Below are positions 1 to 41,210 of a stretch of DNA of 41,210 nucleotides, piece after piece. The notes under the pieces are model-generated. The model did not search any database. It worked only from the letters and a program-made list of their open reading frames with translations, and was not told where the DNA came from. The translations under genes and the position numbers were made by a program. Source of the DNA: an uncultured Myxococcales bacterium (GTDB lineage: Bacteria > Myxococcota_A > UBA9042); assembly GCA_903955385.1 (NCBI GenBank), contig CAJBNH010000186.1:1-41210 (forward strand), given 5' to 3'. Position 1 is the stretch's first letter; every line of letters begins with the position of its first letter.

Positions 1-439
1 CCAGCCGGTTCGGATCGGTCGGCGCATTGAGGAATTCGGTGCGAACCGCAGTGCGTACCATGTCCGTCAACATCGGCATCATGGCGTCCAGCGTCGCCCG
101 CACTTCGGCCCGTATGTCGATCACGGGACCCGCCGTCACATCCGGGCGACGGAGTAGAGGCCCCTGTGCTCGGCGCCCAGAGGCGTGCGTGTCCGTGTCT
201 GCAACGCGCAAGAGTGGCGCGGGGCCGCTTGGCGGAGGACGGCGCCCGCGAGCCTCCTGCTCCTCTACGCGCGCACGGCGAGCGAGCCATGCTTCGCGCT
301 CGGGCACCGTGTCATCGATCATGTGCGGGCCGAAGTGGTAGACGTTGCCAGGCAACTCGCGCGGCTCTGGAGGGACCTTGCGACGGCTCTGCGTTGTAAA
401 CTTCAATCGTTTCGCGTCTTTGGCGCTGATCTGGATCAT
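1..439 (-). CDS. Hypothetical protein, C-terminus beyond left edge
   Basis: This is an open frame on the minus strand that starts at ATG 439 and runs off position 1 without a stop, giving about 146 visible residues. The start is supported by an AGGAG sequence about 9 bases upstream. The protein begins MIQISAKDAKRLKF, has a charged, Pro/Arg-rich middle, and then a helical stretch beginning IDIRAEVRATLDAMM just before the edge. I see no signal peptide, membrane segment or known catalytic motif, and I do not recognise the family. It shares strand and direction with the decayed helicase/nuclease pair at 993-3436 but is separated from it by over 500 bp, so no functional link can be claimed. Reading frame and ribosome site make a real gene likely. 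Confidence 0.6.
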   Translation of the reverse strand, partial: MIQISAKDAKRLKFTTQSRRKVPPEPRELPGNVYHFGPHMIDDTVPEREAWLARRARVEEQEARGRRPPPSGPAPLLRVADTDTHASGRRAQGPLLRRPDVTAGPVIDIRAEVRATLDAMMPMLTDMVRTAVRTEFLNAPTDPNRL

Positions 440-992
440 GTCGTTTCGCTCCTGCTTGGGTTCGATACCTTTCCGTCCCTGCTGACGACGCTCATGGTGT
501 CGCTCATCCCGAGCGACGCCCGACTTCGCGGCCGGTGGAGCGTGCGTCGCCCCGTGACCGGAGCGCGCCCCTGTGCCGCAGCGAGGTCAGCAAGCTCAGG
601 GGTACCACCGAAGGCCGTGGGCAGGCAAGCTGAACCGCCTTGCAACACATTGACATTAAAGGCAAATATTGGCCCATGGAGCAGTATCGCCATCCTTTCT
701 TCTTGCGGCTTCAGTCAGGAATGAGCGGAACCCACCGTACGGATTGAGCTTTCATGCACCACCGCCGGCGGCCATTGCGCGGGAGACCTTCGTGATCGCG
801 ACGCAGGGGCTCTCCCTGGGTGCACGGCCCGACAGCGTATCCAAGTGCCCGATTCAGCTCATGAAACCGCACCATCAGACCCCGTCCTGCCCCGCCCGCC
901 CGCATCCCGCCCAGCTGTCGGGCCTCCCGACGGCGCCGAGGGCGGGTGCCCTTCACGCTTGACGGTGCGGCGGGAGCTTGGGCGCAGGCGAA
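440..992. other. Gene-poor stretch next to the truncated helicase
   Basis: No convincing gene is visible on either strand. One 85-codon minus frame (436-693) ends in a TGA that overlaps the ATG of the next gene as ATGA, but its sequence does not look like a typical protein. An AT-rich pocket lies at about 645-700 (it contains TTGACATTAAAGG), in contrast to the GC-rich surroundings. The stretch occupies the place where the missing C-terminal half of the helicase should be, so it is probably DNA left or brought in by the rearrangement that truncated that gene. Confidence 0.4.
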
Positions 993-2351
993 TCACGGCG
1001 TGGCCTCTCGACAGCCGCGCGCGGGGGCTGCCCGACGCGGGGACGAACGCCACGCGGTCTCGGCCTCGGCCCCGGCCGAGCCCACGCTCTGGGGCAATGG
1101 GGACGCGATCTGCGCCAGCAACTCACGAAGTCCGGGCACGACCTTGCACGCGCCATCGACCGTGACCTCGATGGGCACGCGACCGCCGAGGAAAGCGTGG
1201 TGGTTCACGACCACGATATCGGCTTGCGCCGCCCGCCGAAAACCTGAGAACCGGCCGCAGGTTTCGGCGAACGGACACGCGACCTTCCGCTCCTTGCCGG
1301 TCTTGGCGTCACGCTGCCGCAACCGCGTGCAAGGCTCGTCGCCCGGGGCGGGGCCGTCGCCCTCGTCTGCATATGCGGCGAGGTGGCACGAGTAGCCGAT
1401 GTTGGCCATCGCCCAGGTGGCCTTGGGATCGTCCGGCGGCGGATCGTCCAGGTAGGCGGACAGTCGCCCGGCGAGGTTCCGCCACGAGCTGAGCGGGGTG
1501 ACGGCGACGCTGAGTGCTGCCGATCGCGCCGCAGCCTCGAGACGCCGGGACTCCTTCCAGACCGTCAGGATGTCGGGTACGACGAGCGCAACCGGCATTC
1601 CGTTTCGCGCCAGATGCAGCGCAAGCAGACGCGCGAAGACCGACTTGCCCGTGCCCGTTGGCGCATTCGCAAGCTTCGTCACCCCGCAGCCAATGTGCCG
1701 AGGCATCTCGCCGCTTCGGTCGACGAGTCGGTCCAGGAACGTGCGGATGCCCACCTGCGCATACAGATTGTTCCCGGCCGACTCGTCGATGGCGCAGGCG
1801 AGCGCCAACAACTCGTCGCGGTCCATACGCACCGTCGCGCCCGGGGGTGCCGTGCGCAGCACGAGGGTCGGCGCGGTCACCGCTGGCATGTCCGAAGAGG
1901 GAACGCTGAACGTCCTGCCTGCCCCGACCAGGCAGGCCATCCCGAGCGCCGGCACTTCGGGGGATTGCCCAGCAGTCGACCGGCCGCGCTTGCGCTCAGC
2001 CTGGGCGAACCAGAGCGCGATGCGGTCGTCGAGAGGACTGCCGGCGACGTGACGGAACTCGGCATCCCAGCCCGGCGGGTGATTCCCATCGCGCGAAACC
2101 GGTTCGAAGTCATCCGCGCTCTCAAGCACCTCGCGGGCACGCTCGATGAGCGCACCGTCGTCGGCGAGGTCGTCCGGCCGCACCGCGAAGAACCGAGCCA
2201 CGGCCGCACGCGCGTTGTTGTCGGTCTCCCATCCAGGCCACAGGTGCACCCGTCCGTGCACGAGCAGGCGCACGTCCCCCAGGGTGGGCGACGGCGCGAA
2301 GTGCCGCAGCGTGAGCGCGAGCGCAAGATTGGTCGCGAGGTCGACGTTCAC
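993..2351 (-). pseudogene. Truncated DinG/XPD-like helicase of a PIWI-RE-type island
   Basis: The 452-codon frame carries a Walker A motif APTGTGKS (residues 230-237) followed by a motif Ia-like VALVVPDILTVW. Four cysteines (C322, C341, C359, C365) are spaced like the iron-sulphur cluster region of XPD/DinG helicases, and then comes the characteristic ADIVVVNHHAFL. In DinG-type helicases the DEAH box follows soon after. Here recognisable sequence stops near residue 414 (about position 1110) and is replaced by an Ala/Arg-rich tail, so motif II and the whole second RecA domain are absent, and neither of the other minus frames restores them. Its start overlaps the stop of the upstream nuclease gene by 4 bp (ATGA), as in PIWI-RE three-gene islands, which are known to combine a DinG-type helicase with a nuclease. 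It is most likely non-functional. The PIWI-RE assignment is from memory of the family; helicase character is directly visible. Confidence 0.7.
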
Positions 2352-3436
2352 GCTGCCTCCTTCACACGGCGGACGATTTCGCTCGACGAGGCGAAGCGGT
2401 AGCCCGCGTCACGTGCCACCAACCGCTCGAGAACCGGGATCTGGGCCTCGCGCCGGTCGGGAACGACGATCCACGTCGTCTCTGTGACCTGTCGGTCGTT
2501 CAGGTGGCGGGCAAGGGAGACCGCCGAGCTGTGGTCCTTCACGTCGATGCGCCAGCGCGCCTCGCCGCGTCGAACGTCGAGGTCGTAAGCATCGACGAAC
2601 GGCCAGAGCATGACCGTTGCTCCATCGATTGCGGCGAGCCGCCGTTCGAGGTCGAGCTCTTCGAGTCCAGGCAGCACCGTGAAACGCCAGATGCCGGGCC
2701 GCAGCGCCGCCTTGCCCTGCGCGAGCACCGGGCTGGGAGGGGGCAGTGCGCCGAGCCCGACCAAACTCGCCTCGGAGAGATCGAATCGCGCGCCGGCGGC
2801 AAGGCATGTCTCTGAACGGTGGCAGGATACCAAGGTGCCGTGCACGTGCATTGGCCATCGGCATCGCGGGCAAGGGTAGAACTCGCTCTGCTTGCCACGG
2901 GCAATGACTGCCGCAGGAGCAATGTGGCTGTAAACCTGGGCGAACTCGACGCCGACGCTCTGAGCTGCCGCCGCCGCGGCTGACGACTCCGCGTGCGCGT
3001 GCTCGACGAGGAAGCGCCGAAACGCGGTGTACGCCGCGGCGCCGTCAGCTCGGCCGAGCAAGTGGCGCATCACATCCCTGATGATGCGCTGCTCGATTTC
3101 GGCAAGCGGCGATGTGCCCGCGTCGTCTGCCAGGTCCTGGCAGATGGGCGTCGGCTGACCGCCTTCGACCAGGTTGAAGGCGCCGCCGTCTGGCAGCCAG
3201 TCGGACACCGGCTGTTCGAGGCAGGCGAGCAGGTCAGCCGGCGACAAGGCAGGCAGGCCATAGGATCGACGGGCGCGCGAAGCCCAGGAAGCGGCCAGCA
3301 TCGCGCGCTCGACCAGCGTTCCTCCGGTCGGCACGGCGGCGGATCCGCGCGCGCACCAGGAGGTGGCGGCGAGCGCCGCGAGGGTGAGTGCCTTGTCGCG
3401 GGCGAGGATGTCGGAATGATCAGGCGTGTCGAGCAT
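2348..3436 (-). CDS. PD-(D/E)XK nuclease of PIWI-RE type with zinc ribbon
   Basis: The start ATG 3436 is preceded by GAGGT with good spacing; an upstream in-frame start would overlap the neighbouring gene. The 362-residue protein has a helical N-terminal half. A four-cysteine zinc ribbon follows (C189 and C192 in YPCPRC, then C205 and C211). A C-terminal restriction-endonuclease fold is suggested by VDAYDL (D282) and the IDVKD motif (D298, K300). The order ribbon, then a WPFVDAYDL motif, then DVK matches the nuclease that accompanies PIWI-RE proteins, as I remember the family. In those islands the nuclease, a DinG-like helicase and a PIWI-like protein are thought to act together against invading nucleic acid. 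The gene is intact, but its helicase partner is truncated and no PIWI-RE gene is visible, so it is probably an orphan remnant. Confidence 0.75.
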   Translation of the reverse strand: MLDTPDHSDILARDKALTLAALAATSWCARGSAAVPTGGTLVERAMLAASWASRARRSYGLPALSPADLLACLEQPVSDWLPDGGAFNLVEGGQPTPICQDLADDAGTSPLAEIEQRIIRDVMRHLLGRADGAAAYTAFRRFLVEHAHAESSAAAAAAQSVGVEFAQVYSHIAPAAVIARGKQSEFYPCPRCRWPMHVHGTLVSCHRSETCLAAGARFDLSEASLVGLGALPPPSPVLAQGKAALRPGIWRFTVLPGLEELDLERRLAAIDGATVMLWPFVDAYDLDVRRGEARWRIDVKDHSSAVSLARHLNDRQVTETTWIVVPDRREAQIPVLERLVARDAGYRFASSSEIVRRVKEAA

Positions 3437-3590
3437 GGGGGCGACCTCAATGGGCGGGCGGGTACTCGGTGGTGCGTCCAGAAAGGGGCCAGGCTTGTCG
3501 CGCAAGGTCTCTGCTTTGGAGAAGCGAGGAGCCGCTCCAACGTCGGCCGCGCCTCGTTCGGCTCGGCCACGGTGGAACGTGTAGGCCCGC

Positions 3591-4274
3591 CTACTCCCGC
3601 CCACCCGACCCACCGGTCAAGATCGGCTTGCCCAGGCTCCGCCCGCCAGGCAGCACCACCGGCCCGGGCAACCGAGGCGGTGCCGCGCGCTTCGCCTCGG
3701 GTCGCCCGAACCGCCAAGGCAGCTCCGCATGGAAGCCCGCGCCCTGGGTCTGCCAGTCGACCACGACCGTCACGTCGCCCTTGGGCGCGCGGTCGTAGCG
3801 GATGCGCCAGGTGCGCTCGAGCGAGAGCAACGTCGTGTCGGCGATGCGCTCCTGGGCGTTGCCGGCCGCGAGCCTGGCTCCAGCGGGTAAGCGGATGTCC
3901 ACCTGGATCGGCGCGAGGTCGGGTCGCGCCCGGTCGATCGCGACCCGGAGCTCGATCTCGCCACGTGTCGGTACGGTGTTCGGGCCGGAAAGCCGGACCT
4001 GAATGGGGGACTGCGGGCCCGTAGAGGGCAGGGCGGGCGTCGCCTCAGCAGTGGGCGCTGGCATCGTCGGTGCAGCGGCCGCGGGCTGCAGCGCCGGCGG
4101 TGCGGCGGCAGGCGCGCCGGGAGTGGCCGGTGGTGTCACGACATCGGCTTGCGCGGTACCAGCCGGTGCCGCCGGCGCGACGGCCGCGGTACCCGCCGCA
4201 GGCGACGGCTGGCTGCACGCCAGGGGCAGGAGACATGCGAGGAGCAGAGCGAACTTCAGGAGGTTGTTGGTCAT
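3591..4274 (-). CDS. Lipoprotein paired with the zincin-like protein (copy 1)
   Basis: ATG 4274 begins MTNNLLKFALLLACLLPLAC, a lipoprotein signal peptide with a lipobox ending at the cysteine, so the 227-residue product is predicted to be membrane-anchored outside the cytoplasm. A Pro/Ala-rich linker of about 70 residues follows. The C-terminal part contains beta-strand-like sequence (GEIELRVAIDRARPDLAPIQVDIRLP) and looks like an immunoglobulin-like sandwich. The gene starts 8 bp after the stop of the large cysteine-rich zincin gene, indicating co-transcription. A similar lipoprotein (29059-29595) follows the paralogous zincin gene on the plus strand, sharing the plan of lipobox, linker and sandwich with a 'LP(A/E)GA.L..G' segment. 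I do not recognise a named family. Pairing twice with the same partner suggests a complex or a surface anchor (inference). Confidence 0.75.
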   Translation of the reverse strand: MTNNLLKFALLLACLLPLACSQPSPAAGTAAVAPAAPAGTAQADVVTPPATPGAPAAAPPALQPAAAAPTMPAPTAEATPALPSTGPQSPIQVRLSGPNTVPTRGEIELRVAIDRARPDLAPIQVDIRLPAGARLAAGNAQERIADTTLLSLERTWRIRYDRAPKGDVTVVVDWQTQGAGFHAELPWRFGRPEAKRAAPPRLPGPVVLPGGRSLGKPILTGGSGGRE

Positions 4275-4282
4275 GGCGGGCC

Positions 4283-6823
4283 TCACTTGCAGATCGGGTT
4301 GTTGACGGAGTAGGGCAGCGCGCCCTTTGCGGATTGGACCTTGGCGGCAAGCCCAGGCGACGCACACAACAGGGCGTCCAAGAAGTCGGCGGCGCAGGGC
4401 ACGGGGGTAGAAGTCTTCTGCAGGCCACTGTAGTCACCGGACGGCGACACGTCGTCCCACGAGTACCGCTTGCAGCTGCGCGTAAAGATCCCGTCGTTCA
4501 TCTGGTCGCTGGCCAACGCGGTCCAGAACGCCTTGTTGGCAGCTTCCTTGAACGGCTCGGCACCGTGCGCGGCCGATTGCCACAACAGCGCCGAAACCCG
4601 GTTCTCGTCGACGAACTGCAGCAGGTCGGTGGCCTCGAACGGCCATAGGTAGCCGCCGCTGCCGTACTCCGCGGTATCGAGGCTGAGCCAGAACATGCCG
4701 TTGCCGCCGGGTGAGTAATACACGTCGTCGCCGCGCGCGGCGCTCGAGTAGAACGTCGCCCAGCCTTCGGACCAGCCCATGCCGGGCGGGACCTTGACGC
4801 CGATGTAGTGCTTACCGCCCTCCCCGGGACTGGTGCCGTAGCTTGCCATCGCCCAGTGGCCCATCTCGTGGTGGGTCACCGCGTCGGACATCGGGTGGCC
4901 ACTCGACGACGAGATCCAGACCTGCGACTGCGCCTCGGCGCCGAGCAGCGGGCCGCCCTGGGTGGGCCATGGCGCAAAGCAGGCGCCGCAGTCGAAGTCG
5001 ATGTCGTCCTTGACCCAGACCGCGAGCGTACGGCCGGCATAGCCCCACTGGTTGAGCCAGCCGTTGTAGAAGTCGTAGCGCGCGGCGTTGTACACCTGCA
5101 GGGCTGCGCTTCCTTCCCCGGAGCTGATGTGCCACTTGCCGCTTGCTTTCACCGCCGCCGTGGATGCCGCCCAGGTGTGGGGGTTGCCGGACAGGAAGTT
5201 GTCGGACTCTACCGGTTGCACACCCGCGGGGACCTCGGGCGACAGCACAACGAGACTAGCCTTGTTGGTCGTCTCGTCGTACCCGGCGGCCAGGAGCACT
5301 ACGTAGTCGTACGCGCTCGGGTTCGCGGGCGCCTTCACCGTGAACGATCCGTCCGCGCCCACGAACGTGGCATCGAGGAAGGTCGACGTAGAGAAGTCGC
5401 TGGCGTACCGCACCGACACCACTACGGCGTACACCGGAACCCTTGCCACCGGGGCATCGAGCGCAAACCCGGTGTAGCCCTGGTACGGCAGGATGTGGTC
5501 GTAGGTCACCGTTGCGGTCAGGGGCTTGAGGGGCACTGTCCCCGGGCAACCGACCATCGAACCAAGGCCCGACACGATGCACCCCTCGCACGCCACATCC
5601 TTCCAGGTGCCGTCGTCTTGGCATTCCCGTGCGAGGTTCGCGTTGCCAGGCGCGCAGGTGAGCACGCCCGGCTGGCACGAATCGTTGGCGGGGACACACC
5701 AGGCGAAGCCGGCGCTGTCATCGCAGTACTCGGACGCCGTGCACTCGCCGAACTTCAGCTCCGGCTTCAGGCCGCTGCCCGCCGCGACGGCGCAATAGGC
5801 GTAGGTGACACCGCTGAGGCACTCACCATCGACGGAGATTCCCCCGCACGGGTCGGACTTGCACGACGCGCCACCGTCGGCATCTGAACCACACCCGAAC
5901 GCGCAAGTGAGCTTCGACTCCTGCTTGCCGCAACTGTCATACGCACACAAGTCGTTGCCACAGCACTGGACGGCCGCGCCGGGCGTACACGCGCCGCAGA
6001 CCTGGGCCAGATCCGGGCAGCAGTCGCCGTACTGGCCGCACTGGTCGTCGCACTGACACGTGCCACCTTCGGTGTAGTCGCCACACTTGCCGGCGCAGCT
6101 ATTGGGCGCGACACACAGCCCCTTGGCGTTGCAGGTCTTTCCGCTCGGGCACACGCAGCACGATCCGGCCACACACTGTCCGCCCGCGCCGCACGCGGTG
6201 AAGTCCGGGGCTGGCGCGAACGAGCAACCCTTGCCCGGCAGGCAGGAATCCGTGGTGCACGGGTCGCCGTCCTTGCATTCCAGCTTGAAGATGCCCTTGC
6301 ATTTGCCGTCCGCGCACGCGTCGCCGGTCGTGCAGGGGTCGCCGTCGTTGCACGAGCCCCCTTTGGCAGGCGCGTGCGTGCAGCCGACGATGGGTGCGCA
6401 GCCGTCGGCGGTACACGGATCGCCGTCGTCGCAGGGGTTCGCGCCGATCTGCTTGCACTGCCCAGCGGCACACACCGCGTTCACGGTGCAGGGCGTGCCG
6501 TCCCAGCACTTCTGGCCCTCACACTTGCCGCCACACCCGTCGTCGCACTTGGCGCCGTCGCAGCTGGGCGTGCAGGTTGCGTCGGTCTGACATTTGCCCG
6601 CGGCGGTACACACCGGGGCCGCGTCGGGGCACGAGCCGCAGAAGCCGCCGCACTGGTTGGGGCCGCACTCCTTGCCGTCGCATTGCGGCGTACAGGTGCC
6701 GGGGGGGATGTAGCTGTAGCCGGGACTCGGGGAACTTGGGCATCCGGTCAGAAGTAGGAGCAAGGCGGCCCAAGGCCAAGTGGCGCCGCGAGCGGGAATG
6801 AGCCGGTGCAGAAAGGCAGGCAT
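4283..6823 (-). CDS. Cysteine-rich lipoprotein with HExxH metallopeptidase-like domain (copy 1)
   Basis: ATG 6823 has GGAG 6 bases upstream and starts an 846-residue protein with a lipoprotein signal (LLLLLTGC, C28). Residues 44-240 hold myxobacterial-type cysteine units such as CDGKECGPNQCGGFCGSC and several CxDGDPC repeats. Residues 243-276 (CAGKCGDY...CQCDDQCGQYGDCCPD) match the somatomedin-B pattern. More cysteine modules reach to about 425, then a beta-rich domain to about 540. The C-terminal domain has a zincin motif HEMGH (H652, E653, H656) and a GWSEGWATF segment whose E686 would be the third zinc ligand, 34 residues after H652, as in gluzincins. A CGACFA motif at 612-617 is shared with the paralog at 27563-29026. 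The protein is predicted to be an outer-surface metalloprotease; substrate unknown. It is co-transcribed with the lipoprotein gene that follows. Confidence 0.8.
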   Translation of the reverse strand: MPAFLHRLIPARGATWPWAALLLLLTGCPSSPSPGYSYIPPGTCTPQCDGKECGPNQCGGFCGSCPDAAPVCTAAGKCQTDATCTPSCDGAKCDDGCGGKCEGQKCWDGTPCTVNAVCAAGQCKQIGANPCDDGDPCTADGCAPIVGCTHAPAKGGSCNDGDPCTTGDACADGKCKGIFKLECKDGDPCTTDSCLPGKGCSFAPAPDFTACGAGGQCVAGSCCVCPSGKTCNAKGLCVAPNSCAGKCGDYTEGGTCQCDDQCGQYGDCCPDLAQVCGACTPGAAVQCCGNDLCAYDSCGKQESKLTCAFGCGSDADGGASCKSDPCGGISVDGECLSGVTYAYCAVAAGSGLKPELKFGECTASEYCDDSAGFAWCVPANDSCQPGVLTCAPGNANLARECQDDGTWKDVACEGCIVSGLGSMVGCPGTVPLKPLTATVTYDHILPYQGYTGFALDAPVARVPVYAVVVSVRYASDFSTSTFLDATFVGADGSFTVKAPANPSAYDYVVLLAAGYDETTNKASLVVLSPEVPAGVQPVESDNFLSGNPHTWAASTAAVKASGKWHISSGEGSAALQVYNAARYDFYNGWLNQWGYAGRTLAVWVKDDIDFDCGACFAPWPTQGGPLLGAEAQSQVWISSSSGHPMSDAVTHHEMGHWAMASYGTSPGEGGKHYIGVKVPPGMGWSEGWATFYSSAARGDDVYYSPGGNGMFWLSLDTAEYGSGGYLWPFEATDLLQFVDENRVSALLWQSAAHGAEPFKEAANKAFWTALASDQMNDGIFTRSCKRYSWDDVSPSGDYSGLQKTSTPVPCAADFLDALLCASPGLAAKVQSAKGALPYSVNNPICK

Positions 6824-6899
6824 GGGAACTCCATTGGTGTGCGCAGGCAGGGCAGGAGCAGGAGAGTGTGACGGCACGTCGCGACAGACTGCGTCGCTT

Positions 6900-7097
6900 T
6901 CAAGCGGCCTTGGCTCGAGGGGCATCGGTCGTGGCGGCGAGCCGGGCCGCTCGCAGGGCATCGAGGGCCGCGCGCCAACACCGCGGGCACAAGTCGTGTT
7001 GCGGCCGCCAGCAGGCGTGACCGCGGTAAGTGGAGATGGACCGACGCTGGTTGCAGCCGCTACAGGCTCTGCGATCGGATAGGCGGTGCTTCTTCAT
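6900..7097 (-). CDS. Small zinc-finger-like protein (65 aa)
   Basis: ATG 7097 follows a strong ribosome site, GGGAGGACGAC. The product, beginning MKKHRLSDRRACSGC, has CxxC (C13, C16) and a second pair in LCPRC (C37, C40), with C29 and H34 between them, so it probably folds around zinc. The C-terminal third is an Ala/Arg-rich helix. The gene lies between the three-gene operon ending at 7182 and the cysteine-rich lipoprotein gene starting at 6823, all on the same strand with gaps of 84 and 76 bp. The two CxxC knuckles resemble small treble-clef or ribbon proteins of unknown function. Role unknown; nucleic-acid or protein binding is only a guess. Confidence 0.6.
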   Translation of the reverse strand: MKKHRLSDRRACSGCNQRRSISTYRGHACWRPQHDLCPRCWRAALDALRAARLAATTDAPRAKAA

Positions 7098-7181
7098 GTC
7101 GTCCTCCCGTGAATCCGAGGAGGAGAACGACGGCGCCAGCGGAGGTCTGACAGCTGCGCAGACGAGATGGACTCGCGCCGC

Positions 7182-8930
7182 TCAGTACGGGAAGCGGTCG
7201 GCGAGCCAGCGAGCGGGCGACGGCGTGCCGGCAGGCATCGACGCGCGAACCAGGTCGACGAGGCCGCCGTACTTGGCCGCGAGCATCGCGATGTCTGGCT
7301 CGCGGTTGCAGGAGGCGTCTACCTCCACGAGCTCGTCGAGCGCGACGAGCTCGCGCACCCACGGTGTTTGCACGGCGGACCGGTGCGCGGCGGCTTCGGC
7401 AAGTCGGTCGCACCCGACCAGTGCCCTGGCAAGCCATCTGCGGCGGAGATCGCACAGCTCGGGAATCAGCTCGCTCCACCGGTACGCGGAGTCGTCGAGG
7501 TGTCGAACGGCTGCTGGGTAACGCTGCGCAAGCGCCAGTGCGCGCCCGGCGGCGAGGAGGACGTGGTGCAGGTCGTGGGCGTCCAACAGGTCCTTGAAGT
7601 CGTCGAGTTCACGGACATGCCGGTCGAGCGCGGCGTCGGCCTCGGCAGCTTCAGTCGCGCGCAACCCCAGCACGCGCACGAGTTCGCACCAGGGTCGGGC
7701 AAGGCCTTGCGGCATCGGCGAGGCCAGCCAGGCCTCGACCGTGGCCTGCAGCCAGGGCACGGCCTCGTCCGGCGCGAGCACCCCGAGCACGCGTCCCACA
7801 GCGCCGCGCAGGGCGAGCCCTTCGCACTCGCATTCCGCCGCGTCTTCGACGAGTTGCGCAGCCGCACGTGCGGTCGCGAGGGCGTCGGGTGCTCCGCCGT
7901 CGAGCTGGGACTGCACCACGTGGGCGAGCAGCCTGAAGCGCTCGGGCAGATGCAACGCGGCGAGGTCCCGGTCATCCGGCACCCGCAAGATGTCCACGCG
8001 ACTTGCGGCGTGGCGCGACGCGATGGACTCGGTGACCGCGAGCCGGCGCGCGGCCGGAAGCGCGGGATGCATTGCGCCGAGCCAGGCCGCGGGTCGTGCG
8101 ATGCAGGTCCAGTCGAACAGTGGGCTTCGATTCCACAGCGCCGTGCGATGGAGCAGGGTGGCGAGCGAATCGGCAACCTTCGGATCATGGAAGGCCGCGG
8201 GAGGGGCCTCATACACGCCGGGCCAAGCGACCTCGAAGGCATCGCGCACCGTGTCCACGCCCACGACTTCCAGCGAGTGCGCGTTCTCCAATCCCGCGCG
8301 GCAAAGTTCGACCTGGCTCGCGTGCACGACCATCCGGCGGATGCCCGGAGCGTTCGCAGCCAGCGATCGGACCTTCGCCGGAAGGGTCGCCTCTGCAACG
8401 GGGCCAACCGCGACGGCGTCTGCCGTGGTGGCCGAGAAGCACAGGTCTGCGGGCAGGGGCCGGTCCATCAGCCATGACGCGACGGCCATGCGCACACCCA
8501 GGCCGACCGACGCGCCGTCGACCACGTGGGGCATCGCTCCATCGTCCGACCAGAGGCCCTCCGCGGCCCATGCCGAGGCCAGCAGCGTGCCGCGGATGTC
8601 CTTGGTCGTGTACGGCAATGCGTGCGTCACGAGCCGACACGCCTCGTCGACGCACGCGTCGGCCTCCGGTCCCAGGCTGGCGACGGTGCGGGAAGTCTTG
8701 CGGCGGAAGTGCCACAGGCTGGTCGTCGACTGGTCGCCTGACGATGCGACGGCGACGAGCAGCGTCTCGCCAGGACCTGGCGCGGCAGGTCGGGACCCGA
8801 AGTCGCGCTGGAGGGATTCTGCCTCTGGACCTGCGGGCCAGGTCCAGGCGACACGCAGCGCACGGGCGAGCCTGAGGCGCTCGCTCGTGGACCGCGAGGC
8901 GCTGCAAGAAAGCGCAGAGACGCTGGTCAC
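7182..8930 (-). CDS. Stand-alone Lon-type (S16) peptidase-like protein
   Basis: The start is taken as GTG 8930, which overlaps the TGA of the upstream gene by 4 bp (GTGA); GGGAG lies just upstream. This gives 582 residues. Residues about 55-205 resemble the Lon proteolytic domain. VDGASVGLGVRMAVAS corresponds to the Lon DGPSAG motif with S141 as nucleophile. It is followed by strand-like PADLCFSATTADAVAVGPV and then PAKVRSLAA with K186, 45 residues after the serine; in E. coli Lon the Ser-Lys spacing is 43. Both catalytic residues are therefore kept. There is no AAA+ ATPase domain. The remaining ~370 residues are Ala/Leu-rich helices that look like TPR/HEAT-type repeats and could bind a partner. 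It is the last gene of the sigma-like/unknown/S16 operon. A regulated protease in a signalling or conflict circuit is the likely role (inference). Confidence 0.6.
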   Translation of the reverse strand: MTSVSALSCSASRSTSERLRLARALRVAWTWPAGPEAESLQRDFGSRPAAPGPGETLLVAVASSGDQSTTSLWHFRRKTSRTVASLGPEADACVDEACRLVTHALPYTTKDIRGTLLASAWAAEGLWSDDGAMPHVVDGASVGLGVRMAVASWLMDRPLPADLCFSATTADAVAVGPVAEATLPAKVRSLAANAPGIRRMVVHASQVELCRAGLENAHSLEVVGVDTVRDAFEVAWPGVYEAPPAAFHDPKVADSLATLLHRTALWNRSPLFDWTCIARPAAWLGAMHPALPAARRLAVTESIASRHAASRVDILRVPDDRDLAALHLPERFRLLAHVVQSQLDGGAPDALATARAAAQLVEDAAECECEGLALRGAVGRVLGVLAPDEAVPWLQATVEAWLASPMPQGLARPWCELVRVLGLRATEAAEADAALDRHVRELDDFKDLLDAHDLHHVLLAAGRALALAQRYPAAVRHLDDSAYRWSELIPELCDLRRRWLARALVGCDRLAEAAAHRSAVQTPWVRELVALDELVEVDASCNREPDIAMLAAKYGGLVDLVRASMPAGTPSPARWLADRFPY

Positions 8931-9994
8931 GGCGGGCTCCCGTTCGGCGCGAAGCGACCCCACCAGGCGTCGGGCTCCTGCCAGGCGACGGCCATCAGGC
9001 GGGGATCCTCGAATGCCGGGACGGCGCTCCACGTGGTCAGGTGGACCTGGGCGGCGGTGTCGAGTGCGCGCAGCGCCCGGTCCAAGTTCGCTGCGGATTC
9101 GCCCTCGAGAAGGCACCGAATCGAGGCGAGATCATCGCGGTCGTGCAACCAGCGCAGCAGCTTGTCGGCCGCGTCGGGCTGGTTACGGAAGATTGCTTCG
9201 CTGACCGCTGCTGCGGTTTCGACCATTCGGCGGGTCTGATCGGCGGAATGGGCGAGCACTTCGGAGAGATCGGCGGTCGGGAGTGAGCGGGCCCAATCGA
9301 GCGCCAGCGGTCCCGGTCCTCCGCCCTGCATGACCCACATCATTGCGGCGGCGCGTTGGTCCGGGCTCGGCATCCACAGGCGTGCCACGAGGCCCAACGC
9401 GGCCAGTTCGCGATACGCCGAGCCGGAGGCACTCGCTGCGGAAAGGGCGGTCGCGACCCACGGCTCGAGGCCGTAGCCGCCGGTCAGGTCGGCGGCCGCG
9501 GGAAGCCGGCTGTGCGCCGAGCCTGCGACAGGGCCATCGTCCACGTCAGTGAGGCCGCGAATCACGACCTCACCCTCGAACGCGCCGACCAGGAGTTGCC
9601 CAAACGAGCTCACGAGCCGAACCGCTGCGTGCCCGCGTCGGCTGTCCAGCCACACGGAGCGGTCGTCGTGCGGGTCCATTTGGGCAGAGGCGGCGCCGAG
9701 GAGGCTGACCGCGTGATCGAACTCGACGAGCACGAGCTTGGGTTCCGGGGCCCAGGCCTTGACGCTTGGCAGCGCGCTTGCGGGTTGCGAGTGCACGAGG
9801 CGCAGGGGGGTGAAGACGGGGTCATCCGGAACCGCCGTGTCGAGCAGGTCCCGCAGGGGACGCACGGAGCCGGCGTCCCCCAGGTGCGCGTGCGCCAGGG
9901 CGGCCGACCACAGGCCGAGCGGGTCGGTCGATGCACCCGGCGAGACGCCGAGCACGGCCAGGAGGTCAGGGGTGAAGCGGGTGTCCTGCGTCAT
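8927..9994 (-). CDS. Hypothetical protein, middle gene of the sigma/S16 operon
   Basis: This 355-residue protein starts at ATG 9994, overlapping the stop of the sigma-like gene (ATGA), and its own stop overlaps the GTG start of the S16 gene. Translation is therefore probably coupled across all three genes. The sequence is Ala/Leu-rich. The first half has strand-like segments (PKLVLVEFDHAVSLLG and FGQLLVGAFEGEVVIRGL), and the second half is helical, with DQTRRMVETAAAVSEAIF and AADKLLRWLHDRDDLASI. FGQLLVGAFEG recalls short beta motifs of anti-sigma or adaptor proteins, but I do not recognise a family. No signal peptide or membrane segment is visible, so it should be cytoplasmic. Being wedged between a sigma-like factor and a protease, a regulator or substrate role is plausible but unproven. 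Confidence 0.65.
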   Translation of the reverse strand: MTQDTRFTPDLLAVLGVSPGASTDPLGLWSAALAHAHLGDAGSVRPLRDLLDTAVPDDPVFTPLRLVHSQPASALPSVKAWAPEPKLVLVEFDHAVSLLGAASAQMDPHDDRSVWLDSRRGHAAVRLVSSFGQLLVGAFEGEVVIRGLTDVDDGPVAGSAHSRLPAAADLTGGYGLEPWVATALSAASASGSAYRELAALGLVARLWMPSPDQRAAAMMWVMQGGGPGPLALDWARSLPTADLSEVLAHSADQTRRMVETAAAVSEAIFRNQPDAADKLLRWLHDRDDLASIRCLLEGESAANLDRALRALDTAAQVHLTTWSAVPAFEDPRLMAVAWQEPDAWWGRFAPNGSPP

Positions 9995-10836
9995 GGCGTG
10001 CCTGCCTCGAGGGCCCCGGTAAGCACCGGTCCCTCAGTCTCTTGAACGCCGTCTTGTTCGGACCTCTGACACCTGACGAGGGTCATGAGGAGGCGGCGGT
10101 GGTAGTCCGCTCGCTCGATGTCCCACGTCCCCGCTCGTTCGAGCCGGTTGACCGCGTCGTCGAGTGCCTCTCTGAGGCGCTTGTGGTTTGTGAACAGCCG
10201 ATTGCGGTGGCGGATGAAGTCGCCCTCGTCGAGGTCTACGCCGCCCGCCTCCTCGCGAACGATGTCGCGCAGCGAGCGGTCTCCATAGAGGAGTTCGGTC
10301 ATCTGACGCCAGGCGACTTCCAGCGGAGCGCGGTAGCGAGGCGCGCGTGCGTCCAGGGCGACGAGGTAGAGGGCGTTGAGGTCCTGCTTGGCTTGGTCGA
10401 CGGCACGACGGCCGTCGAGATCTCTCCCGATCGATTCGGCGTCTGGTGACGACGACGGCAGATCTTCGGCCGCGAGAACGGGTTTCGGAAACGGCAACTG
10501 CTCATTGGACCGAATCTCGTTGGCCTCGCGCTCGGCTCTGCGTTGTCGCTTGGTTCGATCGAGCCATCGGTTTGCCAGCATCTTGCGGACGTACCTGGCG
10601 ACCGCCTTGGGGCCTGCGTGCAGCGGCAAGTCGGGATTGCGCATGACGAGCTTGAACAGCACGTCCTGCACGATGTCCTCTTGGTCGTTGGTGGGGACGC
10701 GCACGCCACTCGGTCTGTCAGATACGAATCGCACCAGGGACTTGCGAATCGCATCGACATCGCACACGACGGGATCGTCGGGTACGCCGAGTGCATCTTG
10801 CAGAGCGGTACGAATGTCCCTGACGGAGTTCCCCAT
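9991..10836 (-). CDS. ECF-like sigma-70 family protein
   Basis: ATG 10836 is preferred because a promoter-like pair (10875-10904) lies just upstream; an alternative ATG at 10884 would overlap it. The 281-residue product has a sigma-70 region 2-like segment at about 45-105: DQEDIVQDVLFKLVMR, then a helix with VARYVRKMLANRWLDRTKRQRR, the arrangement seen in ECF sigma factors (DLxQDVF...A..RNxxxDxxRxxxR). A charged linker follows. Residues about 175-250 (including SLRDIVREEAG) could supply the region-4 helix-turn-helix but are diverged. The stop overlaps the start of the next gene by 4 bp. It probably directs transcription of this operon or of the divergent DUF4145-FGE gene (inference). No typical anti-sigma protein is recognised nearby. 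Confidence 0.6.
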   Translation of the reverse strand: MGNSVRDIRTALQDALGVPDDPVVCDVDAIRKSLVRFVSDRPSGVRVPTNDQEDIVQDVLFKLVMRNPDLPLHAGPKAVARYVRKMLANRWLDRTKRQRRAEREANEIRSNEQLPFPKPVLAAEDLPSSSPDAESIGRDLDGRRAVDQAKQDLNALYLVALDARAPRYRAPLEVAWRQMTELLYGDRSLRDIVREEAGGVDLDEGDFIRHRNRLFTNHKRLREALDDAVNRLERAGTWDIERADYHRRLLMTLVRCQRSEQDGVQETEGPVLTGALEAGTP

Positions 10837-10874
10837 CGTCGCTCGCTCGCGTCTGGCCCCCGTGGCCGGCAGCG

Positions 10875-10904
10875 TCGATAGCATGGTTTCCGTGATGGGG
10901 ACAA
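10875..10904 (-). promoter_or_regulatory. Candidate promoter of the sigma-like operon
   Basis: On the minus strand TTGTCC (10904-10899) and TATCGA (10880-10875) are separated by 18 bases. The predicted start point would lie about 30 bases before ATG 10836. This supports that start over ATG 10884. Only consensus matching supports it. Confidence 0.3.
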
Positions 10905-10934
10905 CTCGCGAACAAGTCCATCGACGGTGCAAGG

Positions 10935-10963
10935 TTGGCAGGCGGGCGCCATGCCGCTACAGT
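10935..10963 (+). promoter_or_regulatory. Candidate sigma-70-type promoter of the DUF4145-FGE gene
   Basis: TTGGCA (10935-10940) and TACAGT (10958-10963) are separated by exactly 17 bases and lie about 38 bases before ATG 11001. The same TTGxxx-N17-TACxxT arrangement occurs before the genes at 21481 and 27563, which strengthens the reading. Confidence 0.5.
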
Positions 10964-11000
10964 CGCGCTCCCAACGACGGTTGACCAGGACGGGCGACGC

Positions 11001-12533
11001 ATGGCAGGCACACCTCCAAACGGCACGAAGCCCGACCCGGACCGCATTCGGCACTACCTCGAAATCGCGGCCTACTGCGTCGACGAGTGTGCGGAGCATC
11101 AGGCGGAACGGCAGGACGTGTTCCTTTGGAATGCACGTCGAGCCGCCGAGGCGATCCTCTACGCCTTGGCGGACGGCACCGACATCGGCGCGCAGATCCA
11201 TCGCCAGAACAAGGACAAGAAGCCGGTCAACCTCCAGGACATTGCGCAGCAGTTGGTCGAGAAGGAGCGACTGCATCGGCAGGTAGAACCCCTGTTCGAC
11301 GTGATGCGAACCGCCGGGAACCTGGGGGCGCACGCGCAAGCGCCGTCGACGCACGTCGACCAGACGGCGATGGAGAACTGCGCGTTTGCGACACGCCGGG
11401 TGCTCAAATGGACCTATGAAGAGTCGATCCTGAAGCGGCCGATGCCGGAGAAGGTGCGGGCGGCGCTCGAGGACCTCGCAGAGACATCGCCGCACCGCAA
11501 GTCCAAGTACCGGAAGGCTGTAGAGGAACTGCGCACGCTCAGGGAGCAGAGCGCCGGGTTTGCGAAGGAGCACGAGACACTGGTGGCGCTCCTGCGGCGA
11601 TATCAGGGGCAGCCTCCAAGGGGGCGACGGTGGGCTGTGTGGACCGTGACTGCGCTGCTATGCCTCGCTTTGGGGGCCGCCGCGGGGTCTGGGGCGCGAG
11701 ACTTGCTTGCTGGCGTTTCGGCGCCGGCAAGTGCCGAGGCGGCCACCGCGCCGCATGGCGAACCTGCAACTGCCGCTGTCGAGGCGGCCGTTCCGCAGGC
11801 GGCACCGGAGCGGCCGAGCGCAGTCCCCGCCGGCGATCCTCGCCTCGACCCGAACCGGTCGGCGGCTACGATACCACCCGTTGTCGAGGCTCCCTCGCCG
11901 ACCGTGGACGACGCCCCCGCCGCGCCTCCGACCTGTCCGGAGGGCACGGTGGACGTAGCGGAAGATGTGCTCGCCCTCACCACGGGCCCCGGCCGCGATC
12001 GCTGGCCAAAGGCCCCCGCGAAACCCCCGAGGCAGTCCGTTCCGCGGTTCTGTCTCGATGACGGGCCGGTGACCGGCCGCGAGATTCGCGACAACGCTGC
12101 AGCGGACATACAGGAGAGGCTCAAGGCCGAGCCTTCGACCTGCAACTTCCCGCGAGGTGCCTTCACCTACCCGATCAACTGCATCACGGCTGCAGATGCA
12201 GACGCGTACTGCCGGGCCCGGGGTGGCCGCCTGCCCTCGGTTGCCGAGTGGGAAGTCGCGATGCGCGACAAGCCCTCGCCGCGCCTGGACCCCGGTACCT
12301 GGGAGTGGTCGGGAGACCCCTGGCTCAGCCCCACCTTCGGATACAAGCTGGCAGCCGGATCGCCCGTGAACGACGTGCTGTACCTTCTCGGGAGCCTCGA
12401 CCGACCCTACCCCGGCGGTCCCAAGCTCTCCTGGCACCACCGCGCCCTCGCCAAGCCAGGCCTTCCCAAGCTCAGCTTCCGCTGCGCCTACACCCCCGGC
12501 GCGGCGCCCCCGCCTTCGCCCGCCCAACCATAG
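11001..12533 (+). CDS. DUF4145-like / TM / formylglycine-generating-enzyme-like protein
   Basis: ATG 11001 has AGGA about 10 bases upstream and yields 510 residues. The N-terminal ~140 residues resemble DUF4145: an Arg/Ala-rich helix (WNARRAAEAILYAL), LQDIAQQLVEK, and the typical MRTAGNLGAHA. A coiled stretch follows. A single membrane helix lies at about 211-235 (WAVWTVTALLCLALGAAAG), then a Pro/Ala-rich linker to about 310. The C-terminal ~180 residues resemble the FGE-sulfatase (SUMF1) fold, with RFCLDDGPVT and a clear PINCITAADADAYCRARGG, then RLPSVAEWE and WEWSGDPW. FGE-like domains in such proteins often bind ligands rather than make formylglycine. The layout suggests a cytoplasmic DUF4145 sensor with an extracytoplasmic FGE-like domain. 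It is divergent from the sigma-like operon and may share regulation with it. Confidence 0.7.
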   Translation: MAGTPPNGTKPDPDRIRHYLEIAAYCVDECAEHQAERQDVFLWNARRAAEAILYALADGTDIGAQIHRQNKDKKPVNLQDIAQQLVEKERLHRQVEPLFDVMRTAGNLGAHAQAPSTHVDQTAMENCAFATRRVLKWTYEESILKRPMPEKVRAALEDLAETSPHRKSKYRKAVEELRTLREQSAGFAKEHETLVALLRRYQGQPPRGRRWAVWTVTALLCLALGAAAGSGARDLLAGVSAPASAEAATAPHGEPATAAVEAAVPQAAPERPSAVPAGDPRLDPNRSAATIPPVVEAPSPTVDDAPAAPPTCPEGTVDVAEDVLALTTGPGRDRWPKAPAKPPRQSVPRFCLDDGPVTGREIRDNAAADIQERLKAEPSTCNFPRGAFTYPINCITAADADAYCRARGGRLPSVAEWEVAMRDKPSPRLDPGTWEWSGDPWLSPTFGYKLAAGSPVNDVLYLLGSLDRPYPGGPKLSWHHRALAKPGLPKLSFRCAYTPGAAPPPSPAQP

Positions 12534-12577
12534 CCCAGCTGTCAGACTCCGCCCACCCGCGTCGTTCTGCTACCCGA

Positions 12578-12595
12578 CGGCCTCGCTCGAGGCCG
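12578..12595 (+). other. GC-rich hairpin after the DUF4145-FGE gene
   Basis: CGGCCTC and GAGGCCG flank a 4-base loop, making a perfect 7-bp stem 45 bp after the stop of the upstream gene. There is no T-run, so it is at best a weak or factor-aided terminator. The rest of the 230-bp gap before the giant gene holds nothing I can identify, and no good promoter match for that gene. Confidence 0.3.
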
Positions 12596-12762
12596 CCGAG
12601 TTGGTCCGCGGTCGATGGAGGTCGCGCTTCCGGAGACCGAGCGCTTGGATGAGCGCTCGATCTCCGCAGGTCACCGTGGCGGTGCCCTGACGCGCCTGTC
12701 CTGTCCGCGGATGCAGGTGTCGGCCCCTCGTGCCGGCACGCACCTCGCATCCGGGGGCGGTC

Positions 12763-15700
12763 ATGGAACTTGCGTCTCGTTCGTCATCCTTGTCCCCCAG
12801 TCCCTCCCGTCTCGTCGTAGTCGTCCCGACGACTGGCAACCGACCGGATCTTCTCGCCCGCTGCCTGGCGTCCGTCGGGGCGCAGACCCTTGCACCGGCA
12901 CGCGTCCTCGTCGCCGTCGACGGCGCGGGCGGCGTCGTCCAGCGCGTCGCGACCCAGGTATCTGCGTGGCTACCCGCGGCAGAGGTGTTGCCGAACACGC
13001 TGACCGCCGGCGCGTCTGGTGCCTGGAACAGCGCGCTGCACCGTCTCGAAGCCTCGGGCGAGCCGATGGACACGCTCGTCAGCTTCCTCGACGACGATGA
13101 CTGGTGGGCATCACACTACCTGGCCGGCGTCGCCGAAGTGGCCGAGGGCGCCGACGCGATCGCGGCGGCTTTCTGGCGTCACGACGCCGACCATCCCGAC
13201 GGCGTCGTGGTCCAACCGCCCGCGGGCCTGTACCCCGACGCGTTTCTGGTCGGCAACCCAGGCGTCCAGGGGTCGAACCTCACCCTGCGCCTGCGAACCT
13301 GGCTCGCGGTCGGTGGCTTCGACGAAGCGCTTCGCAGTTGCACAGACCGCGACATCTGCATCCGACTCGCGGACATCGGCGCCCAGCTGCGCGTGCAGCG
13401 CACGCCAGCGTGCCACCACGACGCGCACCACGGTCACGCGCGCCTGTCTGACCCGGCGTCGGCCGCGAAGCTGGATGGGCTGACCTCCTTCTACCGCAAG
13501 TACCGGTGGCGAATGGCGGAGTCAGTGCGCATTGCCTTCGAGGACCGGGCCAAGAGGCTGTTCGGGTGGGGACCTCCGACCGCAGTCAAGGCTACGATCG
13601 CAAAGAAGCGCAAGCCGCAGCAGACGGAGCGCACGCTGAAGCTCGCCGTCGGCGTGATCGTCGATGGCGACCAGCCCGACCGCGCAACACGTCTCGTCGG
13701 CGACCTCGCGCGCCTCGAGGCCGTGCCGGCCGTCGGTCGGCTGGACGTGATCCTGCTCGAGAACGGCGACCCCGACGGGTTCCGGCGCGTCGTCGATCGC
13801 GCGGAGGGGCTCGGGCTCGCCGTGTGGCCCGTGGCGGGCGCGGTGCAGTGCTCTGTCGCGGGATCGCTGGGCCTCGGTCAGGACCTTGCGCGCAAGAAGA
13901 GCATCGCCGAGTCGCGGACGTTGCTGCAGCGGTTCGTGGCGGCGACGGCGCGGCTGGGCGAGGACACCGTCGGGTGGATCCTCGACGACGACATGCGGCT
14001 GCCGTCGGACCTGGAACTGCTCGTGTCCGACGTACAGCGGGCGCGCGATGCCGGGTACGACGCGGTGATCGGCACCGCCCGCGGCGACCCGCCCATCCCG
14101 GTAGCGGGGGCCGTTCGCACGCAGATGGTGGACCTCGTCCACTTCCTGGCTGGCGCGGCGGTTCGCCATCCCGCCGAGACGCTGTTGCCCGGGGAACAGG
14201 TCAACGCGCCCTGGACCGCCGACCGCCGCGACTACTACCACGACCATCCCCGCGAGGAGACCGACCGACTCGAGTCGCCGTTCATGCCGGTGTGCGACGC
14301 GCCGAACGTGCGCGAAGCGCTGCGTCACGTCGGCAGCAAGTGCCGTCGAATCCTTGCAGGGGAGCAGCTGTTTCGCCCCCTACTTGTGCCCGACACCGAT
14401 CCGGTCGCCGCGGCGCATGACAGCCTGATGCGTGGAGGCAATACGCTCGTGTTCCGACTGGACCTTCTGCGCGAGGCGCCCAATCTGGCGCCGCGCTTCG
14501 GCGCCCGGTTCGCGCGACGTTCCGACACGCTGTGGGCCATCCACGCACGGTACCGGTCGGGCCGGCGCATCGCGGCCATGCCCATCGCGCTCGTGCACGA
14601 CAGGTCCGACGACGTTCGCGTCGGTATCGACATGGGGACGTGGGCCGACGACATCCTCGGACACGCTTTCGCTCGTGCGTACGACGAAATCCTGAAGGCA
14701 CGGCCGCCGGACGCAGGTCCGCTGACCGCCCAGGAGCGCGCGCAGCTGATGACGCGCACGCGCGGACACGTGGACGGGAGATTCGGCCAGTGCCGTCTGG
14801 GCGCACATCGGATTCGCGGGCTCACGAGCGCCGTGCGCAGGACCGCCGATGTGGCGGCACCGACCTGGTGGACGGCCGACCCGGACACGGCGGCCGCGGT
14901 CGCCAACCTGCGCCGGCTGGCAGACGAGGTCGACGAGGCCTTCTCGCCCGCGGCCATCGCCAGACTCGGCGCTTCGTTGCACGACAGGCTGCAGGCCCAC
15001 GGCATCGATGCCTTCCTCGACGAGGTCGAGCGGGCACTGCCGGGGGGACCGGCGGATTCGGTGGAACTCTCGTCCTGGACGCGGGACAGCCGCATCGCCC
15101 GGGCCCGGCGGCTGGTCGCGAAGCACCTGCGCCTGCAAGCGGACGGTGTCTTGGGGCTCGGGGCCGAAGGCGTGGTGCTCGGGGTCGGCGAGCGCGCCAT
15201 CAAGGTCTTCGATCGGTGGAGCCGAAGCTCTCGGGCGGATTCTCTGCCTGCGTTGCGACGCCTGCTCGAAAAGGCCGTCCCCGGGGCGCTCCCGGCCGTC
15301 TACGCCGTCCACGAATGCCGCGAGGCCGTGATGGTCGACATGGAGCGGCTCGACGGTCAGCCCTACCGAGGTGGCCACGGACCGCAACTGCTTGGCATGC
15401 TCAGGGGCCTCGTCCACGCGGGCTGGGTGCACAGCAACGTTCACCCGAAGAACATCCTGCTGACCCGCGCAGGCGCCCGCCTCGTGGACATCGGCAAGTC
15501 GCTCGAGGTCGCCACCGACACGGGCATTGCCGCCATGGTGCGCCGGACCTGGCTGAGTTGGCGCTTCGCGTTCCGCCCGGACCTCAACGAACTGCTGCGC
15601 AGGTCCATCGACGACGACGACTTCGCGGAACTCACGGGATGGCGTGTGCTGCGCGACGCGCTGCCAGATGTCACGGCAAAGGACCGCCTCGACCTCAGGC

Positions 15701-18700
15701 TCGAACACCACGTCCGCGAGCGGGGCGACGCGCGGCTGCTGGACTACGGGTGCGGCAAACCCCGCACGGTTCATCGGCTTATGCCGGCGGACCGCCTGGT
15801 GGCGTTCGACATCGACGCCAACCTGCGCCTGCGTTGGGCACGCGAGCTGCCCGAGGCGCGCTTCGTGGACCTCCCTGCGCTCGACGAGGTGCTGGCCGAA
15901 GGCGCCGAGTTCGACGCCGTGCTGTGCTCGCTGGTGCTGTGCGTGGTGCCGGACGACGACGTGCCGGGCGTGCTGGCCCGTGCGCGTGCGGCGGTGGCGG
16001 GGTGCGGACGCGTCCTGGTGTCGATCTGCGAGCCGACGGCCCTCCACACCGCCGAGTCGGACTACCAGTGCCGCCACGTCGCGCCGGGCGCGCGCTACCG
16101 GGACCGCTTTGCCTACCGGAAGACGGTGCGCGCCTCGGGGCGAGAGCGCATCGACTACCACCGGCCGCTCGACTGGTACCGGCGTGCCTTCGCGCGGGCC
16201 GGATTCCGCGTGGCGGCCGAGGAGACCATCGATGGCCTCGACGTGCAGCGGTTCGAGACGATGCCCGAGTTCCGGGTCTTCCACCTCGAACCGCTTCCGG
16301 CGGTTGGCGTTCGCACTTCGCTCGTCATCAAGGCGTGCGCGATGGAAGCCGACTCCCTCGACGCGATCATCCGCCACCAAGTGACGCAAATCGGTCGTCC
16401 GCGGGCGTTCGACGAGGTGGTCGTCGCGCTCGATCCCCATGCGGGTCCGTTTCCGCGGTCCTGGCACCCGGGGCAGATTCACCGGGTCGATACGACGCTC
16501 TCGCGCTTGCAGGCGGAAGGGGTGATCGACCGCGTGATCCGGGGACCTGAGGAAGGCGCGGGCGCACCCCTCAGCGAGCGGTGGTTCGGCCTCGACCACG
16601 CCGGAACCCACGTCGCCAACGGTCAGGCCGCGCTCGCGTTCCTGCACGCGGTCGAGTCGTGCACGGGCGACCTGATCCTGCACCTGGACGCGGACATCCT
16701 GATCGGCCGGCCCGACGCCGACGCCGACTTCGCGCAGGAGGCGGTCGACACGTTTGCCGCGCATCCCACCGCCGTAACGCTCTCGCTGCCGGTGCACGGC
16801 GACACCACACGTCCGCCGAGCGATGGCGAGGGTGGTGTGCCGTTTCGCGTCGAGGCGATGGTCGGCTGGATCCATCGCTCTCGCCTGCTCGCCCTTCGTC
16901 CCCTGCCGAACACCTTGCATAACGGTCGGTTGGCGTTGCCATGGCACAGGTCGCTGGACGTGCACGTTCGCCAAGGCGCCGCGTTGTCGCTGCGCAAGGG
17001 TTCGCAGGCACTGTGGTTCACGGGCATCGACAACGCGCGCAAGCCCAGACTCGCCGAGCTGCACCTGCTGGTCGACCGGGTCGAAGCCGGCTTCGTGCCC
17101 GACGGACAACGCGGTCAGCCGCTCCTCACCGGACCTGGGACCGACTGGCTGGGGCCGGTACGCAGGGAGGACCTGGTCGTCGTCGTGTGCGGGCGCAATG
17201 TGCCGCCGGGACGGGTCAGGCGCTGCTTTGACTCTTTGGCGGCGCAGCAGGGCGCGGCCTGGGCGGCAATCGTCGTCGACGACGCCTCGGACGACGGGTG
17301 CGCTGAGACCGTGACGGCCGCGTGTACTCGTTTCGGCGACCGCGTGACCTACGTGCGCCAACGCGAGCGGCAGGGATTGCTGGCCAACACCGCGCTCGCG
17401 ATTTCACGCCTGTGCGCCAATCCCGACGCCGTCATTGCCCTTCTGGACCTGGACGACGCCCTGGGCACGGCCAATGCGCTGGCCGAAGTGGCACTGCGTC
17501 ATCGCGACGGCGCGGACGTGACCGTCGGATCGATGGTGCGGACCGACAAGCACGCGGCGTATCCGGTCGACTTTGCCTTGGCCCGAGAGCATCGCGGCGG
17601 CAACGTCTGGCAGCACCTGCGATCGTTCCGCAAGCGACTGTTCGATCGGATCGCAGTGGAGGACCTCCGGCCGGGCGGCGAATGGGTGGACCTGGCGAAC
17701 GACTGGGCGTTCATGCTGCCGATCGTCGAGATGGCGGAACACCCCGTCCACATCGCTCGGCCGCTGTACCTGCACGAGCCGTCGACGCGGCGTCCCCAGG
17801 ACGAGCGAGACCGGCGAGAGGCCGTCGTCGCGGACATCGTGCGTCGGCCGAGCTACCGCAGTGCGGAGCGGGCGTTCCGGCCGCTCGAGACGATGACCAC
17901 GCTTTGCTACCACCGGGTGGTCGAGGACGTGAACGAGCCCTTGGCGCGTCTCTACGCGCGGCGGGGACTCGCCGTGTCGCTCGCGACCTTCGCGCAACAG
18001 ATGCGTTCGGTCATACGCCGTTTCTCGCCGGTAGGCTTGCGTGACGTGGTGCGAGCGGTCCGAGGCGAGTCGCGCCTGCCGGAGCGCGCGTTGCTGGTCA
18101 CCTTCGACGACGGCTACCGCGACTTCATCGACCTGGCGGTACCGGTACTGGCGCGGTCCGGCGTGCCTGCGGTCCAGTTCGCTCGAGTGCCAGAGGCGGA
18201 CGGGCTGCCCTCGTGGGCGCCGCTCGACCTGCTGCGGGTCCTGTTGGTCGAGGCCGGTGTGTCGGCCGAAGATGCTGTGACGGAGGTCTCCGGTGATGCG
18301 CGCGCCGCGCTCCTGCGACTGCCGCACGACGAGCAGCTCCGCGCCATTCGGGAGCGGGCAGGGTGCCTCGGCATCGACATCGACCGATTGGACCGCGGAC
18401 AGCTCTATGCCGGTTGGTCTCGGCTCCGCGACCTTCGTCGGATCGGCATCGACCTCGCCGGCCATGGGGTCGCCCATGAACGATGGACAGAATTGAAGCC
18501 TCATCACCTTACCGAGGCCGCCCGCGCGACGGCGTTGTGGCTCGAACGAGCGGATTTGCCGCGGGTCATGGCCTGGCCCGACGGCGCGGTGAGCGACGAC
18601 ACGGTTTCCGCCGTACGCCAGGCGGGGATCGACTTGGCGTTCGCCCTGCACGACGTGCCGACGGGCGTTGCCGACCAGTGGGCGATTCGCCGGGTCCTCG

Positions 18701-18762
18701 TGCCAGACGACCCGGACTTTCTGGACCAGCTTGCCACCGATGCGCAGAAGGAGGCCGCATGA
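12763..18762 (+). CDS. Giant multidomain glycosyltransferase/kinase-like/methyltransferase/deacetylase
   Basis: ATG 12763 is chosen (G-rich stretch upstream; an in-frame GTG lies at 12730), giving 1999 residues. Domains visible in order are as follows. GT-A-like domain 1 is at ~15-255 (VVVVPTTGNRPDLLARCLAS; DDDD at 110-113). GT-like domain 2 is at ~290-680 (WILDDDM, D408-D410). A kinase-like fold lies at ~795-930, with GLGAEGVVLGVG, AIKVF (K814), HSNVHPKNILL (890-900) and LVDIGKS (D909). A class I methyltransferase is at ~985-1180 (LLDYGCGK, 992-999). GT-like domain 3 is at ~1185-1460 (HLDAD, 1307-1311). GT2 domain 4 is at ~1470-1700. A NodB polysaccharide deacetylase is at ~1713-1990, with TFDDGY (D1782, D1783) and H1901/H1905 as metal ligands. 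No membrane segment is seen. It probably builds and trims a modified glycan on a carrier or surface polymer. It is coupled to the LOG gene by ATGA. Confidence 0.8.
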   Translation: MELASRSSSLSPSPSRLVVVVPTTGNRPDLLARCLASVGAQTLAPARVLVAVDGAGGVVQRVATQVSAWLPAAEVLPNTLTAGASGAWNSALHRLEASGEPMDTLVSFLDDDDWWASHYLAGVAEVAEGADAIAAAFWRHDADHPDGVVVQPPAGLYPDAFLVGNPGVQGSNLTLRLRTWLAVGGFDEALRSCTDRDICIRLADIGAQLRVQRTPACHHDAHHGHARLSDPASAAKLDGLTSFYRKYRWRMAESVRIAFEDRAKRLFGWGPPTAVKATIAKKRKPQQTERTLKLAVGVIVDGDQPDRATRLVGDLARLEAVPAVGRLDVILLENGDPDGFRRVVDRAEGLGLAVWPVAGAVQCSVAGSLGLGQDLARKKSIAESRTLLQRFVAATARLGEDTVGWILDDDMRLPSDLELLVSDVQRARDAGYDAVIGTARGDPPIPVAGAVRTQMVDLVHFLAGAAVRHPAETLLPGEQVNAPWTADRRDYYHDHPREETDRLESPFMPVCDAPNVREALRHVGSKCRRILAGEQLFRPLLVPDTDPVAAAHDSLMRGGNTLVFRLDLLREAPNLAPRFGARFARRSDTLWAIHARYRSGRRIAAMPIALVHDRSDDVRVGIDMGTWADDILGHAFARAYDEILKARPPDAGPLTAQERAQLMTRTRGHVDGRFGQCRLGAHRIRGLTSAVRRTADVAAPTWWTADPDTAAAVANLRRLADEVDEAFSPAAIARLGASLHDRLQAHGIDAFLDEVERALPGGPADSVELSSWTRDSRIARARRLVAKHLRLQADGVLGLGAEGVVLGVGERAIKVFDRWSRSSRADSLPALRRLLEKAVPGALPAVYAVHECREAVMVDMERLDGQPYRGGHGPQLLGMLRGLVHAGWVHSNVHPKNILLTRAGARLVDIGKSLEVATDTGIAAMVRRTWLSWRFAFRPDLNELLRRSIDDDDFAELTGWRVLRDALPDVTAKDRLDLRLEHHVRERGDARLLDYGCGKPRTVHRLMPADRLVAFDIDANLRLRWARELPEARFVDLPALDEVLAEGAEFDAVLCSLVLCVVPDDDVPGVLARARAAVAGCGRVLVSICEPTALHTAESDYQCRHVAPGARYRDRFAYRKTVRASGRERIDYHRPLDWYRRAFARAGFRVAAEETIDGLDVQRFETMPEFRVFHLEPLPAVGVRTSLVIKACAMEADSLDAIIRHQVTQIGRPRAFDEVVVALDPHAGPFPRSWHPGQIHRVDTTLSRLQAEGVIDRVIRGPEEGAGAPLSERWFGLDHAGTHVANGQAALAFLHAVESCTGDLILHLDADILIGRPDADADFAQEAVDTFAAHPTAVTLSLPVHGDTTRPPSDGEGGVPFRVEAMVGWIHRSRLLALRPLPNTLHNGRLALPWHRSLDVHVRQGAALSLRKGSQALWFTGIDNARKPRLAELHLLVDRVEAGFVPDGQRGQPLLTGPGTDWLGPVRREDLVVVVCGRNVPPGRVRRCFDSLAAQQGAAWAAIVVDDASDDGCAETVTAACTRFGDRVTYVRQRERQGLLANTALAISRLCANPDAVIALLDLDDALGTANALAEVALRHRDGADVTVGSMVRTDKHAAYPVDFALAREHRGGNVWQHLRSFRKRLFDRIAVEDLRPGGEWVDLANDWAFMLPIVEMAEHPVHIARPLYLHEPSTRRPQDERDRREAVVADIVRRPSYRSAERAFRPLETMTTLCYHRVVEDVNEPLARLYARRGLAVSLATFAQQMRSVIRRFSPVGLRDVVRAVRGESRLPERALLVTFDDGYRDFIDLAVPVLARSGVPAVQFARVPEADGLPSWAPLDLLRVLLVEAGVSAEDAVTEVSGDARAALLRLPHDEQLRAIRERAGCLGIDIDRLDRGQLYAGWSRLRDLRRIGIDLAGHGVAHERWTELKPHHLTEAARATALWLERADLPRVMAWPDGAVSDDTVSAVRQAGIDLAFALHDVPTGVADQWAIRRVLVPDDPDFLDQLATDAQKEAA

Positions 18763-19325
18763 ACGCCCGACGACCGATGCTTGCGATTGTGGGAGATGCC
18801 GGAGCCCAGCGCGATTCAGAGACCTGGCGTGCCGCGAGTGATTTGGGGCGCCTGGCGGTCGACCACGGGTACCGGGTCATCTGCGGCGGCATGGGCGGCG
18901 TGATGGAGGCCGCTTGCCAGAGCGCTCATGCGTCACCTGTCTACCGCGAGGGGGATACCGTGGGCATCCTGCCGGTCGGCGATCCGAGTTGGGCCAACCC
19001 GTGGGTCGACATCGTGCTCGCGACGCACCTCGACACGGGCCGCAACGCGCTCGTGGCAAACGCCGATGCGGTGGTCGCGGTAGGCGGCGGGGCCGGCACG
19101 CTGAGCGAGATTGCCTACGCATGGCAGTTCAAGCGCCTGATCGTGGCGCTCGACGTGCCGGGCTGGGGACGGCGTCTTGCCGGCGAGCGGGTGGACCATC
19201 GCCTGCGGTACGAGGAGATCTCGGATGATCAGGTGTTTCTGGCGCGGGATGCGGCGGAGGCGATCGCGATCCTGGCGGTGCGGCTTGGGCAGTACTCGAA
19301 GCGGTATGCTGGGTTTGGGCGGTAG
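18759..19325 (+). CDS. LOG/SLOG superfamily protein (TIGR00725-like)
   Basis: The ATG overlaps the TGA of the giant gene (ATGA), so the two are translationally coupled. The 188-residue protein starts MNARRPMLAIVGDAG and shows the Rossmann-like features of the family: VICGGMGGVMEAA (residues 40-52), GRNALVANADAVVAVGGG, and the GGGAGTLSE motif (109-117), with R95 and N96 before it. LOG proteins cleave cytokinin-type ribotides, while TIGR00725-type and other SLOG proteins bind nucleotide-derived ligands; these are family facts. Which applies here is unclear, since the LOG catalytic PGGxGTxxE is GGGAGTLSE. Coupling with a glycan-modifying megaprotein suggests a role with a nucleotide-sugar or related ligand (inference). 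Confidence 0.75.
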   Translation: MNARRPMLAIVGDAGAQRDSETWRAASDLGRLAVDHGYRVICGGMGGVMEAACQSAHASPVYREGDTVGILPVGDPSWANPWVDIVLATHLDTGRNALVANADAVVAVGGGAGTLSEIAYAWQFKRLIVALDVPGWGRRLAGERVDHRLRYEEISDDQVFLARDAAEAIAILAVRLGQYSKRYAGFGR

Positions 19326-19433
19326 AATCGCGGATCGGCGCAGGGTCAGGGGGCAAGTCGGCGCCCGTCCAATTCCTTTCTTCTTCTGCTACGGTTAGGG
19401 CGGCTCGGCGCAGATGCGCGGCAAGGATCATCG

Positions 19434-20300
19434 ATGACGAAGAGCACGGCACTGCAGTATTCCTCGCCGGTTGACGCAGTCTTCCTTCGCCGCTTGGCAT
19501 GGGAAGAACACGTCGCCAAGCGTACGCCGAAGGTCGGCGATGCCTTGAGATACGTGAACGACGTTCGCAACGAACTGGGACTTGCGCCGTTCGGCCCGCG
19601 CGGCACGAGCGGAGGTGGCGATGCGTTCGTCCAGGATCTGCGAAAGCGCAATCTGATCCAGCAGGAGCGCGCAACGGCGAGCGTCACCGACAAGAAGTGG
19701 GAGCTGGAGTGGCGGCTGCTGCGCGCGCCGACTCATGGCATGGTGCGCTCGCTGGCGGCCGATCCCGTCTGGCAGGCCAACGCGAAAGAGGACGGCTGCC
19801 AGAGGTTCCGTTTTCGAGTCCGCGACCCTGCGGTTCCCGAACTCGAGGTATTCGCCGGTACCGTCCCCGAACTACGTGCGACCTGTGCCAGGGCACGAGG
19901 GGTCTACTTCCTTGGAACGGCGGGCGGCATGTACTTGGGCAAGACGGACGAGTTCGAGACCCGCGGGTTCGCACACGCGCTGAAGAAGTCCCCCACATGG
20001 GCAGTCTTCATCCGTCTGGTCGAGGACCACCAGTTCCTCACCCTGGACTCACTTAACGCAACGGAGGGGCTTCTCATCTCGTTCTGGATGGAGGTTGCTG
20101 CCGTGGGCAACGGGAACCGGGGCAGTGACCAGATGCCCGCCTTCGCATACCTACAGCAAGGTGTGCTCTTCGCGCTGGGGGCGGCCGCGGCGCTCCTGTG
20201 GCTTCACGCGCGAGACGACGTGGCAGGCGTCCGGATTCCGTTCAAGCGCTGGAGAGGAAGGAACTGGCCTGACTGCTACGTGCCGCGGGTCATGGGCTGA
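19434..20300 (+). CDS. Protein with GIY-YIG-like nuclease domain
   Basis: ATG 19434 follows AAGGATCATCG. The product has 288 residues. The N-terminal ~100 residues are charged and helical, and include PVDAVFLRRLAWEEHV. A GIY-YIG-like core follows at about 150-220: GVYFL (G156-V157-Y158), MYLGKT (Y167-T171), R177 and H181 in FETRGFAHAL, and E211 in LNATEGLLISFW. These are the positions expected for the two tyrosines, Arg, His and metal-binding Glu of GIY-YIG nucleases, so activity is plausible. The C-terminal 50 residues have a hydrophobic AFAYLQQGVLFALGAAAALLWL stretch. A leader of 108 bp separates it from the LOG gene. Such domains occur in restriction, repair and mobile-element proteins. 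No methylase partner is present. Confidence 0.6.
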   Translation: MTKSTALQYSSPVDAVFLRRLAWEEHVAKRTPKVGDALRYVNDVRNELGLAPFGPRGTSGGGDAFVQDLRKRNLIQQERATASVTDKKWELEWRLLRAPTHGMVRSLAADPVWQANAKEDGCQRFRFRVRDPAVPELEVFAGTVPELRATCARARGVYFLGTAGGMYLGKTDEFETRGFAHALKKSPTWAVFIRLVEDHQFLTLDSLNATEGLLISFWMEVAAVGNGNRGSDQMPAFAYLQQGVLFALGAAAALLWLHARDDVAGVRIPFKRWRGRNWPDCYVPRVMG

Positions 20301-20357
20301 CGAAGCCGGGCGTGGCGACCCCACGGGCTCGCACTCGCGAGGGAAGCCCAGGAAGTC

Positions 20358-21338
20358 TCAAGCCACGTCACAACACCGCTTGTACTTCTTGCCGCTTCCG
20401 CAGGGACAGGGCTCGTTGCGGCCGACCTTGCCGTCCGCCCGCCGCACCGTCGCGCCGTGCCCCGCCTCGGCGCTCTCCGGCACACGCATCAGCACGCCAG
20501 CGTCCTCGAGCCGCTGGGCATACGCGCGCATGTCGGCGTGCCGATGCAGCGCCCCGCGCCACCCGTACCGCGTCAGCCAGGCGCGGACCGCCGCCTCGAC
20601 GATGCCGCGGTCCTTGACCTTGGCCCGGCTCACCGTCCACGAGCGGGTCGCCAGGTCGAGCTCGGCAAGCCCTAGCGATGTCTCGCGATCGCCCACGGAC
20701 AAGTGGACGGTCGTGCACGAGCACCCGGGCTTGAGACAGTGCAGGTCCACGACATCGACGTACCCGTCGTCGACCTGGAAATCGTTGGTGCGCAGGCTCG
20801 GATGCACCCGCGACCACGGGGTGAGCAGGGTCAGGTCCTCGCCGGCCAGGGTCTCGGGCTCCACGGCAACGTGGGTGGGCAACCGCATTCCCTTCGCTCG
20901 CACGAACGCCGTCGCCAACTCGTCGAGGACCCGCGCGTCGAGGAAGGACTCGACCCAGGTCGTGCGCTCGTCGTAGGGCGCCTCTTCCGGGGGGTCGGTC
21001 TCCTCGGTCCCCTCGCGGAGGATGACGCCGCCTTCGTCGAACAGGACGAGCACCTCGGTCCGCGGACCACCCGCCCCGTTCTCGCCGCGGTGCTCCCGCG
21101 ACCCCGACCGCAGCCACAAGCCTCGGTGGTCGATGCGCTCGATGGCGTCGGCCCCGTCGGCGGTCACGAGCGTGGCCGAGATGTCGCGGCAGTCGCAGCG
21201 CGCGCTGGTGCACGGGCGCAGCGAGAGTACCTGGACCTGGTGGCCCGGACCGGGGACCAGCAGCACCGGGTGGCCGTCGTGGTGGTGCAGGACGGCGCCG
21301 TGATGCGGGCTCTGGGAGAGGATCTGGTGCAGCAGCAT
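20358..21338 (-). CDS. SEC-C motif protein
   Basis: The C-terminal 22 residues hold the SEC-C zinc-binding motif [18 protein letters not shown] (C-x-C-x8-C-C), the same element that ends SecA. The remaining ~300 of 326 residues include two further cysteine groups, [11 protein letters not shown] (about 42-52) and [13 protein letters not shown], which may bind another metal. I recognise no other domain. SEC-C proteins without SecA are widespread and mostly uncharacterised; the motif may mediate protein or ribosome contacts. The gene is divergent from the small BolA-like gene at 21481 and convergent with the GIY-YIG-like gene, with 57 bp between their stops. The start ATG at 21338 is the first available and could be wrong by a few codons. 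Confidence 0.7.
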
Positions 21339-21433
21339 CGTGCCTCGGTGCGTCGCCTGCTGGCGCCCGCGGCCGCGAGCCTAGCCGATGGGTGCGAGGT
21401 CGGCCACACGACAGGACTGTCGAGACGCCCGGG

Positions 21434-21462
21434 TTGCGCCACGCCGAGCCCCGGCCTACGCT
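21434..21462 (+). promoter_or_regulatory. Candidate promoter of the BolA-like gene
   Basis: TTGCGC (21434-21439) and TACGCT (21457-21462) are separated by 17 bases and sit 18 bases before ATG 21481, leaving a very short leader that still contains the GGGAGG ribosome site. It has the same layout as the promoters at 10935 and 27474. Confidence 0.45.
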
Positions 21463-21480
21463 TCCACGAAGGGAGGAAGC

Positions 21481-21741
21481 ATGAGCACCCAGGACATGGT
21501 CGCAGAGGCGCTGCGCATCTACTTCGGCGACGCTCGCCTCAAGCTCGAGACCGGTCCCAACGGGCGGGTCTATGGCGCCGTCGTCTCCGGCAGCTTCGGC
21601 GGCCAGGATGACGAGACGCGTCAGGACCAGGTGTGGACTGCCCTGCGTCGCAAAATGGGGGAGGGTGAACTGAACGAAGTCACGCTGGTCCTCGCCTTCA
21701 CGCCCGAAGAGGCCGAGGCCCTGGACGGCGACGCGGCCTGA
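21481..21741 (+). CDS. Small BolA-like protein (86 aa)
   Basis: ATG 21481 follows an excellent ribosome site (GGGAGGAAGC). The 86-residue product has the alpha-beta-beta-alpha-beta order of BolA proteins. It has an N-terminal helix (MVAEALRIYFGDA), a strand pair ending in YGAVVSGSFGGQ (BolA: VVS..F.G), a helix with QDQVWTALRRKM in place of the conserved R....Y..L, and a last strand ending FTPEEAEAL (BolA: ..TP.E). The iron-sulphur-binding histidine of BolA and its RHR-type motif are not present, so if it belongs to the family it is diverged. It is alone in its direction, between minus-strand genes. The domain call is by eye. Confidence 0.5.
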   Translation: MSTQDMVAEALRIYFGDARLKLETGPNGRVYGAVVSGSFGGQDDETRQDQVWTALRRKMGEGELNEVTLVLAFTPEEAEALDGDAA

Positions 21742-21764
21742 CGCCCGGCACGGCAAGGCACGCG

Positions 21765-22958
21765 TCAGGACGACCCACGCGTTGCCACCCCCCACCAAAC
21801 CACCCGCCCCTCGCGCTCGCAGGTGACCAGCCCCCGACCGAGCAGCAGTTGGGCCGCGCGCTCGAGATCCTGCCGCGGGAAGTGCCCACGGCCTTCCTCG
21901 AGCAGGTCGGCGACACGCAATTCCCGGTCGGGATGGGTGCGCAGCGTCTGCAGCACGAAGGCCGCTGCAGCCTCTGCGACCGGACCGACGGCGGGCACGT
22001 CGGGGAGGTCGCTCCGGGTCCCGATTCGGTGTTGCGCCGAACTCTTGCGCGTCATCGGCGTCACCGACTTGGCCTTCGAGGATGCCGGTGGTGGGGCAAT
22101 GTCTGCGCGCGACGGCGGCGCGACCATGGAGGCGGTGCTTGGCTTGGTCGTGGCTTGCGTCGCCTGGATGCTCGGCACCGGCACGACCGGCAGTGGCCTG
22201 TCGACTTCCGTCGCGTCGAAGTCGATCCCGAACACGTCGCCCAGGTCCACGTCGTCCAGCCGTCGCTCGGGCGCTCCCGCCGTTGCGACCGGGGCCACGG
22301 CCGCCTGGCGCAGCAGTTCGCCCTGGTCCACCTGCCGCAAGACGAACAGGAGTTCGGGCGACGCGTCGAGCCGATTGCCGACCCCGTACAGCGCCGCGGC
22401 CACGTGCTTGCAGATCGAGGCGCCGTCCGGGCACGAGCAGTCGAAGGTCATCTGCCGCCGGCGTGGGAACATGCCGCGCTCGGGGTCGCACAGGCGGCCG
22501 AGCACTCCTTTGTCCAGGCGGCCTTGCAGTAACTCGACCAGGGACTCGATGCGCCCGCTGCAATCCCGCGCGAGGCCCGACCATGCTGCGGGGTCCAATG
22601 GGGCCACCTGGATGCCGACCTCGTACAAGTCAGAACCCTGCACCAGCGCCGTCACGTGCCCCGGGGCGACCTTCAGGTGGATCACCGAGCCGTTGCGGAA
22701 GTAGGCCCGGCCGCGCGGCAGCCGGTTCGCCTCGTCGCAGTGGTGCTCGACGTGGTCGCACCAGGCCTTGCCCCAGAATGTGCTTGCCAGCGCCCGGCCT
22801 TCGGGCCGCACGGGCGACAGCACCTGCCCCTTCTTGGCGCGCTGGGCGATCTCCTTGTCGGCCATCTGGCGGCGCTCGTCGACGGACACGTAGGGCGCGA
22901 AGCCGCCCCAGCCGCGGTCCCAATCTCCACCCCAGCTCCGACGGCGCTTCTTGGCCAC
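21765..22958 (-). CDS. SWIM zinc-finger protein partnered with SNF2 ATPase
   Basis: The 397-residue protein contains a SWIM zinc finger, FDCSCPDGASICKHVAAAL (C174, C176, C183, H185), of the C-x-C-x6-C-x-H type. Before it is the conserved FWGKAWCDHVEHH segment and a beta-rich region with RAYFRNGSVIHLKVAPG. After it comes a low-complexity Pro/Ala linker (about 230-320), then a winged-helix-like C-terminus (VLQTLRTHPDRELRVADLLEEG). Proteins of this build commonly sit beside a SNF2 helicase, as here: the ATPase gene ends 48 bp upstream on the same strand. They are thought to act together on DNA or DNA-bound proteins; the pathway is not established. The start MAKKRRRSWGG is typical of the family. 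Confidence 0.85.
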   Translation of the reverse strand: MAKKRRRSWGGDWDRGWGGFAPYVSVDERRQMADKEIAQRAKKGQVLSPVRPEGRALASTFWGKAWCDHVEHHCDEANRLPRGRAYFRNGSVIHLKVAPGHVTALVQGSDLYEVGIQVAPLDPAAWSGLARDCSGRIESLVELLQGRLDKGVLGRLCDPERGMFPRRRQMTFDCSCPDGASICKHVAAALYGVGNRLDASPELLFVLRQVDQGELLRQAAVAPVATAGAPERRLDDVDLGDVFGIDFDATEVDRPLPVVPVPSIQATQATTKPSTASMVAPPSRADIAPPPASSKAKSVTPMTRKSSAQHRIGTRSDLPDVPAVGPVAEAAAAFVLQTLRTHPDRELRVADLLEEGRGHFPRQDLERAAQLLLGRGLVTCEREGRVVWWGVATRGSS

Positions 22959-23006
22959 GTCCTACCTCCCCGCTCCGGCTGCCGAACCGCTTTGGCGCCT
23001 GGGCAG

Positions 23007-25733
23007 CTACCCCGTCTCCGCCACCGAGCTCGCGAGATCCAGCCGCACCAGATCCAGCAACTCGCGGTCGGACAGCTCGGTCAGCGACACCTCGCCGCCG
23101 GTTTCCAGCATCGCGTCCGCCAGGTTACGCTTGCCGGCGATGAGGGCGTCGATGCGCTCCTCGACCGTGCCACGGCACACGAGCTTGTGCACCAGCACGT
23201 TGCGCTTCTGGCCGATGCGGAACGCGCGGTCGGTCGCCTGGTCCTCGACCGCCGGGTTCCACCACCGGTCGAAGTGCACCACGTGCGAGGCAGCCGTCAG
23301 GTTCAGGCCCGTGCCGCCCGCCTTGAGCGACAGCACGAAGAATGGCACCGCCGGGTCGTCCTGGAAGCGTGCGACGAGCCTGGACCGCTCGCGGATCGGC
23401 GTATTGCCGTGCAGCACGAACCCCGGCTGGCCGAACACGCCTTGCAGGAACGCGTGCAGGGGCGCCGTCGTCTCGCGGAACTGCGTGAAAACCAGGAGCT
23501 TCTCCTGGCGATCGGCGATCACTTCCGCGATCTCGTTCAGGCGCGCGAACTTGCCGCTGTCGCCGGGCTGCCACCCGCCGTCGCCCAGCCATTGCGAGGG
23601 GTGGTTGCAGATCTGCTTGAAGCGCATCAGGAACGACAGCACGACCCCGCGCCGCTCGATGCCGGACGCTTCGGCAAGGCGCGTGCGCAGGTCCTCCACC
23701 GCCTGGGCGTAGAGCGCCGCCTGCAGCTTCGAAAGGCCGCAGAACGCCTGGACCTCGGTCTTGTCCGGCAGGTCGGCGATGACGGTTCGGTCGGTCTTGC
23801 GCCGTCGCAGCAGGTACGGCTGCACGAGCCGGCGCAGCGGGGCGTAGCCGTCGGGCGTCGCGTCGATCCGTTTGCTGTAGCGGGTGAATTCCGCGGCGGT
23901 GCCCAGGAGCCCCGGATTCAGGAAGTCCATCAGCGACCACAGGTCGCCCAGGCGGTTCTCGACGGGCGTGCCGGTCATGGCGACGCGCGCCCGGGCATGC
24001 AGTGCCTTGACCGCTCGGGTCTGGCGCGTCCCCGGGTTCTTGATCGCCTGGGCCTCGTCGAGGACGCACAGCCGCCAGTGCACCGACCGCAGCGCCTCGT
24101 CTCGCAGGACTGTGCCGTAGGTCGTGATCACGAGATCCACGTCGCGCAGCGCAGCGTCGTCCCAGGCGCGTAGGGCCACCGCCGGTGCCGCCGACGCGTG
24201 GGCCACCCTCAACCGCAGCGTGGGGGCGAAGCGCGCGGCCTCGGCCTGCCAGTTGCCCAGCAGCGACGCGGGCGCGACCACGAGCGCGGTCCCGCCGCTG
24301 CTCTCGCGCTTGAGCGCCAGCAGCAAGGCAAGCAACTGGACCGTCTTGCCCAGGCCCATGTCGTCGGCCAGGCACGCGCCCAAGCCGAGCCGGGTCAGCA
24401 GATGCAGCCAGGCAAGGCCATGGCGCTGGTAGGGCCGCAGCGTCGCCTGCAGCTCGTCTCCCGGCTCGACGGCTGCCAGGTGTCCCGCCGGGTCGCGCAG
24501 GCCGGCGAGTGTCTGCTCCAGCCACGGCCCGCACGCGACCTCGCTCCAGGCCCGCGCGTCCGCATCCATGCCTGGCGTGCTGCCCAGGTCGGCACCGGAA
24601 ACCAGACGCAGTGCCTCGTGAAACGTCAGACCGCCGGCGGCCGCGCGGGACTCGACGGCCTCGTAGTGCTGCAGCATCGCCTGCAGGCGCGTGCGGTCCA
24701 CCTCAACCCACTGCCCGCGCAACAGCTGCAGGCCGTCCACGCCGCTCAGCAGCTGCTCGGCCTCGGTGCGGGTCAGCGGCTCGCCATCGAGCGTCAGGCC
24801 GACTTGGAAATCGAGCAGCGCGTTGACGCCCACCTCGCCCTTGCTCACCGTGCCGACGCTCGCCGTGACCTGCGGGCGCGTGGGACGGCCGTTGCGCCAG
24901 GTCCCGGGCATCCGCACGAGCAGACCGGCGTGCTCGAGGGCCGGCACCTCGCGCAGGAACTCCAGGGCCTCGGCCGACGACCAGCGCACGGGCGCGTAGA
25001 GTTCGCCGGCAGCCACCCTGGCCCGCAGCCACTCGCTTTGCTCCGATGCCCGCTGGACCGGCTCCAGCAACGCCAGCAGCCCCCGCTGGTCACCGGACGC
25101 CGCCGCCTCGCGCACCGCTCGCCCAAGCGGCAGGTGCTGAGGGCGTGCCGCTGCCGACAGGCGCGTCGTGTAGGTCGCCAGAAACGCAAACGGCAGGTCG
25201 GGGTCGCCCTTGTGCTCGGCGAGGTTCAGGTGCACCCGCCCGACCGCATGCCAGGACGGGTGCTGCGCAGCGAGCCAGCCGTGGCAGGCGGACAGGCCGC
25301 CACCGTCGGCGATGTCGGACAGGGCGTGGTCGAGGTCGGTCCACAGGCGTGCGAGCACCTCGACATCAAGGTACTCGGCGCCAGGGAAGGGCGGCGCGGT
25401 CAGCGCGAGGCCGGGCAGGTCCTCCAGCGGCACGGGGACTTGCGGGACCAGACCGGGCTCGGACTCGGGCTGGCGGCGCAACGCTGTCAGGTAGCGGACG
25501 GACAGGTCCCGCCACCACGCCCAAGGCTGCGGCAGGGCGGTGGCCACTTCGGCGGCGCCGAGTGACAGGAGGCCGTGCCCCGGTCCGCGCGCAAACGGCT
25601 CGCGCACGCGGGCATCGACGGCTTGGGCGAGTTCCGGAGCGTCTGGCACGGGCCGCAGGTACAGCCGGCCTTCTGGCGTAAGGGCGGGGATGACGGGGGC
25701 GGTGGGCACGACGGGCAGGCTGGGCCGCATCAT
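23007..25733 (-). CDS. SNF2-family DEAD/DEAH-box ATPase
   Basis: Start ATG 25733 (MMRPSLPVV; ATG 25730 is equally possible) gives 908 residues; the frame continues upstream only into unlikely Arg-rich sequence. The N-terminal ~430 residues are the family-specific extension. The SNF2 motor follows. Motif I is DDMGLGKT at about 456-463, then VVAPASLLGNW, ITTYGTVLRD, and DEAQAIKNP (motif II, about 558), and MTGTPVENRLGDLWSL. The second RecA lobe has VFTQFRET, LSLKAGGTGLNL and QATDRAFRIGQ (motif VI, about 830). All core motifs are intact, so it should be an active double-stranded DNA translocase or remodeller. It lies 48 bp upstream of its SWIM-finger partner and divergent from the nucleotidyltransferase gene. 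Confidence 0.92.
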   Translation of the reverse strand: MMRPSLPVVPTAPVIPALTPEGRLYLRPVPDAPELAQAVDARVREPFARGPGHGLLSLGAAEVATALPQPWAWWRDLSVRYLTALRRQPESEPGLVPQVPVPLEDLPGLALTAPPFPGAEYLDVEVLARLWTDLDHALSDIADGGGLSACHGWLAAQHPSWHAVGRVHLNLAEHKGDPDLPFAFLATYTTRLSAAARPQHLPLGRAVREAAASGDQRGLLALLEPVQRASEQSEWLRARVAAGELYAPVRWSSAEALEFLREVPALEHAGLLVRMPGTWRNGRPTRPQVTASVGTVSKGEVGVNALLDFQVGLTLDGEPLTRTEAEQLLSGVDGLQLLRGQWVEVDRTRLQAMLQHYEAVESRAAAGGLTFHEALRLVSGADLGSTPGMDADARAWSEVACGPWLEQTLAGLRDPAGHLAAVEPGDELQATLRPYQRHGLAWLHLLTRLGLGACLADDMGLGKTVQLLALLLALKRESSGGTALVVAPASLLGNWQAEAARFAPTLRLRVAHASAAPAVALRAWDDAALRDVDLVITTYGTVLRDEALRSVHWRLCVLDEAQAIKNPGTRQTRAVKALHARARVAMTGTPVENRLGDLWSLMDFLNPGLLGTAAEFTRYSKRIDATPDGYAPLRRLVQPYLLRRRKTDRTVIADLPDKTEVQAFCGLSKLQAALYAQAVEDLRTRLAEASGIERRGVVLSFLMRFKQICNHPSQWLGDGGWQPGDSGKFARLNEIAEVIADRQEKLLVFTQFRETTAPLHAFLQGVFGQPGFVLHGNTPIRERSRLVARFQDDPAVPFFVLSLKAGGTGLNLTAASHVVHFDRWWNPAVEDQATDRAFRIGQKRNVLVHKLVCRGTVEERIDALIAGKRNLADAMLETGGEVSLTELSDRELLDLVRLDLASSVAETG

Positions 25734-25858
25734 GCGGCGGAGGCCGCGGCGTAGCACGGGCGGCGGTGCACGGGCAAGTGGGCGGGCGGCTGCGGGGCAC
25801 GCTCCGACTCGCCGAACGCAGACTTGCGCGAGTCGCCCTCCACGATCTCTATGCAACA

Positions 25859-25919
25859 CCACGACAATCCGTGGGAACATCAGGTTTTGTATCCCATTGG
25901 ATTCGATCTTGATGGATAC
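25859..25919. promoter_or_regulatory. Two inverted repeats in a divergent intergenic region
   Basis: The 250-bp region between the SNF2 gene and the nucleotidyltransferase gene has two operator-like inverted repeats. CCACG and CGTGG are spaced by 6 bases (25859-25874). GTATCCCAT and ATGGATAC (25889-25897 and 25912-25919) match except for one extra base. The stretch 25880-25940 is clearly AT-richer than its surroundings, as expected of a control region. No promoter with good spacing stands out. Confidence 0.4.
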
Positions 25920-25983
25920 GATCTCGGGGAGTAGTATGCAAAGCGCGTACTTGCCGAGACCACGAGCTACAACGAGGATCGCG

Positions 25984-27045
25984 ATGGCTCCGCTCTACAC
26001 GCTCCATCCCCAACCCTTCACCGTCATGTTCGGTAACCTGAGCAACTACGCGGAAGCCCAGACCGAAGTCCTGATCGGCACGCCCGGTTCGCTGCGCGAG
26101 CTCGCCCGACCCAGCGGAGCTGCCTACTACGTCCGGCGATACTACGACGGCAACAGCAAGCTGCGCGATCAGTACATCGGCGGCCCCGTGGGTGACCCGG
26201 GTGCCGACGCCATCGCCCACGCTCTTCGGGAGCGCATGGACGAAACCAACAGAATCATCGCAGACATCCGTATCCTGCGCCGCCAGGGCTTTCAGGTGGT
26301 CGACGCCAAGACCTACGCCACCGTCGCCAGCCTGCACAACCATGGCGTCTTCCGCGCCGGAGGCGTGCTGATCGGCTCGCACGCCTTCGGCATTCTGCTG
26401 AACACCTTGGGTGCCCGCGCTTCCGCGTACTTCACCGAAGATGTGGACCTTGCCCGCAACGAGCAACTGGCGTTCCCCAACATGCCACGCCGCAGCCTGC
26501 TGGAAATCCTGTCGGATTCAGGGATCCAGTTCACCGAAGTACCGCACCTCGACAGCCGCGAGCCGGCTACGTCCTTCAAACAGCCGGGCCGTAGCCAGTT
26601 CCACGTCGATCTGCTGGTGCCCTCGCCGGACGAGACGTTCCCGGTCATTCCCGTGCCCGAGCTGCAAGCGCACGCCACCGGCCTGCCGTACTTGCGCTAC
26701 CTGCTGGGCGAATCCCAAACGGCACCGCTCCTGGCCCGCGAAGGGTGCTGCCTCGTGCGCGTGCCGCTGCCGGAACGGTTTGCGGTTCACAAGCTGATCG
26801 TGTCGCAGCTGCGCGTCGGGCGCAGTGTCAAGAGCCAGAAGGACGTGTCGCAAGCCTGTTCGCTGCTTGCCCTTCTCGGTGACCAGTATCCCGGTGCCAT
26901 TGAAGCGGCTGTCTCCGCCGTTCCCGTCCGGGCGCGCCGCTACCTCAACCGGGCGCTCGCCCTCGCCCGGCCGTTGCTTCAAGACGAATCCCCCCGCGCC
27001 TGGGAGGCGCTGACGGACAGCGCCGTTGCCAAGGCACACAAGTAG
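25984..27045 (+). CDS. GSU2403-family nucleotidyltransferase fold protein
   Basis: ATG 25984 is preferred: GAGG lies 7-8 bases upstream and MAPLYTLHPQPF is a natural family start. In-frame ATGs at 25912 and 25936 lie in the putative operator region. The 353 residues include a helical N-terminus, a segment with YYVRRYYDGNSKLRDQYIGG, and the nucleotidyltransferase core GGVLIGSHAFGILLNTLG (G131, S132) followed by FTEDVDLA (D153, D155), the Gx...DxD metal site of Pol-beta-type enzymes. The build matches PF12281 (GSU2403-type), as I recall it. Members are of unknown substrate, and related folds serve as toxins or antitoxins; no partner gene is seen downstream. It is the last intact gene before the tRNA fragment at 27341. 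Confidence 0.75.
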   Translation: MAPLYTLHPQPFTVMFGNLSNYAEAQTEVLIGTPGSLRELARPSGAAYYVRRYYDGNSKLRDQYIGGPVGDPGADAIAHALRERMDETNRIIADIRILRRQGFQVVDAKTYATVASLHNHGVFRAGGVLIGSHAFGILLNTLGARASAYFTEDVDLARNEQLAFPNMPRRSLLEILSDSGIQFTEVPHLDSREPATSFKQPGRSQFHVDLLVPSPDETFPVIPVPELQAHATGLPYLRYLLGESQTAPLLAREGCCLVRVPLPERFAVHKLIVSQLRVGRSVKSQKDVSQACSLLALLGDQYPGAIEAAVSAVPVRARRYLNRALALARPLLQDESPRAWEALTDSAVAKAHK

Positions 27046-27340
27046 AGGGGACACCTGCCTTCCCACGGAGACACGATGCCCGCGAGCGACCGCGAAGCAT
27101 GGCTCGTCCGGGTCCCCGAGCATTCCTGACCGAGCCCGATTCCGTCCGTGCCTCCACCGCCGCCGATTTCGTCAAGAAACGTCGGTCCAACGAGGACGCG
27201 CCGAACCTGTTCCAAAGTCGACGCCAGGGTACTACAACGGGTACTACAATTTGCGCCGAGAGCCGTCGAACCGCGTCGACCACCGTCGACAACCTGTCGC
27301 AACTACAACGATTTCATATTGAGCTGTGGTCCCCACCCCA
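27046..27340. other. Non-coding stretch before the tRNA fragment
   Basis: No intact gene is visible. A ribosome site (GGAGACACG) and ATG at 27076 open a 17-codon frame that stops at once and could be the remnant of a gene following the nucleotidyltransferase. The stretch contains the direct repeats at 27227-27249 and two GTCGAC palindromes near 27278-27291, and ends in a locally AT-rich 30-bp segment (about 27300-27325) directly before the tRNA-derived sequence. Confidence 0.4.
27227..27249 (+). repeat. Tandem direct repeat near putative attachment site
   Basis: GGGTACTACAA occurs twice with a 12-base period (27227-27237 and 27239-27249), and CTACAACG recurs at about 27303. Short direct repeats within ~100 bp of an attachment core are typical arm-binding sites of tyrosine recombinases. 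That role is inferred from position only. Confidence 0.4.
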
Positions 27341-27384
27341 ACCTCCGAAGCCAAGGGTCGCCGGTTCGAATCCGGCGTCGCGCG
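27341..27384 (+). other. tRNA-Arg(CCG) 3' half without 5' half (candidate att site)
   Basis: The sequence reads as an anticodon loop CTCCGAA (27343-27349, anticodon CCG), anticodon stem 3' strand GCCAA, a five-base variable loop, and a perfect T-arm GCCGGTTCGAATCCGGC (27360-27376). The acceptor 3' strand GTCGCGC and one more G follow. The 75 bp upstream contain neither a matching acceptor strand (GCGCGAC), a D-arm nor the 5' anticodon stem, so this is not a complete gene. CCA is not encoded. A tRNA 3' half followed by the normal tRNA terminator is what remains at the distal end when an element inserts into a tRNA gene. The intact tRNA-Arg would then lie beyond the left side of the island. Confidence 0.75.
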
Positions 27385-27410
27385 CTAAAGAAATCCGAAG
27401 GTTTCACGAG

Positions 27411-27442
27411 ACGGCCGGGTGACACCCCGGCCGTTTTCGTTT
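27411..27442 (+). terminator. Intrinsic terminator after the tRNA fragment
   Basis: ACGGCCGGG (27411-27419) pairs perfectly with CCCGGCCGT (27426-27434) across a 6-base loop, and a T-rich run TTTTCGTTT follows. It is the strongest intrinsic terminator I see in the window and fits the original 3' end of a tRNA transcription unit. Confidence 0.85.
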
Positions 27443-27473
27443 GCGGCCATTCCGCGCGCAAGCACCGCTGCAT

Positions 27474-27502
27474 TTGACCCGCCCGCCCCCCATCGCTACT
27501 GT
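27474..27502 (+). promoter_or_regulatory. Candidate sigma-70-type promoter of zincin copy 2
   Basis: TTGACC (27474-27479) and TACTGT (27497-27502) are separated by exactly 17 bases, about 60 bases before ATG 27563 and just after the tRNA terminator. It would drive the zincin-lipoprotein pair. Confidence 0.55.
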
Positions 27503-27562
27503 CGAGTCTCTGCCTGCGGCGCCGCCCTCCCCCCGCATCCGCCCAGCAGCCCCGGAGCCCAG

Positions 27563-29026
27563 ATGCCACACCCCCTCCTCCGCACTGGTCTGGCCACCGT
27601 CGTCGGCCTGGCGTTCTCCCTATCCCTAGCCTTGACCGTGGGTTGCGATGTGTCGTCGACCGGTGACGGCTCCGGCAATCCGACCGCCACCGACCCGTGG
27701 GCTGACCTGTGGTGCGTGCCCGACTGCACGGGCCGGGTGTGTGGCGACAACGGCTGCGGCAGCCTTTGCGGAACGTGCGAGGGCGACAACGCCTGCACGG
27801 CGGCGGGCCAGTGCCTGTCGACCGCGGCGGGGTCGATTCGCGGCACGCTGAAGTTCGAGGCGCAGTGGCCTGAGGTGCAGGGCGCGTCGATCAGCTTGGG
27901 GGGGCCGCAGGTGTTCCCGGGGGCGCGGATGCTCGCGGTTTCCCTCAATACCGCGGGAGAGCTGACGGGGGCGGCGCAGGCCGATGACGACGGCAAGTTC
28001 GTGATTCCGCTGTCTGCCCCTGCCACGGGCGATGAGCAGCTGCTGTTCACCACCCTCTGGGTACCGTCGCTGGACGCTGAGAACATCGTGTTTTCGGTAC
28101 TGAAACCGCAGGACGGCGGTGACCCGGCCGAGACGGTTTCGCCACCGTGGGCGTGGCTGGTTCCGGTGCCGGCGGGTGGTGACGTCGGGCAGGTGACCAT
28201 CACGGAGGAGCAGGGCTCGGGCGCGATGTACGTGTTCCTGTTTACCGTCGAGGCGATGCGCAGCGTCACCCAGGACATGCTGAACGGCAATCCGGACAAG
28301 CTGAAGAGTCTTGCGGTGTTGTGGTCTCCGGGGATAGAGTGGAGCTGCGGTGCCTGCTATGCCTCAGGGGCAGCGCAGTGGGTCGACGAGACGTCCAAGG
28401 TCGCCGACCAGTCCGTCTTCATCAGCGGCGAGAGCGGCGGGGCGTCTGCCTGGGGCTATCCCGTGATCCTGCATGAATTCGGGCACTACATGGCACAGAA
28501 CTACTCGCGCGACGACTCGCCCGGCGGTTCGCACTCGATTGGTCAGGCGATCGCGCCCGCATTTGCGTGGAGCGAGGGCTGGGCCGGCTTCTTTGCCGTC
28601 TCGACCATGAGCCGCTGGCTGCAATCGCCAGAGCCGATCTTCTGGGACATCCAGCAGGGCGCGTCGTTCTGGCTGGACTACTCGGGCGGTGCCCACGACC
28701 AAGGGGCATTCGTGCAGCCGAACATGGACGGCGGGCTGGACCAACTGCTGGACGAATGCTGGGTCGCGACGATGCTTTGGCACGTGTGGGATGGCGCAGA
28801 CGTGCCCGAGAAGCAGCCGGACGGCGTCGCGCTGGGCACCGATGCGGTCATGAAGGCAGTGGCCTCCAAGCGCTTCCTGTCCTACGACCGCGGCGCACCG
28901 GGCGCGGATTTCGTCGATTTCTGCGACGCGGTGATCTGTGGCCAGCCCTCGATGGCGTGGCCGTTGAAGCAGGCGCTGAATGGCCTGCTCAGCTTTCCCT
29001 ACGACGGCGGCAGTCAGTGCCCGTAA
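27563..29026 (+). CDS. Cysteine-motif lipoprotein with HExxH metallopeptidase-like domain (copy 2)
   Basis: ATG 27563 follows CGGAG and starts a 487-residue lipoprotein (signal ending LTVGC, C28). It has a single cysteine unit, CVPDCTGRVCGDNGCGSLCG (residues 51-70), where the paralog at 4283-6823 has a long array. A beta-rich domain comes next (about 90-230). The catalytic-type domain has CGACYA (262-267), HEFGH (H304, E305, H308) and AWSEGWAGFF with E338, 34 residues after H304, exactly the spacing in the paralog. It is thus a shorter version of the same secreted gluzincin-like protein. The following lipoprotein gene starts 32 bp downstream. The substrate is unknown; the conserved HExxH...E set argues for an active zinc enzyme. 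Confidence 0.8.
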   Translation: MPHPLLRTGLATVVGLAFSLSLALTVGCDVSSTGDGSGNPTATDPWADLWCVPDCTGRVCGDNGCGSLCGTCEGDNACTAAGQCLSTAAGSIRGTLKFEAQWPEVQGASISLGGPQVFPGARMLAVSLNTAGELTGAAQADDDGKFVIPLSAPATGDEQLLFTTLWVPSLDAENIVFSVLKPQDGGDPAETVSPPWAWLVPVPAGGDVGQVTITEEQGSGAMYVFLFTVEAMRSVTQDMLNGNPDKLKSLAVLWSPGIEWSCGACYASGAAQWVDETSKVADQSVFISGESGGASAWGYPVILHEFGHYMAQNYSRDDSPGGSHSIGQAIAPAFAWSEGWAGFFAVSTMSRWLQSPEPIFWDIQQGASFWLDYSGGAHDQGAFVQPNMDGGLDQLLDECWVATMLWHVWDGADVPEKQPDGVALGTDAVMKAVASKRFLSYDRGAPGADFVDFCDAVICGQPSMAWPLKQALNGLLSFPYDGGSQCP

Positions 29027-29058
29027 CCCGCCCGACGACCCAAGAAGGAGTGCCCGTC

Positions 29059-29595
29059 ATGATGTCGAAGTCCTTGAAGCTCGCAGGATGGCTTTCTGTT
29101 GCGGCATTGGCCGGTTGCGGGGCTCGCGAGTCCCAGCCGGTTCCCCAGGCCCCGGTGGCGCAGGCGCGGCCGGTGGTGGTGACGTCGCAGCGCGTCGAGC
29201 TGCCGCTGCACTTGACCCTGACCGGCAGCGCGGAAGGCGACCGGGTGACGCTGCGCGCCGTCGTGCGCGTGTCGGGTCACTTGCCCGCGCCGGTCATTCT
29301 CAAGGTCGTGCTGCCCGAAGGCGCCGCGTTGGAGTCCGGGCTGCCCGTGGACCGGCTGGGCGAGCTGGCCGCGGACACGGTGACCGAACGTTCGTTTGTC
29401 GCGACCGGCGTTCACGGGCCGGTGCGCGTGACGGTCGAGTCAGCCAGTGACGCCGCGGGTTTCGAGGCCCACGCCCAGTGGCCGGAAGCGCCCGCCGCGG
29501 CTGTGGAAGTTGCGCCGCGCATGGAGCCGATCGCTCCCGTGAAGATTCTGGGCATTCAGGTCGACAAGGCCGTGCCGGTGGCGCCGGGGAAGTGA
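29059..29595 (+). CDS. Lipoprotein paired with the zincin-like protein (copy 2)
   Basis: ATG 29059 (a second ATG follows at once) lies after AAGGAG. The 178-residue product has a lipoprotein signal (LAGWLSVAALAGC) and then a beta-sandwich-like domain with VELPLHLTLTG, VTLRAVVRVSG and VILKVVLPEGAALESG. The last segment is similar to VDIRLPAGARLAAG in the lipoprotein at 3591-4274, which likewise follows a zincin gene. The long Pro/Ala linker of copy 1 is nearly absent here. It ends in a short Val/Pro-rich tail. It is probably co-transcribed with the zincin gene. A role as inhibitor, chaperone or anchor of that enzyme is possible; the sequence alone does not decide. Confidence 0.75.
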   Translation: MMSKSLKLAGWLSVAALAGCGARESQPVPQAPVAQARPVVVTSQRVELPLHLTLTGSAEGDRVTLRAVVRVSGHLPAPVILKVVLPEGAALESGLPVDRLGELAADTVTERSFVATGVHGPVRVTVESASDAAGFEAHAQWPEAPAAAVEVAPRMEPIAPVKILGIQVDKAVPVAPGK

Positions 29596-29620
29596 AGTCC
29601 TGGGCGGTGGGGCAAGCTCG

Positions 29621-30628
29621 TCAGGCCGATGCGGGTCTGTGATTCGCCAGCCACACGCCTGCCAGAATCGTGCCCATGCCGAACAGGTGCGGCAGACCGA
29701 TGGACTCACCATCCAGCAGGCCCCAGCCCATCGCCACGACCGGAATCAGGTACGTCACCGACGTCGCGTACAGCGTGCCCGACAGGTGGATCAGCTTGTT
29801 GAACAGCACGACCGAGATCGCCGTGCCAAAGGCCGCCAGCAGGGTCACGAAGCCCAAGGCTCCCAGTGCGCCGGGCTTCTGCATCGTCTCCCACAGCCCA
29901 GTCGTCAGCATCCACACGCCGGCCGGGATGCCCACGGTCAGCAGCGCAAGTCCGGTCGAGTGCAGCGGTTTGATGTGGTAGAGCTTGTGCCGCATCAGGT
30001 TGACCGACACGCCGTAGCAGACGGTCGCCAGCACAATCAGGCCTGCATACAGCGGGTGGAAGTGCGTCTCGGCCGTCGACCGCGCCGTCACCAGTACCAC
30101 CGCTCCGGTCAGCCCCAGCAGGATGCCCAGCGTGCCTCGCCAGCCCGGCGGGTCGCGAAACGCCAGGGCGCCGATCAGGATCACGAAGACAGGGGTCAGC
30201 GAGTTGAGGATGCCGGCCGTCGCGCTGTCGAGCTGGGTTTGGGCAAACGCAAACAGAAATGCGGGGATACCGTTGCCCAGCAGCCCTGACCAAGCCATCA
30301 GGCCCCAAGGAATCGGCCGGACGATGGTGGACCGCGTCGCCCACAGCAGGGGCGAAAGCACCGCAGCGGCAATCACAAGGCGCAGGCCGCCCAGCTGCAC
30401 CGGGTCAAAGACGGCCAGCGACTGCTTCATCAGGATGAACGAGCTGCCCCAGATCAGCGCAAGCGCGGCGCCGATGGCGGCTGGCAGCAGTCGACGGTGG
30501 CGCACGGATTCGGGCGTGGGGGCGGCCGTCACAGGCGGAACGGCCGCTACGACGGGGGCGGAATCGGGGCGAGGGGCTCGGGCGGGCAGCGTCATGACGG
30601 GCAGGAACTCCGCGGCGGGCCTGCGCAT
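29621..30628 (-). CDS. EamA/DMT-family transporter
   Basis: The 335-residue protein has about ten hydrophobic segments in two similar halves, each opening with an EamA-type signature: LALIWGSSFILMKQSL in the first and CYGVSVNLM in the second. LVIAAAVLSPLLW and GILNSLTPVFVILIGALAF (helix 4-5 region) are also typical. It is an inner-membrane drug/metabolite-type exporter of unknown substrate. The first ~45 residues are Pro/Ala-rich, so the true start could be an internal ATG (30595) rather than 30628. A TAGACT -10-like sequence lies about 28 bases upstream without a good -35. The gene faces the lipoprotein gene, with stops 25 bp apart and no terminator hairpin between them. Confidence 0.88.
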   Translation of the reverse strand: MRRPAAEFLPVMTLPARAPRPDSAPVVAAVPPVTAAPTPESVRHRRLLPAAIGAALALIWGSSFILMKQSLAVFDPVQLGGLRLVIAAAVLSPLLWATRSTIVRPIPWGLMAWSGLLGNGIPAFLFAFAQTQLDSATAGILNSLTPVFVILIGALAFRDPPGWRGTLGILLGLTGAVVLVTARSTAETHFHPLYAGLIVLATVCYGVSVNLMRHKLYHIKPLHSTGLALLTVGIPAGVWMLTTGLWETMQKPGALGALGFVTLLAAFGTAISVVLFNKLIHLSGTLYATSVTYLIPVVAMGWGLLDGESIGLPHLFGMGTILAGVWLANHRPASA

Positions 30629-30710
30629 GGATGCGGGTACCTGCCGGGGCGGAGTCTAGGCGCGGTCGGGGGCGGGCGCGAGTTTCCGAACCGATCTGCG
30701 GGCGATGCCG

Positions 30711-32471
30711 TCAATTCGTGAAGACCAGCGGCCACTGAACGACGCACACGCCGGCCTCCGGCTTCTGGAAGCTCATGCGCTCAAACGCCCGCAGCACGCA
30801 CGAGCTGACGGCGTCGCTGCCGACCGAGTCCTGGGTCGTCGACACGCTGCGCGCGCGGCCGTCCTGGTCGATGGTCCAGCGCACGGTCATCTTGCCGCTC
30901 AGGTCGGGGCGCGACACCAGCTGCAGCTCGTAGCAGGTGCGGAACGAGGCGGCGCGGGCGCGGACTTGCTTGGCGATATCGCCGCGGTCGCAGCCGCCCG
31001 AGGGCATGGGGGCCTCGCGCTCGTCGACGGGGCGCACACGGGCACGCGGGCGCGGGCCGGTGCCGATGACGATGCTGCGACCGTGGCCGGGGCCGGTGTC
31101 GATGGGACCGACGCCATGCAACCGCCCGCCGATGCTGGGGTCTCCGCCGCCGGGGCCGGTGCCGCGAAAGCCCATGCCGTTCGAGCCGGGGCCGATGACG
31201 AGCTCGGAACCCTCGCCGTTCATCGCGGGCGCCGTCGGGGTGCGGGCGACGGGGCCGGCGCCGGACAGCACCGCTCCCAGGGCTCCCTCTTGGGCCCGCG
31301 GGTCGTTCAGCGCCTGGGCCACGCCGATGTTACGCAGGTTCACCGGCCGCTGCTCGGTCGAGCCGTCGCGCAACGGGATCTTGGTCTTCTTGGTGGGGTC
31401 CGCCTCGGGCTCGCCGGGGGTGCCTTCCTCGCCGCCTGCGCGCTTGCCCACCTTCTCGTCGTCTTCCTTGCCCGGCGCGGCTTCCTCGGGCGGCGGCGGC
31501 GGCGGCGCGTCGTCGGCCAAGGTCAGCTCGATCAGCTCGCGTTCGTGCGGCGCCACGCCCTCGTCGAAGGCCACGCGGTGGCCGCGTCGGGTCAGGCCGG
31601 TCGCCGTCAGCAGCGCCAGCGCCACCACCGCGGTGACGGCGAGGGCCAGCCACAGCCCGCGGTCGCGCCCCTCGCCCGCCCCGCCCAGCAACTGCGTCGA
31701 GGGGCGGATGAAGTCGAACGCCAGGCACAGACCGTTGTCGAAGTGCAGCAACCCCGCATCGCTGGATGTGATGTCGGTGTGGTCGCCCGTCACGGCTTCG
31801 GCGGGTTCGCCCGACCGCGCCAGCAGGGCCCGCACGCCACGGGGCGGCGACAGCTCCCAGCCCCCCGCGGCCGGCGTCAGCAGCTCGTGGCGTTGCAGTC
31901 CCTCTGCGGCAAGCTGCACCGTCACCCCGTCGGCCTCGCCCACGGTCACCGCCTCTCGCTGGAACAGCACCCGCTCGACGATGGGCGTGCCGTCCCACAG
32001 CAGCCGCAAGCGCAAGAAGCGATCGGTCGCGCGGAAGGTCGGGTGGCCCGCCAGCACCACCAGGGCCGAAAGCGCCGCCAGCACCGCCGCCGTGGCCGCG
32101 AGACCAAAGCCGACGTCCAGCGTCACAAGCGTGCCGTCGACCAGACCGCCGGCCTGGGCATCGCAAGCCGCCGAACCCGCTGCGGAACACGGCACCAGCG
32201 ACCACGGGTCGACGTACAGCCAGGCCAGCGCGCCCAGGGTGCCTGCCGCGCCAGCGACGACGCCCCAGCCGAACCGACGCTCGCTGCCCCGGGCCAGCAG
32301 CCCCGCGCACACGCCGGTGGCAACGGCCAGGGCCAGCAGCAGCCAACCGACGGGCAGTTGCCAGGCGTGCAGCGAAAGCTCGTCTTCGACGACGGTGGCG
32401 AGCGGCAGGGCGACGAGCGCGACACCTGCAGCGGCGGCGGATCCCAGGGTCCAGACGGTGGCGCGGCGCAT
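30711..32471 (-). CDS. Membrane protein with AgmX/PglI-type C-terminal domain
   Basis: ATG 32471 follows GGAGG at good spacing and gives 586 residues. Three or four membrane helices lie in the first ~170. A beta-rich region with RVLFQREAVTVGEADGVTVQL (about 195-280) recalls an FHA-like fold. Another membrane helix is at about 300 (LWLALAVTAVVALALL), then a poly-Pro and Lys/Glu-rich linker and a Gly-rich stretch. The C-terminal ~95 residues match the AgmX/PglI domain: the CDRGDI start, VRARAASFRTCYELQL, LSGKMTVRWTIDQDG, SSCVLRAF and a final VVQWPLVF. The domain is typical of Myxococcota and occurs in gliding-motility and envelope proteins, including TonB-like energy couplers. Function here is not known. 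Confidence 0.75.
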   Translation of the reverse strand: MRRATVWTLGSAAAAGVALVALPLATVVEDELSLHAWQLPVGWLLLALAVATGVCAGLLARGSERRFGWGVVAGAAGTLGALAWLYVDPWSLVPCSAAGSAACDAQAGGLVDGTLVTLDVGFGLAATAAVLAALSALVVLAGHPTFRATDRFLRLRLLWDGTPIVERVLFQREAVTVGEADGVTVQLAAEGLQRHELLTPAAGGWELSPPRGVRALLARSGEPAEAVTGDHTDITSSDAGLLHFDNGLCLAFDFIRPSTQLLGGAGEGRDRGLWLALAVTAVVALALLTATGLTRRGHRVAFDEGVAPHERELIELTLADDAPPPPPPEEAAPGKEDDEKVGKRAGGEEGTPGEPEADPTKKTKIPLRDGSTEQRPVNLRNIGVAQALNDPRAQEGALGAVLSGAGPVARTPTAPAMNGEGSELVIGPGSNGMGFRGTGPGGGDPSIGGRLHGVGPIDTGPGHGRSIVIGTGPRPRARVRPVDEREAPMPSGGCDRGDIAKQVRARAASFRTCYELQLVSRPDLSGKMTVRWTIDQDGRARSVSTTQDSVGSDAVSSCVLRAFERMSFQKPEAGVCVVQWPLVFTN

Positions 32472-32625
32472 CGGGGCCTCCCTTGGGGCGTCGGGTGGCG
32501 GGGGACGCCCCTTGACGGTCGGACGCGCCAGCGCCGCGTGCGATCTACGGATTTCTTTTCGCCGCATCCGTCGGCGTCGGCCGGCATCCCACCCCAGGCC
32601 CTGTGGTCATCGATGGAGCGACGTC

Positions 32626-33999
32626 ATGCCCGAGTTCCGCCGCCTTGCCCCCATGCCCGTCTCTGCCGATGCGCTGTTTGCGTGGCACGAGCGCGAGGGC
32701 GCCTTCGAGCGGCTGGCGCCCCCGTGGCAGCGCATCGAACCCGTGTCGGCCGACCCGTCGGTGCGCGACGGCACGCGGCGAACCTTTCGCTTGCGGCAAG
32801 GGCCGTTCCGGGTCACATGGGTGGCGCGGCATCAGGATTACCAGGCCGGACGGCAGTTCGTGGACGTCCAGGAGCGCGGTCCGTTCGCAGCCTGGCGCCA
32901 CACGCACCGCTGCGAGCCGACGGCCACGGGATCGGTGCTCGACGACCACATTGCCTACCGGCTGCCCTTGGGCGCGCTGGGGCAGGGCATCGCAGGAGGA
33001 ACCGTGGACAAGATGCTGAACGCCATGTTCGCCTTTCGTCAGCAACGCACGGCCGAAGACCTGTCGCGCCATGCGGAGTATGCCGACCTGCCCCGGCTGA
33101 CGGTGGCGGTCACGGGCGCGACGGGCCTGGTGGGGCGGCAGTTGTGCGCCTTTCTGACCACGGGCGGGCACACGGTGCGACCGGTGGTGCGGCGCAAGTC
33201 CGGGGCTGCGAACGAGATTCTGTGGTCGCCCGCGGAAGGCACTATCGACGCGGCGGCGCTCGAGGGCGTAGACGCCGTGGTGCATCTGGCGGGCGAGAAC
33301 ATCGGTGGCGCGCGGTGGACGCCCGCGTTCAAGCGGCAGGTGCTGGCCAGCCGGGTGCAGGGGACCGAGCTGATTGCCAAGACGATGGCGGGGTTGCAGA
33401 GGCCACCGAAGGTGCTGGTCTCGGCTTCGGCGATCGGCATCTATGGCGACCGCGGCGATGTGCCGCTGGCGGAGGACGAGCCGCGCGGCGCCGGGTTTCT
33501 GGCCGACGTGTGCGAAGCGTGGGAGGCGGCGACGGCCCCTGCGGCGGCGGCAGGCATCCGGGTGGTCAACCTGCGCATTGGCGTGGTGCTGGCCGCGCAG
33601 GGTGGGGCGCTGCCGCAGCTGCTGCTGCCGTTCAAGCTGGGCGCGGGGGGACCGCTGGGGTCGGGGCGGCAGGTGATGAGCTGGGTGGCGCTGGACGACG
33701 TGATCTATGCGATCCACCACGCGATCCGCACCGAGTCGCTGCGGGGGCCGGTGAACCTGACGGCGCCGAACCCGGTGACGAATGCGGACTTGGCGAAGGT
33801 GATCGGAAGCGTGTTGCACCGACCGGCGCTGCTCCCCACGCCTGCGTTTGCCTTGCGGCTGGTGCTGGGGCGGCAGAAGGCAGACGAGATGGTGTTGGCG
33901 GGCCAGCGGGTGGTGCCCAGGCGGCTGCTCGACAGCGGGTTTCGGTTCCAGTTCAGCGAGGTAGAGGCGGCGCTGCGGTTCACGCTCGGGCGTGGCTGA
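32626..33999 (+). CDS. TIGR01777-family SDR protein with N-terminal SRPBCC domain
   Basis: ATG 32626 has GGAG 8 bases upstream and gives 457 residues. Residues 1-150 form a START/SRPBCC-like ligand-binding domain (FRRLAPMPVSADALFAWHEREGAF in outline). The C-terminal 300 residues are an NAD(P)-dependent epimerase-type Rossmann fold with VTGATGLVGRQL (164-170 glycine motif), VVHLAGENI, SASAIGIYGD, MSWVALDDV and VNLTAPNPVTNADLA, all hallmarks of the TIGR01777 (SDR39U1) family. This fusion is common in bacteria; the substrate is not established. It is divergent from the AgmX-like gene, with 154 bp between the starts. A long inverted repeat follows about 170 bp after the stop. Confidence 0.92.
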   Translation: MPEFRRLAPMPVSADALFAWHEREGAFERLAPPWQRIEPVSADPSVRDGTRRTFRLRQGPFRVTWVARHQDYQAGRQFVDVQERGPFAAWRHTHRCEPTATGSVLDDHIAYRLPLGALGQGIAGGTVDKMLNAMFAFRQQRTAEDLSRHAEYADLPRLTVAVTGATGLVGRQLCAFLTTGGHTVRPVVRRKSGAANEILWSPAEGTIDAAALEGVDAVVHLAGENIGGARWTPAFKRQVLASRVQGTELIAKTMAGLQRPPKVLVSASAIGIYGDRGDVPLAEDEPRGAGFLADVCEAWEAATAPAAAAGIRVVNLRIGVVLAAQGGALPQLLLPFKLGAGGPLGSGRQVMSWVALDDVIYAIHHAIRTESLRGPVNLTAPNPVTNADLAKVIGSVLHRPALLPTPAFALRLVLGRQKADEMVLAGQRVVPRRLLDSGFRFQFSEVEAALRFTLGRG

Positions 34000-34169
34000 C
34001 GCGGGGCCCTGGGGGCTGGCGGACGCGGTAGGTCCTCACGAGCACCAGGATGACCTGCTGCGGTCGTGGCAGTGATGCCGCGGGGCATGGGCAGGCACAA
34101 CGACGGCAGCATGGAAAGACAGGGCGACGGCGGGTCGCCTTCATTGCGGATCGTGGCTGCCCGGCGGCC

Positions 34170-34269
34170 GTCGACCCCGCGGCGGCGTCGACGTCCACCG
34201 GTCGTGCCGGGGCAGCGTGCAGGTGGGCTTTGCGCGGCCTGGCCCTGTCGACGCCGCCTCGGGGTCGAC
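34170..34269. repeat. 23-bp inverted repeat with 54-base loop
   Basis: The arm 34170-34192 and the arm 34247-34269 are inverted copies with one mismatch in 23, both bounded by GTCGAC. Each arm is itself partly self-complementary at its ends. The loop is 54 bases. There is no T-run, so it is not an ordinary terminator. Its origin and role are unknown. Confidence 0.7.
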
Positions 34270-34377
34270 AGGAGACAGGCGCGCAGGACACGAAAGCGTC
34301 GCGGGTCGGTCATGCGTCGGAAAGGTGCGGTTGGCTTGGGTGGGCTGCCCGTGAGCGGGGGCTGGGCGGTGCCGGGC

Positions 34378-34540
34378 GGGGTCAGGTATTTCCAATTGCC
34401 AAGCCGAGGTGCGTCGCGCCGCCGTCCGCTGAGATGGAGGAACCGTCACAGGGGACGCCGCAGCAGGAACCCTGCCGTTCCTTGGCAACAGGCATGCCCA
34501 GATTTTGAAGCCGAACTGGTAACTGGTAATACCTGACCCC
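34378..34540. mobile_element. MITE-like repeat, copy 1 (complete)
   Basis: The 163-bp element is bounded by perfect 13-bp inverted termini, GGGGTCAGGTATT (34378-34390) and AATACCTGACCCC (34528-34540). The similarity continues imperfectly inwards for about 10 bp. Internal hairpins are possible, for example GTCCGCTG with CAGGGGAC. Copy 2 at 40591-40746 aligns without gaps over 156 bp with about 17 differences. It encodes no protein. Termini of the GGTCAGGT...ACCTGACC kind are familiar from non-autonomous repeats mobilised by REP-associated tyrosine (Y1) transposases; that link is from memory, and no transposase lies in the window. Confidence 0.8.
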
Positions 34541-34575
34541 CACGCGCACGGGGCGGCTCACCGTCGAACGCACGG

Positions 34576-34950
34576 TCAGCGGTTCGGCAAAGGCAGCCCG
34601 CTGGACTGGGGTCCACCGGGCTTGAGCTCGGGCTGCTGCGATTGCCAGTGCCAAGCGAGATCGCGGGGAACGCACTGCCCCTTGTAGCAGGTGTCGAGCG
34701 GATGCGGGCAGCGCGAGCATCCGTAGGCCTGAGTGTGGGCCAGGTACGCCGGGTCGTCGCAGCGGCCACCGGCCTTTGCGAGGAGCTGGGCAAGCACGGC
34801 GGGGTCGCACGGCCCGGGCGGCGGCGTGTAGTCCTTGTCTTCCCGCTTCTCCCCATAGGGCCCCATGCCCCCGCCGAAGTGAGGGATCGGGACGGTGCCG
34901 CAATGGTCAGCAACCGGCGCATCGCCACGAAAGAACCTGCTTTTCGCCAT
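34576..34950 (-). CDS. Small cysteine-containing hypothetical protein (124 aa)
   Basis: ATG 34950 follows an excellent ribosome site (AAGGAGGCCCAAG). The 124-residue product begins MAKSRFFRGDAPVADHCG and has a Gly/Pro-rich middle and six further cysteines, including YGCSRCPHPLDTCYKGQC, which could form a metal knuckle or disulphides. No signal peptide is present, so it is probably cytoplasmic unless exported by another route. It lies 41 bp downstream of the PKD-domain gene on the same strand and is very likely co-transcribed with it. Like that protein it is rich in Gly and Cys, hinting at a shared process. Family unknown. Confidence 0.7.
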   Translation of the reverse strand: MAKSRFFRGDAPVADHCGTVPIPHFGGGMGPYGEKREDKDYTPPPGPCDPAVLAQLLAKAGGRCDDPAYLAHTQAYGCSRCPHPLDTCYKGQCVPRDLAWHWQSQQPELKPGGPQSSGLPLPNR

Positions 34951-34991
34951 CTTGGGCCTCCTTGGAAGTGGGGTGTCCTTGCGCGAGCCGC

Positions 34992-36791
34992 TCAGCCGCC
35001 GCAGCCGCCTCCGCACCCGCCACCACCACCGGCGACATTGCGCAGCGGGTTGCGGAGCGGGGCGACCTCGTCGGTCGTGCGGTCGAGCTGCGACAGGGCG
35101 GTGGGGCCGAGAGTGCCCGTGATCGCCGAGTCGAAGCTCCGTGCGGCCACGCGTACCTCGCCGCCGCGCCGCATGCGGTACCGGCTGACCAGCGCGCCGG
35201 TGTCGAGCGCCAGCCCGGACCGCGTCGAGCTCGACGGCGCGATCCCGCGTGCGACGACAACGTCATCGAGACCGCCTCCGTCGCTCGTCACGGCCTCGGC
35301 GACCGAAGGCATGCGCAGCAGCGGCGGATCCGCCGGGATGGTCGACGTCGGCCAGCCCGCCCAGAACCTCCCGATCACGTGCACGCCGCCCGCGACCGTC
35401 TCGGACTTGGGCCCCGACGGCAGGAACACCTCGCCGGTGCGCATCCGCACGCCGTAGGTGCGCCCGGCGTACTGCACCACGTGGTCGCCGAGCTCGCGGT
35501 CGTCGCCCACGACGGCACGCACGGCCGCGTCGCCGAGCACCTGCCGGGCCTTGCAGGTGCTCACGAGGTTCATGGCGTCCAGGTTGGGGACCTGGCGTTC
35601 GGCGTCCTCGCGTGAGAGGCCGAACGTCGTTACGCCACAGGCCCAGTAGTTCTGGAGCCGGATCCGGGCGTCTTCTTCCTGCGCTCCCGCCTTGTCCGAC
35701 TGGCCGATGACGCTCCAGGCCAGGGTCGCATCCCGGGTGTTCCAGGCAAACAGGCAGCCGGGGTAATCGACGGGTCCTGTGGTGTACCGCAGCCCCCGGG
35801 CCTCGCCAAACCGGCGCACGACGGCGCACAGGCCCGAGCCGACCACGGCCAACCAGCGCAAGGCCTGGTAGCGCGGCGGCGCCTGCAGGGGCGAGACCAC
35901 GCTCTGCCCGGTCGTGAGCGTCAGGTCGGGGACGACCTGATCGTTCGCGGCGTTGTCGGCGATCACAGCGTCGTAGCCGAACCCGCCGAGGCCAGGGGCG
36001 AGCCACGCGCCGCCCATGGTGGGGTCGATCACCGCGGGCAGGACCGCGGGGTCGCCGTCCGCGTTGGCATAGGCCAGGCCGCTCGCGTTCGCGAAGGCGG
36101 CCTCGGCAAGCGCCCAGGCCCGCAGGTCGTAGAGCGACTCCTCGAGGTCGATCTGGCGCCAGTCGCGCCGCATCTTCTGCTGCAGGGTGGTCAGCGCCGA
36201 GGACGTGCCGGCGTAGACGACGTCGCGCGGGAACAGCAGGTACAGGCCGTCGGGCAGCAGGTCCGGTTCGGGGATCGGCAGCATCAGCGCCCGGTGGGCG
36301 TAGACGGACTGCAGGCGACCGGCAAGGTCCAGGAAGTCCTTGTCCTGGGGCTGCACGGCAACGCTTGTCGTATCCGAAACGTACGGCTGGCTTGCTGCGA
36401 GCAGGGGGACGAGCGCGAGGACCGTGGCTCCGTCCGGCCGCTGCAGCCGGACCAGGACTACGGCCTCGAAGTAGACGCCGTTGGTGGTGGCGAGCCAGGG
36501 GATCGAGGCCGTCTGCACGCCGATGACGACGGTGCGGTAGTAGGTCTCTACTGTGACGCCGCCGTCCTTCACGACGAGGCGAAGGCGGTAGGTGCCGGGG
36601 TTCTTGTACGGGTGCGAGACGGAGGACCCCGGCCCGTCGGTCGCGCCATCACCGAAGTCCCACGCGTAAGTGGGCGTGGTCAGGGATGCAGTCGAGGTTC
36701 TGATGTTGTCGGCGTCGAACAGGATCGTATCGCCGGAACTGGCCTCGACCACGATGTTGCCAGGCCATTCTGTTGCGCGTTCGGTGATCAT
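34992..36791 (-). CDS. PKD-domain protein with Gly/Cys C-terminal tail
   Basis: ATG 36791 follows GGGAGGATCGAG and gives 599 residues. There is no signal peptide. Residues ~10-92 form a PKD domain: DTILFDADN, YAWDFGDGATDGPGS, VSHPYKNPGTYRLRLVV, with the classic WDFGDG and HxYxxPGxY elements. A ~450-residue region of unknown family follows, with beta-rich and helical segments. The protein ends in GGGGGCGGGCGG, a low-complexity Gly/Cys tail after NPLRNVA. Similar tails occur in other bacterial proteins, where their function is not settled; they could bind metal, cross-link or be processed. It is the first gene of a two-gene unit with the Cys protein that follows. A TACAGT -10-like site lies about 45 bp upstream without a clear -35. 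Confidence 0.75.
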   Translation of the reverse strand: MITERATEWPGNIVVEASSGDTILFDADNIRTSTASLTTPTYAWDFGDGATDGPGSSVSHPYKNPGTYRLRLVVKDGGVTVETYYRTVVIGVQTASIPWLATTNGVYFEAVVLVRLQRPDGATVLALVPLLAASQPYVSDTTSVAVQPQDKDFLDLAGRLQSVYAHRALMLPIPEPDLLPDGLYLLFPRDVVYAGTSSALTTLQQKMRRDWRQIDLEESLYDLRAWALAEAAFANASGLAYANADGDPAVLPAVIDPTMGGAWLAPGLGGFGYDAVIADNAANDQVVPDLTLTTGQSVVSPLQAPPRYQALRWLAVVGSGLCAVVRRFGEARGLRYTTGPVDYPGCLFAWNTRDATLAWSVIGQSDKAGAQEEDARIRLQNYWACGVTTFGLSREDAERQVPNLDAMNLVSTCKARQVLGDAAVRAVVGDDRELGDHVVQYAGRTYGVRMRTGEVFLPSGPKSETVAGGVHVIGRFWAGWPTSTIPADPPLLRMPSVAEAVTSDGGGLDDVVVARGIAPSSSTRSGLALDTGALVSRYRMRRGGEVRVAARSFDSAITGTLGPTALSQLDRTTDEVAPLRNPLRNVAGGGGGCGGGCGG

Positions 36792-37070
36792 CTCGATCCT
36801 CCCTCCCCGGTTGCGAAGAAGGACTGTACGACCGAACGCACGCTCGAGCTACTGCTGCATTTCTGGAATTCTGGAATCGAAATCGTCAGGAATTCGGACC
36901 AAACCTGCCTCCCGGCCTCGCCTTCGTGGCGAGGCAACCAAGCCGATCCCTGAGAAACGGGACCGGTTCGCCGCACAGTTCCTCTCCGCCATGCGAGGCC
37001 GCTCATCGTCGATAGCTGAAGTTCGAGTCGGATCCGGCGCGCCACGTGTCCCGCAGGGTCCCGTGGCGGA

Positions 37071-39431
37071 TCAGGTGGCGGGCACGATGCAGGCAACCCG
37101 CGCCCACCAGGCTCCCATCAACGTTGCCCAGGCAGGGTCGTTGGGTGCGACGGGCCAGGCCGCGCCCGGGTCCACCACCTTGCGAGACGTTCCCGACTTG
37201 CAGCCCGACCACGGCACGACCACGTCGCACCCGGGACAGACCGGGGTGAAGTGGCGCTTCTCTTGGCCAACATTCGACGCCGGCATCCCCTGAACCTCCG
37301 CGTACATCAACTGCCCCGCGGACATGGGGCTGGATCCGGGAGCAGCTTTGGTGCACCTCGAGGCCAACTGCCCGTCGATCTCGGCGTGGGTGTACTCGTT
37401 GCAGTCGAGGCCAATCTTGTCATCCAGCATCACCACCAGCACATACTTCTCGCGCGAACACACCGGGCTGCACCCGTCGCCGGCCGCGAAATTCCCGTCA
37501 TCGCAAGCCTCGCCCTGGTCCAACTTCCCATTCCCACACAGCTTCGCCACGCAGCTCCCCGCCACGCAGTCCTTCCCCGCGGCCCCGCAATCCACCACTA
37601 TCGTCTTCTGCAACCCGTCGCCGCTGCACGAATACGCCTTCGCCGCCTCGCAGCTCCCTTGGTTCGGCGTGCACACCCAGGGCACGCACGCCCCCGACTG
37701 GCAGGCCTGCGCCTGCGGACAAGCCGTCACCTCCCACCCACTGCCGTCGGCCTTGCAAACGCCCAGGCCACCACTCTGACACCCCGTCGACTTCGGCACG
37801 CACGCCTGACTGACACACTTGCCGTCCTGGCACCCCTTGCCGCTCGCCTGGCAGTTCTCGCCCGCAGTCTTGGCAGTCCCGGTCGCGTCGCACTGCGTGA
37901 CCGTCGTCCCGTCGCAGAACACCGAGCCCGGCGCGCACACCTTGGCCTTGCACGCCGTGCCCACGCAGGTTTCCGCGGCCCCGCACGGCGCCTTCTGCCA
38001 CCCCAGGCCATCGGACTGGCACGTCGCCAACAAGCCCTCCTGGCACACCGTCTGCCCCGACTGGCACACCTGACTGACGCACGCCCCGCCGCTGCACGCC
38101 TTGCCCGCCTGCCCACAGTCCTCGACCGGTTGCTGCACCGTGCCGCCCCAGCTGCACTGCTGCACCACCTTGCCCGCGCACGACAGCGCCCCCGGCTCGC
38201 ACACCAGCGCCGCGCACTTGCCGCCGTCGCAGCCTTGGCCCTCGGGGCACACCGTCTTCGCGAACCCCGACCCGTCCGCCTTGCACGTCGCCACCGTCGC
38301 ACCGTCGGCGCACATCACCTGGCCGGCCGAGCACTTCTGCGACACGCACGCGCCGCCCAGGCATGCCCGCTGCTTGCCGTCCGCTCCGGGCTTGCTGCAG
38401 TCGTCCACCGTCGCTTGCGACAAGCCCTGCGCGTCACACAGCTTGGCGACGTCGCCCTCGCACGTCTTCGCGCCCGGCACGCACACGAGCGCCACGCAAG
38501 CGGGCACCCCCGACGTCGCCGTGCACACCTTGCTGCCCGTGCCCCCGCTCGCAGGGCCGCACGCCACCTCGTCCCAGCCCGTGCCGTCCTGCCGACACGT
38601 GCGGATCGAGCCGGCGCCGCACTCCTTTGCCCCCGCCGTACACACCGGCGCCACGCAGCCGCCCGCGACGCACACGTAGCCCTCCATGCACGCCAAGCCC
38701 ACGCCCACGCCCGTGCCCGTCGCGTTGCACACCGCCACCTGGCCCTGCTGGCACGATGCCTGCCCCGGCGTGCATACCACCGTCTTGCACGCGCCCGACT
38801 CGCACGCGTCGCCCTGCGCGCACGGCTCGCTCGACCACCCGCTGCCGTTCGCCGCGCACGTCTTGCGCGTGGTCGCGTCTGCGCAAGCCGTCACGCCGCC
38901 CGGGCACGCGTCTGGCACGCACAGGCTGTCGACGCAGTACTGGTCGCCCGCGCAGTCGTCATCGCTCGCGCAGTCCACGCACTCGCCCGCGGCCTTGTCG
39001 CACACGCCCGACGCACAGTCCTTGGACGACGCGCACTTGGGCGCTGGCGGCAGGCACGTGTGCGCCTTGCAGGTCTTGCCGTCCGGGCAGTCCTCGGGCT
39101 GCAGACACTCGACGCACACGCCCGTCGCCTTGTCGCACACCCCGCCCACCTCGGCGCACTGCTTGTCCGACTGGCACGCCGCCTGGGGCACGCACCCGCC
39201 ATCCTTGCAGAGCGCCGGCTGGGCCGGGCAGTCGCTGGCGGCGCGGCACTCCACGCAAGCCTGGGCCACGCAGAATCCGCCCGGGCAGTCCTCGTCGCCG
39301 TCGCACGCCGAGGTGTCCACGGCGTCGGCCGGCTGGGCCGTGTCCTGGGTCTGGTCGTTGCCGCCGCAGGCGGTGAGCAAGGCCAGCACGAGGAAGACGT
39401 GCAGGACAGGGGCGAGGCGGATCAGTCGCAT
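37071..39431 (-). CDS. Large cysteine-repeat lipoprotein with DUF4215 unit
   Basis: ATG 39431 starts a 786-residue lipoprotein (LALLTACGG lipobox). Residues ~43-170 hold EGF-like cysteine knots (for example CDGDEDCPGGFC and ECVDCASDDDC). About ten repeats of ~45 residues follow, each starting CxPGxxxC and containing a C...G.GW....C segment and a C..GxC end. At ~634-661 is CGNGKLDQGEACDDGN...GCSPVC, the DUF4215 myxobacterial cysteine-rich repeat. The last ~120 residues are unrelated, with VLVVMLDDKIGLDCNEYTHAE and paired cysteines. It is predicted to be an outer-surface, disulphide-rich rod or adhesin; the function of such proteins is not known. Its start lies inside the end of the ParB-like gene (10-bp overlap). 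Confidence 0.8.
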   Translation of the reverse strand: MRLIRLAPVLHVFLVLALLTACGGNDQTQDTAQPADAVDTSACDGDEDCPGGFCVAQACVECRAASDCPAQPALCKDGGCVPQAACQSDKQCAEVGGVCDKATGVCVECLQPEDCPDGKTCKAHTCLPPAPKCASSKDCASGVCDKAAGECVDCASDDDCAGDQYCVDSLCVPDACPGGVTACADATTRKTCAANGSGWSSEPCAQGDACESGACKTVVCTPGQASCQQGQVAVCNATGTGVGVGLACMEGYVCVAGGCVAPVCTAGAKECGAGSIRTCRQDGTGWDEVACGPASGGTGSKVCTATSGVPACVALVCVPGAKTCEGDVAKLCDAQGLSQATVDDCSKPGADGKQRACLGGACVSQKCSAGQVMCADGATVATCKADGSGFAKTVCPEGQGCDGGKCAALVCEPGALSCAGKVVQQCSWGGTVQQPVEDCGQAGKACSGGACVSQVCQSGQTVCQEGLLATCQSDGLGWQKAPCGAAETCVGTACKAKVCAPGSVFCDGTTVTQCDATGTAKTAGENCQASGKGCQDGKCVSQACVPKSTGCQSGGLGVCKADGSGWEVTACPQAQACQSGACVPWVCTPNQGSCEAAKAYSCSGDGLQKTIVVDCGAAGKDCVAGSCVAKLCGNGKLDQGEACDDGNFAAGDGCSPVCSREKYVLVVMLDDKIGLDCNEYTHAEIDGQLASRCTKAAPGSSPMSAGQLMYAEVQGMPASNVGQEKRHFTPVCPGCDVVVPWSGCKSGTSRKVVDPGAAWPVAPNDPAWATLMGAWWARVACIVPAT

Positions 39432-40426
39432 GGCGAGGCTCCCGACGGTGGCGAGGATTCGGGCGCGGAGATCGATCTCCGCACTCGCAACCTCTCGATA
39501 ATGTCTTGGAATTGCGCAATAATCAAGTCATTGTCGTCCGTCCCGATTCGCGCGGCGTCGACGAGGCGAGGCAGCAGCCGGAACCGCCCGCGCTTGGGAT
39601 CGCTGCGGCCGGGATCGAGGACTCCCCGCGGCGACCGCGCCCGGACGTCGTGCCGCTGCAACCGGCGCTCGAGCTCGCGAGTCGACCAGCCCCCGCGCAC
39701 GGTTCGCCCGACCCACGCCGCGAGATCCAGGCCCGGCTCGCGGATGCGTTGCCGGTTCAGCAGGATCGCGTGGCCCGCGCTGAAGAGCCCGTGCGGCTCT
39801 CGCAGCGCTTCCCGCAAGGGAGCAGGGAGATCGGCGAGCCGCCTGATGCAGTTCTTGTGTCCCTCGCTGATTCCCAACAGTTCGGCGACCTCGTGCCCGG
39901 GGATGCCTGCAGCCTCGAGCCGATGCACAGCCAGCGCCCGATCGAGGGGCGAGCGCGTCGGCTTGGCAACGTGTTCGACCGCGGCAAGACGCAGGGCGTC
40001 TGCCAAGTCCAGGTCGTCGCGTACGATGGCCGCCATGTCAGCCCACCGCAGACTGCGTGCCGCGTGCGCCCACCCGAACCCAGTGACGATCTGCCATGCG
40101 TCGCCTTTCGACTTGACCACGATCGGGGTTCGCTGGCCTTGCGCTTGCAGGACCGCTGGGAGAGTGCCGAGGCGGACGTGCAGTTGCAGCAGGAACGCCG
40201 TATCCGAGAAGTCGACGTCCGCCAAGCGGATCTGCACCACCTGGAGCGGACCGATGCGGCAGTCGGCGGGCCTGACGATGGGTGGCCGGCCGCGCGTGCG
40301 GGTCGCAGCGCTGCAGCGTGTGTGGCTCAGGCGAACGGACGCGACCTGTCCATTGGCGCCGACCCGAGACCGGGTTGGCCCCGCGGGCGGTAGGCGCGGT
40401 GGGCGCTCGTTTGTGTTCATGGCCAT
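39422..40426 (-). CDS. ParB-like nuclease/CTPase-fold DNA-binding protein
   Basis: ATG 40426 (or 40420) gives about 334 residues; the ribosome site is weak, so the start is uncertain. After a ~60-residue basic tail there is a ParB N-terminal-like domain at ~65-155: VQIRLADVD, then QRTPIVVKSKGDAWQIVTGFGWAHAARSL, the position of the ParB 'GERRxxA' motif, and a helical LADALRLAAVEHV. A helix-turn-helix follows, GIPGHEVAELLGISEGHKNCIRRL (~173-196), and a further helical DNA-binding region to ~260. The 'GERR' residues are GFGW, so CTP handling may be altered. It is not next to a parA gene, so it is more likely a regulator than a chromosome partition protein. It overlaps the next gene by 10 bp. Confidence 0.75.
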   Translation of the reverse strand: MAMNTNERPPRLPPAGPTRSRVGANGQVASVRLSHTRCSAATRTRGRPPIVRPADCRIGPLQVVQIRLADVDFSDTAFLLQLHVRLGTLPAVLQAQGQRTPIVVKSKGDAWQIVTGFGWAHAARSLRWADMAAIVRDDLDLADALRLAAVEHVAKPTRSPLDRALAVHRLEAAGIPGHEVAELLGISEGHKNCIRRLADLPAPLREALREPHGLFSAGHAILLNRQRIREPGLDLAAWVGRTVRGGWSTRELERRLQRHDVRARSPRGVLDPGRSDPKRGRFRLLPRLVDAARIGTDDNDLIIAQFQDIIERLRVRRSISAPESSPPSGASPCD

Positions 40427-40590
40427 CAACCCGGCGGAGAGGCTTTCGCTGGCTGGCAAAGTTGCGCCTTCCTCTCCGGCGATTCAAGGCTGTCGTGAAG
40501 AAGCACGCGTCGTCTCGGGCAGGCTTACCCCTCTCGCGCTGCGCCGCCGAAAGGACCACGCTTCGGGCAACCTGATGTTGGGCAGTGGCT

Positions 40591-40746
40591 GGTAGCTCCA
40601 CGTGTCAAGCCGAGGTGCGTTGCGCCGCCGTCCCCTGAGATTGAGCAACTGTCACAGGGGACGCATCTGCAGGAACCCTGCCGTTCCGTGGCAACAGGCA
40701 TGCCCAGATCCCGAAGCCGAACTGGTAACTGGTAATACCTGACCCC
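40591..40746. mobile_element. MITE-like repeat, copy 2 (left end decayed)
   Basis: It aligns with copy 1 (34385-34540) without gaps and with about 17 differences in 156 bp. It keeps the right terminus AATACCTGACCCC (40734-40746), but the left terminus has lost the GGGGTCAGGTATT match. The internal stem GTCCCCTG/CAGGGGAC is perfect here while copy 1 has one mismatch. Both copies are in the same orientation. Confidence 0.75.
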
Positions 40747-40805
40747 ATCGCCCCCAACGCCCCGATTGTTTCCCAAACGTGCGAACACCATCCCTGCAGG
40801 CGCCA

Positions 40806-40833
40806 TTGTGTCCCCGCCCGCCGCACCTACCTT
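40806..40833 (+). promoter_or_regulatory. Candidate promoter of the reductase gene
   Basis: TTGTGT (40806-40811) and TACCTT (40828-40833) with 16 bases between lie about 50 bases before ATG 40885. The match is moderate; the -10 has the TACxxT form seen at 10958, 21457 and 27497. Confidence 0.35.
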
Positions 40834-40884
40834 GCCCAAGCCGGCATCCAAACGACTCACCGACTTTCCACTGGAGACCCCACC

Positions 40885-41210
40885 ATGAGCCACACCCTGT
40901 ACCAGCCCTTTCGCCTGGGCCGCCTGACGCTGAAGAACCGCATCGTCATGGCGCCGATGACCCGCACCCGCGCCCTGGGCAACCTCGCCAATCCCTTGAT
41001 CGCTCAGTACTATCAGCAGCGGTCAGAGGCGGGACTGATCATCACCGAAGGCACGTCTCCCTCACCCAACGGCCTCGGCTACTGCAACATCCCGGGTCTG
41101 TTCAATGCCGAACAGGCCCAGAGCTGGCGTGGCGTGACCGACGCCGTCCACGCCGAGGGCACGGCCATCTTCGTGCAGCTGATGCACACCGGCCGCGTCA
41201 GCCACGAGGC
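40885..41210 (+). CDS. Old Yellow Enzyme-family reductase, N-terminal part
   Basis: ATG 40885 has GGAG 10 bases upstream and opens a frame running off the right edge after 108 codons. The visible residues include MSHTLYQPFRLGRLTLKNRIVMAPMTR and, further on, EAGLIITEGTSPSPNGLGY, WRGVTDAVHAEG and FVQLMHTGRVSH. This is a near-textbook N-terminal half of the Old Yellow Enzyme/NemA-type FMN-dependent ene-reductases: the APMTR segment, the TEGT...GxGY loop and QLMHTGR are all conserved. Such enzymes reduce activated alkenes, nitro compounds or N-ethylmaleimide with NAD(P)H. It is the family rather than the exact substrate that can be read here. Confidence 0.92.
   Translation, partial: MSHTLYQPFRLGRLTLKNRIVMAPMTRTRALGNLANPLIAQYYQQRSEAGLIITEGTSPSPNGLGYCNIPGLFNAEQAQSWRGVTDAVHAEGTAIFVQLMHTGRVSHE

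Follow-up and report, generated by a model that had tools for sequence, protein, structure and literature searches.

A single gene of an uncultured Myxococcales bacterium encodes a protein of 1999 residues in which four GT-A glycosyltransferase domains, a protein-kinase-like domain, a class I methyltransferase and a NodB-type deacetylase are joined in one chain, and the adjoining gene encodes a SLOG cluster-4 (SLOG-4) protein whose pairing with this megaprotein is conserved across distant lineages. In a sister system, a related glycosyltransferase/kinase module is accompanied instead by GTP cyclohydrolase II (GCHII), NADAR, AsnB-like and NAT-like genes. Our best reading is that the locus resembles a natural-product assembly line and not a capsule locus, and that it belongs to a horizontally spread cassette that is scattered through bacteria and archaea. 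We tentatively propose, at a confidence somewhat short of even, that this self-contained cassette makes a soluble, multiply glycosylated, methylated and deacetylated compound, with the SLOG protein handling a nucleotide-derived building block.

An intact gene in its genomic setting

The window analysed here is the entire 41,210-base contig, which comes from a 5.3-Mb draft genome, and its features are collected in Table 1. The megaprotein reading frame is stop-free throughout, an alternative GTG start at 12730 would lengthen the product to 2010 residues, and GC content by codon position is even from end to end. By hydropathy, neither the megaprotein nor the SLOG protein has a convincing membrane segment; a candidate membrane anchor at the hydropathy peak at residue 1043 of the megaprotein was rejected, as this peak falls inside the methyltransferase core.

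Table 1. Features of the megaprotein–SLOG locus (window positions; motif numbering by residue of the encoded protein)
Feature	Position	Strand	Description and motifs	Basis
Megaprotein ORF	12763..18762	+	1999 aa; GT1-GT2mid-KIN-MT-GT3-GT4-DEAC	
GT1	12796..13608	+	GT2-family GT-A domain; LDDDDWW aa 109-115, TDRD aa 194-197, nearly invariant	PF13641/PF00535; conservation in 27 sequences
GT2mid	13618..14862	+	GT-A domain without Pfam match; WILDDD aa 405-410, RGGN, RRSD	AF2, Foldseek
Linker	14863..15084	+	All-helical, GT2mid to kinase-like domain	AF2 secondary structure
KIN	15085..15666	+	Protein-kinase-like fold; G798xG800xE802G, K814, N892 at catalytic-Asp position, N897, D909xG911	
MT	15670..16302	+	Class I SAM methyltransferase; LDYGCGKP aa 993-1000	Methyltransf_11, profile
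GT3	16303..17157	+	GT-A domain without Pfam match; D1309xD1311	AF2 pLDDT 93.8; Foldseek glycogenin, collagen galactosyltransferase (ColGalT1), WrtF
GT4	17158..17862	+	GT2-family GT-A domain; LLDLDD aa 1560-1565	PF00535
DEAC	17863..18759	+	NodB/PgaB-like deacetylase; D1782-D1783, H1901xxxH1905	PF01522, partial PgaB TIGR03938, alignment
Shine-Dalgarno-like	18749..18754	+	AGGAGG, four bases before SLOG start	Sequence
SLOG	18759..19325	+	SLOG cluster-4 protein, 188 aa; R95, GGGAGTLSE aa 109-117	PF18306, TIGR00725

Could so long a frame be a sequencing artefact that joins separate genes, as the initial annotation feared? Two intact, full-length orthologues (G012 and G015), both from one other genus within the host's family, are 59% identical to the window protein, each has a SLOG gene immediately downstream, and related architectures occur in several phyla. 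The orthologues already refute misassembly. Although the relatives come mostly from MAG contigs, the GT1-to-GT4 order is repeated in independent genomes, those of the isolates Roseovarius autotrophicus and Pseudotabrizicola sediminis among them, the megaprotein dN/dS is 0.16–0.32, and the catalytic motifs are kept; an assembly artefact or a functionless, decayed gene fusion is, in our judgement, barely conceivable.

No RNA families or tRNAs were found within the window. Its minus strand carries DinG-like and pPIWI-RE REase/Y genes that are part of a pPIWI-RE defence island (993–3613), a protein that combines Dictyostelium CTDC repeats with a somatomedin B domain (4283–6961), an SNF2 helicase with DUF3670 that matches ZorD/DpdE/DrmD models (23007–25880) and a PKD-domain protein (34992–36791). 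Directly upstream of the megaprotein, on the plus strand, lies a gene (10935–12533) whose product has DUF4145-like and FGE-sulfatase-like stretches, and proteins resembling it occur near two of the related loci (L012 and L062).

Glycosyltransferase, methyltransferase and deacetylase domains

Pfam finds two GT2-family domains in the megaprotein, the NodB deacetylase and a methyltransferase near the cut-off; PF00535 scores 94 bits over the two stretches that correspond to GT1 and GT4. GT2mid and GT3 have no PDB match by sequence in an alignment-profile search. The AF2 models of these regions are confident, however, with a pLDDT of 92.3 for GT2mid together with the kinase-like domain, and both glycosyltransferases match GT-A enzymes, GT2mid finding GlfT2 (1.2e-6), hyaluronan synthase, RmlT and AvpGT by Foldseek. 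DxD-type motifs are kept in all four domains across 23–27 distant members, which makes four sugar transfers plausible.

The fold neighbours of GT3 (Table 1), glycogenin and the collagen galactosyltransferase among them, bring to mind an enzyme that modifies a macromolecule, be it protein, tRNA or lipid, by stepwise glycosylation, with the SLOG protein as regulator or acceptor. A single chain would suit successive work on a bound acceptor. GT-A folds are, however, shared by unrelated acceptor classes, and no conserved acceptor gene is linked to the megaprotein, the SLOG gene aside; we consider this explanation quite improbable.

For the methyltransferase, Methyltransf_11 is barely at its Pfam cut-off, and a profile built from an alignment of 27 relatives and run against the PDB gives 3e-13. 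The deacetylase (PF01522, 41.6 bits) has the TFDD motif with D1782 and D1783 and the HxxxH metal ligands H1901 and H1905, and thus the D/H/H metal site that had been claimed for it. Only members of the window's clade have it attached after GT4, as an addition specific to that clade; in other members a separate gene encodes it, SLOG is its fusion partner (L044) or it is missing, and most relatives have it separate or not at all.

The kinase-like domain and comparison with polysaccharide terminators

A kinase profile from the same 27 relatives matches YabT at 4e-8 and retrieves 1382 PDB sequences at E<=1, and Foldseek matches of the domain include CDPK1, PknI and WbdD (4azs, 4.6e-5). The kinase and methyltransferase folds, whose failure to appear in domain searches would have undone the initial annotation, are thus both present, and its seven-domain chain is borne out by profiles and by AF2/Foldseek. 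The positions expected of a protein-kinase-like fold, G798, G800, K814, N897 and D909, are conserved; indeed the G-loop, Lys814, Asn897, Asp909 and the glycine motif of the methyltransferase are invariant or nearly so in 27 sequences. The catalytic Asp, in contrast, is replaced by Asn892. Of the 51 kinase-like domains scored, which include the window's and cover both systems, 47 have this Asn, the exceptions being Asp in three archaeal loci (L055, L060 and L073) and Ser in L015.

An Asn kept so strictly points to a function under selection, but of what kind? In the Klebsiella O7 ORF6 kinase, changing the catalytic Asp abolishes activity (PMC11231755), and ordinary phosphotransfer by the megaprotein domain therefore cannot be assumed from its sequence; phosphorylation is a putative activity, and the earlier description of the glycan as phosphorylated finds no support in a domain that so regularly has Asn at this position.

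The adjacency of kinase-like and methyltransferase domains invites comparison with the enzymes that terminate surface polysaccharides. In a scheme of the WbdA/WbdD or O7 ORF6 kind, the glycosyltransferases would polymerise, the kinase and methyltransferase would add a methyl-phosphate cap, and export genes would lie elsewhere. The methyltransferase does directly follow the kinase-like domain in the chain, WbdD is among the Foldseek matches of the latter, and the NodB domain is nearest to PgaB. The closest proven architecture is moreover that of Klebsiella pneumoniae O7 ORF6 (MT-kinase-GT-GT; PMC11231755), which also unites, in one chain, a methyltransferase, two glycosyltransferase modules and a kinase missed by sequence searches; it makes a surface polysaccharide, which, by analogy, would count against a soluble product. 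Yet O7 ORF6 has two glycosyltransferases and not four, places its methyltransferase before the kinase, requires the catalytic Asp and contains a coiled-coil ruler, and it stands in an O-antigen locus with an ABC exporter in which neither SLOG nor a NodB domain is described. WbdD of E. coli O9a (PMC3482155; PDB 4azs) shares the kinase–methyltransferase pair, but it lacks glycosyltransferase domains, has the reverse domain order and ends in a coiled-coil C-terminus. No such ruler is seen in residues 286–968 of the megaprotein, which together with GT3 make up the modelled part and in which the longest helix has 42 residues. The megaprotein thus has a kinase-like domain and a methyltransferase in one chain, as a methyl-phosphate terminator does, but not the catalytic Asp that the O7 kinase needs.

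Export genes are likewise not a regular feature of related loci. Among 119 neighbours, sampled within about 5 kb of relatives and resting on crude, script-made gene calls that give absences less weight than presences, no exporter, flippase or polymerase family is recurrent, Wzx, Wzy and ABC exporters included, in line with the earlier remark that no transporter, Wzx or Wzy gene is near; an exporter may still lie at a distance in the genome. Nor is a flippase, polymerase or initiating transferase found in the Pfam matches of the tested window genes or among recurrent neighbours. The conserved SLOG protein, finally, has no role in a polymerase-terminator scheme, which is the main rival to our reading but which we regard as unlikely.

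The SLOG partner

As initially annotated, the partner gene starts on an ATGA, overlapping the megaprotein gene by four bases at 18759, with AGGAGG upstream. The description of its product as LOG-type, by contrast, is not supported. PF18306 (9.4e-28; 97.2 bits against a cut-off of 26.3) and TIGR00725 (5.7e-29) far exceed PF03641 and the LOG equivalog model, and in the PDB the nearest solved relatives are Moco carrier proteins (MCPs), with LOG enzymes scoring lower. The protein has Glu117 and Arg95, a GGG in place of the LOG PGG, and an Arg-to-motif spacing that is one residue shorter. MCPs are excluded from LOG in a LOG structure paper, Ala replacing the catalytic Arg (PMC5379747), and with MCPs the closest in the PDB we therefore use the name SLOG-4; judged by its sequence, the partner is best classed as an MCP-like SLOG cluster-4 protein and not as a demonstrated LOG. 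It resembles MCPs (PDB 2iz5 and 6y01) in profile family and in the R-N/D and GGxxGTxxE region, but no molybdenum-cofactor gene was found linked to it, and it stands in a fixed operon or fusion with a glycosyltransferase megaprotein. With the LOG cytokinin riboside 5'-monophosphate phosphoribohydrolases it has the superfamily and the Glu of GTxxE in common; its score is weaker there and the motif differs, and a hydrolase role is putative.

The pairing itself is real. SLOG adjoins a methyltransferase-bearing module in 25 of 30 loci, as against one of 26 loci without a methyltransferase (Fisher 6e-10; about 4e-7 after close relatives are taken out), counts that exclude three loci truncated where the contig stops and that come from loci of shared ancestry, not from independent events. 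Across 16 loci, SLOG and megaprotein distances are correlated (r=0.87, Mantel p=0.0005), and in a Bacilli MAG (L079) the two proteins are fused, so that the coupling first proposed for this one locus is conserved. Five of the 30 methyltransferase-bearing loci have no adjacent SLOG, one of these genomes having a close SLOG-4 elsewhere. Lone close relatives of SLOG-4 also occur away from the glycosyltransferase module (L143, on G382:C5, L131 and L132), and in L016, a split form of the system, SLOG-4 is fused to a P-loop (AAA_33) domain (5306–6433, plus strand).

Distribution, neighbours and the sister system

In a scan of genomes of 84,980 species, the same domain order, complete or minus the deacetylase, was found in Myxococcota, Planctomycetota, Pseudomonadota, Bacteroidota, Bacillota and Thermoplasmatota, isolates included; Spirochaetota yielded a form that lacks GT3. 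Where the protein is split, its parts remain clustered (L016, L048, L049, L061, L133, L134 and L136), as the initial annotation had asked of split homologs. A viral origin was considered and rejected: IMG/VR gave just weak glycosyltransferase matches, and phage records none.

Recurrent extra genes have the character of tailoring enzymes and were counted in favour of a soluble glycoside. A short sugar-nucleotide-dehydrogenase-like gene, without a Pfam match to the C-terminal domain, lies beside seven members (L042, L043, L047, L050, L051, L060 and L079), an epimerase adjoins L048 and is fused in L054/L063, radical SAM genes occur in L043, L047, L055, L073 and L011, carbamoyltransferases in L073 and L081, and a histidine-phosphatase domain in L055.

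If the megaprotein and SLOG made a toxic or signalling nucleotide-derived compound, they might constitute an anti-phage or inter-microbial conflict system. The pPIWI-RE and ZorD/DpdE-like genes in the window, a few other loci near defence-type genes (BrxC/D-type among the 119 neighbours; L133), the patchy distribution and the ties of SLOG and NADAR families to conflict systems (PMC7824862) are all consistent with this idea. On the other hand, there is no recurrent defence partner by PADLOC, the counts of which are swamped by generic kinase models, or by Pfam, unrelated cargo also gathers in defence islands, and neither protein has an effector or nuclease domain. We find a conflict system improbable.

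In the sister system, a GT1-KIN-GT2mid (or GT1-GT2mid) module, without SLOG and without methyltransferase, is adjoined by an AsnB-like gene, a NAT-like gene and GCHII, which either forms one protein with NADAR or has it as a neighbour (L064, L065, L067–L069, L071, L072, L074–L078, L010, L056, L057, L059, L137 and L138), in hosts that include Vibrio, Psychrobacter, Photobacterium, Shewanella, a Pseudoalteromonas plasmid, Planctomycetota and Uabimicrobium. One glycosyltransferase/kinase module thus pairs with either methyltransferase plus SLOG or GCHII-NADAR plus AsnB and NAT, and the two sets were never seen together in one locus. GTP cyclohydrolase II and the NADAR N-glycosidase are known from the riboflavin pathway; their fusion, found beside this module in the sister system, is absent from the window's locus, and open-access papers yielded no description of the GCHII/AsnB/NAT gene set. 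Because SLOG and GCHII-NADAR both belong to nucleotide-handling families, we infer that SLOG handles a nucleotide-derived part of the product. NADAR and SLOG are also met with in the biology of NAD and ADP-ribose, so that readings besides nucleobase handling may apply.

A candidate assembly line and its implications

How might such a protein work? In the soluble-compound reading that we prefer, a cytosolic megaprotein would build a soluble glycoside or oligosaccharide, its four GT-A domains transferring sugars in turn. The methyltransferase would cap or decorate the product, the kinase-like domain may bind ATP and either phosphorylate by an atypical mechanism or gate assembly, and the NodB domain, in this clade, would take off an N-acetyl group. 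SLOG-4 would bind or process a nucleotide-derived building block, either an acceptor or a donor fragment, a role that GCHII and NADAR may fill in the sister system. The envelopes of the hosts (Thermoplasmata, Bacilli, Planctomycetota and Myxococcota) are very unlike one another, which argues against reliance on the export system of any one envelope. A more specific version, which we think possible but doubtful, is that of an undescribed class of mobile one-protein lines, common to bacteria and archaea, to a multiply glycosylated nucleotide-derived compound, with an Asn-for-Asp kinase-like domain and with SLOG-4 and GCHII-NADAR as interchangeable entry modules.

Blasticidin draws on a free base plus UDP-GlcA. 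Nucleoside antibiotic pathways (blasticidin S; AvpGT) have in common with the present system a nucleotide-handling enzyme, GT2-family glycosyltransferases and tailoring enzymes, but the likeness is confined to logic and to the GT-A fold, the nucleoside glycosyltransferase AvpGT (PMC11959488) being a match of GT2mid. In open-access papers we found no known system that combines SLOG with a glycosyltransferase, a methyltransferase and a deacetylase. We consider the system an undescribed variant among glycan-assembly enzymes of several modules, and there is a fair chance of its lying further from known systems.

If the proposal is correct, the cassette would represent a compact, portable system for making glycosides that is found across two domains of life and whose product can be tested for. 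The active site of its kinase-like domain would be an unusual one, SLOG cluster-4 proteins would gain a functional setting, and the occurrence of the same core with either of two nucleotide modules would offer a clear handle on what that core needs.
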